Shown here piece by piece: positions 1 through 64,000 of a stretch of 64,000 bases of DNA (position 1 is its first letter; the number at the start of each line of letters is the position of its first letter). The position numbers were made by a program, and so were the translations under genes. The DNA lies in NCBI GenBank assembly GCA_021292105.1, contig CM037865.1, positions 71,351,356 through 71,415,355 on the forward strand, in the 5' to 3' direction. Origin of the DNA: Anadara kagoshimensis. Its lineage: Eukaryota; Mollusca; Bivalvia; Arcoida; Arcidae. A model generated the notes under the pieces. That model searched no databases, was not told the DNA's origin, and saw only the letters and a program-made list of their open reading frames with translations.

Positions 1-487
1 CTCTCATCCACACTCCCGCGTGTTAAATAGATATTTATAATCAAAGAAACAAGGAATTATAGGACGCCAAATATATCCAGGGCAAACTTTTATGTCTCCG
101 TTCAATATTTAAATATTAATGAGTCGTGAGTCCTTTCACCGAATGGTTTGTTTTTTTTTTTAGACATATCTCGTTTTTTTTAAACAAGATTGTCAGAAAA
201 TATTCAATTGAAGGGACTTAATTTGTATCGTTGTCTTTTTCTATATTCATAATAATGATGAAATACAGAATACATTTATAGTGTAACAACGGTATATTCC
301 ACAAATAAATCTTCATTGAAAACATCTGACTTAAGCACTAACCAGACGAACCGTAAAGGCATATGACACCTTTTGTTGTTTCCGAACTCCTTTTGCTCTT
401 GTGCAAACATGCATTAGAAAAAATGAGCATAAAGAAAACCTTAATAAGTAATGATATCTGTTTGTATATTATAGATACGTATATGTA

Positions 488-560
488 GGGGAATTAGCTC
501 AAATGGTAGAGCGCTCGCTTAGCATGCGAGAGGTACCGGGATCGATACCCGGATTCTCCA
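488..560 (+). tRNA. tRNA-Ala (AGC)
   Basis: 73 nt folding into a cloverleaf: acceptor GGGGAAT/ATTCTCC, D-stem GCTC/GAGC, anticodon stem CTCGC/GCGAG with loop TTAGCAT (anticodon AGC), and T-stem CCGGG/CCCGG with loop ATCGATA. Discriminator base A. Position 54 of the T-loop is A instead of the near-universal T; the internal promoter boxes still fit consensus (GATCGATAC for box B). Probably a real gene or a very young copy. Confidence 0.75.
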
Positions 561-620
561 TTGTAATTGATATTTGCATGTTTTTATTTTAATATGCAAA
601 CAAAATTTTCCATCTGAGAA

Positions 621-948
621 GCTATTCGCGACGAAAACTTTTTTATTAATCGCTAAAGATTAATCTATGAACAATTTCGTGCATGCACGTGAAGTGTGAG
701 TGTGTTGTATGGTCTGCCTTGTATTAGCGCGCACTCATCGACTTTAAGGTGCTATCTCACGGAGTCAGTATGCCGCAGACAAGCGTACCACTCCCCCAGT
801 CCATTATACTGATACCATGTGAACCAGTAAAGGCCAACGGCAAGGGAAATTCACTTTCCCACATGTGGTCTGAGCGGGACTCGAACTCACAGCGGTTAGA
901 GACCATGGATTTGTAGACTGACGTCTTATCCATTAGGCCACCGCGGCC
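621..948 (-). mobile_element. tRNA-Arg-derived SINE, family A, copy 1
   Basis: The minus strand begins with GAGGCCGCGGTGGCCTAATG (box A) and has GAGTTCGAGTCCCGC (box B) about 65 nt later. A body containing TGGTCTGCCTTGTA and CTATTCGCGACGA on the plus strand is shared with the copy at 13442-13805. The tail is truncated. It lies in the intron just past exon 3 of the Ras-like gene. Confidence 0.7.
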
Positions 949-971
949 TCTAAATGAAGGATGCATCTTAC

Positions 972-1045
972 CTCTGATATAGTGTCCAGGATTTCAAACT
1001 GAACTGATTCACCATCAACTACAGTTGTGTATTTATATTTGGCTT
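972..1045 (-). CDS. Ras-like gene, coding exon 3 (beta-2, beta-3, G3 motif)
   Basis: 74 bp, preceded by TTTTTAG and followed by GTAAGA. Entered in phase 1 and left in phase 0. Encodes EAKYKYTTVVDGESVQFEILDTISE, here as AKYKYTTVVDGES then VQFEILDTISE. The hydrophobic beta-3 ending in LDT is the canonical G3 position, but the following residues are I-S-E. A SINE starts about 20 bp beyond the donor. Confidence 0.82.
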
Positions 1046-4000
1046 CTAAAAATACAAAATTAAAAGCACCTTTAATGACTGCTATAAAAATACTATGATT
1101 TCTGAAGGGCTGTTGAAAAAAGGAACACCCAACATGTCTTTAACTGCACAACACTCTATAAATTTTCAACAAAATTCCTTTGCCAGAAATCACAAATTAG
1201 TATAATTAGCATGTGCTACTTTTGAATGTATTATTTCATAAAAATGAAAAAGTAGCACATGACATAATTAAAACAATAGGAGTTTATTGAAAAAATATAC
1301 GAGGAAGGTGGAAATTGAAAAACCCTTGCTTATAACTCGAAATCCATCAGGTTATACGCAAATGGTTTAATAACCATTTTAAACAATTCACTTCGAAAAT
1401 TATGTTTAGAGGTTTAGAAAAAATACTGTCCTTGAGGTCAGCAATCCAACTCTGAGAGAGAGAGAGAGTTAATTCAGGAATGACAGATGCATTCACATCA
1501 ACACACATTCCTCCTTTGATACTATTACCCAGTGCGTGCCTGTGGGTACATAAAACCGTCAGACATAATTATATATACTATGCATTTACCAATATATCTG
1601 TCTTGTAAATCAATTTAAGGTGCATGTCTTAGAATTCTTTGAAGTTGTATTGACCATTAAATGACCATTTCTGTTGGTATTGTAACTAGATTTCTGCACT
1701 GTAAAGAGTCAATGATGTTGTTACTCATGTACTGTAAATTGGAAATAGTTCGAGTCAGCTGATTTTTGCGAGAAGTGACATTTCAATTCTTTATGCTTTG
1801 CTTATTAATTATAGTCAAAGTAGTTTCAAATAACTTTTTCTCCTATCTGAAAGGTATTATTCCCTGTAGAACAAGGGTAGGTCATGTGCAGAAAATGGTA
1901 TTTGGTTGGTTAAGTTTGTACGTATAGACGGTTTAAAAATAAATAAATAATTATAAAGTATATACTTTAGGCTTGGTTTTATTGGAGTTGTTCGTCTTCT
2001 TACTTTTTACTCATACCGAAGTTGTCAACATAACTCCATCAAAATACACTCATTATTGGTCAATCGTTTACACTCTTATACGATGTACCTTCTTTTTACT
2101 GAATTTTACTTTTTATAGCTATATGTATATGTTGAGCAAGACAATTTAACATATTATTACGGTGTTAATTTTACAGCACAGGGGCGGATCCAGGATTTTT
2201 TTAAGGGGGATAGGAATTACTAGTATATCAATGTTAGGTGCGAGCGCCGAAAGCACGAGTTTCCAGAGACGTGGGGTCTAGTAAACGCGATCCGGAACAA
2301 CACGTATACAGGAATGGGTTGTGGGGGTCTATCAGTCAATAGAGCTCTCTCTCTCTCTTTTAAATTTTTCAAAGGGGGGGGGGGTTGCAACCCCCGCAAC
2401 TCCCCCCTTAAATCCGCCACTGCAGCACTAGGCGGCCGTTTCAGAATACAAATCCTCATTAGTAGTGTTTGAACAACAATTGTGAAATCAAAATTTTAAA
2501 ATACTTTGCCTGAGGGAGTATACTTTAGTAGTTGAAGAATTTCATATTTTAACTAGCCGCACATTTAGACAGTATTCGATTTCTGACAATACAAATTGTG
2601 TTCTGTTCCCCGGGGAAGCTTAGATATACTGACCCAATGGTTTAACTTACATTTTATGTCTGTTAATTTTACAGCACTAGACGGTCGTTTCGGAATACAA
2701 TTCCTCATCAGTAGTGCTTGGACCAAAACTGTCAAACCAAACTTTTTAAAGGTGTTTAAAAAAATATGGCAATTAAACTTTTGGTCGTGTTTAGTTATGA
2801 CCGGTTCTTTCACTATCCACATTCTTTCAACATTAGCCATATTCTATTACTCAATTCTAGATATACACAGGTATAATACACAGTTAACTATCACTATATT
2901 AAACACCAAATTTATTTATTTTCATAGCTGTGATATTCATTATGTTATTGCTTCATTTAAGCCAGCAGGTGCCCGGAATCAGAACTTCACCATCCAGAAC
3001 GTACAATACTGCCAAAAATAACAAATCGTAGGGGGAATATCCGATGTACTTCTATTTGCACACAATTAGTAACACCATGATTACCTATATTTCACTTGGG
3101 GATCCATTTCAGCACCTGGTGTTATACAGGAACATAGACGAAATCGATGATGCAATGTTTTGGTATGAAATATATTAGTAATAAAAACATTTGTTTGAAA
3201 AAAGCTTATTATAAGATTTCATAATTAATTATACAAAAAGTTACTGTAAAATGTTTAGTTGCTTAAAAATGTTTAGAGCTCAAAATTTGGAAATATTGCT
3301 TTTAAGTTAAGTTTCTGTTCAAAAATATGATATTAAACTATTTATATTATTTATTTGGCGCTGAGCCTTTACAATTAAAAAATACCAGGAAACAGGAAAG
3401 GAGAACTTTTTTACACTAACACTTTTGAATGCAATATCTGAACTGCATAAAGGAATAATTTCGATGTTCATTCAAATATCTACCCAAAATTGATATACGT
3501 TAAATAAATAGGGGAATTAAATGATGCCCCTTTTCTCACCACATACGTTAAAACGACCAGGATAGTAAAAGTCCCTTTGTCTCACCACATACAGCGTGAT
3601 TGGTACCGGTAAGCCCCAGTGCTCCAATGATTGCATTACACCATAGTAATCAAACAAGTCATCACGCCCTAGACAGATAAATATGGCAATATCGATATTC
3701 CAGATACACTTATAAAAATGAAAGATAAAGTCTATCATACCCATCACTGATCAAAGTTAATTAAGGTAAGCTATATGTATATACAAAGTTAAGTGTAATT
3801 ATAGCAATGTTTATCTAACTAGTATTACAGACATATATCAGTTTGTTATTGGGTCATGTGATACAACAGGTGCCCGACATCACAATGCACGTCTTCTAGC
3901 CACACAGCTGAGCTGATGTATAGAGTACTGCCTGTCGAAAATTTAATACAATCCAATCGAATAAGTGCCGAACCGGCCCCTCTATGTCTATATCTCGGCA

Positions 4001-7000
4001 ACTGTGATCTATCTCTCGGACAGCTTTTTGGCCAGCAGCTATTCAAATCTCGGCCACTCGGTTGCCGGGCTACGACTTCTTTTCGATAGCTTAGTGTGTT
4101 AATCTTTTGACAGGTCTGTACTATAGATTGTTTAATCCAGACGTAATTAAAACTACTTCCGTGATTACAACATTCCAACCTAAAGTATCTCTAAAATTAG
4201 GGTAAATCGCTCAGTAAATAAACTTACCTTAGTTTTTAGTTTATAATTGTTTATTTTTGTCTTTTCCAAATATTTACTTCACATTCTGAAGATACATTTT
4301 AAAGCAATTTGATGGAATTTTGATTTAAAGATCTTGCACGTGTTTCTGTACATGATTAACGTCTTTGAGTTGGAACTGAATTATGACAAAATCTTCCAAG
4401 TTTTTATATATATTGTGTACTGCAGAGTATTTTCTAGTTTTTCAATGTTTGAGATAACGGAGTTATCAAGTTCAAAACCATTTCGTTACGTAGACTAAAT
4501 TCACGCATGCAATATATCAAGAATTGCGTTAAATTATGTTTAATATGTGACAGCAATGTAAAAAAAACCACAAAGAACTTTGTAAAATGTGTTAGAGGCT
4601 TGCTGAAAATGTCTAATTCGGTTAACAATTGTTAAAATTGACAAAGAACCTTATTTCTTTGTAAGTTTTTTTGTACAGAACATGTTGTTAAGCAACATTA
4701 TTTCTAACAAAGCGGTGAGGATGGAAACAAGGTGTTTTTGAAAGTTCTATACTTAAATGGAAAGAGTCTCGACTTTAACACACGATGATGCATCATGAAC
4801 ACCATAAACATTTTCGAGCTACTAGCATCACATAGTTAAATCCTTTCAAACATAGTACCTTAACATGTACAATTTGTTCAATGCGGTTTGATACTGAACT
4901 ATAGAAGAGTATCCTCAATTCAAGCTGATTAATAAGCCTACCTGATGTTTGGTCGTACTCTCCAATGAATCTCTTCGTTAGAAATCGAACGGATAGTGCT
5001 GAAAATATACAAAGCAATATGCAAGATAAATATGTTAAAGTTGAAATTTTAACATATTAGTTTTGTTGGTTTTTGTATTTATTTGTAACTTGATTATCAT
5101 AGAACATACAAAGTCCATTCAATTTGTAAAATGGACAATTCTACAGCTTAACTCAAATATAGCTTTATTAAAGCTCATCTCAACTAAAAGTGCAGATACT
5201 GATGACATATTGCGATGGTTAGTCATCCGTGGTCAGTAGTAAGCCGTTCGTTAACTTTTAATAATTTAATCATCTCATTTAAAACGCTAGGCAAAATTTG
5301 TTTATAGTTAGGTATTATAATGCCTGAATAAAGAGCTATCATTTGCACAAAAGAAGGTGTTTTGTCCACTAGTGGCTCGATAAGGGGGACAGAGTGAAAG
5401 TCATAAAAGAATTATCTTTCATGAACATACAAGAGATACATCTTCTGTATTTAATATATAACATTCTTCTTATGACACCTAGTTTTCAAATTTGCACAAA
5501 TCTTAGCCATTGGAAAAAAATGATACTTGAGGGGAAATACACAAATGTAAAAGAATACTGAAATATTTTATAATATCTATGTTTTGAAACGTGTAACTAT
5601 TTGCATAACAAATAATTTGTATTTCAATTACTTTATTATAATAAAAACTAATGTTTAAATACTTTAACTAAAAGCAGGAATTTTGACGACGACCTTAACA
5701 CCGGCAATATATTGATGCATGTCCTATGCCTTATACTTTTGAGGTGAGTCAAAAAAAAAAAAAACACACACGTGTATTACTAATGTTGATAAAATGAATT
5801 CTAAACCATCATGAGTTAATGTATAAGCGTGGGTGAACGATCATGAAATACCAGATTAATGACTGACACTTAACTACTGCAGTGTTCCTACTTATTTTCA
5901 AATAAAACAATACTTCTAAAATTAGTCGAAACCCTATAGGTATGTTTTGTTAGTACCCTGCTGATTTCTTAACATTCATCATTTACAGTTATCTCATATA
6001 CGCTAGAAGTCGAAAGAAAAAATACAAACGGTTTTTGACATTTTTGGTTAACCCATTATCTCTTTTAGCATTGAATAACAACGAAGGGGAAAACAAAACA
6101 TTTTTGGCGATTAGTGTTTTTATTCACCACGTATTTGAATTGCTGAATCAGCGAGATTATAATTAGGCATCAGGAGAACCAAATCACAAATACAAAACTA
6201 TTTGGTACTACATCTTTTGCTCACTTAATAACAAGACCTACATGTATGTTACTGTTACTAGAGAGCACACTATTTTTAAGAATTTGCTATCATTTTTTCT
6301 GTATACCTAGTAATGTTCATACCTGTATGGTGTTCTGTTAGGACCAAATTTGCAGTATCGCTCCTTTGCTATTCGACTTGAACGCGAAGAAGCGAAGTTG
6401 CGAAGATACGATGGCATAGTACCGAAGATACGATGGTGAAGGACCGAAGATACGGTGGCGAAGGACCGAAGATACGATTGTGAAGGACCGAAGATACGGT
6501 GGCGAAGGACCGAAGATACGATGGTGAAGGACCGAAGATACGATGGTGAAGGACCGAAGATACGATGGCGAAGGACCGAAGATACGATGGTGAAGGACCG
6601 AAGATACGATGGCGAAGGACCGAAGATACGATTGTGAAGGACCGAAGATACGATGGTGAAGGACCGAAGATACGATTGTGAAGGACCGAAGATACGATGG
6701 TGAAGGACCGAAGATACGATGGTGAAGGACCGAAGATACGATGGTGAAGGACCGAAGATACGACGACGAAAGACCGAAGATACGATGGTGAAGGACCGAA
6801 GATACGATGGTGAAGGACCGAAGATACGATTGTGAAGGACCGAAGATACGATTGTGAAGGACCGAAGATACGATGGTGAAGGACCGAAGATACGATTGTG
6901 AAGGACCGAAGATACGATGGTGAAGGACCGAAGATACGATGGTGAAGGACCGAAGATACGATGGTGAAGGACCGAAGATACGATGGTGAAGGACCGAAGA

Positions 7001-10000
7001 TACGATGGTGAAGGACCGAAGATACGACGACGAAAGACCGAAGATACGATGGTGAAGGACCGAAGATACGATGGTGAAGGACCGAAGATACGATGGCGAA
7101 GGACCGAAGATACGATGGTGAAGGACCGAAGATACGACGACGAAGGACCGAAGATACGATGGTGAAGGACCGAAGATACGATTGTGAAGGACCGAAGACA
7201 CGATGGTGAAGGACCGAAGATACGATTGTGAAGGACCGAAGATACGATGGTGAAGGACCGAAGATACGATGGTGAAGGACCGAAGATACGATGGTGAAGG
7301 ACCGAAGATACGACGACGAAAGACCGAAGATACGATGGTGAAGGACCGAAGATACGATGGTGAAGGACCGAAGATACGATGGCGAAGGACCGAAGATACG
7401 ATGGTGAAGGACCGAAGATACGACGACGAAGGACCGAAGATACGATGGTGAAGGACCGAAGATACGATGGTGAAGGACCGAAGATACGATGGCGAAGGAC
7501 CGAAGATACGATGGTGAAGGACCGAAGATACGACGACGAAGGACCGAAGATACGATGGTGAAGGACCGAAGATACGATGGTGAAGGACTGAAGATACGAT
7601 GGTGAAGGACCGAAGATACGATGGTGAAGGACTGAAGATACGACGGTGAAGGACTGAAGATACGATGGTGAAGGACCGAAGATACGATGGTGAAGGACTG
7701 AAGATACGACGGCGAAGGACCGAAGGTACGATGGTGAAGGACCGAAGATACGACGGCGAAGGACCGAAGATACGATGGTGAAGGACCGAAGATACGATGG
7801 TGAAGGACTGAAGATACGATGGTGAAGGACCGAAGATACGATGGTGAAGGACTGAAGATACGATGGTGAAGGACTGAAGATACGACGGCGAAGGGCCGAA
7901 GATACGATGGTGAAGGACCGAAGATACGATGGTGAAGGACCGAAGATACGATGGCATAGGACCGAAAATACGATGGTGAAGGACCGAAGATACGACGGTG
8001 AAGGACCGAAGATACGATGGCGAAGGACCGAAGACACGATGGCGAAGGACCGAAGATACGATTGTGAAGGACCGAAGATACGATGGTGAAGGACCGAAGA
8101 TGCGATGGTGAAGGAGCGAAGTTGCGAAGTTTTGAAGGCGCTGAACGCGAAGAAGCGAAGGAGCGATAATTCCAATTTGGCCCTGACAGAACACCATATA
8201 TCGGTGCTGTGTACCGTGTACGTCTTAATTTTAAATTTTCACATTCAATATAAGCAAATTTATACTGATCGATTTGTGATACATGAAAACAATACTGCGT
8301 CAGTAGTAGTGAGTTGATGTGGTATTGTGATTATCTCGGGTCTAGAACTGCACTGTCAGTAATACTTAAAACGTTACAAAATACACTAGAATACCAGTAG
8401 CATGTCTTTTTAAAACGCAAAACTTAACTTGGACACACAGTAATAAACATACATTAAGGCATAATTTGCGATACTTGGTTGATTGAATGGTGTTTAACGT
8501 CACATAAGGATTTTTTTAACAATTATCCTTATTAGCTACAAAGATCAATCTAACAAAAATTCATGTAGTAGGTGAGCTTTGTGTAAGTGTTTTTTTATGT
8601 TTTGTTAGTGTGTATATATTGCGATCTTTACATCGCAAACAACACAATATACTGGTATCGAACCAACCAGTTGAGGGCAACTGTTAAGATAAAAAATTCA
8701 AAAACCCTTTCTTGGAATTGTATTCAGAAACAACAGTCTAGTGTTTTAAAATAAACCCTGGTATACTATTTACTTACTTATTTACTTGGGTTTGAAGATC
8801 AAGGTCTTAACCACTTGACTACTGTTGCCGACGCCCAGGGTCGGCTGGACTTTAATAGACATATTTAGTTTGTTTGATGTTTGAATGGGTTGTACATTTC
8901 AGTTTTGGTTTGCTTGTATAGGTTGAGTACGATTTTTTGTGCATGCATGTTTGTTATTGTTGTTTATAATATAGAACACTCTACTAGTTTTATTATACAT
9001 TGTAGTTACATTTCCATGTGTTTGTACTGTTGAAGTAATACTAGTAACGTTTGCCCATTATCTTGAGTAATTTTTATTGGTAGTTTTGCAGTCTTATTTT
9101 TTGTGTTTTGAGATGTTCCCTACAGACTTTCTAATTGATGAGACAACTATCAAACAAAGAAAAGAAGAGTAAAAGGCACATAGCATATATATATAATTAT
9201 TGCTGTTTCATACCGATTGTCATACTTATAAATACCAGTTTCTCATTTTTAGAGTTCTTACTGTTTTGGCAGACTCCTCTACTTATCTCATAAGATAATA
9301 TCAATGCTTAGCTACTTTTTTGTTTTAAAAATATATGTAGAGTAAATGTTCTTTTATACTAGTAGTATAGTCATACGTACGGTGGCTGAATAAGGCCATG
9401 TGAATTATTTTTTTTATCTTGTTCACTCAAGGTAGTATCTCGTTCCCTCAAGATAGTATCTCGTTCCCTCAAGTTCGTATCTCGTTCCCTCAAGATAGTA
9501 ACCCGTTCCCTCAAGATAGTCATCTCGTTCCATCAAGTTAATATCTCGTTCCTTCAAGATAGTATCTCGTTCCCTCAAGATAGTAACTCGTTCCCTCAAG
9601 ATAGTCATCTCGTTCCCTCAAGATAGTATCTCGTTCCCTCAAGATAGTAACTTGTTCCCTCAAGATAATATCTCGTTCCCTCAAGTTAGTATCTCGTTCC
9701 CTCAAGATAGTAACTTGTTCCCTCAAGTTAGTATCTCGTTCCCTCACGATAGTAACTTGTTCCCTCAAGATAGTCATTTCATTCCCTCAGGATAGTATCT
9801 CGTTCCCTCAACATAGTATCTTCGTCCCTCGAGTAATGATAACTAAATCTGTGTTTCCGGGACGCTTTGTTTGAATGGCTTGGCCATTAAAGCTATTGAA
9901 TGTTTCTTATTTTGAATCCAGGGCGAAGTTATTTCTTTGTATTTCAATTACATTAAAGATATTATACCCATATTATTCAAAACAGAAACTAAATAAGAGG

Positions 10001-13000
10001 TCACGCTCCTTTATTGACAAAGTTATAACTCTTTGGTTGAATATTTGAGTCTAAGACATATCGTTTAGTGACCAGATATGGTGGGCTTAATATTCATTTG
10101 AAGCTATTAATTATACCCGTTTAATTTTGCACCACTAGACGGTCGTTTCAGAATACAATTCCTCATCAGTAGTGCTTGGATAAAAAACTTGAAGTGGAAA
10201 GCCATTTTTCAAGATGCTGAAAAACATTATCCAAAGACCCAAAATATAATTTACAAAACCAAGCTAGCCTAGGGAAATACTTTGCACGAGTGAGCATACC
10301 TTAGTTTTTGAGGAATTTCAAAATTTAACAAGTGGATGATTTAGATATAACAGTATATTTCTGACAATACCAAATGAAAATGTCTTGCATAACAGTTAGG
10401 GGTAATGTTGCTTCATCCACGGAGTTATGATCTGTGTTTTTTTCATTATTTTAATTCAGGGCATAATATAAAAAATATTCAAAACAACTTGTGTTATTTG
10501 TATAAATCTGTAAGTGTATACTGGTGTCCTCAATGAACATTGGTCAGCAACTTACTTGCCAAATATAATAATTATAACCATTTCATTACGTCTTTTCATA
10601 GTTACAAGATGCTCCGGGTAGCATCATCAGCACTATTTCAACTAGTCTGGGCGAGAATTATAACAATTTTAACTATTTTCAACCTTTAATGATTAGAAAT
10701 AGATGTGCGACATGCATACCAAATACCTCAGTCAATCGCATTATAGTGACTTTGAGCACACTGGCCGTTGCTCTAACTTCAAAATGCCGAGTGTCTGGCG
10801 AAGGAAAGATTTTACCTCAAGAGCGGATGCTATATAACCATTGCATGATCAATATTAGAATTATTAGTGTAGTTAGAAAAATACTCGTATCATCAGAAAT
10901 ATCCGGGTTTTATGGCGTTTAGAGGCAAACGTTCTCACTAAATGAACCAGAACAGGGCAGAGTCTTAACGGTTACGAATACTAAATACCTACTTATGACA
11001 ATCGTAGAAAAATTACGGATAACTTTAAACAGTCTTAAGTACATTAGCCATTGTTCTCTACGACAGCAATTTGATTTAATTTGATTTAATAGTGTTTAAC
11101 GTCCCAGTCAAATCAAAAACAAACATACTAATCCATGTCCGAATCATAATCCAGAAGCAAAGTAAAAACTTTGGAACTGACAAGTTAGGTTAGACACGTG
11201 AACTTCCACCAGGGAAGTGAGGCCGGGTGCTCCGGAAGGGTAAGCACCTCCTGTTTAGCTAGCTACACCCGTCACGTGTGTAATCATCAAAATTGTGTGA
11301 AAGAAACATGGAACTATGAGACGTAATCAAAATTATGTGAAAGGAACATGGAACTACGAGACGTCAAATATATCCAGGGCAATCCTGGACACAGAGACAT
11401 CAAACTTATCAACAATACTGTGATGACGGCCATTAAACTTTTTAGAGCCTTGATAAGCCTAGGCTTGCAATATCCCCGAGTCAACAATTTATTTGCAAGC
11501 AGCCTACTTCGTTGTACAAAGTCTCCGTAGTGGGAACAAGCTCTACCATAGCGTATTAATTGGGAAACAAATACACCATAAGCAGGAGAAGCAGGTATAT
11601 TGCTGCATAAAAAAGGAAAGTTGACAATAGAAAAATTGAAGTCATCACGTTTTTCATAAAATTTCAAATGTAGCCTTTCGTGTGCGTCATAATTCAGGTA
11701 TAAGTCTAAATATGAAGCAGAACTTAAGGAATCAGCCGTGTCTTTTATTTCAAGCTCACTAGGAAAGATGACATTTACATAGTCTCCAAATTTAGGATTG
11801 TTAAGAGACAGAACGTCATCTATATATGTTGAGTTGAATGATTTGGCGACAGTTTTCTCTCCAGATTTAACAAGGTTCTGCATAAATTCTGCTTCATAAG
11901 AATAAAGAAACAAATCAGCAAGCAATGGTGCACAGTTTGTACCCATTGGTATACCGATTGTTTGCTGAAAAACTATATTACCAAACACAACAAATATGTT
12001 ATCTATCAAATCTCCAACATTTTGTTGGTGGTATCTTCAGTATATTTTTGTTTGGAATCCGTATGGTGCTTGACAAAATAACCAGAATCCCTATTCAGCA
12101 CCAGATATGTGTATCTTGGCTTACCGTTTTTTGTAAAAGAAAGACAAAATTATTTCACATATATCGAGACGTCGCCAGCTATAGGTGAAGGTGCAGAAAT
12201 TGTGATCTGAGCTATGCGCTGATGGCATTGTGGAGTAAGGATTCTTTAACGTGCCATGCCTACCGTGACACGGTGACGGGAACTCGGTTTTTAAAGTCTC
12301 ACCCGAAAGACCCGTAACTTTCATTTCTCAATGCCGAGTGCTTGGCGAAAGAACAGTCACTACCCATGTTCCTCTTATTTAGTTTTTGTTTTGAATAACA
12401 TCGGCATAAGATATTGTTTTTTATCTTTTTTTATTGTCCCAGACATTGAATACGGGATGGTCAAGCAGTGTCAGGGTTTGGGGCCGCTGGGCTCACTTGC
12501 CAGGTAACAATAGGTCAACTTTACATACATAAAACATATGTATACAATTGTATAATATTTGGGGATTCTAGGGATTAATCTAGATTTTGTAGTAAGGCAC
12601 ATTTCTGATTATTTGGGGGTCTTATTCAAGTAACTATTAAATCACCAGCGGCGTAGCCAGAAAAGAATAAATGTGCAAGCCCGGGGCAAAAAGCACTAAA
12701 CGCACCGTAGACTTCTTCACACTAAGAGGTCAGGGTGCATGTTCGTTCCCCAGTTAAATTTTGAAAAATAAGAAGCAATTTGATACGTAATTTTATACTC
12801 TAAAACAATAGTTTCGTGAGTAAAAAGATTACACAAAAAGATAAAGTTTTTGTTACGTTCCACTGAGCCGAATTTTCAGAGCCACATTTTCATCCTATTT
12901 TTTCAAAAGACATATTTTACTTTAAAATCTCAACATTTTTCATCAAAAAATTATGTGCAAGCACATGATTACTGGCTTATATGCACGCTACGTCACTGAT

Positions 13001-16000
13001 AACTTAAGCTTTTGAGAGTAAGTTTACTATGATATTTGAAAAATATAGCAATACAATCATTTGATCAAAGATTTGAGATTTTCAAAAATATCAGAAGAAA
13101 ACGATCAGTAATGTCAGATGAACAGTTAGTAAGTCAAGCCAGATTAATCCCTTCATCAAGTAACTAAGTAAATGAAAAAAATAAAGGTCTTGTTTCCAAT
13201 ATTCATAATAATATCTTTTTCAGTATTTACAATTTTTAATACACATTTTTTCAGTTTTGTCTGGGTTTTTTTTTTTAATCTTTATATAATATAATTGAAA
13301 TACAAAAGAAACTTTGCCTTTGATTCAAAATAAGAAACATTTAACAGCTTGAATAGATCAGCTATCTCCTCACTCGATCTCCGCCATTCAAACCGCGTCC
13401 CGGAAACACAGATTAATTTATCATTATCTCGAGAGAACGAGGGTTGGTTGGTTGGTTGGTTGAATCTTGTTTAATGTCGCATCAGCAGTTTTTCAGCTAT
13501 TCGCGACGAGAACTAATTTATTAATCTCTATGGAATAATCAATAAACAATTCCGTGTATGCATATGAATTATGGTATGGTCTGCCTTGTACTTGCGCGCA
13601 CGCAGGCGACTTTAACGCTAGCTCACAGAGTCAATTCGCCGCAGAGAAGCGTGTCACTCCCCCAGTCCATTATACAGATACCAATAAAGGCCAACGGCAA
13701 AGAAAATTCACTTTCCCACCGGTGGTCTGAGCGGGACTCGAACTCACAGCGGTGAGAGACCCTGAATTTGAAGACTAACGTCTTATCCATTAGGCCACCG
13801 CGGCCTCTCGAGGGAACGAGATTTTAACTTGAGGGAACAAGATACTATCTTGTGGGAACAAGATACTATCTTGAGGAAACGAGTTACTATCTTGAGAAAA
13901 CAACTTACTATCTTGATGGAACAAGTTACTATCTTGAGGGAACAAGTTACTATCTTGAGGGAACGAGATACCGACTTTAAGGAACAAGTTACTATCTTGA
14001 GGGAATGAGATATTTTCTTGAGGGCACAAGTTACTATCTTGAGGGAACGAGATACTAACTTGAGGGAACGAGATATTATCTTGAGGGAACAAGTTACCAT
14101 CTTGAGGGAACGAGATACTAACTTGAGGGAACGAGATGACTATCTTGAGGGAACGAGTTACTATCTTGAGGGAACGAGATACTAACTTGAGGGAACGAGA
14201 TGACTATCTTGAGGGAACGAGTTACTATCTTGAGGGAACGAGATACTAACTTGAGGGAACAAAATACTATCTTGAGGGAACGAGATATTAACTTGAGGGA
14301 ACGAGATACTATCTTGAGGGAACAAGATAAAAAATAATTTTTACATGGCCTTATTCAGCCACCGTACATACGAGTGTCATATGTACTTGAATAAAAAAGT
14401 AAATGGCAGTAGAACAGTCACGAAAATACTATGCAAAATACGAATTTAACATTTTAAATTAAAGATAAAGTTATAACATTGTGGATCTAAACGTTATTTC
14501 ATATACCATTTTTTTAATGTATTTTTATGATTAAATTTAAAATGCGGTATATGACAGCTACGTCACGTACTAAGGTACACATGGAAGGATTCAATTAAAT
14601 AACATACTGTTTCATGTCTTTTGGTTTTTTATGTGTCTTTTGTGATTTTTCAATTAAATTTTTTTTCCAGAAAAGTTAAAGGCAAAGGCAAATTGTCTTA
14701 GAAACAAAAAATAATATACATTTGAACAGAAGAACTGATACTAGCATGACGGCAACATCGGTGAAATGATAAACCCCACATTACCTTTTCTAATCAACAA
14801 GGGCATATTAACCTGCATGATTAGTGTAAGCGAGTCTGGAGTATTACGTCATAAGATCTGATATCAATTAAGAGTAATTCATATTAAGATATTGTTTTAA
14901 TGCAAACCTTATTATTGTTCTGATTACGATCCTGTTACATGTTATATATCATTGTTTTAGGCACTGAAGATAACCAGATTAAACGTGATTGTATAAAGTA
15001 TTACAGAGCTTATATACCAATATTGTACCACTGAAATCCCAAATGTCAAACATTGCATATAAAAAAAGACAGTATATATGTATATAATGAATTGGGAATA
15101 AAATTATAATTAAAAATGAGCTATAATTGACTACTGCCACTATCAAAAGATTTGTTTGTTCTACTTTGCTCAATCTGTTTTATTCGCTTGTAGTTGTAAG
15201 CGCCCCCTGTAGCGGCCACAGATGGTCAACTCAAATTTCGGGGGTGTTCTTAAATAGCTTGCACTGAGACACGGGACCTCGGTTTTTGAGTCTCATCCGA
15301 AGTCCCGAGCGAGGTTCAAATCTACAACCCTTGACTTAGAAAAAATCAGTGACGGTGCAACTCGACCGGCCTTGTTCGCCAATAATACTGAATACTAATC
15401 GTACCGAAATCTACAAACTGTGGCTATTTGGTCAACTAGATTAAAAAATATACGGATAACGTTTGACTTTGACCTAAGGTAATGAAATACATGTACTTAC
15501 ATCGGTTACAAGTGAACATGTGTTTGTGAAGTTTAGTTTGCAGGAATTTTACAGATTGTTATAACTTTACGAGAATTGTATTGCTTGTTTCTAAGTCTTG
15601 GGTATGATCGCTAAGCGTTGTGGTTATATACCAGTTAAGCTTCCGAAGTTATGATACCAGTTGATCCAGGCGAGAATCGACCCCGAAATTCAACAAGTTA
15701 AGCTTCCGAAGTTGATCCAGACGAGAATCGACCGATGTGGTGTATACCAGTTAAGCTTCTGAAGTTATGATAAAATAGCAGGTGATCCAGGCGAAAATCG
15801 GCCGGTGTGGTTGTATACAAGTTAGCCTTTCATATTACCAGTGGTAATAAGAAAACATTTACAAAATTGGCAAACATTAGGTAATGACGGAATAACTACG
15901 AACATTACAAAGTGTCCTACAATTAGTTCGCGTTGTATTATATTTCTACAGAACATTATGACGAAGTATAAACCTACTCATGAGTGATTCACATTGTCAT

Positions 16001-19000
16001 AATTATATATGGTTTTCCATTACATACAAAAATGTTGATCATAACATTAATCTACAGTTTAAAGAGGAAACAAAATGAATTAATTCCACACATACCTTAC
16101 TTCATAACTTATGTAATAATATCATACACATCATACACATGGGAGTGATTCTATTATGAATATTGCTAACTCGTGACATGTTTTTATTTGTTTCAGGCGC
16201 ATGCACTTATAATAATGGTACAGTCTATAAAAACTTATCATGAAGATTGTTGACTTTTGTCTTTCCTGTTATGTCTGTTGCATATGTACGCGTAAATAAC
16301 TCAATTGATAGATACAATATTGTCTATCAAATTAAAAAACAAATGTTCAGAAACTCACATTTAATTACATGTATAGTGTGTTCTAAGATTCACACTTTAT
16401 AATTGTTATATATGCTCAGGGATATGGAACCACCATTGCAGATTACTTGTACCAAAACGGACATAGAATCACCATTGCTGTTTACTTACCAACACTATAG
16501 ATTCCTTGTGTAACAGAAAGCAAAGAACCAACACTGAAAAGTCCTATTGTCAAATCAAACATTGTTCCAATACTGAAGAATCTTAGTACCAAAACAGGCA
16601 TAAAAACCACCATTTCAGACTGCTAGTGTCATCACAGCAGAATCTTATTGTTAATTAGGCATTGTTACAACACTACCGGGTATAACTTGTGTCAAAACAG
16701 GCATAGAATCAACATTAGAGATCCGATCCGTAGTGTCAAAGCAAGCATTTGAAACACCAGTGCAGATTCCTACTGTTAAACAAAGCATGGATTCATTGTG
16801 TCAACCAGAGGCATGAACCAACACTGCATGTTTATAATAGAGTCAACGAGGACTTTGAACCACAACAGATTTCTGGTGTTAAAGCAGACATGCAACGAGC
16901 AAACAGCATTGTAGATTGTTGGTGGCGTCATTTATCTCGGTTTTTAATCATGTAGGTTGTTCCTAACAATCGCAAATAATAATAATAATAATAATAAAAT
17001 TAAACAAAAATAAAGTAAAAAAACCGCTGGTCTCATTGTAAGACTTAAAGAGACTATTCTTACTTGGTTTGTAAGTAAGTTCGAAGGCGGCCAAATTAGT
17101 GGTTTTAATTCCTAAATGAACATTGAACATACGGATGTTGAACAACTAATTATAATCCAACGATGCATTCAATTACTAGACTTCCTTATTTGTGGTACAT
17201 TGCTATAAATCTCTGGCAGCTCACATTGCTTTGCCCTGATATACCAATTAAAGTTATAAACTTATTATAATTATATACAAAATTATCTTGTTTTATGGTT
17301 TTTGATGATATTAATTGAGTAATATACAGGAAAATGAAATGATTCAATGGTCGGTTTTACTGCCTTACATTATCGTTTTAACTGATTTAATGGTCGAGTT
17401 ATTTTACATTATTGGTACAGTTTTGTGATGAATTACCCATCTGTTTGACATGACAACTGTAAAGATTTGGTAGCAACCATGCGCCTGTACGTTTATTAAT
17501 TACTGGTAAGACATAAGTGAGATCGTCTCGTCGTAAATCATGATTGTAAGTCTTCATTCATTACGTGTAACTTGTTGTTACTTATTAGCGAAGTGGTAAT
17601 TGTTTTATCATATTTCAGAGTTCAGGTGCAAAGTTTTCGAAAAAAGTATAAATTACGCAAATGGGCTGGACCGACTTCAAATAAACTTAATAATTCATGT
17701 TGACGATTAATGATAATATTGCTATGGAAACTTAGAAGTTGTTCATTACTTACACGAATTAGATCATTTATATAAGAAAACTTGAGCTACTAACTTCAAA
17801 GGAATTCAAAAGAACGCCTGGTATATAGCAATTTGACTTGTTGCAGCACGAGATTTAATGACAATTAATTTAATTTTTTGGCTCGTTTGTCGAAAATATA
17901 TGGCCTAATTTTCAAAATTTATGTAATTAATTGGATAGTGAAGAAAAATTGTTGCAAAATTGACGAAATTAATATATAATGCGCTTAAATAGATTAAAAG
18001 TTTTGTCATGTACACATCTGTATCCTGTGTATATGTTATAATAATTGTTGTCATAATGATGTTAAAGCTAAAGCAATTAACAAGATTATTTAATGCTTAT
18101 AAACTATGTTAATTATATATATCTTCCCAAATCAGATTTGGCAGCTATTTTTTCGACAATGTTGTTAATAATTTAGTTTTTATATAATTACAGTTCACTG
18201 ATTTTTCTCTGGTGTAAACGGTAAGGTATCCTAGAGATTAAGCTAATTCGAAGTAAACAAGTTACACATAGTCTGCTTAAGCACTACAGAACGTTCTTCA
18301 CGAATGTATACACTATTCAAAGACCAGTATGTCAAACCTCCACACCTGGATATTTGATAATTATTGCTAAAACTACTTGTTATAATTGTTAAAAACTCAT
18401 TTACAGCACTTAACCACATCACTGGATAACATTTGGTCATATTATGTCTGGTGGCTGTCTTGTTTAAAGTTGCGGTTAATATGGCTTTATTTATTTAGTC
18501 CATTTTGTTGTAGGCGACCCTTATTTTTCTATCTACAGTTCTATTCATTTTATTTCAATCGAGTTTTATATTTTATTCTAATTAGAGTACCTGGTCTCGC
18601 CTCCAATAATGGACGTTTGTGCGACATACTAATATTCAAACCGTGGCCTAATGTTCATTTATGTTCAGTTAAACATGATAGAAAACTGTGTGTTACTTGA
18701 TACTGGCAAGACATGGAACAGAAACAGACAATGTAAAGTGTTACGTCTGTAATATCAACAACAATATCATGAAATGGCTTCATATGCAACAGATAAGACC
18801 TGAAGCGTAGTAGCATGGCTGTTGACCTTTGACCATTATGGAGGTTTTGCCAGCTGGTTTGATTTATTAGGACTGGAACTATTATGTTCTGGACAATTAC
18901 CAGTCTACATCAATTAATTACTCGTATAATACAAATTGTTTATGTATATGTTACTAGGGTAGTAGAAAATCTGGATTGTATTTTTGGGCATCAGCTTTGA

Positions 19001-20910
19001 AAAATAATAGTTTTGAGCATGTTAATAATAATGCTGTCGAATGTAAAATAAAAAATAAAATCCCAATTTTGAAGGCCAATGGCTGGTTTTTGTTATGTTG
19101 TTAGGTACACCCTGTAAATTATAAAATGCTACGATTCGGTTTACATCAATACATGACACAAAAATATGTCTTAATCCAAAATTAAAGTTAAGATTTTAGT
19201 TGGCATATTTATTTTAAATTTTATAAATAATATATGGAACATACTCGAGGTATTGCAATACACCTTTACTACAGAAACGGCTCAGGACGCAACGCCCCAG
19301 ACGCGTGCTTTCACCGAGTTTCAAATTTTCTTTGATGTTAATGAGGCACATCTGGTCAGGTGCGACCTTAACGATTGGTCAGATAAACGATTTCTTTACT
19401 TTGAAACATAACACCAGTTTTGATGATTGTATTTAAATTATCATTGGGATTCTGTACTGTACGGAGACTGTTTTGTTTATCAATAAACTACATGTATATA
19501 TATATGTTTCGTTCCTATCTGCGTGTATTCTTAATTTCACGTTTGACAGCGTAAAAAAAGAAAATATACTGCAATATTAATTAACAACATGTGTTATTAG
19601 TACAATGCGTAAAATACGTCCCATTACGAGATATACTTGGCCAATAAAAATGGTCAATATTAGCGCCTACCACGATTATGAAAATATTTTATAGAAAATC
19701 AGAATATATATAGCTGACCACTTTTAGCTTTAAAAAACCAAAAGGGACATTGAAAAAAGCATGTTTATGTTACTTGGAAAAGTTGCTTCTGTACTAAAAA
19801 TATTAAAGGAGACTCAAAATGCTCCAGCAACGCATTGTAACACACTTGATGTTTTGTAAGCGTTTCTTACGTCAATCAGAGGTCAACATCTCTACCAACA
19901 TCTTTCCATCGTTGAGAACAACACAGCTAATGTCGGTTGAGTCAATGACATGTTAATTATTAGAATCAATCCATAGTCAAGTATTTTCAATGTGACCAAG
20001 TTATTTGGCTTTGATGCGTCATATTGACCCTTGATATGTGGCAAAATACTCTCCATATACATATGTATGACAATGCCATGCAGTATTTGGCAAATAACGG
20101 ATTTTATACGCACTTTAATTATAACATTTGATTTATATCTATTCATAATTCATTTTGTAAGTTTACATCATAACTATTAGCTAATGTCTTGTATGAGTTA
20201 CATGGTGTAGTGATAAAACACAACAAAAGGTAAGACTAAACATCATGAAGCTATTTGCATTAAACATAATATCAATATACTGTTGATGAGGTTGATACCA
20301 GGATTAATTAACCCCGGGTGAGTTACGCGATATTCATCGAGTCCGTAGGCATGTGATAATTATGAATGTCCCATTTTAAATAGAAATTCAAAATTAGCAC
20401 ATGGTAGAATTTCGCACATTTTTTCATTTTTATTTTTAATGGCCCGAATAAAAACTAGATCTTATGTTTGTTTCATTTTGACAATTATTTATTCAAATAC
20501 CAAAATAAAAAATAAATGCTCAAGAACCACTCGCCATATCAAACGTCAACACGACTGTATTGTCCTTCCTGACGTCATAATCAAGTAACGTCATTTGACA
20601 CATCAGTGGGATGGAGGCTAATTAACGTTATTGAGAAATTACCTAAAGGTATTTTTACCTTACAGCCATTGAAATTGTTACAAGTTTGTCAAAAATTGTA
20701 AAGAAATATAATTAATCGGGAACAGTAAACCTGGAGTTTTGCAAATTCTCTAAAACATATTCATGTATATTTACCACTTTTCCCCACTCCGTCCGCACCA
20801 ATAAGAGCAACTTTGGTTTCTCCAAATGACGATTTCTTTCTCTTTAGGTAAGGTTTTAGGGATGATCCCGGGCCGGGAGGATCACTTACTCCAGCGCCTC
20901 CTCCACTCAT
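972..20910 (-). CDS. Ras-like small GTPase, RERG/RASL type, 5' part (three coding exons, incomplete)
   Basis: Three exons on the minus strand join in phase to one reading frame. Coding segments are 20910-20775, 4998-4942 and 1045-972, with GT-AG introns of 15.8 and 3.9 kb. The start ATG sits in an ACCATGA context. The protein begins with a Gly/Pro/Ser-rich and then basic leader of about 32 residues. Then come beta-1 and the P-loop (KVALIGADGVGKS), helix 1 and switch I (VRFLTKRFIGEYDQTS), and beta-2/beta-3 ending in ILDTISE. The stretch VRFLTKRFIGEYD is typical of the RERG/RASL11/RASL12 branch of Ras-like proteins. Against Ras, position 12 is D, and the DTAGQ switch-II motif is DTISE, so the G60 and Q61 equivalents are replaced; weak GTP hydrolysis is inferred. 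G4 and G5 motifs must lie left of the window. The family acts in growth or differentiation signalling; the specific role here is unknown. Confidence 0.82.
2179..2422. mobile_element. 244-bp MITE with CAGnGGCGGAT-type ends and 5-bp target duplication
   Basis: Left end CAGGGGCGGATCCAGG and right end CTTAAATCCGCCACTG are imperfect inverted repeats of the widespread CAGTGGCGGAT type. It is flanked by CAGCA at 2174-2178 and 2423-2427. A related repeat at 2668 (TTTTACAGCACTAGACGG) shows the uninterrupted site. Confidence 0.6.
2423..2600. repeat. Dispersed repeat family C, copy 1
   Basis: GCACTAGGCGGCCGTTTCAG and the following 150 bp recur, with divergence, at 2668-2760, 10125-10385 and, inverted, 56745-56832. 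Interrupted on its left by the MITE at 2179-2422. Type unknown. Confidence 0.5.
3923..4123. mobile_element. TA-flanked MITE family (CAGTACAGACCTG), copy 1
   Basis: Diverged inverted ends (AGTACTGCCTGTCGAAAA left, GACAGGTCTGTACT right) around a core with ATAAGTGCCGAA and CGGCCACTCGG. TA follows the right end. Confidence 0.5.
4942..4998 (-). CDS. Ras-like gene, coding exon 2 (helix 1, switch I)
   Basis: 57 bp with phase 1 at both ends, preceded by TTTTCAG and followed by GTAGGC. Encodes ALSVRFLTKRFIGEYDQTS, which continues directly from the P-loop exon. Confidence 0.85.
6326..8198. mobile_element. Inverted-repeat element with a 22-bp tandem array as its core
   Basis: Left end TATGGTGTTCTGTTAGGACC and right end (reverse complement) TATGGTGTTCTGTCAGGGCC extend as imperfect inverted repeats of about 45 bp to ATCGCTCCTTtGC. 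Excluding the TA, both flanks carry TA, so a TA target duplication is possible. Just inside the ends, GAACGCGAAGAAGCGAAG and GCGAAGTTGCGAAG occur on both sides in the same orientation. No transposase, so non-autonomous. Confidence 0.65.
6415..8110. repeat. 22-bp minisatellite, about 77 copies
   Basis: Unit GATACGATGGTGAAGGACCG plus AA, with variants at the GGTG position (GGCG, TTGT, CGACG). A sub-block of several units containing CGACGACGAAAG is itself repeated, showing higher-order amplification (6730-7060, 7290-7560). The unit has no stop in several frames and 22 is not a multiple of 3, so long open frames on the minus strand cycle with a 22-residue period. These are not genes. Confidence 0.9.
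8199..9375. other. Intron DNA without a recognised gene
   Basis: Apart from the possible SINE fragment at 8470-8850, this AT-rich stretch of Ras-like intron 1 shows no coding signal or repeat I recognise. Confidence 0.5.
8470..8850 (-). repeat. Possible tRNA-Ser/Leu-derived SINE fragment
   Basis: The minus strand at the right end reads GTCAAGTGGTTAAGAC, a box A resembling tRNA-Ser/Leu. The left end has TTGGTTGATTGAATGGTGTT followed by TAACGTC, like the tail of the other SINEs. No clear box B, so the call is weak. Confidence 0.3.
9376..9958 (+). mobile_element. Minisatellite-core element, copy 1
   Basis: Left end ACGGTGGCTGAATAAGGCCA, then an AT-rich stretch. Next comes a 21-bp array (unit like CTCGTTCCCTCAAGATAGTA) at about 9425-9830, then a unique tail with CTGTGTTTCCGGGACGC and TTTCTTATTTTGAATCCAGG. 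The same parts in the same order, inverted, form the copy at 13289-14370. This plan recalls the bivalve pearl/CvE-type non-autonomous elements related to Helitrons; that link is inference. Confidence 0.6.
10125..10385. repeat. Dispersed repeat family C, copy 3
   Basis: Starts GCACCACTAGACGGTCGTTT and includes TACCTTAGTTTTTGAGGAAT and TTTCTGACAATACC, matching blocks of the copy at 2423-2600. It lies in intron 1 of the Ras-like gene. Confidence 0.5.
11085..11440 (-). repeat. 3' region of the Penelope-like family, copy in Ras-like intron 1
   Basis: The block with CATGGAACTAnGAGACGT, CACCTCCTGTTTAGCTAGCT and AATCCATGTCCGAATCATAA recurs at least eight times in the window. Here a roughly 50-bp part (TAATCAAAATT..GAGACGT) is tandemly duplicated. 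Confidence 0.6.
11314..12120 (-). pseudogene. Penelope-like reverse transcriptase fragment, frameshifted
   Basis: An open stretch of 231 codons on the minus strand contains reverse transcriptase motifs: IGIPMGTNCAPLLADLFLY (motif 4 type) and the catalytic YIDDV, followed by SASYLDLYLN and KRDDFNFSIVNFPF. Upstream, in another frame, DSKQKYTEDTTNKMLE continues the domain, so there is a frameshift near 12010. At the C-terminal side the frame also shifts: ALKSLMAV gives way to the GRHHSIVDKFDVSVS type of end in another frame. N-terminal RT motifs are missing. I recognise the sequence type from Penelope-like or closely related retroelements; no GIY-YIG endonuclease is present. A 3' non-coding part follows at 11085-11313. 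Confidence 0.65.
12147..12371 (-). mobile_element. SINE family B, copy 1 (head missing)
   Basis: Shares ATTTCAC..TATCGAGACGTCGCC, the GCGCTGATGGCATTGT block, the CTACCGTGACACGG block and AATGCCGAGTGCTTGGCGAA with the copies near 27.3, 28.7 and 48.2 kb. The tRNA-like end is absent. Confidence 0.55.
12648..13000. mobile_element. MITE with GGCGTAGC-type ends
   Basis: Left end CAGCGGCGTAGCCAG and right end GCACGCTACGTCACTG form short imperfect inverted repeats, and the flanking TCACC/CTGAT ends resemble the widespread CAGTGGCGTAGC elements. About 355 bp, no coding. Confidence 0.4.
13289..14370 (-). mobile_element. Minisatellite-core element, copy 2 (inverted, with SINE inside)
   Basis: Reverse orientation of the element at 9376-9958. 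Tail at 13289-13430, array of GAGGGAACGAGATACTAT-type 21-bp units at 13808-14330, and end ATGGCCTTATTCAGCCACCG at 14344-14363. The SINE at 13442-13805 splits tail from array. Two long minus-strand open frames over the array are repeat artefacts. Confidence 0.6.
13442..13805 (-). mobile_element. tRNA-Arg-derived SINE, family A, copy 2 (full length, with target duplication)
   Basis: 364 bp. tRNA-like head at the right, body as in copy 1, and a tail of GGTT repeats (AACC on the element strand) at the left. Flanked by TCTCGAGAGAACGAG (13427-13441) and TCTCGAGGGAACGAG (13806-13820), a 15-bp duplication with one mismatch. It sits inside a minisatellite-core element. Confidence 0.75.
15620..15830. 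repeat. Three imperfect tandem copies of a 70-85-bp unit
   Basis: Each copy contains CAGTTAAGCTTCCGAAGTT and GATCCAGGCGAGAATCGACC. In intron 1 of the Ras-like gene. Confidence 0.6.
16430..16930. repeat. Strongly diverged minisatellite, about 40-bp unit
   Basis: Around a dozen loose copies of AACCAACACTGCAGATTCCT followed by an AGTGTCAAAACAGGCAT-like part. An open frame at 16749-16955 lies within it and is not a gene. Confidence 0.5.
20775..20910 (-). CDS. Ras-like gene, coding exon 1 (leader and P-loop)
   Basis: Encodes residues 1-45 plus one base of codon 46. It opens with MSGGGAGV, has a basic KPYLKRKK patch and ends inside the P-loop after GADGVGKS. Donor GTAAAT on the minus strand (plus-strand 20774 downward), phase 1. 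A 5' UTR probably extends right of 20910, but its start cannot be fixed. Confidence 0.85.
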
Positions 20911-23766
20911 GGTTTACTGGTATATATTTCCTAACACTATCATCCGTAATATAATTTGTAATCTTGACTATCTATCATCAGCTGAAGTTTGTTACAAAAA
21001 CTTATACTTTCACATTAAAAGTAATTTCCAATTGTCATATTTTTATTTTCGAGCAATGTTTTCTTTCTTTCGACACTAGCATAATGATTTCCTGAAGATA
21101 ATTTTCACAATTTTAGGTAGTAATACTGCTTTTCAAGAATTTTTGCGCGTTATTCTTTTTCCTTCATCTCACATAATTATAATTAGCTGTCAAAATCCGC
21201 AATAAATATATTGTGTGTTATTTGCCGAATCTGTTATTCAAATGACGTTTCGATGCATTTTTACAAATCTTCCAATTTATATAACTTGCACACTGGAAGA
21301 GTTGGACGGACGGTGAGGATGCACTGATGTAGAGATTCATTGAGCGGTTTCTGTTTTCTGTTTTTCCTATTTATATCGACATATGTCTTGTACCTTAGAC
21401 TTGAAGGAGAATTTTCTATGTAAACGACTAGCAGGTGATGGTATATATAGGATGTTTATACATTTGATCATTCTGTACCATACACATCCGCTGATCTTTG
21501 TAACACGTACCTGACTACTGGCTATAACTGAGGTCTAGTAGTTAATTAATTAGAGATTAATACAAAGATACATGTATAATTGCTACTGATATTCTTAGTT
21601 AATATGTACTGATGTTTGTGAGGAGTGGGTTACATATTATAGTCATTACTGCACTGTAGGTAGGTCTATCATGGTATCAGAGTCTTCATAGTACTAATAC
21701 AAGAGCTTTAACTTTCATGATAATTGAAGCACATTCTATTATATTTTGTGTAGCGCAATTTTACTTTAACAAAATGTGTGAAACGCTTAAAATAATCAAG
21801 AATGAATAGAAAGTCAAGATGAACAAACCAACATTCTCTAACTTGATTCCTTTGCATAGATAACGCAAGTCAATATGTTCTAGCCCTTCCAGGTCTCGGC
21901 AAATACATGTAGCTTGAAATGAATCTTTGTAAAAACAATTCTTTATTAATCTGATGAATTAAAAACCACAAACCTTCAACTGACAAACTGATAAAAACTT
22001 TCTCGTATAATAGAATTGAACCTAGGCGGTGAGAGGCGCTATAATTCGTAAGCGTTCGGACTTTAGACCTTATGTCAAATACATGTATGTGTATAATCCG
22101 TTGAAATGGAACCCAAGGTTTAACTTGGAAATTGACAAAAAATTAATCTAATTGTTTAAATACATGACAAGTTATATAAAACAAGACCAGCTCTGATTTA
22201 TATTATGTTTTCAAACGTGGTTATTCAAATTTAACTTATTTAAAATGGAAGACTATTGAGTAAAAACTATGGCATTATAATCAGTCTGTCTACTCCGAGA
22301 AAGTTTTAAATGAAATTACTAGTAAGTAGACATAACTGTGTTCTTATTGTTTTATGGTAAAGATCTATGAAAGAGTTAAAAAGTAAGTAAAATATTGTAA
22401 AGGAATTGCTTCCGCCAGGAAATTATTTTAAAAAAAGTAATCCCCTATCATTAGTAATTTTATTCCAACCAAATAAACACGTTAGTGTTTAAATGCTATG
22501 CTATATCGATTTATTTCTACGTGCCCATTTACTGGAAATTCTATACCAGGAAAAATTTACGCTTACAATATCCTCTGCTGTGTTCAAACCAGACATTGGA
22601 AAAATCTTTTGTAAATGTTTTACAGCAGTTATTGGCTCAATGTCAAGGTTAATCATTTTCATGGTAATAATACAAATTTATGATTCAGTTCACTGATGAA
22701 GCGACTTAAATGTTAACTGTGGTGGTCTGCTACCAAGGTACTATATTTATCATCTACTCTAGAATCCTTCTTATTGAAGATGTTGAAGACAATGACGTAT
22801 AATGTTTGTAACATGCTAACCCAACCTGTGTTTAAACATGTACAATTTTGACTTTTTTAAGTTTTGATTAAATTGGGCGAGACAGATGTAGTCTATATAT
22901 CACCCTGTGTTTCATTTTACAAACGTACTGATAACTACGTGTACATTGATGGCTATATAAGTCATGGTTAATCACACAAGGAACATATGATCACATAATG
23001 GGTAAAACAACGGTTATAAAACATGTAACAATCACGTGTAACAAGTCTATTGACTTGACTTGACAGTTGACAGGCTTTGTTCAGTGATGTGGTGTAACCT
23101 ACCGACGTTTGACTATGTCCAGTGGTGTGGTGGAATCTACCAATATATGACTGTAGGCAGATTTCACCAAGTGATGTGGTGTAATATATCGACGTTTGAC
23201 GGACGTTTAACATACTTTATCTAGTTGCAGATTCAGAACTAACCTGATTTAAGCAGCGACTAAAGTATGCGTTTTAAACAAGCGATTCCCATTAACTTTA
23301 CCTTTCACCCGATACGTCTTAAAGTATCGTAATAAAAGTCATTCTACAATTCCCGTTTTGTGTCCATACAGCAGAGAATTGTGGAAATTAACTTACTACT
23401 TAAGATTTTCCTAATAGGGGTGTCTTATTTTTTAATATCTAAATTCTACAGCTATTGTTTGAAGTAAAATATAGAAGGCCTAGCTTTTTTATGCCCATGG
23501 AAGAGAATTATAGTACCCTCTACCTTACCAACATGAGGGACCGCAGTTAGGATTTGAGCAAATGAATCATACCAGCAACAAGGATGCTACAATTAAATAA
23601 ATATATCTAAGATCTGGTATCTAGGACCTAGCTGGTGCGTTAGAGCACTCGGTGACACCCGTAACAATGAGAACAAACGCTACAATAGAAACGTGAAATC
23701 ATAACTTTTAATTATCAGTCATACATAAAAGACAAGAAGTTTTATATGGAGTACAGGAATATAAAA
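20911..23766. other. Upstream of the Ras-like gene, no gene seen
   Basis: Should hold the 5' UTR and promoter of the Ras-like gene (minus strand). A TATATATA on both strands at 21441-21448 is the only TATA-like site I note, and it is weak. Three 50-55-bp imperfect repeats (GTGATGTGGTGTAA type) lie at 23040-23205. Confidence 0.45.
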
Positions 23767-24003
23767 CAAGAGGCCCATGGGCCTTAACGCTCACCTGAGG
23801 CAGAGTACATATCTTACGCAGAGGTTCAATGGTCAATGACATTAATAAAAGAGTATATCAAAATTTTCAGCAGTAAGCGCCAATATTATGAAAGTATTTT
23901 TGCAAATTAATTACAATAATTATTATATAAGTATGCTATATATAACATATCTAAAGTCTAGCTACAATATACTATTTATAAACAGCTAAAACATCTGTAT
24001 ATT

Positions 24004-25190
24004 AAAATGTGCATTAGGCCAATACCTACAATATTCCAATATACATGCCTATACAAAGAGTTTATAGTTTTTGAGATAATTAACCATTTAAGTATTCGTT
24101 AGCATCTATGACCTTGACCTTTGAACCTATGACCTTCATTCATATATCAAAATGATTGTTGTGCGAATTCCTACAATATTCCAATATACATGCCTATACA
24201 AAAAGTTTATAGTTTCTGAGATAATTAACCATTTAAGTATTCGTTCAATTCTATGACCTTGACCTTTGAACCTATGACCTTCATTCATATATCAAAATGA
24301 TCATTAGGCCAATACCTACAATATTCCAATATACATGCCTATACAAAAAGTTGATAGTTTTTTAGATAATTAACCATTTAAGTATTTGTTAAATTCTATT
24401 ACCTTGACCTTTGAACCTATGACCTTTATTCATATATCAAAATGATCGTTAGTCCAATACCTACAATATTCCAATATACATGCCTATACAAAAAGTTTAT
24501 AGTTTTTGAGATAATTAACCATTTAAATATTTGTTCATGTCTATGACCTTGACCTTTGAACCTATGACCTTCATTCATATATCAAAATGATCGTTAGGCC
24601 AATACCTATAATATTCCAATATACATGCCTATACAAAACGTTTATAGTTTTTGAGATAATTAACCATTTAAGTATTCATTTGCATCTGTGACCTTGACCT
24701 TTCAACCTATGACCTTCATTCATATATCAAAATGATCGTTGTGCAAATGCCTACAATATTCCAATATACATGCCTATACAAAAAGTTTATAGTTTTTGAG
24801 ATAATTAACCCTTTAAATATTCGTTCATGTCTATGACCTTGACCTTTGAACCTATGACCTTCATTCATATATCAAAATGATCGTTAGGCCAATACCTACA
24901 ATATTCCAATATACATGCCTATACAAAAAGTCTATAGTTTTTGAGATAATTAATCATTTCAGTACTTGTTTACATCTGTGACCTTGACCTTTGAACTCAT
25001 GACCTTTATTCATATATCAAAATGACTATTGGGCCATTACCTACAATATTCTAATATACATGTCTATACAAAAAGTTCATAGTTTTGCAGATAATGAACT
25101 ATTTTGGTAAACTTGTACATCTGTGACCTTGACCTATGAACCCATGACCTTAGTCGATATATCAAAATGATCATCATGTCAATACCTACA
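24004..25190. repeat. Eight 145-bp tandem repeats with nuclear-receptor-like half-sites
   Basis: Unit: CCTACAATATTCCAATATAC, TTTGAGATAATTAACCATTT, TGACCTTGACCTTTGAACC and TTCATTCATATATCAAAATG in that order. Copies start near 24022, 24167, 24310, 24456, 24600, 24746, 24890 and 25036, with a ninth partial. The minus strand of the third block reads TTCAAAGGTCAAGGTCA: a TCAAGGTCA extended half-site plus a spaced AGGTCA-like site. The same block recurs alone near 25272. Confidence 0.8.
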
Positions 25191-25747
25191 ATTAACCAAA
25201 AATCCTACATCATTATCACCAGAAATGTTTAAAAAAGAGCATTTTTTATCAAAGGTCAAAAACTGGGATATGACCTTGACCTTTGACTATGAATCAATCA
25301 GAAGAAAATCACAAGACAAGATCAACAGTGAAAACTCCATACAATTATCTTCAGCCATTATGAAGTTATAACAATAAATGTCTCATTTTAAAAATTACAT
25401 AATTTTACGCAAAAAACGCGTAACCTATTTTTCGTCCAATTTTCATGAAAAACACAATCACAGGATGAAATACCATCTATAAGCCACCTATAAGCCATGC
25501 TTATAGGAGCTTATAGATTGGCTTATAGGAGCTTATAGGTGGTTTATAGGTGGCTTATAGGACCTCCATCTATAAGCCACCTATAAGCCATCTATAAGCC
25601 TGGCTTATTGGCACTCAAAATATAAGCCACCTATAAGCCATGCTTATAGGTGGCTTATAGACTGTTTCTATTTCTAAATAAAACATCGCCGTGTACTTAC
25701 ATTATGGAAGTCTTATTTATATGTATTTATTTATTTTTTTTTTTTAT

Positions 25748-25849
25748 TATTCAGTGTGTATATATGACAAAAATTCATAGGAGAAAATGCGCACTTTAAA
25801 ATATAATGACCGGCAGTAAAATTTTTATGATTGTTAGTCATCAATCTAT

Positions 25850-25880
<31 letters not shown>

Positions 25881-25898
25881 TCTATTTATTTATTTTTT

Positions 25899-25931
<33 letters not shown>

Positions 25932-26022
25932 TTTTGTATATATGAGAAAAAATCATATGAGAAAATACGCACTTTCAAATTAATGACCGGCAGTAAAATT
26001 TTTATGATTGTTAATTTTCAAT

Positions 26023-26065
<43 letters not shown>

Positions 26066-26095
26066 CTTATTTATTTATTATTATATTTTTATTTA
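25748..26095. repeat. TTTA microsatellites in a 180-bp tandem duplication
   Basis: The segment GTATATATGA..GCGCACTTT..AATGACCGGCAGTAAAATTT plus a TTTA array occurs twice (25755-25930 and 25937-26091). The reading frame across it is only TTTA repeats. Confidence 0.75.
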
Positions 26096-26514
26096 TAACC
26101 TCTAACTGCTCAACATATTTTTTCAAGCTCCAAATTGACTATTTTTACAGCTTCTTATAAACGTGATAGTTTCGACTATTCATCAGTACATATTCATGTC
26201 CATAGGTAATAAACACATCCCGGTCACTAATTAATGACCATCGGTACACCTCATCAACACCTTATCTAACAAATTGATAACAGAAGCAAATTCAAACTCA
26301 TTTAACCAGACGATAGCATATTCCACGTGAAAAAATTGCCTGTATGATGTTAATCTAATTAACTTTAATTAATGTGGATGGACCGAAATCTAATGATGTC
26401 ATCTTAGTGAATAGTAATGTTAGGGAGTATTAAGTACTTTTTACAAATTGTCATTCATGTGTAAATAAATGAATAAATAAATATTTATTATTAAAACTTT
26501 AATAAATATCTAAA

Positions 26515-26518
<4 letters not shown>

Positions 26519-26549
<31 letters not shown>

Positions 26550-26620
26550 ACCTAATAATCTGAGTATTTAAATAAAAAAATAAAAAAATAAATAAATAAA
26601 TAAATAAATAAATAAAAATC
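26519..26620. repeat. GA and AAAT microsatellites
   Basis: GA array at 26519-26547 and AAAT array at about 26574-26618. Confidence 0.85.
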
Positions 26621-27302
26621 ACAAATTCATCTGATAAAACTGGTAGATCTTTGAACTATCGTCTCCATGTTAAGATTTCTGGATCTAGTAAAATAATTTG
26701 TGTTCCCTGATACTATAAACCTGCATGATTTATAATCGTAGAAGATGTCCATGATCATTATATATTTTTAAACGGTGTTTAATATGAAAATGTATTAATG
26801 CATTTTACATCTTCGTGATCGGCCGCTCAAAACAATAATTTTTTTTCATGCCGCATGATATGATAGCAATATGATAACAATATGATATTGTAGTCGGCTC
26901 GGTCAGCGATATTTAACACAGTATTATAATTATGTCTCATTTTATGTGGAGTGATTTTATATTATTTGAATATTTATCTAGGATCAAGAACGAGGAAAAA
27001 CAAAATTAATATTTATATCTGCATCGCACTCTCAATAAAATGGGACAGTTAGGTACCATATTCGCGCAAAAGGACTGAGGGTTTCTGTTTAAAATCTTTA
27101 ATGAAAGAGTGATATCCTGGCGCAAAAATGACACTAAAATGGTGCAAATTTCACATTTCACTACTACCAATTTACATTTGTTTCCATTGCAGAAACAAGA
27201 CAAATTTCAAAAGCATAATATCTTTTAATTACATGACCAGAAACTACCTGCATACAAATATTTCCTCACAAATGAAATGAATAATTAACTAACTTAGAGT
27301 GA

Positions 27303-27613
27303 GTTGAGTTGAATAATGATGTTAAACTTACCAGTCAAGAATATTTCACTTATATTGAGACATCGCCAGATACAGGCGAATGTGCATAAATTTTGCCTGT
27401 GCGTTGCGCTGATGGCTGCTATACAGCCAAGCTACCGTGAGACGGGACCTCGTTTATTTTTAGTTCCCATCCGAAAGAGCTGTGACTTTCATTTCGCAAT
27501 GCCGAGTGCTTGGCGAAAGAACAATCATTACCCACTTTCAAGTCTTGGGTCAGATCTGGTCGGGGTTCAGACCTCCCATTTAGGCGAGCAGTCTACAAAC
27601 TGAGCAACCGCAA
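27303..27613 (-). mobile_element. SINE family B, copy 2
   Basis: The right end read on the minus strand is tRNA-like (GGTTGCTCAGTTTGTAGA as box A, GGTCTGAACCCCGACC as box B). The body matches the other family B copies and ends near ATGATGTTAAAC. Confidence 0.6.
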
Positions 27614-28671
27614 CAAACTTAGAAGCAATAAAGTTATATGATTGATGTTGTGATTAAAAAAATAAAACAAAAACCCAACTTTTATTTCTATCGGCATTTA
27701 TTTAAAATAAATTATTGTTATAAATTTTAACGATTAGTACAAGTTACGGCCGAAGATTATATGTTGCACCTTGCACCCAGTGGACGGTTTACTGACTATA
27801 CAGGAGTGCGAGATAACCCTCCTAATTTACCGAACGGAAAAGTTATAATGTGTTTGCTTGCCGAAAAATAGTTGTTTTCTCCGTGTACTCCTGTTTTCTC
27901 CACAATCCTAGAATCTGGATCTCACCAGCTTGGTTCGTATTTTGTTCGGGCAAGTCCTAGTGCGAGAAAATTCGTTTGTCGAATGTTGGTTCTTTTCTCA
28001 GTGTACTTCCGTTTCCTCCACATTTTTTTACAAACTGACAAAAAAAAATGAATTAGGCGTAAAGCATCGTTGCCCCACTATCCAGGGTACTATAATTTGT
28101 ATCAAAGAATTTCATACTATGCAGGTGCGGATCTAGAGTCTTGGTGAATGGGGTGGGGGGGGCACAAGTATGCGCCAAAGGCGCGACCTTATAGGGGTCT
28201 GGCGTCATGCTCCCCTAGAAAAAAATCGCTTTTTCAGTACAAATAGTGCAATTTCCTGCATCTTGAACACTGTCGAGCGTCCTTTTTACCTCGCATTCAA
28301 AGTAGATCTAAACCAGTCTAGCTTTTTTCAAAAATTTTACTATTGACGCAGGTGGCTATGAGTGTCGGTGAGTTCATGATTCTAGTATCTGACGAAATTT
28401 GTTGCCGTCGGTAACTTGTATTGTCGGTCTTTTTCTTTGTCGAGGTGTAGTTGTGCACCGCAGATCCAGACCGACATTTTTTTAAGTTTTATTAAAGGAG
28501 TTCGTTCGACCTTTGGAAATTGTAGATCGATACGTCGATCCTTTTGAGGGATACCAGTGTTTTGATTTAATTTAGTCGATAAATGGATGAACGTGGTCTG
28601 GGTGATCCAGTTGAGTTGATAAAGGAAAGTCTTTCTGTTTGAATCCCGGTCCTGGGTTTGATTGATCATTG

Positions 28672-28972
28672 GTTAATGGGGTTTAACTTCAAAGTCAACA
28701 ATATTTCACTTATATCAAGACGCCACCAGCTATAGGTGTAGGTGCAGAAATATATACCTGTGCTTTGCGGTGATGGCATTATGCAGTGAGGGTTCTTTAT
28801 CGTGCCACGCCTACCGTGACAAAGGGTCTCGGTTTTTAATGTTTGTCCGAAAGAGCCGCATTCATTTTTTAATGCCGAGCAAATTTTTGGGTCAGACCTG
28901 ACCAGAGACCAAACCCTTGACATCCTTGACTTAAGGAACAAGCACTCTACCAACTGACCTGCCTGCTACATA
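28672..28972 (-). mobile_element. SINE family B, copy 3
   Basis: Minus-strand head GGTCAGTTGGTAGAGTGC (box A) followed by AAGGGTTTGGTCTCTGG (box B). The body runs through the CTACCGTGAC and GACGCCACCAGCTATAGGTG blocks to TGGGGTTTAAC. Confidence 0.6.
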
Positions 28973-29341
28973 TACCGAAGGGGTAGGTCTCCTACTACCA
29001 CACCCCTTTTCCACACTTGTCTAAAATTAACTGTACGATATCCATCTTTTATTATATTACATTTTGTATTAGTTTTAAAATGACTAGTTAGTCAGTTTTA
29101 TCATTATATAATGCGCATTAAAGGTGCAACAGACAAGAATCTTGTCACTAGAAAAAAACACTGATTATTTCAGACTGATGTGTTTTGTAAAGCCGATAGT
29201 CGGGCGAATATGTCATGTGCTACTTTTGAATTATATTATTGCATAAAAATTCACATGACAAATAGAATAAAAAGTCAAATGAGACAGATTTTTTTGCTGT
29301 AAAAATATACAAAAAAGATAATGTTGTGTGCTAAAAATTAG

Positions 29342-29342
<1 letters not shown>

Positions 29343-29378
<36 letters not shown>
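29343..29378. repeat. CT microsatellite
   Basis: About 18 CT units with one interruption. Confidence 0.85.
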
Positions 29379-29499
29379 GGTCATGTCCCTTGGTTTAAAA
29401 AGGTAAATTAGATGAATTCACGTAAGATTAATGGAATCACTCTTCGTAGACGTCTCTTAATTAGTATGACTAATTAACATTATCTACTGATACTAACTG

Positions 29500-29625
29500 A
29501 TTTCTTTCACGACTCAGCGATCAGGTAAATAACATCATCACCTAAGACTGGTCAGTACTACCGGGATTCTTTCATGCTTCAGCGAACTGGTAAAATACAT
29601 CATCACCTGATTGCAATTTCCTACC
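29500..29625. repeat. Imperfect tandem pair of about 75 bp
   Basis: The block TTCTTTCAnG..CAGCGA..GGTAAA..CATCATCACCT occurs twice. Confidence 0.45.
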
Positions 29626-29699
29626 TGTGTACACGAATTAATTTATCAGTACCACTAATTAACTGGTCATTACGCTGGTTGATTGGCAATTAACTGTGA

Positions 29700-29795
29700 G
29701 AGAGAGGGCAAAAGTCGGGGCAACTGGGGGGGGGGGGGGGGGGGGGCTCGGGCCCCCTGTGCTCCTCCCCCCCCCCGCTGGATCCGCCACTGCGA
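29700..29795. repeat. Poly-G tract and fragment of a GGATCCGCCACTG element
   Basis: An 18-20-base G run at about 29728-29747, C-rich run, then CTGGATCCGCCACTGCG, the same end as the MITE at 2179-2422. Confidence 0.45.
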
Positions 29796-30259
29796 TAAGT
29801 ATATGCATAACGTCGATTTATTTATGATAATAGAATATACCGTATTTTAAAATATTTATAAAAAAATAAAATAGAATAAAATATCACATAAACTAAGTGT
29901 CATACCATATGCGTTTTCTATACACGGATTTGGGGTAATAAGGTGGGTTCAAGTACCGGGGTGCTAAGTAATTACAAATAAGAAATATCGACAAAATAAG
30001 AATATAGATGTAATATGCTCAGAGAGATCTTCAGAATGACACCTCAAATTTATGAATATCTTGAAAATTAACCAAATTAATCAGATTTCAAATATGCCAG
30101 ACTTAAGTTATAAATACATCCTGTTGTTCGGTAACCATGTTGAAAAAAGTGTTCTCTAGAAACATATCAAACAGTATAAGGTATTTCCGCAGGTACATAT
30201 ATAATTATAGTATTTATTGGCATAAAGCAACACATTAATGTGTAATACTCTCTCTTCCC

Positions 30260-30262
<3 letters not shown>

Positions 30263-30296
<34 letters not shown>
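30263..30296. repeat. CT microsatellite
   Basis: Pure CT array of 17 units. Confidence 0.85.
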
Positions 30297-30300
<4 letters not shown>

Positions 30301-30842
30301 ATAATTTTATAATAATGAAATTATTTATATAACTTTCTCTCATGCGGTTTAAAAATACATCACTTCTTCTTTCTCTCATAAAACAATTTCATGTGGAATC
30401 TCAAACCTTCGGTGTTTTTTTTTATTTTCTATGATATAAGGATAGATTATTACAAAATAACATTAAAACTTTTTTTCTATCTTTTAACTTGTACTATGTT
30501 TAAGTTTCTTTTAAAGATTATCCGTGTATCCATCAATTAAGAAAACAAGTACCGGTATTACAATAAAAAACTATATTATAATGGACAATTTTAATAAAAT
30601 TTACTTAAAACTATACAGCTACAGTTTTGATCTCAAGCATTATTGAATTTATAAATAATATATATATTAACCAAAAAAAGAAATGTGCCTTAATTAAGAT
30701 TCTACATCTGATCGATGATTGATCTTCATAATTTATCTCTGCCAGCCAGATAAATAAGTATATTACAGGTGAGATTTGACTTCCTGTCTTCCTTTGGTAT
30801 CTTGGGTCAGTAACCCTAAAAATTATTCTTCTAATGAAAGAC

Positions 30843-30866
30843 AAACTATAATAATGATAATAATAA

Positions 30867-30913
<47 letters not shown>
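30843..30913. repeat. AAT microsatellite
   Basis: TAA/AAT repeats, pure over 30871-30913. Confidence 0.85.
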
Positions 30914-31074
30914 TATAAATAAATAATAAATATGTAAAAAAAAAGACTAAAATCATATATATTTATTATTTATAGTTTATAAACATCTAAAAGTTTTAGA
31001 GCTAGTCACATGATCACATCTTAGATAACTGGGTACTGATATACATTTAAAATAAGTGTTATGAGTTCATGTCC

Positions 31075-31167
31075 TGCGTGGCCTAATGGATAAGGATGTA
31101 GATTGAGAATCAGACTGTAGTCAGGAGAACCAAGGATCGCGAGTTCAAGTCCCGCTGGGGGCAAAAT
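31075..31167 (+). repeat. tRNA-Arg-like sequence with expanded middle
   Basis: Box A (TGGCCTAATGGATAAGG) and box B (GAGTTCAAGTCC) match tRNA-Arg, but the section between is too long and the acceptor ends do not pair. Likely a tRNA-derived SINE head or tRNA pseudogene. The same box A motif heads the SINEs at 621-948 and 13442-13805. Confidence 0.4.
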
Positions 31168-32047
31168 TGTTTAAGTAGATTGATATTAATTATACGTGAT
31201 TTCAGGAAAAATAAAACAAACAAAATAAAGAGCATAAAAAAATAACAGAATAAAATGTTTAATTACAATTAAATAATTTTATTATTAAATTAAAAAGTAA
31301 TAAAATTAATGAAATAAAATAATTCATAACAATAAAATAAATGTTTTAATTAAAAAGTTAATTAGGAAATAATAATTATTTTTAATATATTTATATTATT
31401 TTAAAGTTAAAAATAATATATATTGAATTTTGTTTTCTGTATTAACCCCTTAAAGATCTTAAAACCAAATTAAAGATCCTTAAAATTTACTTCTACTGAA
31501 AGAAGGCGTATAGGTGGTTTATAGATGGCTTATAGATGGCTTATATTTTGAGTGCCAATAAGCCATCTATAAGCCGGCTTATAGATGGCTTATAGGTCAT
31601 CTATAAGCGGCTTATAGATGGCTTATAGGTGGCTTATAGCCTTCTATAAGCCCTCTATAAGCCCCCTATAAGCCACCTATAAGCTGGCTTATAGACAGTT
31701 TTTCATCTTGTGAATTTTAGTGTATCTAGGTATCCTGAATCCAAATATCCAATCAAAATTTGCCTGCACCTTTTGGTTTCAGAGAAGAAGATTGTTTTGT
31801 TTTTTGGCTATTTATAGTAACGGCAGCCATATTGTTGGGCGTGGTCAAACCCCGAAAACAATTTTGAAAGCCTGTTACCCAGGCATAATAATCACCAAGT
31901 TTCATCAAATTTGGCTCAGTAGTTTTGGAGGAGAAGATTAAAATGTAAAGTTTACGCACGACGCACGACGGACGACGAACTACGGACGACGGACGGTGAT
32001 AGATAGCAATAGCTCATCTGAGCATTTCGGTTCAGGTGAGCTAAAAA

Positions 32048-32120
32048 TGGAGAATCCGGGTATCGATTCCGGTACCTCTCGTATGCTAAGCGAGCGCTCT
32101 ACCATTTGAGCTAATTCCCC
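32048..32120 (-). tRNA. tRNA-Ala (AGC)-like copy, slightly degenerate
   Basis: On the minus strand this differs by only two bases from the copy at 488-560 and shares its unusual A54. The differences unpair the last base pair of the anticodon stem (CTCGC/ACGAG) and one T-stem pair (CCGGA/CCCGG), so function is doubtful. Its 3' end lies one base from the end of the large bivalve element at 32046. Confidence 0.55.
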
Positions 32121-32259
32121 TTGACAATTAACCTTTACATAAGACATATGCAATTTTCATTTTATACCCCTTGAAATCTCAATTTTGGTCACTATTGATG
32201 GGGAACGGTATCTAGAAACAGATCGCTGTAAAATTAACAGTAATGTAATTTTGTATAAT

Positions 32260-32325
<66 letters not shown>

Positions 32326-32930
32326 ATAATTACATATTTCAAAAACAATTCAGAGTTTAGCAGGGTGGATCGATAATCCGCATTTTATTTTGTATGGGAC
32401 CAATCACGGATTTTAAAACTAAAATTGGATTACCTCTGAGATCCGTTGATTACAATACCTATACGTGTTTGTACCAGGTCTAGTTACCCCCAATAACTAA
32501 CATATGTTTGAGTTTAAACAGAATACACCAAGACAACTTTACATTGACTTCATACAATCCTCTGACACATGGATTTCATTTAAATCTCTACCTTGAAGTG
32601 CATTATTGAATTTTAGATTAATTTTATAAGTTGTAAAAATTAAAACATTGCTTGCTGGTTTGACTTAAATATTGATTATGACAGCGTGTGATAACAATGT
32701 ACGGTGGCTTAGAGTTACCATTCGTATTGCCATGTAGCTATGTAGAACGACACGTATTCCATTTGCTATGGAACAATCTACACATTTTATAATGAAACGC
32801 TCTATATATCATGGTGGTACTTCGTGTAATAAAACAGACAGCTTACATTTTATGGCATTCTATACAACGATTTGTAATGCACTTCATAATATCATACCTA
32901 AAAATCAGCGCTGCACATATGAATCCATAT
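32121..32930. other. Between tRNA-Ala copy and satellite, no gene seen
   Basis: Contains a pure GA microsatellite at 32264-32320. Nothing else recognised. Confidence 0.5.
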
Positions 32931-34770
32931 CCCCTTCAGAGCCTCCCTATAAATATACCCTATAACCAGTCGGTATGACGGTCCCTTCAGAGCCACCCTA
33001 TAAATATACCCTATAACCAGTCGGTATGACGGTCTTTCAGGGCTACCCTATAAATAATCCCTATAACCAGTCGTAACATTCATTTGTTATGTGTCCCTTC
33101 AGAGTCGCCCTATAAATATACCGTACATCCAGTCGGTATGACGGTCCCTTCAGAGCCACCCTATAAATATACCCTATAACCAGTCGGTATGACGGTCCCT
33201 TCAGAGCCACCCTATGAATATACCCTATAACCAGTGGGTATGACGGTCTTTCAGGGCTACCCTATAAATAATCCCTATAACCAGTCGTAACATTCATTTG
33301 TTATGTGTCCTTTCAGAGTCGCCCTATAAATATACCGTACATCCAGTCGGTATGACGGTCCCTTCAGAGCCACCCTATAAATATACCCTATAACCAGTCG
33401 GTATGACGGTCCCTTCAGAGCCACCCTATAGATATACCCTATAACCAGTCGGTATGACGGTCCCTTCAGAGCCACCCTATAAATATACCCTATAATCAGT
33501 CGGTATGTGTCCCCTCAGAGCCACCCTAAAATATACAATATAACTAGTAGGTATGACAGTCCCTTCAGAGCCACCCTATAAATATACCCAATAACCAGTC
33601 GGTATGAGTCCCTTCAGAGCCACCCTATAAATATATCCAACAACCAGTCGGTATGTGTCCCTTCAGAGTCATCCTAAAAATATACCCTATAACCAGTCGG
33701 TATGGCGGTCCCTTCAGAGCCACCCTTTAAATATACCTTTTAACTAGTCGGTATGTGTCCCTTCAGAGCCACCCTTTAACTAGTCGGTATGTGTCCCTTC
33801 AGAGCTACCCTATAAATATACCCTTCAAATAGTCGGTATGTGTCCCTTCAGAGCCACCCTTTAAATATACCCTTCAACTAGTCGGTATGTGTCCCTTCAG
33901 AGCCACCCTTTAAATATACCCTTTAACTAGTCGGTATGTGTCCCTTCAGAGCCACCCTTTAAATATACCCTTTAACTAGTCGGTATGTGTCCCTTCAGAG
34001 CCACCCTTTAAATATACCCTTTAACTAGTCGGTATGTGTCCCTTCAGAGCCACCCTTTAAATATACCTTTTAACTAGTCGGTATGTGTCCCTTCAGAGCC
34101 ACCCTTTAAATATACCCTTTAACTAGTCGGTATGTGTCCCTTCAGAGCTACCCTATAAATATACCCTATAACTAGTCAGTATGTGTCCCTTCAGAGCCAC
34201 CTTATAAATATACCCTATAACTAGTCGGTATGTGTCCCTTCAGAGCCACCCTATAAATATACCCTTTAACTAGTCGGTATGTGTCCCTTCAGAGCCACCC
34301 TTTAAATATACCCTTCAACTAGTCGGTATGTGTCCCTTCAGAGCCACCCTTTAAATATACCCTTCAACTAGTCGGTATGTGTCCCTTCAGAGCCACCCTT
34401 TAAATATACCCTTCAACTAGTCGGTATGTGTCCCTTCAGAGCCACCCTTTAAATATACCCTTTTACTAGTCGTTATGACGGTCCCTTCAGATCCACCTTA
34501 TAAATATACCCTGTAACTAGTCTGCATGTGTCCCTTCAGAGCCACCCTATAAATATACCGTACATCCAGTCGGTATGTGTCCCTTCAGAGCTACCCTATA
34601 AATATACCCTTTAACTAGTCGGTATGTGTCCCTTCAGAGCCACCCTATAAATATACCCTATAACTAGTCGGTATGTGTCCCTTTAGAGCCACCTTATAAA
34701 TATACCCTTTAACTAGTCGGTATGTGTCCCTTCAGAGCCACCCTATACATATACCCTATAACCAGTCGGT
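32931..34770. repeat. 49-52-bp satellite array just upstream of the DTHD1-like gene
   Basis: About 36 units of the type GTCCCTTCAGAGCCACCCT, ATAAATATACCC, TATAACCAGTCGGTATG. Two variants alternate: units with TGACGGTCC (left part) and units with TGTGTCC (right part). A set of units including CATTCATTTGTTATGTGTCC is duplicated 214 bp apart (33031 and 33245). Most units carry TATAAATA or TTTAAATA. The array ends 435 bp before the start codon. Confidence 0.9.
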
Positions 34771-35074
34771 AAACAAGAATGTACAACATTCATTTGTTTT
34801 ATTGATTAGAACTAGTTCTTATTGAATAGAATAAAAAGGTTTTCCTATAGGAAATAAGAACACCAGTAAATACACATGCTTGGTTAATCCTCCGTTAATG
34901 CTTTAACGGGTTTTTGTTTCACTCTTGTATTTATTCCGAATGTAAATGCGATTATCCAAATCATAAAGCAGTTTTATTCCTGTCACTTTATTTAAAACCA
35001 GTAATAGTTTCAATAACGTATACCTCGGAACATTTTGAGTACATTGTAAACTTATAAATAGCGGTATTGAAGGC

Positions 35075-35082
35075 TATAAATA
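35075..35082 (+). promoter_or_regulatory. TATA-box-like site upstream of the DTHD1-like gene
   Basis: TATAAATA in a GGCTATAAATATTG context, 124 bp before the start codon. A second TATAAATAG lies at 35053. In AT-rich DNA such matches are common, so this is only a candidate. Confidence 0.3.
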
Positions 35083-35205
35083 TTGTTTTTACAATTGAAA
35101 ATGTGCGGGCATATATTCAATATTTTAGAATTCATTTAACTGACACACGTAAAAGAGTAAAGGTAATTGGTATTTAAATTTTAGAGATAAAAGATTTTTT
35201 TCAAT

Positions 35206-37579
35206 ATGTCCGGAGTAGATGGAGAACAAACTTTAAATGGTATACCACTTGAAAGTGAACTCAATAATCACAAAGCAAAACATGATTTAAATTGTGATGA
35301 TAATGAAGTTGCTAGAAACCTTCCTAACAACGAGGGTATACACGACGAACAGACTATTGAACAGCCGAAAATCGACGAGGCTGATCCAGTGAACCCGAAC
35401 GTTAGTATATCTACCGGTGTTGATAAGGGTGAGAATCAAATCAATACAGCACCTTTAATACCGAAAATTGAGATAACTGAAGGTTCTACTTTAAATAGCT
35501 CTTCAGAGGAATTAGATATAACTGGATATTCAGATGAAGGAAAAGTTAAAAATTCAAATGAAAGGAAGGAATTTGATATTTCATTGAATAAAACAGATGA
35601 CGAGCTAGCTAATGAACAGCAGAATGGGAATGTCGCTTCAACGGATGTGCACACAGAACAGTCGGGAATAAACCAAAATAACGATGGTAAGGAGGTTGTC
35701 GTGAAAGACAGCCAGAGAAGTGACACGCCCTTAGATGAAATACCAGAGAAGAAGGAACAAGAACCCGCAATAGAAACGCATAATATTGTACATGTTAGTG
35801 AAGGGAGTGTAGAAAATACTGATAACAAAGAGGCTGGGATTATCGTAAAGAAAGACCAAACTAGTGATACGAAACAGGAAAGTATCCAAAAACAGGAAAA
35901 CCAAGACAATACCGGTGATAAAGGTCACAAAACACAGGTTAGTGAAGATAACATAGAAACCCAAGGCAATACAGGTCACAATACACAGGTCAGTGAAGAT
36001 AACATAGAAACCCAAGGCAATACAGGTCACAATACACAGGTCAGTGAAGAAAATATAGAAAAAAGTGAAAATAAACAATCTACAAGTCATGCTAAACATG
36101 TAACTTTTGAAGACAGTGACAATTATGATTATTTAATTCTGAATCACCAGACCGACGAGGATAAAGAGTTAAATCTAGATACTAAGACAGACTCGCAAAA
36201 TAAATCGTTCGAGGAAGATAAAGATCAGACTTCTCAGTCAGAGGCATCACAATCTTGGCCATCATACAAACCGGAAAGTGACGTACTAGACAAGGGAGAT
36301 TCTAAACCAACCGAGGAAAAAGATATTAGTTCATACTCAGAACCAACAGAAACCTGGCCATCTTATCAGCCAGACAGTGAGCAAGAAAAAAGTATCCAAA
36401 AGAACGAAAGGAAAGATATACAAAGCCCTAACAAAGAACAACCTTCAGAGACAGAATCGTGGCCATCGTATCAACCAGATAGTGAAAACAAAACAAGTGA
36501 TACACAGAAAGAACAACCAAACGTAGAAAATTCAGATTCAAGAAATGATAAAGTAAATAACATTGACTTACAAAATAGTGCCACAGTTGAAAAACAAGTA
36601 GCCCCTGCTGCAACTGCCGATTTACTAGCAGATAAAGGCGAAAAGAACTCGGAATCTGAGGCACTAGACGAAACCTTTCCATCATATGAACCGGAACCGG
36701 AAACAGAGCCAGAACCGGAAGCTGTTCCTGTTAACATTGGTGACGATACTTTAGACGACATTGAACCGATTTCCACTATTGCAGATAATCCTGTTGAGGA
36801 ACCTACCGTTAAACCTGTAGAAAATATGGAAAACGAACCGACAGAGAAATCCGACACAACCAAGTCTGAAGTCGCAGACGACCAGGCACGTGCAGATGAT
36901 TCATTGAAACGAGATGATGATGATGATACAGATCTTGAGACAACAGAAGATCTTAAATCGGAGGAAGTTACAGAAAACAAAGGATCTCAAAATAAAAACG
37001 AGGACGACAATAATGCGAAAGAAACTACTACACCGGAAACAAATGCTCCACCAGCATCTCCGGATCGATCGCCTTCACCTGAAAAAGAAAATAGCGAAAA
37101 AGAGAAAGACAAATCAGAAGGAAAAGACGAGCAACAAAACAATAACGCGCAAACTGAAGAACAGAAACCAGTTGAACAAAACAAAGAAGACGTTAAAAAG
37201 GAGGAATATACTTCACCAGAACCTGTAGAAATCCCCATGGTTCGAAATGTGGATGTGGATAAAGCAGTTCTGACTTTATCGGATCTAGAATCCACCATCA
37301 AATACTTGATGAGTGATATTAAAAATTTGATGGGTGATTACCATACAAGGCTTTCAGCTCAGCCATTATCAGACTTTGTTCTTGATCTTGGTAAATTCAA
37401 AGGAGACTTTGTTTCAGTCAGTGAAGCTTACAAAAAGTGCGAAGGCCTTTCTGTTTTATTGAACAAGTGCCTGAAAGAATTACGTCATGCTACGGATGAT
37501 GTTAATATCCTTATCAACAAAAAATTCCGAGAAGAAGATTTAGCCACCTGGGTAGACAATGAGGAACAGATGGAAGAAG
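35206..37579 (+). CDS. DTHD1: DTHD1-like exon 1 (disordered N-terminal region)
   Basis: 2374 bp, residues 1-791, phase 1 out; donor at 37580. Chosen start is the first in-frame ATG (MSGVDGEQ), preceded by CAAT. Rich in E, D, N, K, S and T. Contains three imperfect tandem copies of a 17-residue unit (NTGHNTQVSEDNIETQG, near nt 35920-36060). Four W/F-PSY motifs centre on residues 351, 384, 419 and 491, followed by an E-P-rich run. The last 120 residues turn hydrophobic and helical (LSDLESTIKYLMSDIKNLM). Confidence 0.85.
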
Positions 37580-40500
37580 GTATATATTTTTATTTATAAA
37601 AGTACAATGTTTTATTAATGTTCAAGCAGTAAGCTGGTGTTTCAAATAACAGTGATTTGTAAAATATAGGTTTGATAGCTACTAGTTAGATGAACACATC
37701 CAACACAACCTGAGTCCACAAGGGTTTCAGTTTTTTAATATAAATCTTCGGACTTCATCAAGGATTTTCCGTTTTATAATTTCAAACTTTTGTAAATATC
37801 AACATAAATAGATGTAATTATAGTTTCATTACTTTAAATTACATTGTAAGAAACTACAATTATGACAGTCATAACAAAATCGCGTTGATTTTTTTTCATT
37901 AACAATTGTCGTAACTGATGACTAAAAATAAACACCTTCACTAGTACTGGGGATGATTGTTTGATTCGCAATTAAAATGTTCTGATAGCTTCTTTCTTTC
38001 CTTCCTTATTATTTTTTAAATTTAAAGAAAAAAACACGAACCCCTTATAGAAAAGTCAACCCTAAGAGTTGATCCATACTCCTAGTTAATCTTTTTATTA
38101 AAAGTGCATAAAATCTCCCAAAACTCTAGAAATCCAAACCAGGTGGTTATGTATTACACAATGTATGTGTGTGTTTTGTGTTTACGTTACTATGTTGTGA
38201 TCTGGCCTTAATCTTAATAGCAAGTTTACCGAGAAACGATTAATTAATCGATGTTTGTTTTATAAAAATCCTTTCAAAATCGACGTATGATACTTTGTAC
38301 TAATCCTGATAAATGACTTCTTTGAATTTCTTTTCAAGAATATTTTCTGTGTGATATAAAACTCAGAATATATTAAAGTTTGTGTTTAAAGTCTCCCTTA
38401 TTTCTTATCTTTTGATAGCTGTTTAAATATATAAATAATGTATATTTGATAAATAACGGTGTTATTATCCACAAAATTTTGATTTGACACGTCAAAAAGT
38501 TTCAATACAGATTTTTCTTCTTTTATATTGACGGATTGAACTTTTCTATATTTAAATAGTAAGAAAATTATTTTCAAATTCTAAAATCGGATTACATTCA
38601 TTAATGCATACGTCCCTCGTTCTGGATGGTGAATTATAGTTTTAATTTGATATCAATCAACATTAAGTTCAGATTTTCTTCATTAAAAAGCATTAACATT
38701 AAATATTCCTTAGTTTAAACCCTTTTGATGTTTATAATTCGACCATCAAGTACAAATTTGTTTTGAAAAATTTTAAAAATCCTTCAAAATTTCATATTGT
38801 TGTCGTGTCAAATAAATAAATAGCCCAACAGACATAAAGTTTATTAAACATAAAGTATGGTTAATGTGAAGTCTGTTTATTTAAACGCACACAGTTTTAA
38901 TTCCAATTCATAGTTAAACACCCTTAAATATCAGGGGGTTGTAAATTTTAAATTATATACCACTTTTTTCTATTTATGACGCTCGTTAAGAGTTTTAAGA
39001 TGTAATATTTCAATTTTGGTAATCAATAGTTGGTTGTGTCTTCAATGCACTTTATACATTTTAGTATACAAGAACTCTCCACGGGAAATATATATCAAAT
39101 GCATTCATTCAAAGTACATGCATCAAATACCACCCATAAACTCACTAATTAGATGCGGCATGACTGCATGAATCTAAATTAAATATGAAATTTCTTCTTA
39201 AATAATTTCTCTTTGGGTAGAATTTTTAAACCTTTATACTTCTTATAATACAGATTTTACTGCAGTGCCATATACCATTTTTTAAATTTAATCATAAAAT
39301 ACATTTAAAAATGGTATATGACGATAGTGATAATGACGTCTAGTCACTTATATTGAGGGGTACTGTGCGCCATATTGAAAACTCCACAATGACTATCAAC
39401 ACCTCCAATAAAACCGGAGATTATAAATATTTTGATCGTTATGTTTTGTGGAAATTTGCCATTTTAAAAAGCTCATATTCATGTCTTTTTTCTTTTTCAC
39501 TGTGCTCACATAGCTTAACATAAATTGACTATACATGTATGTAATTTCGGCAAAGAAATCGCAAAATGAAAACTAGTCGAATAAAGTGTAATATGTGTAT
39601 TTTTGTTGCATGAAGTGTTATCATTGGAACATAATTTGCGTATAGCTACAGTACAGACCTGAGGAAAGTTTAACACTAAGCTATCTAATCAGTACCGAAT
39701 CATCAGCTCATCTCGGCCCTTCATTATCTCGATCTCCACAAATCTGACTATATGTCTTTTCTGTCAATAGTTGTCCACATTTTGGCCACTCGGTCGAGCT
39801 CCCACACCTTTTTCGTTCGCCTAGTGTTAAACTTTATACAGGTCTGTACTGTATATAATATTTAGCTTTCAAAATAGAATCCTCTCTATTTCAAATGTTA
39901 ATTTTCAGTTATGAGAAAGTGATTACTTGCGTTTTAACACACATATAAAGGTGAAAAACGCATGATAATAGATAGCTCGTTATTAAAATCGACAAAAAGC
40001 TTCTATAAAGAATAAATCAAGCAACAAAATAGATATGGAAATATCGATTCCCTAGTCGAATACATTTCCTTTTGATAACGGTTTTTTATATCCCTTCTTG
40101 TCGATAATGATGATTTGGTTTGAATGTCAAAAGGCGCTTAAATACATCTAATAAATATATATGTAACCAATGGTGACAATCAACAGTAATGGATAAATAG
40201 TGCAGGTATTTTTAAAATCAAAGATGTGTAAAAGAATACCATATATTATAAGTGGAGGATGAAACTACATTATATCTTTAAATATCCCTAGGTTTATGAT
40301 TAATACACCCGAATGGAGTTGAATTCGAATAGATAGGGGTTGATTTTTAAAAGTCACAGAATATTACACAACTATAAAAACGTGTTTATTACAACCACGC
40401 ATATGTAATTTTAAAAATCTCAATAAAATCTAAAAAGGAATATTAAATAACGAAACAAACCGGGAGATGTTAAAGTAAATCTAGAAAAACATGTACCTGG

Positions 40501-43500
40501 CCCCGGTTTCACAATCATTCCTTAGTTAAGATTTTCCTTAACTTAAATCTTGCAAATTTTCAAATCTTTATAATTTTGTTAATTTTCAAGATATTCAGGA
40601 ATTTAAGGTGTCATTTTTAAGATCACTTTTATATTAAAACATTTGCTTTGGGTTTGACAAAAATATTCATCAGTAGTTCCAATAAGAGATTACCAAAAAT
40701 TTGCTAAATAAAAGTTAAGGAAAATCTTAGCTAAGGAATGATTGTTAAACCGGGGCTTGGTCATAGAATAACAGATACTGGTGGAAAGACACGATAAAAT
40801 AAACAAGTATAAATAAATAACTGATTATAGAATCTCTGACTTTGGACGAGCACTAGCAATAATAACATGTAATAATACAATGGTATGGCAGCCCATAAAC
40901 AACGGAATTAATTAACAATCAGCTCACGAAATGAGCATTCCTAATGAGCCATTCTTGAATTAAAAAACGAATTTCCGTAGCACTAGGTCTATTCCATACG
41001 ACTATAGGTTTATGCATTTGACCCTGGGGTAGGTCCTGTCATTTGTATTGTTGAGTGACTTTTAGTATACTGGTTATTATAATCAGAAGTTCGTTTGAAT
41101 CACTACACTTTTAGTATTTTGTAATGCAAGTTTTCACTTGGGGTTTCCCCTTTTCAGAGGTACAAAATAGCCTTATAGTGTAATTGAATGTGCGAAAGCA
41201 ATGTTGACTGAAGAAAAGGTTTTTATTCAAACCTTAACGTTTGCGTTTTTTTAAATTCGAATTGTTCGTTGACATGATGAAATATGCGAGTATTGTCAAA
41301 AACGGCTATAAACGTCGCCTGGACATTGCAACATCAGTATTACTGCAAACTTAATAAAGTTGAAGCTAGATATTTGGCATATAAAACTGTGTTATGTACC
41401 CAATAGTACCCCGGGAGTTGTTTGTTCAAGAATTTTTGTCTATATGTGGGATTCCGAGGATTTCAGTTTAAATCGTGTGATTTACAAGTAATAAATCTTA
41501 GACATACTGTATTATCTGTCCTGGGATTTTAGTTATAAAAATCCGGATCTGATATATATCACCATGTAATCCTTCTAACACCCTAACTCTGGGTCGGTGT
41601 TAATAACATTCTGCTTGTTTAATATTGATTTTAAATATACATTTGGTTTCATTTTTAGATCAAAATAGTAAAATTAATGAACAATTTACCAAACAAAAGC
41701 TACTATTGGAACCACTCTGTGACGGTGAAAAATTCTTTATTTCCATAGAAAATCAAATAAATTTGAATAAAGATTGATATTTTTCACTTACCTGTACCTA
41801 GTCGTAACAGGAAATCTGTATGCGCATCCGCGATTAGTCCAGAATATACATGTATCTGCGCAGGGTAAAACGTTGGCGCTACGGGGATTTAACATGTTGA
41901 AAAACCAGACAAATGACGGATTCTGTTGCGCATATGACGTAAAACGTCACCAAGGACACCCCTCCCGGTGTAAACGTCGCCATTATCTCCATGTAAAATT
42001 CTCACAGCCCCAACATTTTCCTTTCTAAAGAAATACTTTATGAAACCGCGATGCGCATGCAGAGTTTCCGTTAGGACTAGGTACAAATAAATGAAAAATA
42101 TCAAATTGTACACTTAAGGGTCATTTAAGTAGGAAAATTTAAGTGAAAACCATTTGGTTGAAAAGCGTGAAAAAGGGGTATAATTATGAAATTACCTACA
42201 CAAGTGTGAAGATTTATAAATAAAAATAAAGTAGGAATTGATAAATTAAGAGTTTTTAAAATATTTGTTGCATTTTTTAAAGGAAATTGTGCAAAAATAC
42301 ACGTGTTAGGGAAAATAGTTTACACCTTGTATAACGAATTAATTTTAAAAAATGAAAAGATATTAAGATAGTCAACGTCATAGAGTAGTGCAAAGGGGCC
42401 AGAATTTGTTAAAGAAATACGAGGTTTTTGAAAACTCGACAATTTACGGTTGAGGTTTTCTATGATTTGTTTACCTTTTAAAAATGCGTGTACCAGGCGT
42501 GATAGTTCATATTCTAAGGCTACCAACGATCCAAGGGAAGATTAAAAAAGCTAAGTTTGTATATAACTTGATTATTGTTTAGCCATATTCGGCTTTATAT
42601 AGTTCAACATTGTTCAAACCAAACAATATTCACCTCAATTCAAATAGAACAGTATCGTGTGACCGTGCACTTTTAGTGACTTGTTGTATTTTGGATTATT
42701 AGTGGCCTTAGAATATAAATATCACGCCTGGTACACGCATTTTTAATAGGAAAATAAATCGTAGATAACATCAACCGTAAATCTTCGAGTTTTCAAAAAC
42801 CTCGTATTTCTTTAACAAAGTCTGACCCCTTTGCACTGCTCTATGGTGTTGACTATGTTAATATCTTTTCATTTTTTAAAATTAATTCGTTATACAAGGT
42901 GTAAACTATTTTCCCCAACACGTGTATTTTTGCACTATTTTCATAAAAACATGCAACAAATATTTTAAAATTTCTTAAATTATCAATTCCTGCTGTATTT
43001 TTATTTATAAATCTTCATGCTTGTGTAGGTAATTTCATAATTATACCCCTCTTTCACGCTTTTCAACCAAATGGTTTTCACTTGAATTTTCCTACTTAGA
43101 TGACCCTTAACTAGTCATTTAATGTTTATTTAACTAGTCGATGTGTGGCGCCATGTGTATTTTTGTGTTTTTACTTAGATTTTTCAAGAAAAAAGATTTT
43201 GAAAATTACATTTCATTTGCTTAGCATATGGTTTTACGTAGAGTCAAGATACGTGTACATATTGTAAACTAAGAGTACGCATTGTTACGTACAGGCACTC
43301 CATTGAAATATTAATGCCATTTAACTTGCATTTATCGTTTATAAATAGGACCCTGCTTCTATACTATTACATAATCTGTTAAATAATCCCCATTCATGAC
43401 TTACTTGTGTCATTTACCTTGCACAAGACTAAGCTTATATTTCGTTTTCTATAATGAAATTAGTTAAATAGTCCATACTAAGTGGATATGTCAAGAGTTG

Positions 43501-46500
43501 GATGATACTACCTGTAATTTGCACTCGAGTTTAAAGTCATAATTCCAAAATAATTTTATACCCCCTTAATAAATCACTTCAGTTATGTTAACGTTCAGGC
43601 TAAAATTATGTCATACTTAAAGTACAACGTAATACATATTCATTACCAACTTTATGGAAATGTATATTTAAGTGTTATGTTATTGAAGTCACGTTAGTAA
43701 AAGTGAATGGGTATAAATCTGAAGTACCATTAAATGAGTTAAATAAATACTACGAGAATATTTCAATATAACCCAGGACAATAAGACTTAACGTTAAACA
43801 GTAATTGGTTCTGGTATATACATATCTATGTGTAATTTTAAAATCAGTATAAAAAGTCAAATTAAAGCTTATTTTAGGTAACTTATTATAATTATATTAT
43901 ATAGATATAATCCTTTTCGTCCTATTGGGTTTTATAGGAAATTATTTTTAAAGAATTTTAACCTGTGTAGGGCACAGACATAGTATATTTCGACTTGAAG
44001 TAACTATCTAAATTTTACATATGTAATAAAAAATGCTAATGAAAATTTTACGTAATTAGCATACCTCTGGTGTGTTATCATTTTTATAATGAAAAAACCA
44101 AGGTCTATAAGTCATGAAAAGTTGAAAACTGTTTTGAATTATGAAATTTATTGATTTTTTCAACTTAAAATCTTACCAAAACCCTTTCCAATGGCCATTT
44201 AACTTGCCTTTTTTCTAGTTGATAAAAACGCATTATGTATTCCTTAAATTGGAAACAATATTTTTTCAATCAACGAATTTTAAAATATTTTAAGAAGGTT
44301 TATTTGGATAGGAATTGCAGCAAATGATGTAGAGCGGTGAGTTGCTAATCTCCGACTTGCTTGGAAATGTTCATCTAACTATAGTTTGTCACTCTGAAAT
44401 CTGATGATATTATTATATCGTTCTTGCAATTACCACATGATGGGTTTGGGCTAATTTTTCTTGTATGTCGGCGTAAGTTTATTTTTTTTAAATCACAACA
44501 AACGACAAATTTATTATAAAGAACAAAAAAAAAAAAAAAAAAAAATCAAATATGTGACATGTTTAACCCCTTATTTGGTCCTCGGCAACCTTTATCTAAA
44601 ATACCCCATAAACACACACGTAGTCCAACTTGGTTCCTACGACCAATCTCTCAGTGATTTCAATTATATACTTGAGTTCTATAATGTTTATTCACAATAA
44701 AGAGTATGTATTGATTCAAAACGGAGATAAATATTTGCATATCTAAGATAGAACACTGACATTCAAGAGACAAAATCGATGTCATTACGTTTGGTAAATT
44801 CACATATCCTAATCTACACACAATGTGTTTTATTTTCCCCTTTAATTAAATTCAAAATCAAATACTCATCCCATTAAATTCTTTTATCGCTAGCGAAATA
44901 ATGTAAAACAAACAACGACAATATGGCTAGGCGAGACACGAAGTTTTGATGATCATAAAATGGCGTAATTAAGTTTATATTAAATATAACATTATAGCGA
45001 CAACTAGCCGTACCTTGTATTTTATGTTTATTTGTACCTACGTTATATTATATACAGTACAGACCTGTCAAAAGTTTAACACTAAGCTAACGAACAAGTG
45101 GCGAATCTTCAGCTCATTCATATATGTCACAACAGCTTTTCCACAGCTACTGTCGGCCACTGGCTATTTATATTTCGGTCACTAAACAGCCGACATTCGA
45201 CCCCTCTTCCATGCCGAAGTGTGAATCTTTTGACAGTTCAGTACTGTACCTTTGTGTGAGCAATACTTTATAGCTCTTGTTCCACTTAAAATTATTTGTT
45301 TAAGCTTTATGATAGATTTATGTTTTAACCTTTTCAGACATTTTAATATAAGTTTTGTTAGATAAATTGTGTACAAAGCCGATAAAAGGCAGTTTTCGAT
45401 ATAATAATTTTAAAATACTTTAAATAGCTAATATGTTTTGTTTATGTAGCTAATTTTATAGATTTATCAATCTGTAATTTTATGTTTTAAAATTTTAAAC
45501 AGAATAAGGTGAATTTTATTTCATTATAATTACTAATTTCGCATACTTATAGTAACCACTATGTTCAACCAGTTGAAGGTTTTGTTATGTCTTGAATATG
45601 TAAGAACAAAACCTGACTATCAAGGTCCTCAAAAATATGGCCATCATCACTGTATTGTTGATAAGTATGATATCTCTGTATCAAAAATTACTCTAGATAT
45701 ATTTAACATCCCATAGTTCCTTTCATTCCCAATTTCACGACACATGTGGCGGGTGCAGCTAGCGAAACAGGAGGTGTTTATCCTTCCGATGCACCTGGCC
45801 TCTCTTCCCTGGTGGAAGTTCACATGTTTAACCTAACTAGCCAGCTTCAAAGTTTTATTATCCTATCGGATTGTGATTTGGACATGGTTTTGATGATAAT
45901 CTAGAGAACCATAGGCATATGACTATATAGACCATAATAGGATTTATGAAAATCAGACACCAAAAGGTCCTATAATAGGCAGCACATCATGGTAGCTTCG
46001 ACTTGAACTATTCTATTATCTCGGCGTATAAGATAAATCCCATTTAAACTACAATAAAAGCTAAAGTAGGAAAAAACATCGCACATTCCTTGTTATTGTC
46101 GACTTTAACTTTGCTTACATTCCGTTTGTCATTGAGCTTGATATTTAGTAGAAGTTTGATAATTTGATTTCTTTCTTCCAGATTACTATTTATGAGGTAT
46201 TAGTATTTGTCCATTGATAGATGTTGTATTGTTTCACTATTTTCAGACAAGGATAAACTCAGAGAGGAGCGTATTGCTATAGAAAGATCAGCACTAGCTA
46301 AAGCAAGCGATGCAAGGGCAGCTATCGCTAACGCTACAACAGGCGTCGCCGAATCTAAACTTTTTGCAAGCGAGGCTGAGGTAGAGGCGGCTGAAACAGC
46401 AGCATTGGCTAAACGAGCATGGGAAATAGCAGAAAATGCACGGCGAACTGCAACAGAAGCAAAGATTGCAGCCGAGGAAAAACGAAAAGCAGACGAAGAG

Positions 46501-49500
46501 GCAAGAAAAAGAGCACAAGAACGAGCAAGAATTAGGGAAGAGGAAGATAGAAAGAAGAGGGAAGAGGAGAATAAGGTACTGAGAGAAGAAGCAAAGAAGA
46601 AAGGAACAACATTTGAAGATGAACGACAGCGTGCCGATGAAGAAATAGCTAGAAGAGAAGCTGAACGCAAAAATCCTAAAAACTGGCCTCGTCAAATGTA
46701 AGTGTCTAAAAAGTGGACCGTCAAATGTAAGTGTTTGAAATGGCTTTGTCAATTTTAAGTTTCTGAATTGACCATGTCAAATGAAAGTGTCTAAAACTGG
46801 CCTTGTCGAATGTAAGTGTCTAGAAATTGGCCTTGTCAAATGTAAGTGTCTATAAACTGGCCTTGTCAAATGTTAGTGTCTTATAACTGACATTGTGAAA
46901 TAAAAGTTTCTGAAAACTGGCCTCGTCAAATTTAAGTTTCTGAAAACTGGCCTTGTCAAATGTAAGTGTCTAAAACCGACATTGTCAGTGAGTGATTGTG
47001 TATCAAAAACTGGCCTTGTCAATGATTGTGTAAAGGAAAACTGGTCTTGTCAATGATTGTGTAAAGGAAAACTGGTCTTGTCAATGGTTGTGTATAGGGA
47101 AACTGGCCTTGTCAATGGTTGTGTATAGGGAAACTGGCCTTGTCAATACTGGCGTCGTCAACTGTGTCTAGCTACGTAACATTTTAAAGGTGAATCTTTA
47201 GTGCTGATTGCATTATTGAATGCAATTTTGAGCAATAATTGCTGAAATCAGACAATGTCACTAAATACAGTTTACGTTATTATTACCATACACTTTAATT
47301 AAGCTTTTCTATCCTTACGCTTTTTGTAAAACTACGCAATCCAAATAGCTGGATCAAAAGGGTTTATACGCATTTGTACGTTTCATCTTTGTTATTCCGA
47401 AGAACTGAATATAACTTAACCATGAACAAAATGTTCGGCATCAACAAAACACAAATGATGACAATGTGGGTAGTTCGCATATTTTGCTTACATGCTTATG
47501 GTCTTTACATGGAATTGTACCCAGTAGTTTATCAAGTATTAGCAACATTATCGTAGTTTTAAAGATTCCAGATATTTGACTGACGCTTACCGTACCGGCG
47601 AGTTCTATCCAAGCAGATCATGTAATGTACGAACGTTTATCAGTTCGTTGTTTCCAGGCACTAGGGGCTCTTTCAATATCTCGATAATGATTTCCTCAAT
47701 ATAAGTGTCTTTACTAAAATTCAGATGAATAAATTGTTCATATACCATGCGTTCTTCGAATTTTCTGAAATACATGTAAAAATCGAGCACATGTTATAGG
47801 CATGTATATACTTGTTTCGGACTATTAACGGCAAATATCACGACTTGACGCAAACACTGGATATTATTGAATTCCATTAGATATAGACTTTAGCCATTTC
47901 TCTTATTTCTCCTTTACAGTTATAGTATAGAACCTGGTGACTTTGACCCTGGTATCGGATGTATAATTAGGTCCATCGGTGGATGTCTAAAACGTGACGA
48001 CGTAGAGGTGCGACGGATAGATCAGATGTCCGGTATACTGACACTTATTGAAAACGAAGAACTTGTCAGTAATATATTAGAAATAACTCCAACTGATCCA
48101 GAGAAAAAATTCTCGGTAATTACGACTTAAGTATCGTGGTACTTTTGGATATATATTCATCAACCCTTTAATGGTTGTGTGGTTGATTAATTACACGATA
48201 TATTTTACTTCTTTGGAAAGTGGGAGGTCTTGGGTTTGAACCCCGACTGGGTCTGACCCACGAAAATGAATTACAAAATTAAAGCCAAGGGAACTAATAA
48301 TAGACGAGGTCCCATGCACGGTAGGCATAACACCATAAAGAACCCTGCTTTATATTGCCATTAGCGCAAGACACAGGAATAATTTCTGCACCTTCTCCTA
48401 TAGCTAGCGACGTCTCGATATAAGTGAAATATTCTTGACTGGGACGTTAAACACCATTACTCAACTCAACTCACTCCTTTAGAAGCATTACAGTCGTGCC
48501 TGCAGCAAAATCAAATTGAAAGACAGAGCAGTATATTGGTTTGAATGCATGTTACATATCGGAGTATAGCTGCTTTTGCACCCAGAAGTATCTGGTTTTA
48601 CTGCCTAATACTAATAAAATTTCTATTGTAACATTTGCAGTTTGAAGAGCCATTGTCTATCGGTATACCACATTGTTTTTTGCGTGGAACACAAGGCCGG
48701 GAAGCCATTGTGAAGACTCTGCAGAGTAACGGTAAATGGGTAGAAGTACCAACATCAGATGTACACTTTGAAGATATTAAGGTAACACTAAATACATGTA
48801 GTATAGAGTAGAATAAATGCTCCGACTTTATATTTTATTTTGTTTGAACATGACAAATTCAATCGAATCAAAGCCACGAGATTTTTTTAACCACCTCATT
48901 CGATTTTTATATTTTCACCGTTATCATTCCTTTGACTCTGATCGACTACCATTTAAAATCGCCTTTTTCTTTTATCTTTAATTGGCAGTGTTTATTGACA
49001 GTACAACAAGGAAATGTTAATCTTTGGAATATTAAGTCGATGTTGTAATGCATTGGTAATTAATCAAACAGTTAATGAATCTGTTAATGAAAAGTATCTT
49101 ATGCAAAATATCAACATCAGCAACACAAATGAAAAAGTAAATATTCCTTCAAATTGTATTTTACAACAGAGAAGTATGGAGCTCTCTCCAGTAAGTATCT
49201 GATTTGTTGGTCACATATGAGTGGTTTTTAATTGCGCACACGACTTTGTGAACTGTATAAGCGATTAATTTGCAGCTATGATTTCACGCATGTCCAGACT
49301 CCTGTAACAAATGGAACTTTTTTCTGCCGTTAAATTGAATTTGAATAAACATTGAATTGTCTAGAAATGGCTATAACTTCCATAACTGCCAAGTAAACTG
49401 AATAATGCGCGCTCGCGCGTTATGATTAATTTGCTTTGCACGGCAATGGAAGCTATAAACGTCATTTTAGACAGTTCAATGGTTTTATTTACATTCTACA

Positions 49501-52500
49501 TTTTATGAAAATTTTATTTCGATTTTTTAACCGTAAAATAAAAATTTAACACGCTGTTCTAGATACAATTCCAATCGCTGGGAGAGGCAATCTATGGCGC
49601 TTATAGACATAAGCAAAAATTAGAAACAAGAAGAATGTAAATATCTTATTTATATTCAACTGGAGAAATCCTACCCTGATCTTGTTAATGATTATTACAT
49701 TTAAGACTAAATTATTACTATATATAGTATCAAACAGGAGGCAATAAAGCTTTAGTTCTATATTATGACAATTCTGCTTAACTAAATTTTCCAGAGTTTA
49801 ACATCACATTTTAAATGAAGGTTGCTTTCATATTTGTGATACACGTTGTTGCCACATTTAAAATAAGTATTCATTAAATACATTATTGATTTGGGCACCG
49901 ATACTATAACTTTGACATTTTTGAGATTTTTTATAAGAATTAGTTAAGATAAAATGAGACAGTTCAGTGTGAACACAAAACATGGCTTAATAACTTTACA
50001 TCAATTAGTAATATAAGAAGTAACTTGCATCACGAGTTTGAATTCATGACACATTAATTTATGTTTAAAATGCTACAGCATGACAAACACGCCTGATGTT
50101 ACTGATAATAATATTGAAATGATTCGAAAATATTTGTTGGAGCAAATCCATATTGATTATAACGTTACAATAACGATTGGTACACGTATCTCTTTTTTAA
50201 CAGTATAACATGTCTAAAATTAGTGAAAATATTCTCATATATTCCTTGCTAATTGCATGTTATAAGATTTCATACACAAAATAATAACGATACTCAAACT
50301 GTTTTCCAGTTGGGTCAATATTGCACCCGTAATTAAACCCTTTTTTTCTTTGACTCTATTGGATAAATGCTAATTTTGTTCTTGACAATTCATCAGTGAC
50401 ATTTTGTTCTACACAGGAGCTGAAGTTTGTAGAGATGCGTACCCGTAAGTTCGGAATCTTTGCAGTCATTGCTCGCCTCAAACGTGAAAATTTGTCCTTT
50501 TCTCGAAAAGGAAATAAAGTTGCATCATCGGCTGATCCACGAATTACTTTAACATGTAGACCAGGGATGTTTAAAATCAACGTTAACTTCCATATTGAGG
50601 TAATTCATATACATCTACAAAATGTATATTACGTCACCATACTGTTTGATATTGGTCCACTAAATGACATTGTGCTATTTGTTGTAGATATATATTTATA
50701 TTTATATACTAGAATGGTAGTGCGTTAAAAGATATATTATAGAAATAGAATAGTTTTTCCCTTTTGTTATTGAAAAATGAAAGAATTAGACATTGTGCAC
50801 ATTGTATGATTCGCAAATTCAAAAATTTGAAATACTATTTCGAAAAGTCGAAACTGTTGCGAATAAACATAGCGAAGTAGCTTTTTTTACATATGTCACT
50901 TTACGGGTTGCACAAGTTTTATATATTTTAAACCATTTTATTATTGTCGCCGATATATCAATGTGGAATCGGCACAAAGTGATTTTAGCGTGAAGAGTTT
51001 TATGTGAAAACCGGATTATTTTCGCTTTATTAGTGAAACGCAAATGCGTATTAGCAAAAAATACTTAATTTGAGATAAGTACTGCGATGTACAAACACAT
51101 GTGTACTCGGATATGTTTTCGTAGAGTATGACTATAATTTTTCTCTTGTTTTTTATTTTGATATACGTTAGGTACAAACTGTTGATTCTACAACATTGTC
51201 CGACGTGAAAATCAGAAAACCAGAGGAATTTGCAAATGTAATTACAACAAGTCCTATTCTGCGGTTCCACATAGCCAACAGAAAATTCAACAAACCCATT
51301 ATGATAACAATGCCATTACCTGCTAGTAGCCCGAAACCTAAACGTCCTACTACGGCTGGAATAAACAGGGAGAAGGACGACCAGATGCCAGAAACTAGAG
51401 CACAGACAGCTAGACCAACAACCGCCTTCGTGTCGTCAACAAAAGAGGGTATGTTTAGTTTTTATTTGTTTAAGATTTTGGCCTTTGAAGAATGATAAGA
51501 AGAATAAATATATTTTGAGTCTAAACAAAACATATGTATCTTCTTTATATTGTATACATTCATATGTAAAGGGGCAGAACTCAATTCGAGATATTACAAA
51601 TTGGAGTTCGCTAGAGCGTCATATGATACCATATAACATTATGCAAAATGAATTGATATGAGTAATTTTCCCAGAAAAACGCTGGATCATGAAGAAGCAA
51701 CGCATGACTAGTTCGCTACACTCACCACGCATGAAACATATAAAACCTTATATTATTTTCCATTTTAGATGATGTTGATGAAGAGATACATTTATTGGTA
51801 AAAGGACATGTTGGAGGATGGACAAGATACAAACATTGCTCTGATCCAGTCCAAAAACAAAGATATTGTACATTTGATATACCTGATCCATATGAAAAGT
51901 AAGCCGCATTTATTAAACCCATTTTGTGTCTACCTTTTTTTTAATTCTTTTATCTGAAATTTTGTAATCTAAGTTTTACATGTAAAAGCAGATTCTTTTG
52001 ACCGTTTGAAGTAAGCATTTTCTTCAAGTTGACTCATGTATTAAAAGCTAAACCAATATTAATTAGAATATTTAAATTATAAGTTATTGTTAAGCTAGCG
52101 GAGTATTCGGGCTGTCGAAATTCGAGCATCGTGGTTTATTTACATTAACATAATATGAATTTAGTTGGCACCAGCAAATGACTTCGAAAATTCAGGGTAT
52201 TCGAGATATCGAGTTCGAGCGACTGTAGCGTCAGAGCATACATATAAGCGTTTTATCAATACAATCTATTGTATTTTCTACAGTGATTTTATTCGCCATG
52301 ATGCATTAATTTGATTCATTGGTTTTTAAAATTTCAGGTTTCTGTTACTTCGGATGAAGAAGGGTATGACTGCCGTTCCAATCATAGAGAAAATACCATC
52401 ATTATTAGAAATGTCTCTTAATCATAGAACAATACAATTCTTTCTGAGACAGAAAAATACTTCTCTAAACAACATCAGACTTTCTTGTTCTAATTCAGGG

Positions 52501-54786
52501 AGAACTGAAAAATCCCTGAGAAACCTTGCTGAAGAGGGATATGAAGAAGGTCCCAAAGCAACAAAGGATATCATTGTAAAAGAAGGACAAGTTATACACG
52601 TGCGGTTCAGAGGAAATCTAAAATGTTTAACAGACATCAAAGACTTAAAATTTGTATTTAATACGCATATAAATAGTGGTTTAGAATTCAATGTTATTGA
52701 AATGGACAAATTTGCTCAAAAAAGCTTCCACTGTTATCGAGGATTTGCTAAAATATTTACAATGGTTAAAGTACATAGACAGGTGCCCCCTCAGGATACA
52801 AGTTCTTCCAGTCAACAGAAACCCGTCTATGAGGTCGTGGATGAAGAAGTCTTATTAGCAGAACTTTTAATTAATCTTCCGAAAGTAAGTTATGTGTATG
52901 GTATGTGAAGGTAGTTATATCAGAGGTTTGGTCGATATTGCATGTTTCAGATTTATTGTTTCAACAAAATACAGTCAAAACCGTTTTTAAATGCCACTCA
53001 AGGGAACAAGTAAAAGTGGCCATTATATAAGGTTTAAATTGCCTGAATATAGGATAGTTAAAATGAAATTTTATTGGACTTTAAAAGCAAGTGACCCTAT
53101 ATAGAGGTGACCTTTTTAGATAGGTTTGACTCTATATAGAACTACGGAATTATAAGGATGTTGTTGACTCAGTAGTTGAAGTTTAAATATTCTGCATCAA
53201 TTACGAGTATATAAGTAGAAGAAAAATGTATGGGTCTCAATTTGGAGTGGTCATGTGGTTAGGTGGTTGATTTAGAACCGTGATTCTTCTTTATTGCTGA
53301 AACCTTGATTTGTCGCTGGTATTCGTTTTTAACATGGGTAACATTTTGTTAAATTTCCTAAAACATATTTTTGTAATTGGATGTAAATGACCAGATACCG
53401 TAGTTAGAGACTGATTGATATATATAATAATTACATCCGTCGTTATCAACGTAATAACTGGAAGTAGGTAAAGTTCTCGCTTTTTATACCGGTTCAGTTC
53501 ATTGTAATTATGACAAGTGTCAACTAAAGTTCAGTATTTTTTCCCGTTTTTTGTATGATATTTGGTTACCCTTAACCGTCTGATCAAGATTTCTACAACT
53601 GTAGATGCACATGTAACATAAAATAATCTTTTCATTTTCATTTTCAGCCTGATCCAGAACCGCCACAACCGTTAGCCACTGCCCCTATCAAAATAAAAGA
53701 TGAAGGTAGGTTTGTTTCAAATACACGACCTGTCACACAGGTAACCGTAATGCAAAAATGTTGTTTTTATATTAACTATACGGTGTACTTTTAGATAGAA
53801 AACATAATGTAGAAATTTCTAAGAATAAATAAACGTCTTTCTGATACCATAACAAACTAGCATTGATGTTATTTTACCAAAACTGATATCAGTTGTCCCA
53901 AGGGACTTGCAAATTCTTTTCTTTAACGTATAAAGACGTGCGCATTATTGCAATCAAACTCAATGATACTGTTTGTAAAACGAATTTTAATTTATTTTTG
54001 CAGGCCCTGTTACAGATGATATTTTAGAGTTTGTTGCAACCGAACTTGGAGATGAATGGAAAAGGCTAGCCATGTTTTTAAATCTAAAACGCATGCGTAT
54101 CCAGGCTATATTACGCCAAAACAACAGCAACCCCGATCCCAAAAGGATCCGAATGGACATGTTATTAACATGGGCAAAACGGCTTCCACGTTGTGTGAAT
54201 AAGGTAAGATGACGATTTACCAATTTTTTTTTCAATTTGATTTGGTATAGCATACTTTAACCTTAAGGTGGGGTTAGAGGCTGTCCAAACGAAAACATCG
54301 TTTTTGTTTTGCATTCACGTTAACTAGGAGTTATTGTTCTTTAAATGAAGAAAAGGTAAAACATTATCTTAAAATACATGAATCAACATTAACATCCACA
54401 CACGAGAATACAACTGCAAGCATGTATGCAGTAACTTGACGAACAACATAATAAAAAATAAAGTAATAAAAATAATTACAATAATAAATTGTTTTAAATA
54501 CCGTTAAATGTTTGTGTTACATGTTGTTGTTCTTATGAATGGAACAGCACATAACTGAACAAAATTATACATCGTTAAATCGATTTCATACATACTTATC
54601 CATGTCTAAATCTAAACGCGTATCATACTTTATAGCTAGTAACGATTCCATCTTTAAATCATTTTAATCAAGATTGAACTAATATTGAGAAAATATTGAG
54701 AAAAATAAACTTCTATTTATTTGAAGGTTGAGATATTAGCACATGCCCTTGAAAGTATTGGACGTGCGGATATATCTGAAGTTTGA
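35206..54786 (+). CDS. DTHD1: DTHD1-like protein: disordered N-terminus, helical rod, ZU5-like x2, UPA-like, death domain
   Basis: Eleven exons with GT-AG introns and matching phases give a 4617-nt frame (1538 codons and TGA at 54784). Residues 1-670 are acidic, polar and low in complexity. Residues 670-790 look helical. Exon 2 (about 792-941) is an Ala/Glu/Arg/Lys-rich helix. About 942-1100 is a first ZU5-like region (start IEPGDFDPG, end KFGIFAVIARLK). About 1095-1190 is a second (DPRITLTCRPGMFKINVNF to KFNKPIMITMPLP). About 1208-1420 is UPA-like (NHRTIQFFLRQ, GQVIHVRFRGNLKC). About 1455-1538 is a death domain (GDEWKRLAMFLNL, LLTWAKRL). This order resembles DTHD1 and, more loosely, the PIDD1/UNC5/ankyrin ZU5-UPA-DD group. 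Death domains mediate homotypic protein assembly; the function of DTHD1 is poorly known. No signal peptide or membrane segment is seen, so an intracellular protein is likely. The orthology call is from pattern recognition, not a search. Confidence 0.78.
39649..39851. mobile_element. TA-flanked MITE family, copy 2
   Basis: 203 bp. Starts CAGTACAGACCTGAGGAAAG and ends with the near reverse complement (ACAGGTCTGTACTG), with about 35-bp inverted repeats. TA dinucleotides flank both ends, as expected for Tc1/mariner-type insertion. In DTHD1-like intron 1. Confidence 0.65.
40501..40755. mobile_element. MITE with CCCCGGTT ends, copy 1
   Basis: 255 bp with about 45-bp inverted repeats: CCCCGGTTTCACAATCATTC then CTTAGTTAAGATTTTCCTTA on the left, and the near reverse complement on the right, ending AACCGGGG. 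Confidence 0.65.
41774..42104. mobile_element. 331-bp MITE, TTGATATTTTTCA ends
   Basis: About 55-bp imperfect inverted repeats: left TTGATATTTTTCACTTACCT then GTACCTAGTCGTAAC, right the complement ending GAAAAATATCAA, both including TATGCGCATC/GATGCGCATG. Ends 10 bp before the fold-back element. Confidence 0.6.
42118..43106. mobile_element. 989-bp fold-back element with 400-bp arms and TTAA flanks
   Basis: Left arm 42118-42522 and right arm 42703-43106 are reverse complements at high identity with a loop of about 180 bp. Ends GGGTCATTTAAGTAGG and CCTACTTAGATGACCC. TTAA at 42114-42117 and 43107-43110 is the target duplication typical of piggyBac-type insertion. No coding. As intron RNA of the DTHD1-like gene it could form a long double strand. 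Confidence 0.75.
45055..45246. mobile_element. TA-flanked MITE family, copy 3
   Basis: 192 bp. Starts CAGTACAGACCTGTCAAAAG and ends TTTTGACAGTTCAGTACTG, with TA at both flanks. In DTHD1-like intron 1. Confidence 0.65.
45640..45900 (+). repeat. Penelope-like family 3' fragment in DTHD1-like intron 1
   Basis: GGCCATCATCACTGTATTGT, GCTAGCGAAACAGGAGGTGT and CCTGGTGGAAGTTCACATGT match, in the plus orientation, the 3' region seen at 11085-11440. Confidence 0.55.
46247..46697 (+). CDS. DTHD1: DTHD1-like exon 2 (Ala/Glu/Arg-rich helix)
   Basis: 451 bp, residues 792-941, acceptor TTTTCAG, donor GTAAGT at 46698, phase 1 in and 2 out. Strongly helical; the early part is Ala-rich and the later part is a charged E/R/K rod such as EEEDRKKREEENKVLREE, likely a coiled coil or single alpha-helix. 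The 30 bp at its 3' end, donor included, is the founder unit of the adjoining minisatellite. Confidence 0.85.
46680..47160 (+). repeat. Minisatellite of about 30 bp that includes the exon 2 splice donor
   Basis: Sixteen diverged units begin with the last bases of exon 2. Unit: AACTGGCCTTGTCAAAT, GTAAGTGTCTAAA. A GTAAGT donor in CAAAT/CGAAT context is intact at 46698, 46727, 46812, 46842 and 46962, with GTTAGT at 46872. Later units change to CAATGATTGTGTAAAGGAAA. Use of any donor after the first would read an in-frame TAA at 46699-46701. Confidence 0.8.
47920..48115 (+). CDS. DTHD1: DTHD1-like exon 3 (start of ZU5-like region 1)
   Basis: 196 bp, residues 942-1007, acceptor TTTACAG, donor GTAATT, phase 2 in and 0 out. 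Encodes YSIEPGDFDPGIGCIIRS through ITPTDPEKKFS. Beta-rich and Gly-containing, consistent with the first strands of a ZU5 fold. Confidence 0.8.
48177..48478 (+). mobile_element. SINE family B, copy 4, in DTHD1-like intron 3
   Basis: Plus orientation. tRNA-like start with box B GGGTTTGAACCCCGACTGG, then the reverse complement of the family B body, ending GGGACGTTAAACACCATTAC. Lies between exons 3 and 4. Confidence 0.6.
48641..48781 (+). CDS. DTHD1: DTHD1-like exon 4 (ZU5-like region 1, continued)
   Basis: 141 bp, residues 1008-1054, phase 0 at both ends, acceptor TTTGCAG, donor GTAACA. Encodes FEEPLSIGIPHCFLRG ... NGKWVEVPTSDVHFEDIK; the pattern of a hydrophobic strand followed by G-K-W is typical of ZU5 domains. 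Confidence 0.8.
49002..49190 (+). other. Candidate in-frame cassette exon in the DTHD1-like gene
   Basis: A 189-bp open stretch (63 codons) lies in intron 4, preceded by TTATTGACAG and followed by a consensus donor GTAAGT. Both ends are phase 0, so inclusion keeps the frame. The peptide is Asn-rich (opens YNKEMLIFGILSRCC, ends QRSMELSP). It would split the first ZU5-like region, whose sequence is continuous without it, so it is at best alternative or it is chance. Confidence 0.3.
50417..50599 (+). CDS. DTHD1: DTHD1-like exon 5 (end of ZU5-like 1, start of ZU5-like 2)
   Basis: 183 bp, residues 1055-1115, phase 0 at both ends, acceptor CTACACAG, donor GTAATT. Encodes ELKFVEMRTRKFGIFAVIA, a ZU5 end motif, then a basic linker and DPRITLTCRPGMFKINVNF. 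Confidence 0.82.
51172..51448 (+). CDS. DTHD1: DTHD1-like exon 6 (ZU5-like 2 and linker)
   Basis: 277 bp, residues 1116-1207, phase 0 in and 1 out, acceptor ATACGTTAG, donor GTATGT. Encodes TTSPILRFHIANRKFNKPI, then a Pro/Thr/Ala/Arg-rich linker with the related segments RPTTAGI and RPTTAFV. Confidence 0.82.
51769..51898 (+). CDS. DTHD1: DTHD1-like exon 7 (start of UPA-like region)
   Basis: 130 bp, residues 1208-1250, phase 1 in and 2 out, acceptor CATTTTAG, donor GTAAGC. Encodes DDVDEEIHLLVKGHVGGW and a Cys-containing segment ending DIPDPYEK. Confidence 0.82.
52338..52884 (+). CDS. DTHD1: DTHD1-like exon 8 (UPA-like core)
   Basis: 547 bp, residues 1251-1433, phase 2 in and 0 out, acceptor ATTTCAG, donor GTAAGT. 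Contains FLLLRMKKG, NHRTIQFFLRQKNTSLNNI, EGQVIHVRFRGNLKC and a beta-rich continuation to VHRQVPPQ. The best-conserved-looking block of the protein. Confidence 0.85.
53648..53705 (+). CDS. DTHD1: DTHD1-like exon 9 (proline-rich linker)
   Basis: 58 bp, residues 1434-1452, phase 0 in and 1 out, acceptor TTTTCAG, donor GTAGGT. Encodes PDPEPPQPLATAPIKIKDE, a short flexible link between the UPA-like region and the death domain. Confidence 0.78.
54004..54203 (+). CDS. DTHD1: DTHD1-like exon 10 (death domain, helices 1-4)
   Basis: 200 bp, residues 1453-1519, phase 1 in and 0 out, acceptor TTTTTGCAG, donor GTAAGA. Encodes TDDILEFVATELGDEWKRLA ... MLLTWAKRLPRCVNK. The two Trp positions (GDEW, LLTW) are the usual death-domain landmarks. 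Confidence 0.85.
54727..54786 (+). CDS. DTHD1: DTHD1-like exon 11, coding part (end of first death domain)
   Basis: Acceptor TTTGAAG at 54726. Encodes VEILAHALESIGRADISEV and stops at TGA 54784-54786. The exon runs on to a donor at 54835. One T fewer than expected in the run at 54782-54784 creates this stop; see the separate entry. Confidence 0.78.
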   Translation, partial: VEILAHALESIGRADISEV

Positions 54787-56441
54787 GAGACAGAGATGAA
54801 GAATTTAGACGTGAAAGGGCAAACAGTGCGAGAGGTAATTGTTACCGACATATGTAGTACAAATGCACAGATTATTGTTGGATGGCGGACACAGATTTAA
54901 CCAGTTGCTTCTTTTTGCCCAACTGATATTGCCCAATGTACAAGGACGACTTTCTCAATGACTAACTTCAACTTTGTTTATTTGTTTTTGCCCAAAGTAT
55001 TTATTTAATTATGTAGTAAATTTACCTTCTGCCTCGTACATTTAATTATTTGTGCGAGTTTGTTTGAAATCTAGGAATAATGCTTTAGTTTCAATACAAG
55101 TGTATGCACAGGAAAATACAAGTATTGTAGGACAACTCAAATGAACTATGTAAGAAGAAGATCTCTAACCTATTAGGCTCTACAAATTTTTGATTTTGTA
55201 CACGACTTTAAAAATAAAAGCCATAATTTGACTCTTAAAATGTTTCCGTCAATCTGTTCGTCTTGTCAAGTAACGAATTGTTATGTTACCTCATTGAACT
55301 TTGTTTCTTAGCACATTGGTTGGATTTGTAATTTGATAAAAGCTGAGGACTACTACAGTAGGGTTATATAAATTGAAGGAAGGTTAATGGAAAAATCTTG
55401 AAAACAATGTCGCACTCTGTCTTATTTTTTATGTCTTTTTTGTTTTCTCTTTCTTTCCAGATTCTTTTCTCCGTCGAGCTTTTATAAAAGTGGCACAAAA
55501 CCCATATGCTGTCAAAGACTGGAAAGCCATTGCAAAAAACTCGGAGTGTCTGAAGGTGACCTGGTAGAAATTGATAAAACGAAACCATCAATTCAGGAAA
55601 AGTGTTTTCATAGTCTGAAGAAATGGCAAACTGAAGCAGGTATTCAGCAACATTGCCAACTCTGACAGCTAAGCTAAAAGTCTTCAAGCATCGACAACTT
55701 GCAAGTAAGTCAATCAAGCTAGAAAGTTTGGCATTTTGTTTCCATAGAATATTACTCTATATGATATTATAGGTTTTGTTGTATTTGTAACCCTTCCGGA
55801 GCACCCGGCCTCACTTTCCTGGTGAAGTTCACGTGTCTAACCTTTGTAGTTCCAAAGTTTTTACTTCTGGATTGTGATTCGGACATGAATTAGTATGTTT
55901 GTTTTTGATTACGATGAAAATACTTGAAGTATTTTATTCTGTTCGAAAGTTCATGTGTTTGACTGAGCTTTCCAGTTTCCAAAGATTCTGTTTGCTTTTG
56001 GGATAGTGAATTGAATACGGTTTCTTTTTTATTTATTTTAGACAAATAAGCTCAATTTCACTTCACAGTTCGTATCGAACCTAAAATGAAAAACCACGAG
56101 CAGTTGTTTTCATTTAGTTAACGAGCTGCAACATGTTTCTTTACAAGAATTCAATGTACACAGCCTAAGTAAAACATTTTATAATTGGCTTTAAAATACA
56201 TTAGCATATTTTTAATGTAACACGAAAGTTAAGTGCAACAGAAACAGTCCAACACTTCACATTACAAAAACAATTGTAGAAGTTTTTTTTAAAGAAATTT
56301 ACAAAATTTTGATTGAAAATTTATTTTGATGTATTTAAATTCTGGACAATACGGTTTATTTGACCTCTTCAACATGAGTTATGATAATACTTGAAATTTT
56401 ATCTTATTTATATTACAGGAGAAATAGAAACGATTGGTTAG
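54787..56441 (+). pseudogene. Broken extension of the DTHD1-like gene: second death domain with three frameshifts
   Basis: Beyond the TGA, exon 11 continues to 54834, an exon follows at 55461-55704 (acceptor TTTCCAG, donor GTAAGT), and a last exon starts at 56419. In a shifted frame, exon 11 ends in an Arg/Glu-rich stretch (FRRERANSAR) that splices in phase to a death-domain-like sequence: LRRAFIKVAQNPYAVKDWK, then GVSEGDLVEIDKTKPSIQ, then CFHSLKKWQTEAG, then LPTLTAKLKVFKHRQL. The last exon gives REIETIG and a stop at 56439-56441. The frame is lost three times by one base each: near 54783 (T run), 55534-55542 (A/C run) and 55647-55653 (CAACA). As read, the second domain is not translated. Either real decay or consensus error in the assembly. 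Confidence 0.7.
55785..55925 (+). repeat. Penelope-like family 3' fragment in the last DTHD1-like intron
   Basis: CCCTTCCGGAGCACCCGGCC and TCACGTGTCTAACC match the family 3' region. Lies between the broken death-domain exon and the last exon. Confidence 0.5.
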
Positions 56442-56646
56442 GGGACAGAATCAGCGTATGCTGAGAGCAAGTAAAGGGGGAGAATAACTATTCAAATAAT
56501 GACCTGCAGTACTGATGGAGGATTTTATTGAGGGATAGTTAAGACGAAATCTCTACTAAACGTTAATTGATTTTTATATCTCAGACTTTAAAACAATAAT
56601 ATAATGTATATTGGTGATGTATATAATTGTATATTAACTGTAGTTC

Positions 56647-56652
56647 AATAAA
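56647..56652 (+). promoter_or_regulatory. Polyadenylation signal for the DTHD1-like gene
   Basis: AATAAA lies about 200 bp after the ancestral stop in the last exon, in a TTCAATAAAAGTAG context. It is the first clear signal downstream of the last acceptor at 56418. Confidence 0.55.
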
Positions 56653-56669
56653 AGTAGTGTTTTGTGTAA

Positions 56670-58039
56670 AATGTACCGTGATCCTCATGTTGTCTGTGAT
56701 CTAGAATTAATTGTGAATCTATTGTCTGTGATAAGAAAGTATTGCTCAGTCAAAGGTAACAAAATTGATTTTTCACAATTTGCTCCAATTATCACTATTA
56801 ATGAGGAATTGTATTCTGAAACGGACATCTAGTTTTAAGCTGTATAAAATTAAATTGGATTATATTTTTTCTACAAAATTTAGAGATATTTATTAGCAGG
56901 CAGTCATGGAGTATTAGGTTTTTTATGATAAGCTGTTATTATACAACGTCATCTGACAGAATGTTTAATTTTATGGCACAATAAATCAGGTAAATCATAT
57001 TGATTTTCATTACTAAATGGATACTAATGTATCGAGTTAGATCAAATTATTTCAGTAAACAAAATAAATATTGTTAAAACTTTGTTAAAAAACAAATGGA
57101 TAGACAATAAAAAGTTATTTGTAGCTGATCATTAAAACATGTCATAACCGATGTAACCACGGAACAACAAACACGTTAAACAAACAGACAAAATGTTACA
57201 AGTATATGAACAATTGATTATAAATCCAGATAATTTTTGCCGTTTAGTGGGTTGTTAAAACGCATCCCTTGATATAATATTAATGTCCCTTACTTTGATC
57301 AGTTTTCTATCAAACTATAATATTTGTTATGTATGTAAATGATCTGTGCTATATCTGTGATATATGATATATATTGTCACGAGACCAGTGTCTGTGATAC
57401 GTATTTATGAATTGTTTTATTGTTAATTGAACACCTTAAGTACACGTCTCTTAAATAAAAACCAACCAACTATTATTATGGAAAATAATTTCCAATAAAC
57501 ACCAGTTAATAATTTTTTTTTATACAAATTGTGCGTCCAACTTCACAAACCTCAATGCATCGTTGTAACTAAATTAAATCGGATTTTCGTAAAGCCAACT
57601 CTGTCACTGCCTCTGTATTTGTGATTACTTGTCGCACATCATTGTACTTCCCCATTGTTTTGTTTACGTTAGATTATAAGTATATGCTTCAGTAATGCAA
57701 TGATTACTATTGTAATGTGTATCCAATTATTATGTAATGTAATAGTGGAAATATTTCCAAAAATCTCGATATTTATTTGTTATTTTCAATTATTTATTCA
57801 ATAAAGTATTTTTCTTAATAGTTTTTTGTATTTATAGGTTTTTTTCCGATACCAACAAAAGCGATATAAAATTATCTTCTACGCTTGTTTTGGTAATGAC
57901 TGTTTGAGATACAGCCAATGGTACAAATTATATCAAGACTTCTGTTGAACATAGGATAAAGTCTATATTAGTGATATAGTACTCTAACATTGCATCTGAT
58001 GTTAAATCTTGGTTACATAATATTATTTTGACACATATT
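56670..58039. other. Downstream of the DTHD1-like gene, no gene seen
   Basis: AT-rich. Contains an inverted fragment of repeat family C at 56745-56832. No coding signal recognised. Confidence 0.5.
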
Positions 58040-58445
58040 GGTAATGCATATCAATAAAACAAACATACCAATCCTTATCTAAATCAAAATACAAAAGCAA
58101 AGTAAAAACTGAACACTGCCAAATTAAGTTAAACTCGTGAACCCCCACTAGTAAAGTTAGACCACGTGCTCCGTAATTGCGGAAATCAATTACAAAACCT
58201 GTTCAAACATTTGATTACCAAAACGAAACTGTTCGCTAGCGAACGGTAATATATGTCCAGTAAGCAAATCGTTAAATACTTTTTGATTATACATATCAAA
58301 AACAACTATACAAATTCATGTCCGAACCACAACCCAGAATCATAGTTAAAACTTTAAATCGGGTTAAAGGTACATGAAATTATGGGGGGGGGGGGGGCTA
58401 AATATATCCAGGGCAATCTTGGACACAGAGACATCAAACTTAATA
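58040..58445 (-). repeat. Penelope-like family 3' fragment
   Basis: Minus orientation; CAAACATACCAATCCTTATC, ACTGCCAAATTAAGTTAAAC and ATATATCCAGGGCAATCTTG match the family blocks, with an unrelated 100-150 bp and a poly-G run (58385-58397) between. Confidence 0.5.
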
Positions 58446-59381
58446 AAAATACTCATTATTTGTGAGTATGACAACATACATCAAGGTAGTTAAAGATAGA
58501 ACAACAAAATTGGGTAAAATATACATGATAGTTTCAGGTATTTGTAATATGATAATGAAGGTATTAGAAACACTTATAGAACAAAATACAATCTGTAATA
58601 TGTTATTAAGCATCAATATTACACTTTTCGAAGATTGTCTGTTCTATAATTGAACACTTTGTTGTAATGTGACAATAAGCCATGTATGCCATGCAGATTT
58701 GAGAATTTTTACAAGATGGGAGTTCTGTGAAATTGTCTAAATATTACTACGACTTAATAAATGTCAAAATGTACATACTGGTTGAGTCTACTTGTTAATT
58801 GTATAGTTTATTTGTTTTGGGATTGTGGTTTGAACATGGATTTGCATGTTTGTTTTTTATTGGTACTCCGGGCAAGAATTTCAGTTTCCTAACTCAAATG
58901 CTATTGTAATTTTATACCAATTGTAGCTTGGCTTTATTTTACCTTAGCATAGGACAAAGAAATCTCACTGAGTTAAAATGTTCAGTGTGACGTTAACGCT
59001 ACTTCATATCAGTAATGGAAAATGGAAAATTGATGTCTCTGTATTCAAAATTGCCCTGAATATACTAGACGTTCTCTGTCTTCATGTTCCTTTTATTATC
59101 AATTAAATTGATTTCACACCTTGTAACTATATTTTGCTAGGCAGAAGATGCTTATTCTTATTAAAAAATAATTTGAAATAAAAAGACATCAAATAGTGGT
59201 TTTTATTATTGTTTTTTTTTGTCAAATTATTTTTAAAATTGGTGCAGTATGACAAATTTCTACGTGTGTTGCCGCTCGTAAAGAGCGCCCTGCAGTCGCC
59301 GGATAGATTTATGAATGAACCCGTAGGAAATTATGAATGAGTAAGTAGTTCCTTGGTTGTAAGTATTCCTCCGCTATTCGC
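58446..59381. other. No gene seen
   Basis: One short fragment of the Penelope-like 3' region (58805-58860, plus) in otherwise unremarkable AT-rich DNA. Confidence 0.4.
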
Positions 59382-59578
59382 TGTACATCGAAAGGATAAC
59401 GGATAAGTGCCGAATCGATAGTTAACCTCGTTATCTATATCTCGACAGCTTTTCGGCAGCTGCTAGCTATCTCTCGTCAGTTTTCAGTCACTAGCTTTTC
59501 ATATCCCAGTCACTCAGTGGCCGCTATTTCGAGTCATTTTCGTAAGCTCAGTGTTAAACTTTCGACAGGTCTGTGCTG
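59382..59578. mobile_element. TA-flanked MITE family, copy 4 (left end decayed)
   Basis: The right end TTCGACAGGTCTGTGCTG followed by TA is clear; the core GGATAAGTGCCGAATCG matches copy 1. The left inverted repeat is barely recognisable. Confidence 0.5.
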
Positions 59579-60029
59579 TATGTGCATTATTACATCTCTG
59601 AATCGTTCTGAGTAATTTATACATTTTTAAAAAGGGTTTCTTGCAACATAATGGGTACAGACTATGACAGTGTGCGATTTTAAAAGTGCTTCTTTTAAAA
59701 GCCATTTTTATATAGCTGTATTCCATCTGAGATAAATTTGCTAAAACGAGTAATAACCTTTGGTCTATTGATTTATTTATTGATTAAATGAGGGACGTTT
59801 AATGTCCCAGTCAAGATAATAACTTATTTTTTAAACGTAATATCACAATCCTCGCCATGTTCAAATATATTCGTATTACCTTAAAAGCTTACGATTTTAG
59901 TCGTGGACGTTCGGAAGAGTTTTGTAACAGAGAACAATCGGTATCCAGACACAGACGAAGATATCATGTAGGCGTTTCAAAATCTCGGGCCTAAGTTTAC
60001 TCGTTTCAGGTGACAAGTCGGACACTATA

Positions 60030-60540
60030 GTGCCTTGGTACTCTCAGTTACTTTTTTTCTTGCAACCCAGACATCGTCACGATCTAAAAAACTTACAAAT
60101 CGCACGGTAATGCTCTTCGTATCTTTTACACAACCTGGAAGCCTATAGATTGCCTGAAATTTTAATTATAAAAACCTCAGTAAAAGTTCATGAACCGTTT
60201 CTCGAGGAAATTCTCTAAGCACACCATGAATACCTTGTACATCCAGATTCATCTTTTGCCCGCACATTTCTAAACTAAATGTTTCTCGCCTGTTACGTTT
60301 TCCTGGATCTTACTCTCGAGGTACTACAGGTACCACATTTTCATTTATTTCCTGGAATAACCCTCGTAGATACATCAGAATTTTCATGTTTAGACTTGTC
60401 GACCTCTGATTTAACAGATTGCATCTCGGATTCCATATGCAAATGCAGCAGCATTAAACAGTCCGACATGACCTTTCCAGCATGCAGATTTTGTACCCTT
60501 TTCTCTGTCTCGGAATTAATTTTTTACTGTCTAATTATTC
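60030..60540 (-). pseudogene. Decayed LINE ORF1-like fragment
   Basis: On the minus strand, KSITVRFVSFLDRDDVWVAR followed by KKVTES resembles the RNA-binding region of L1-type ORF1 proteins (vRF..y.dRd.vW.ark). Upstream, in shifted frames, MESEMQSVKSEVDKSKHENS looks like the coiled-coil part and FPRETVHELL a linker. Several stops and frameshifts. The plus-strand open frame at 60279-60545 is its shadow. Confidence 0.4.
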
Positions 60541-60681
60541 CATAACACCGTCTGATATTTTTCACCCGTGAATAATAGAAAAAACACAATATCTCAGTTT
60601 CTGTAGGTATTGTCTCACTAAATTATCGTTAAACTTAAAATCAAACTTATGCTACTAGCTATCTGTCATCTGTCACCATAT

Positions 60682-60926
60682 TTCAAATCATTCCTTAGCT
60701 AAGATTTTTCTTAACTTAAATTAAGGAAATTTTGGTAATCTTTTTTTTTTGAAATACTGATGAATATTTTTGTTCAAACCAAATGCAAATGATTTAATCT
60801 AGAAATCTAAAATTGACATCCAAAATTTCTGAATATATTGAGAAGTAACAAAATTATAATTATTTGAAATTTTGCAAGATTTAATTTAAGGAAAATCTTA
60901 GCTAAGGATTAATTGTGAACCCGGGG
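60682..60926. mobile_element. MITE with CCCCGGTT ends, copy 2
   Basis: Inverted repeats with TTTCAAATCATTCCTTAGCT on the left and AGCTAAGGATTAATTGTGAA then CCCGGGG on the right match copy 1; the outer left few bases are lost. Core shares AATATTTTTGTTCAAACC in inverse orientation. Confidence 0.6.
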
Positions 60927-61029
60927 TCAGAGATGACTATATCTATAATACATTTCATATAATACATCTTTGCATGAAAAGCTGTATCACCCATGATTTC
61001 AGCTTGTCACCATATCAGAAGTCCTCTAA

Positions 61030-61430
61030 AACTTGTTGACACAGGGATGTTGCAAGTCTAGGCTTATCAAGACTTTTTATGGCCGTCATCACAGTATTGT
61101 TGATGAGTATAATGTCTCTGTGTCCAGAAATGTCCTAGATACATTTGACGTGACATAGTTCGACGTTCCTTTTACTCTCAATTTTGATTACACACGTGAC
61201 GGGTCTAGCTAGTTAATTAGGAGGTGTTGACCCTTCCGGAGCACCTGGTTTCAATTACCTGGTAGAATTTCATGATCACGTGTTTAACCTAATGTACCCG
61301 TTTCAAGTTCATGATCACGTGTTTAATCTAGTGTGTCAGTTTAAAAGTTGTTACTTTGCCTTTGGATTGTGATTTGGACATTGATTGGTATGGTTTTTTT
61401 ATTTGTTTATTTTTTTGATTGTGAAGATAT
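61030..61430 (+). repeat. Penelope-like family 3' fragment
   Basis: TATGGCCGTCATCACAGTAT, CTAGCTAGTTAATTAGGAGG and CCTTCCGGAGCACCTGG match family blocks; the segment TTCATGATCACGTGTTTAA is duplicated in tandem. Confidence 0.55.
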
Positions 61431-61479
61431 TAATCAAATTTTTTAAAGTGGTTCATTATTTAATTGCTCAAGGTTAAAT

Positions 61480-61580
61480 AAATAACAAACATACTAATCC
61501 ACGTCCGAATCACAATCCCTACTGTTTAGCTAGCTACACACACCACGTATGTAATCAAAATTGAGTTAAAGGAACTCGGT
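61480..61580 (-). repeat. Penelope-like family 3' fragment, inverted to its neighbour
   Basis: CAAACATACTAATCCACGTC and CTGTTTAGCTAGCTACACAC match the family on the minus strand, 50 bp after the plus-strand copy. Confidence 0.5.
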
Positions 61581-62099
61581 CCATGTTGATATACTCGCCT
61601 CAAGCAAGTAAAATTCTTATCTAGACTGTCTTTCGCTACTGTCTAGCATATAACACGAATACAATTCAGAATTTACGGACAGACAAAATCAAATTTCAAA
61701 ACTTTTATGATTTGTTTTCTTTCGACCCAGTCACATTTTACTTTTAAATTTTACATCTCTGCTGGTGATATATATTAACTCAATAATATCTTGCTTTGCG
61801 ATTGCGATTAAGATATAGATCGCCGTGTTTGTATTTGATTTTTACAACTCCGCTCGTATGTCTGCTAGTGGAATTTTCTCCGAGGATAAGATTTACTAAG
61901 TATAATGTCACTGTATCTATCATATATTCGTGTTTCGGTAGCAAGTGCTGTATCAGAAAGCTCTCAATGTTTGAAGTAGATAAGTATTAAACGTCGAAAT
62001 CATATATCTGATATTGATTATAATAGATAGTTGTTTACAACCCAACTTTTCATGATATAGGTGAAACATATTGAAAGGGGTGTGAATGTTTCCACTACC

Positions 62100-62350
62100 A
62101 GAAGAAGCAAACAAGAGAATGCTGCAAGGCTCTAGGCTTATCAATGCCCAAGGAAGTTTTATCACTGTGATGACAATATTGTGAAAATGTATATTGCCTT
62201 GTATTCAAAATAATTTTGGATATATCTAATGTCCCTTAGTCCCATGGCCGTTCCTTTCTGAATTGTGATAACACACTTTACTGGTGTAGTTAGCTAGATC
62301 CCAGTAAGCAGTTGATGAGGTTAACATATAGTTTTTGAAGTTTTTAACTT
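62100..62350 (+). repeat. Penelope-like family 3' fragment, diverged
   Basis: GGCTCTAGGCTTATCAATGC, TATCACTGTGATGACAATAT and TGTAGTTAGCTAGATCCCAG are recognisable family blocks. Confidence 0.4.
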
Positions 62351-62854
62351 TGCTTTTTGGAATTTTCTAACAAAGAGGATTTAAATGCAACTTTGTCTAG
62401 GTTAATGGACGTTAAAATTCTTATCAGACGTCTTTTAAAAGCTACAGTTACTGTAATAGAATATTTATACATTTTGTAAAGTCAATATTTGTAGACCTAC
62501 TTTATTTTCTTCATACTTTGGCTGATGCCATTTGTATTTTTCAGTCGTAGAACTTGAAAATAACCATACTCAATATCTACATTTTTAAATACTTAATGTT
62601 TTCACACAATTTAATGGGATCATATTATTTTTAAATTCCTTAACGATTCAAACTAGTGTTGCATATTTTGAAAATTGTTTTCAAACGATATTTGAAAAAG
62701 ACTAGAATATCAGAAGCATACACCCTTAATGTATGATATATTTATAAAGCTTTTACATTAAATGAAATACAAACACCAATCAAAGGCCAAATCGTTGTCA
62801 TCTTTTTTACACTTTAATGGAACATATAGCAATTCCCTATACAGACAAAAATGT

Positions 62855-63080
62855 AAAACAAAGATATAACACCAAAACATGATACAGTCAAAAACCAAAA
62901 TCCATGTCTAAATACTAACCCGAAAGCCGAGTAAACATTTCAAAACCTGAATTCAACCAGTGAAATGAGGTGGGATGTCCAAAACGGTATGCACCTCCCG
63001 TTTAGCTATTCACGCTCACTGCATTTAAATAAAAGGAACATGGAACCATAGGACGTCAAAAATATCCACGACGATTCTGT
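62855..63080 (-). repeat. Penelope-like family 3' fragment, inverted to its neighbour
   Basis: AAATCCATGTCTAAATACTA, GCACCTCCCGTTTAGCTATT and GGAACATGGAACCATAGGAC match the minus-strand family sequence. Confidence 0.45.
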
Positions 63081-63084
63081 ATAC

Positions 63085-63540
63085 AGCTACATCATACTTA
63101 TGACAAACGTGATGACTTCAATTTTTCTATTGTCAACTTTTCTTTTCTATTCAAAGTACACCTGCTTTCCTGCTTATCATGTTCTTGTTTTCCATTCAAT
63201 ACGCTACGTTAAAGCTTGTTCCCACTACAAGGGCTTTGTTTAACGAAGCAGGCTGCTTGCAAATAAATTGTTGACCCAGGGATATTGCATGCCTAAGCCT
63301 ATCAGGGCCCTCAAAACGTTTTATTGCCGTCATCACAGTATTGTTGATAAATTTAATGTCTCTGTGTCCAGGATTATCCTGGATATATTTGACATCCCAT
63401 AGTTCCATGTTCCTTTCACACAATTTAATTACATGGGTGTACCTGGCTTAAAAAGAGATGTGTAGCCTAACTTGTCAGTTCAAAAGTTTTTACTTTGTTT
63501 CTGGACTGTGATTCGGACATGGATTAGTAAATGTCAAAAT
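63085..63540 (+). pseudogene. Penelope-like element remnant with the end of the RT domain
   Basis: Plus frame KRDDFNFSIVNF at about 63108-63143 equals the segment in the copy at 11314-12009; the frame is then lost. The block GGGATATTGCATGCCTAAGC, GCCGTCATCACAGTATTGTT and TGTGTCCAGGATTATCCTGG follows. Directly adjoins the inverted copy at 62855-63080. Confidence 0.5.
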
Positions 63541-64000
63541 TTTTGTTAGAGTTTCCGATAATGATTTAGTAGTACATTTAGATGAGCCTGCTATATATCT
63601 TTCCTTGTATAGATTTTTAAATAGTTAAAATTTCTGACTCATAAAATCCTGTTATAAAAACAAATATAACGAAACATTTTGTATCAGTTTGTGCCTGTAT
63701 TAGTGAACTGATTAAAGATTCACCAAACTAGAATTGAGTGGCAATCGGTTTTTGAATCTTGATGTTCCTATGCAATCTCTCTGTAAAGTTTTAACAAATA
63801 TTGAGCACTTTTTGATTTCTTCGTTTCCATGGCCATGACCACCATTTTTGGAATTTTTAGCCTGAAAATGTTCCTATACAACCGGTCTGTAAAGTTTAAT
63901 CTAGTTTGGAGCACTTTGGATTCGATTTTCATGGCATCAGCCGCCAGGTATCGGAATGTTTAGCCTGCAAATAATGTCAGTATTTCCAATACAATTTCCA
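63541..64000. other. Right end of window, no gene seen
   Basis: Two loose copies of a block with CCTATnCAAnCnGTCTGTAAAGTTT (about 63768 and 63871), otherwise nothing recognised. Confidence 0.4.

Follow-up and report, generated by a model that had tools for sequence, protein, structure and literature searches.

A ZU5/UPA-like gene with two unlike death domains in Anadara kagoshimensis, and three frame breaks that are probably assembly errors

Related proteins and the structure of the gene

Proteins that combine ZU5, UPA and death domains are represented by the ankyrins, UNC5 and PIDD1. In the 64-kb stretch of Anadara kagoshimensis DNA analysed here (the window), we rebuilt a gene of 11 exons with consistent phases, which runs from an ATG at 35206 to a TGA at 54784-54786 and encodes 1538 residues, including one death domain (DD1). 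An earlier note on the same DNA labelled this gene DTHD1, and a ZU5-like part together with a death domain would fit that label. The sequence beyond the TGA contains exons for a second death domain (DD2), whose reading frame is disrupted three times, each time by the loss of a single base. Human DTHD1 appears in passages of PMC8564539 as a single "DTHD1_DD" construct. The exons are listed below.

35206..37579, + strand: exon 1, the acidic low-complexity N-terminal part, from its open frame, splice donor and phase; ATG at 35206
46247-46697 and 47920-48115, + strand: exons 2 and 3, a charged region, from splice sites and phases
48641..48781, + strand: exon 4, from splice sites and phase 0; visible in the three-frame translation
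50417-50599 and 51172-51448, + strand: exons 5 and 6, ZU5-like, from PDB sequence matches to ankyrin-3 and ankyrin-2
51769..51898, + strand: exon 7, with a hidden lesion; 130 bases versus 133 in 5/5 other copies
52338..52884, + strand: exon 8, the UPA-like part, from a weak second ankyrin-3 stretch and from copies on contig C9
53648..53705, + strand: exon 9, a proline-rich linker, from the gene model
54004..54203, + strand: exon 10, the bulk of DD1, matching Pfam Death together with the start of exon 11
54727..54834, + strand: exon 11, the end of DD1, break 1 (gap column 54783), which creates the TGA at 54784-54786, and then a linker
55461..55704, + strand: exon 12, DD2, with breaks 2 and 3 (gap columns 55533 and 55641)
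56419..56441, + strand: exon 13, the final coding bases and a TAG; AG acceptor in 8/8 aligned copies

Exon 4 may be ZU5-like as well. The PDB sequence matches to ankyrin-3 and ankyrin-2 (E 7e-10 and 1.5e-8 with a 616-residue query) were strongest in the ZU5-like part, and the second ankyrin-3 stretch, in exon 8, had an i-Evalue of 0.19. Neither the model nor exons 4-8 combined matched Pfam ZU5. An Rfam scan of the 64-kb window returned two tRNAs only.

DD1 scored 34.4 bits against Pfam Death (PF00531; cut-off, 22.6 bits), and the pieces of DD2 in the window (55461-55704 and 56419-56441, joined with X) scored 31.9 bits over profile positions 4-85/86, so that both exceed the cut-off. The DD2 score was 20.2 bits when the last piece was swapped for the unshifted frame, 20.6 bits when it was swapped for an earlier splice, and 21.3 bits without the first piece; with the second break ignored, neither frame matched Pfam Death. 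In the three open sister copies tested, DD2 reached 49.3, 49.7 and 53.1 bits. Codon scores in exon 12 favoured the DD2 frames, and none of 2309 overlapping non-coding placements attained the observed sum. As had been claimed in the earlier note, death-domain exons with matching phases continue past the TGA: DD2 is a real death domain, and it is the breakage, not the domain, that is very probably spurious. The two domains gave no BLASTP alignment with each other up to E 100. In exon 11, immediately after the TGA, the scores of two frames were nearly alike (8.9 versus 6.9), and break 1 therefore depended on splice phase before the sister copies were considered.

Sister copies of the gene

The same genome contained 14 matches to the gene, 8 of which, the window's own included, were examined as loci. 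At every break, one extra base was present in all seven other aligned copies, namely C (5) or T (2) at break 1, A (3) or G (4) at break 2, and A (1) or G (6) at break 3. Exon 11 is 108 bases long in the window versus 109 in 7/7 other copies, and exon 12 is 244 bases long versus 246 in 6/7; in the remaining copy, L008, both extra bases are present, and 13 bases are missing in a separate deletion. The earlier note had described single-base losses from T, C/A and A runs near 54783, 55540 and 55650. The three one-base losses and the first position stand, but the other two lie at 55533 and 55641, and the lost bases were not simple homopolymer units, since the sister copies read C/T, A/G and A/G.

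DD2 is open in 5/7 other copies. In copy c2 (C9:66.58 Mb), exons 5-13 form, without any alteration, one frame of 591 residues with two Death stretches. The sister copies have 106 more residues than the gene model of the window and both death domains, which strongly supports the earlier proposal that the true protein has about 105 additional residues and a second death domain. Comparison of the window with copy L002 over exons 11 and 12 showed no substitutions in 351 aligned bases and three one-base gaps. Another copy, at 71.44 Mb, showed a single gap opening in exon 11, and its exon 12, aligned in two pieces, showed one in each, these being counts and not base-level assignments. On C9, exon 8 was full-length and open at four places (the window's own counted), full-length with two stops at a fifth, and at a sixth it was broken into two pieces that contained a single stop. 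Copy L005 carries two in-frame stops in exons 12-13; these, with the 13-base deletion of L008, indicate that either real decay or more errors occur in the family. Between L003 and L007, a 378-base frame contained seven non-synonymous and five synonymous changes, and strong protein constraint is thus not shown. Exons were less diverged than introns in all seven sister-copy pairs (non-independent pairs; p 2e-5 to 0.02).

Upstream of the TGA, exon 1 shared 97.3% identity with copy c1 (C9:66.66-66.71 Mb) with a single 6-base gap, and exons 2 and 3 had zero indels relative to c1. The coding sequence before the stop had been thought to be unbroken, but exon 7 contradicts this: three bases are missing without the creation of a stop, the frame stays open, and the product has 15 residues in the window where the copies have 16. 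The gaps appeared as three openings by BLAST, and as one 2-base and one 1-base gap in the MAFFT alignment.

A patch of poor consensus and the readings of the breaks

In a four-way alignment of the window with copies c1, c2 and c3, events seen in the window only were scored as private. Two patches were delimited.

54751..57750, no strand: poor-consensus patch, spanning exons, introns and sequence beyond the gene
51900..52250, no strand: second, smaller patch beside exon 7, with 8 private deletions, 0 insertions and 3 substitutions

The larger patch contained 29 private deletions of 1-2 bases, 0 insertions and 11 substitutions; the private small events at 52251-54750 were 4 deletions, 1 insertion and 26 substitutions. 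Small deletions at 54-58 kb amounted to 8.5-10.6 per kb versus each of the three copies. Among the private 1-base deletions at 51.9-60.25 kb, 24/37 fell on columns at which the other three copies disagree, against a background of 2.8% of columns (p 1e-28), and when the losses were widened to the homopolymer run, 26/37 touched a variable column, compared with 8.6-11.7% for random places in runs (p 1.4e-16 against at most 11.7%). This enrichment fits a consensus into which reads of several near-identical copies were mixed. Breaks 2 and 3 lay on such variable columns; that of break 1 is identical in c1, c2 and c3 and variable only once L006 and L007 are counted. Copy c3 showed the same type of loss, with 15/21 on variable columns, and 16/25 of its small deletions were at 57751-60250. 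In c1 the link to variable columns was weak (2/7, p 0.01), and in this copy the DD1 exon (201 bases) contained a separate patch of insertions as well as deletions, with 6 gap openings. Seven of the 24 listed tandem repeats of the window were also tested. Six of these arrays, elsewhere in the window, had 0 deleted bases in 4999 and 7 inserted, indicating that the assembly is not poor throughout and that the error must be local; the seventh, a ragged array of 369 bases, had 11 inserted and 5 deleted.

From these comparisons we consider it very probable that the gene product is a ZU5/UPA-like protein with two unlike death domains at its end and that the three frame breaks are assembly errors, not mutations. 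One chromosome-scale contig carries several copies that are nearly identical, and the window would lie in one of them. The consensus of the patch of approximately 3 kb probably combined reads from two or more copies or haplotypes, a base often being dropped where these differ. Three such dropped bases would have hit exons 11 and 12, and three more exon 7. Mixed reads are a likely cause of the losses, though we hold this part less firmly. The animal's true copy at the locus would have an open frame, and DD2 would be functional.

Real decay, in which the first loss would have brought a stop after DD1 and the useless DD2 then gathered two more, is highly improbable. DD1 before the stop is indeed complete enough for 34.4 bits, and L005 and L008 are damaged in the same part of the gene. 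However, the deletion excess crosses introns and continues past the gene to about 57.75 kb, so that the damage is not confined to sequence freed from selection. Substitutions do not outnumber indels, those expected to accompany decay being absent from the exon bases aligned with L002; the losses are private to the window copy and enriched far above chance on columns that differ between copies; and similar losses occur upstream of the stop, in exon 7. The indels were thus private, one-sided, bounded to a patch and alike in coding and non-coding sequence, and they were absent from the sister copies, which strongly supports local consensus errors, the other of the two readings that the earlier note had offered. 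Since DD2 is intact in several sister copies and the losses cluster in a poorly assembled patch, the gene is very probably not decaying. An argument for decay from clustering (losses within 312/4923 coding bases, p 2.5e-4, together with deletion-free arrays) was overturned by the sister copies, and the additional losses in exon 7 invalidate its p value. The stop expectation under neutral decay (P of no stop, 0.13-0.51 with assumed substitution-to-indel ratios) was indecisive either way, and the homopolymer length spectrum near the gene was uninformative. Among a few alternative donors and acceptors examined by eye, none that avoided the breaks gave an open frame through DD2.

Two further readings are compatible with assembly error. 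Plain long-read homopolymer errors without mixed copies, a variant of the artefact that is not exclusive with mixed reads, appear unlikely as a sufficient account. They would suit the 25/37 private 1-base deletions that sit in runs of at least 2 in c1, and c1 has its insertion and deletion patch in the DD1 exon; but the remaining 12/37 lost bases are single letters in c1, the contact with variable columns exceeds that of random places in runs, and runs of 21 G and 21 A are intact in the window. Homopolymer error, as suggested earlier, can hence be retained for part of the losses only. There is about an even chance that the whole window represents the second haplotype of C9:66.66-66.71 Mb, falsely placed as a further locus, and contains no separate gene copy, which is compatible with assembly errors as the origin of the breaks. 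Approximately 45 of the 64 kb aligns inverted to C9:66,706,752-66,658,160 with 82-98% identity per block, the likeness continues through the next 10 kb outside the window, and L006 (71.51 Mb) and L007 (66.38 Mb) have 4 differences in 2199 bases. Against this, identity is very uneven, large stretches have no partner, and several further copies lie inside each cluster, which indicates that true duplication also happened.

An annotation that took the locus at face value would describe a truncated gene in the course of losing a signalling domain. The case serves as a warning that, where a region is duplicated or very heterozygous, the consensus may drop bases where copies differ and leave a neat-looking pseudogene, and that even an open gene model can hide a wrong stretch, such as the 15 residues of exon 7. 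The remedy is comparison with sister copies and a test of whether the losses sit on variable columns.

Comparison with known death-domain proteins

No DTHD1 sequence emerged from the searches, whose animal sequences were those of the window's own genome and of the PDB. A more distant relative on contig C12 (31% over part of exon 8) could equally be the DTHD1 orthologue. DD2 was not found in the approximately 16 kb beyond its weak exon-11-like match, a search that does not prove absence. Exon 8 queries of viral_contigs and genome_contigs yielded zero relatives. Among the paper titles listed, none dealt with death domains in tandem in a mollusc, the sole match to that phrase being a paper on an engineered FADD. 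By analogy, the ZU5/UPA part may be a scaffold and the two death domains separate docking sites, perhaps within motile cilia, where a role has been proposed for human DTHD1. We suggest, tentatively and with more doubt than confidence, a local, recently multiplied family of ZU5/UPA-like scaffolds with two unlike tandem death domains, of which L005 and L008 would truly be losing the second.

The gene resembles the ankyrins, UNC5 and PIDD1 in its ankyrin-2/-3 sequence match and its C-terminal death domains. It differs from them in its long acidic N-terminus, its two death domains, the lack of a Pfam ZU5 match, and a model that shows neither ankyrin repeats nor a membrane part. Within the death domain family (PF00531), the nearest solved relatives by sequence (PDB) are FADD and RIPK1 for DD2, and THOC1 and PIDD/LRDD for DD1; what sets this locus apart from that family is that two mutually unlike domains stand here in tandem.

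Gene structure and the second death domain

A simple splice-and-codon model, to which exons 4 and 7 were added and in which exon 8 was lengthened, gave a gene of 11 exons up to the TGA at 54784-54786, with an ATG at 35206 and 1538 encoded residues. The earlier note names this gene DTHD1, a putative identity. The N-terminal half of the predicted protein is of acidic, low-complexity composition. Exons 5-8 showed sequence likeness to ankyrin-2 and ankyrin-3 (E 7e-10 and 1.5e-8), despite which a Pfam search found no ZU5 match in the protein; a second, UPA-like ankyrin stretch was weak (i-Evalue 0.19). The first death domain (DD1) is encoded by exons 10-11 and scored 34.4 bits against Pfam Death.

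Further exons past the TGA had been proposed to encode a second death domain (DD2), and this was borne out. The frame is lost at 54783 (break 1, exon 11), 55533 and 55641 (breaks 2 and 3, exon 12). When the frame pieces that follow the TGA were joined with X, they matched Pfam Death with 31.9 bits and covered almost the entire profile. The score dropped to 20.2 or 20.6 bits when the last piece was not the correct one and to 21.3 bits when the first piece was omitted, and the match was lost when the second break was ignored. Codon scores favored the same frames in exon 12, where 0 of 2309 overlapping non-coding placements scored as high. Directly 3' of the TGA, two frames of exon 11 had almost equal codon scores, and the initial placement of break 1 therefore relied solely on splice phase. 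BLASTP did not align DD1 with DD2, and their nearest solved relatives differed (THOC1 and PIDD/LRDD for DD1; FADD and RIPK1 for DD2, whose match list also holds designed non-death-domain proteins), indicating that DD2 is no fresh copy of DD1. Judged by its sequence, DD2 is a real domain.

A distant relative (L032, C12:36.728-36.732 Mb) has a UPA-like part (31%) and a DD1 with the same intron position; its exon-11-like match was weak (E 0.73), and DD2 was not found in the approximately 16 kb downstream. On C19 (47.78-48.43 Mb), 15 weak exon 8 matches (22-33% identical) are clustered, perhaps representing other ZU5/UPA genes. Two further features of the window were recorded:

6401-8121: 22-base tandem array, 78 copies
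11317-12036, minus strand: 240-residue open frame that weakly matches reverse transcriptase (E 0.01, below cut-off)

As the repeat length is not divisible by 3, all three minus frames of the array are open for >620 codons and encode much the same peptide; the array is not a gene.

Sister copies on the same contig

The host assembly comprises 1.115 Gb in 36 contigs, and the window lies on C9 at 71351356-71415355. A 351-base exon 12 query gave 14 matches, all on C9, with clusters near 66.33-66.67 and 71.40-71.55 Mb. Eight of these, the window included, were fetched as loci, minus-strand loci being oriented before the copies were compared, and two more (71.437 and 71.445 Mb) were read by BLAST. 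At each of the three breaks, all seven other copies have one base more than the window: C in five and T in two at break 1, A in three and G in four at break 2, and A in one and G in six at break 3. DD2 is open as far as a TAG in L002, L003, L004, L006 and L007, while L005 has two in-frame stops ahead of the DD2 end and L008 a 13-base deletion in the DD2 part. Three open sister versions scored 49.3, 49.7 and 53.1 bits against Pfam Death. In the copy at C9:66.58 Mb (c2), exons 5-13 form a single frame of 591 residues with two Pfam Death stretches; its exons 1-4 were not found within the fetched stretch. Another copy, c3, has the same exons 5-13 frame as cut, with splice sites between exons 6 and 7 that are not intact. 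Over 351 aligned bases in exons 11 and 12, the window and L002 (C9:66.667-66.668 Mb) differ by three one-base gaps and 0 substitutions.

L002 is also the mirror image of the window, in that its DD2 is open and several small indels disrupt its DD1 exon.

The upstream coding sequence, described earlier as unbroken, proved to carry a lesion of its own. Exon 7 (51769-51898) has 130 bases in the window versus 133 in all five other copies compared, the difference being placed in three gap openings by BLAST and in one 2-base and one 1-base gap by MAFFT. The frame remains open, with 15 residues replacing 16 different ones encoded by the five copies. These losses void an early p-value for the clustering of coding losses.

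Origin of the breaks

Approximately 45 kb of the 64-kb window nearly duplicate, in inverted orientation, C9:66,658,160-66,706,752, a stretch of this contig at a distance of 4.7 Mb; identity is very uneven, and the likeness extends through the next 10 kb beyond the window. The near-duplicate may be a retained haplotype or a true duplication. Compared with this copy (c1), the window has 10.6 and 10.0 deletions of 1-2 bases per kb in the 54-56 and 56-58 kb bins, versus 0-6 per kb in the remaining bins that aligned (including 4.0 at 50-52 kb and 5.5 at 52-54 kb); against c2 and c3 the same two bins gave 8.5-10 small deletions per kb. In a four-way alignment of 51.9-60.25 kb, 43 deletions of one or two bases were private to the window, as were 3 insertions and 60 substitutions; of these events, 29 deletions, 0 insertions and 11 substitutions fell in 54751-57750, a patch extending over the gene end, introns and approximately 1 kb past the gene. 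Private events of c3 at 57751-60250 were 16 deletions, 0 insertions and 1 substitution, and c1 has a damaged patch in its DD1 exon, so that poor patches occur at different places in different copies.

The three single-base losses noted earlier stand, and of the two causes offered for them, decay and error, the latter is favored. Window-private 1-base deletions fell on columns differing among the other three copies in 24 of 37 cases (background 2.8%, p 1e-28), and in 16 of 24 cases inside 54676-57800 (versus 3.3%); the figures were 15 of 21 for c3 (versus 3.5%) and 2 of 7 for c1 (versus 2.2%, p 0.01). Because aligners may favor gaps on variable columns, losses were also widened to whole homopolymer runs, with the background taken from inside runs, and 26 of 37 still touched a variable column (versus at most 11.7%, p 1.4e-16). 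No mutational process known to us removes bases where other copies differ from one another. A consensus assembled from mixed reads of paralogues or haplotypes could drop bases at just such sites and is the presumed cause. Breaks 2 and 3 lie on columns variable among c1-c3. Plain homopolymer errors of long reads gain slightly as an explanation, since the column of break 1 is invariant in c1, c2 and c3 (all C) and differs only in L006 and L007 (T). As a whole, the breakage of DD2 is very probably an assembly artefact.

Constraint and possible function

Exons 11-13 were less diverged than introns in seven of seven sister-copy pairs (p 2e-5 to 0.02; the pairs share members and are non-independent), which suggests some constraint on these exons. 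Between L003 and L007 there are 5 synonymous and 7 non-synonymous changes, a balance that does not in itself reveal such constraint. Human DTHD1 is reported to be present in motile cilia of the wild type, whereas the cilia of patients had strongly reduced amounts of it or none (PMC12310455). If the gene is related to DTHD1, a fair guess by analogy is that its product would act in cilia as a scaffold offering two docking domains.
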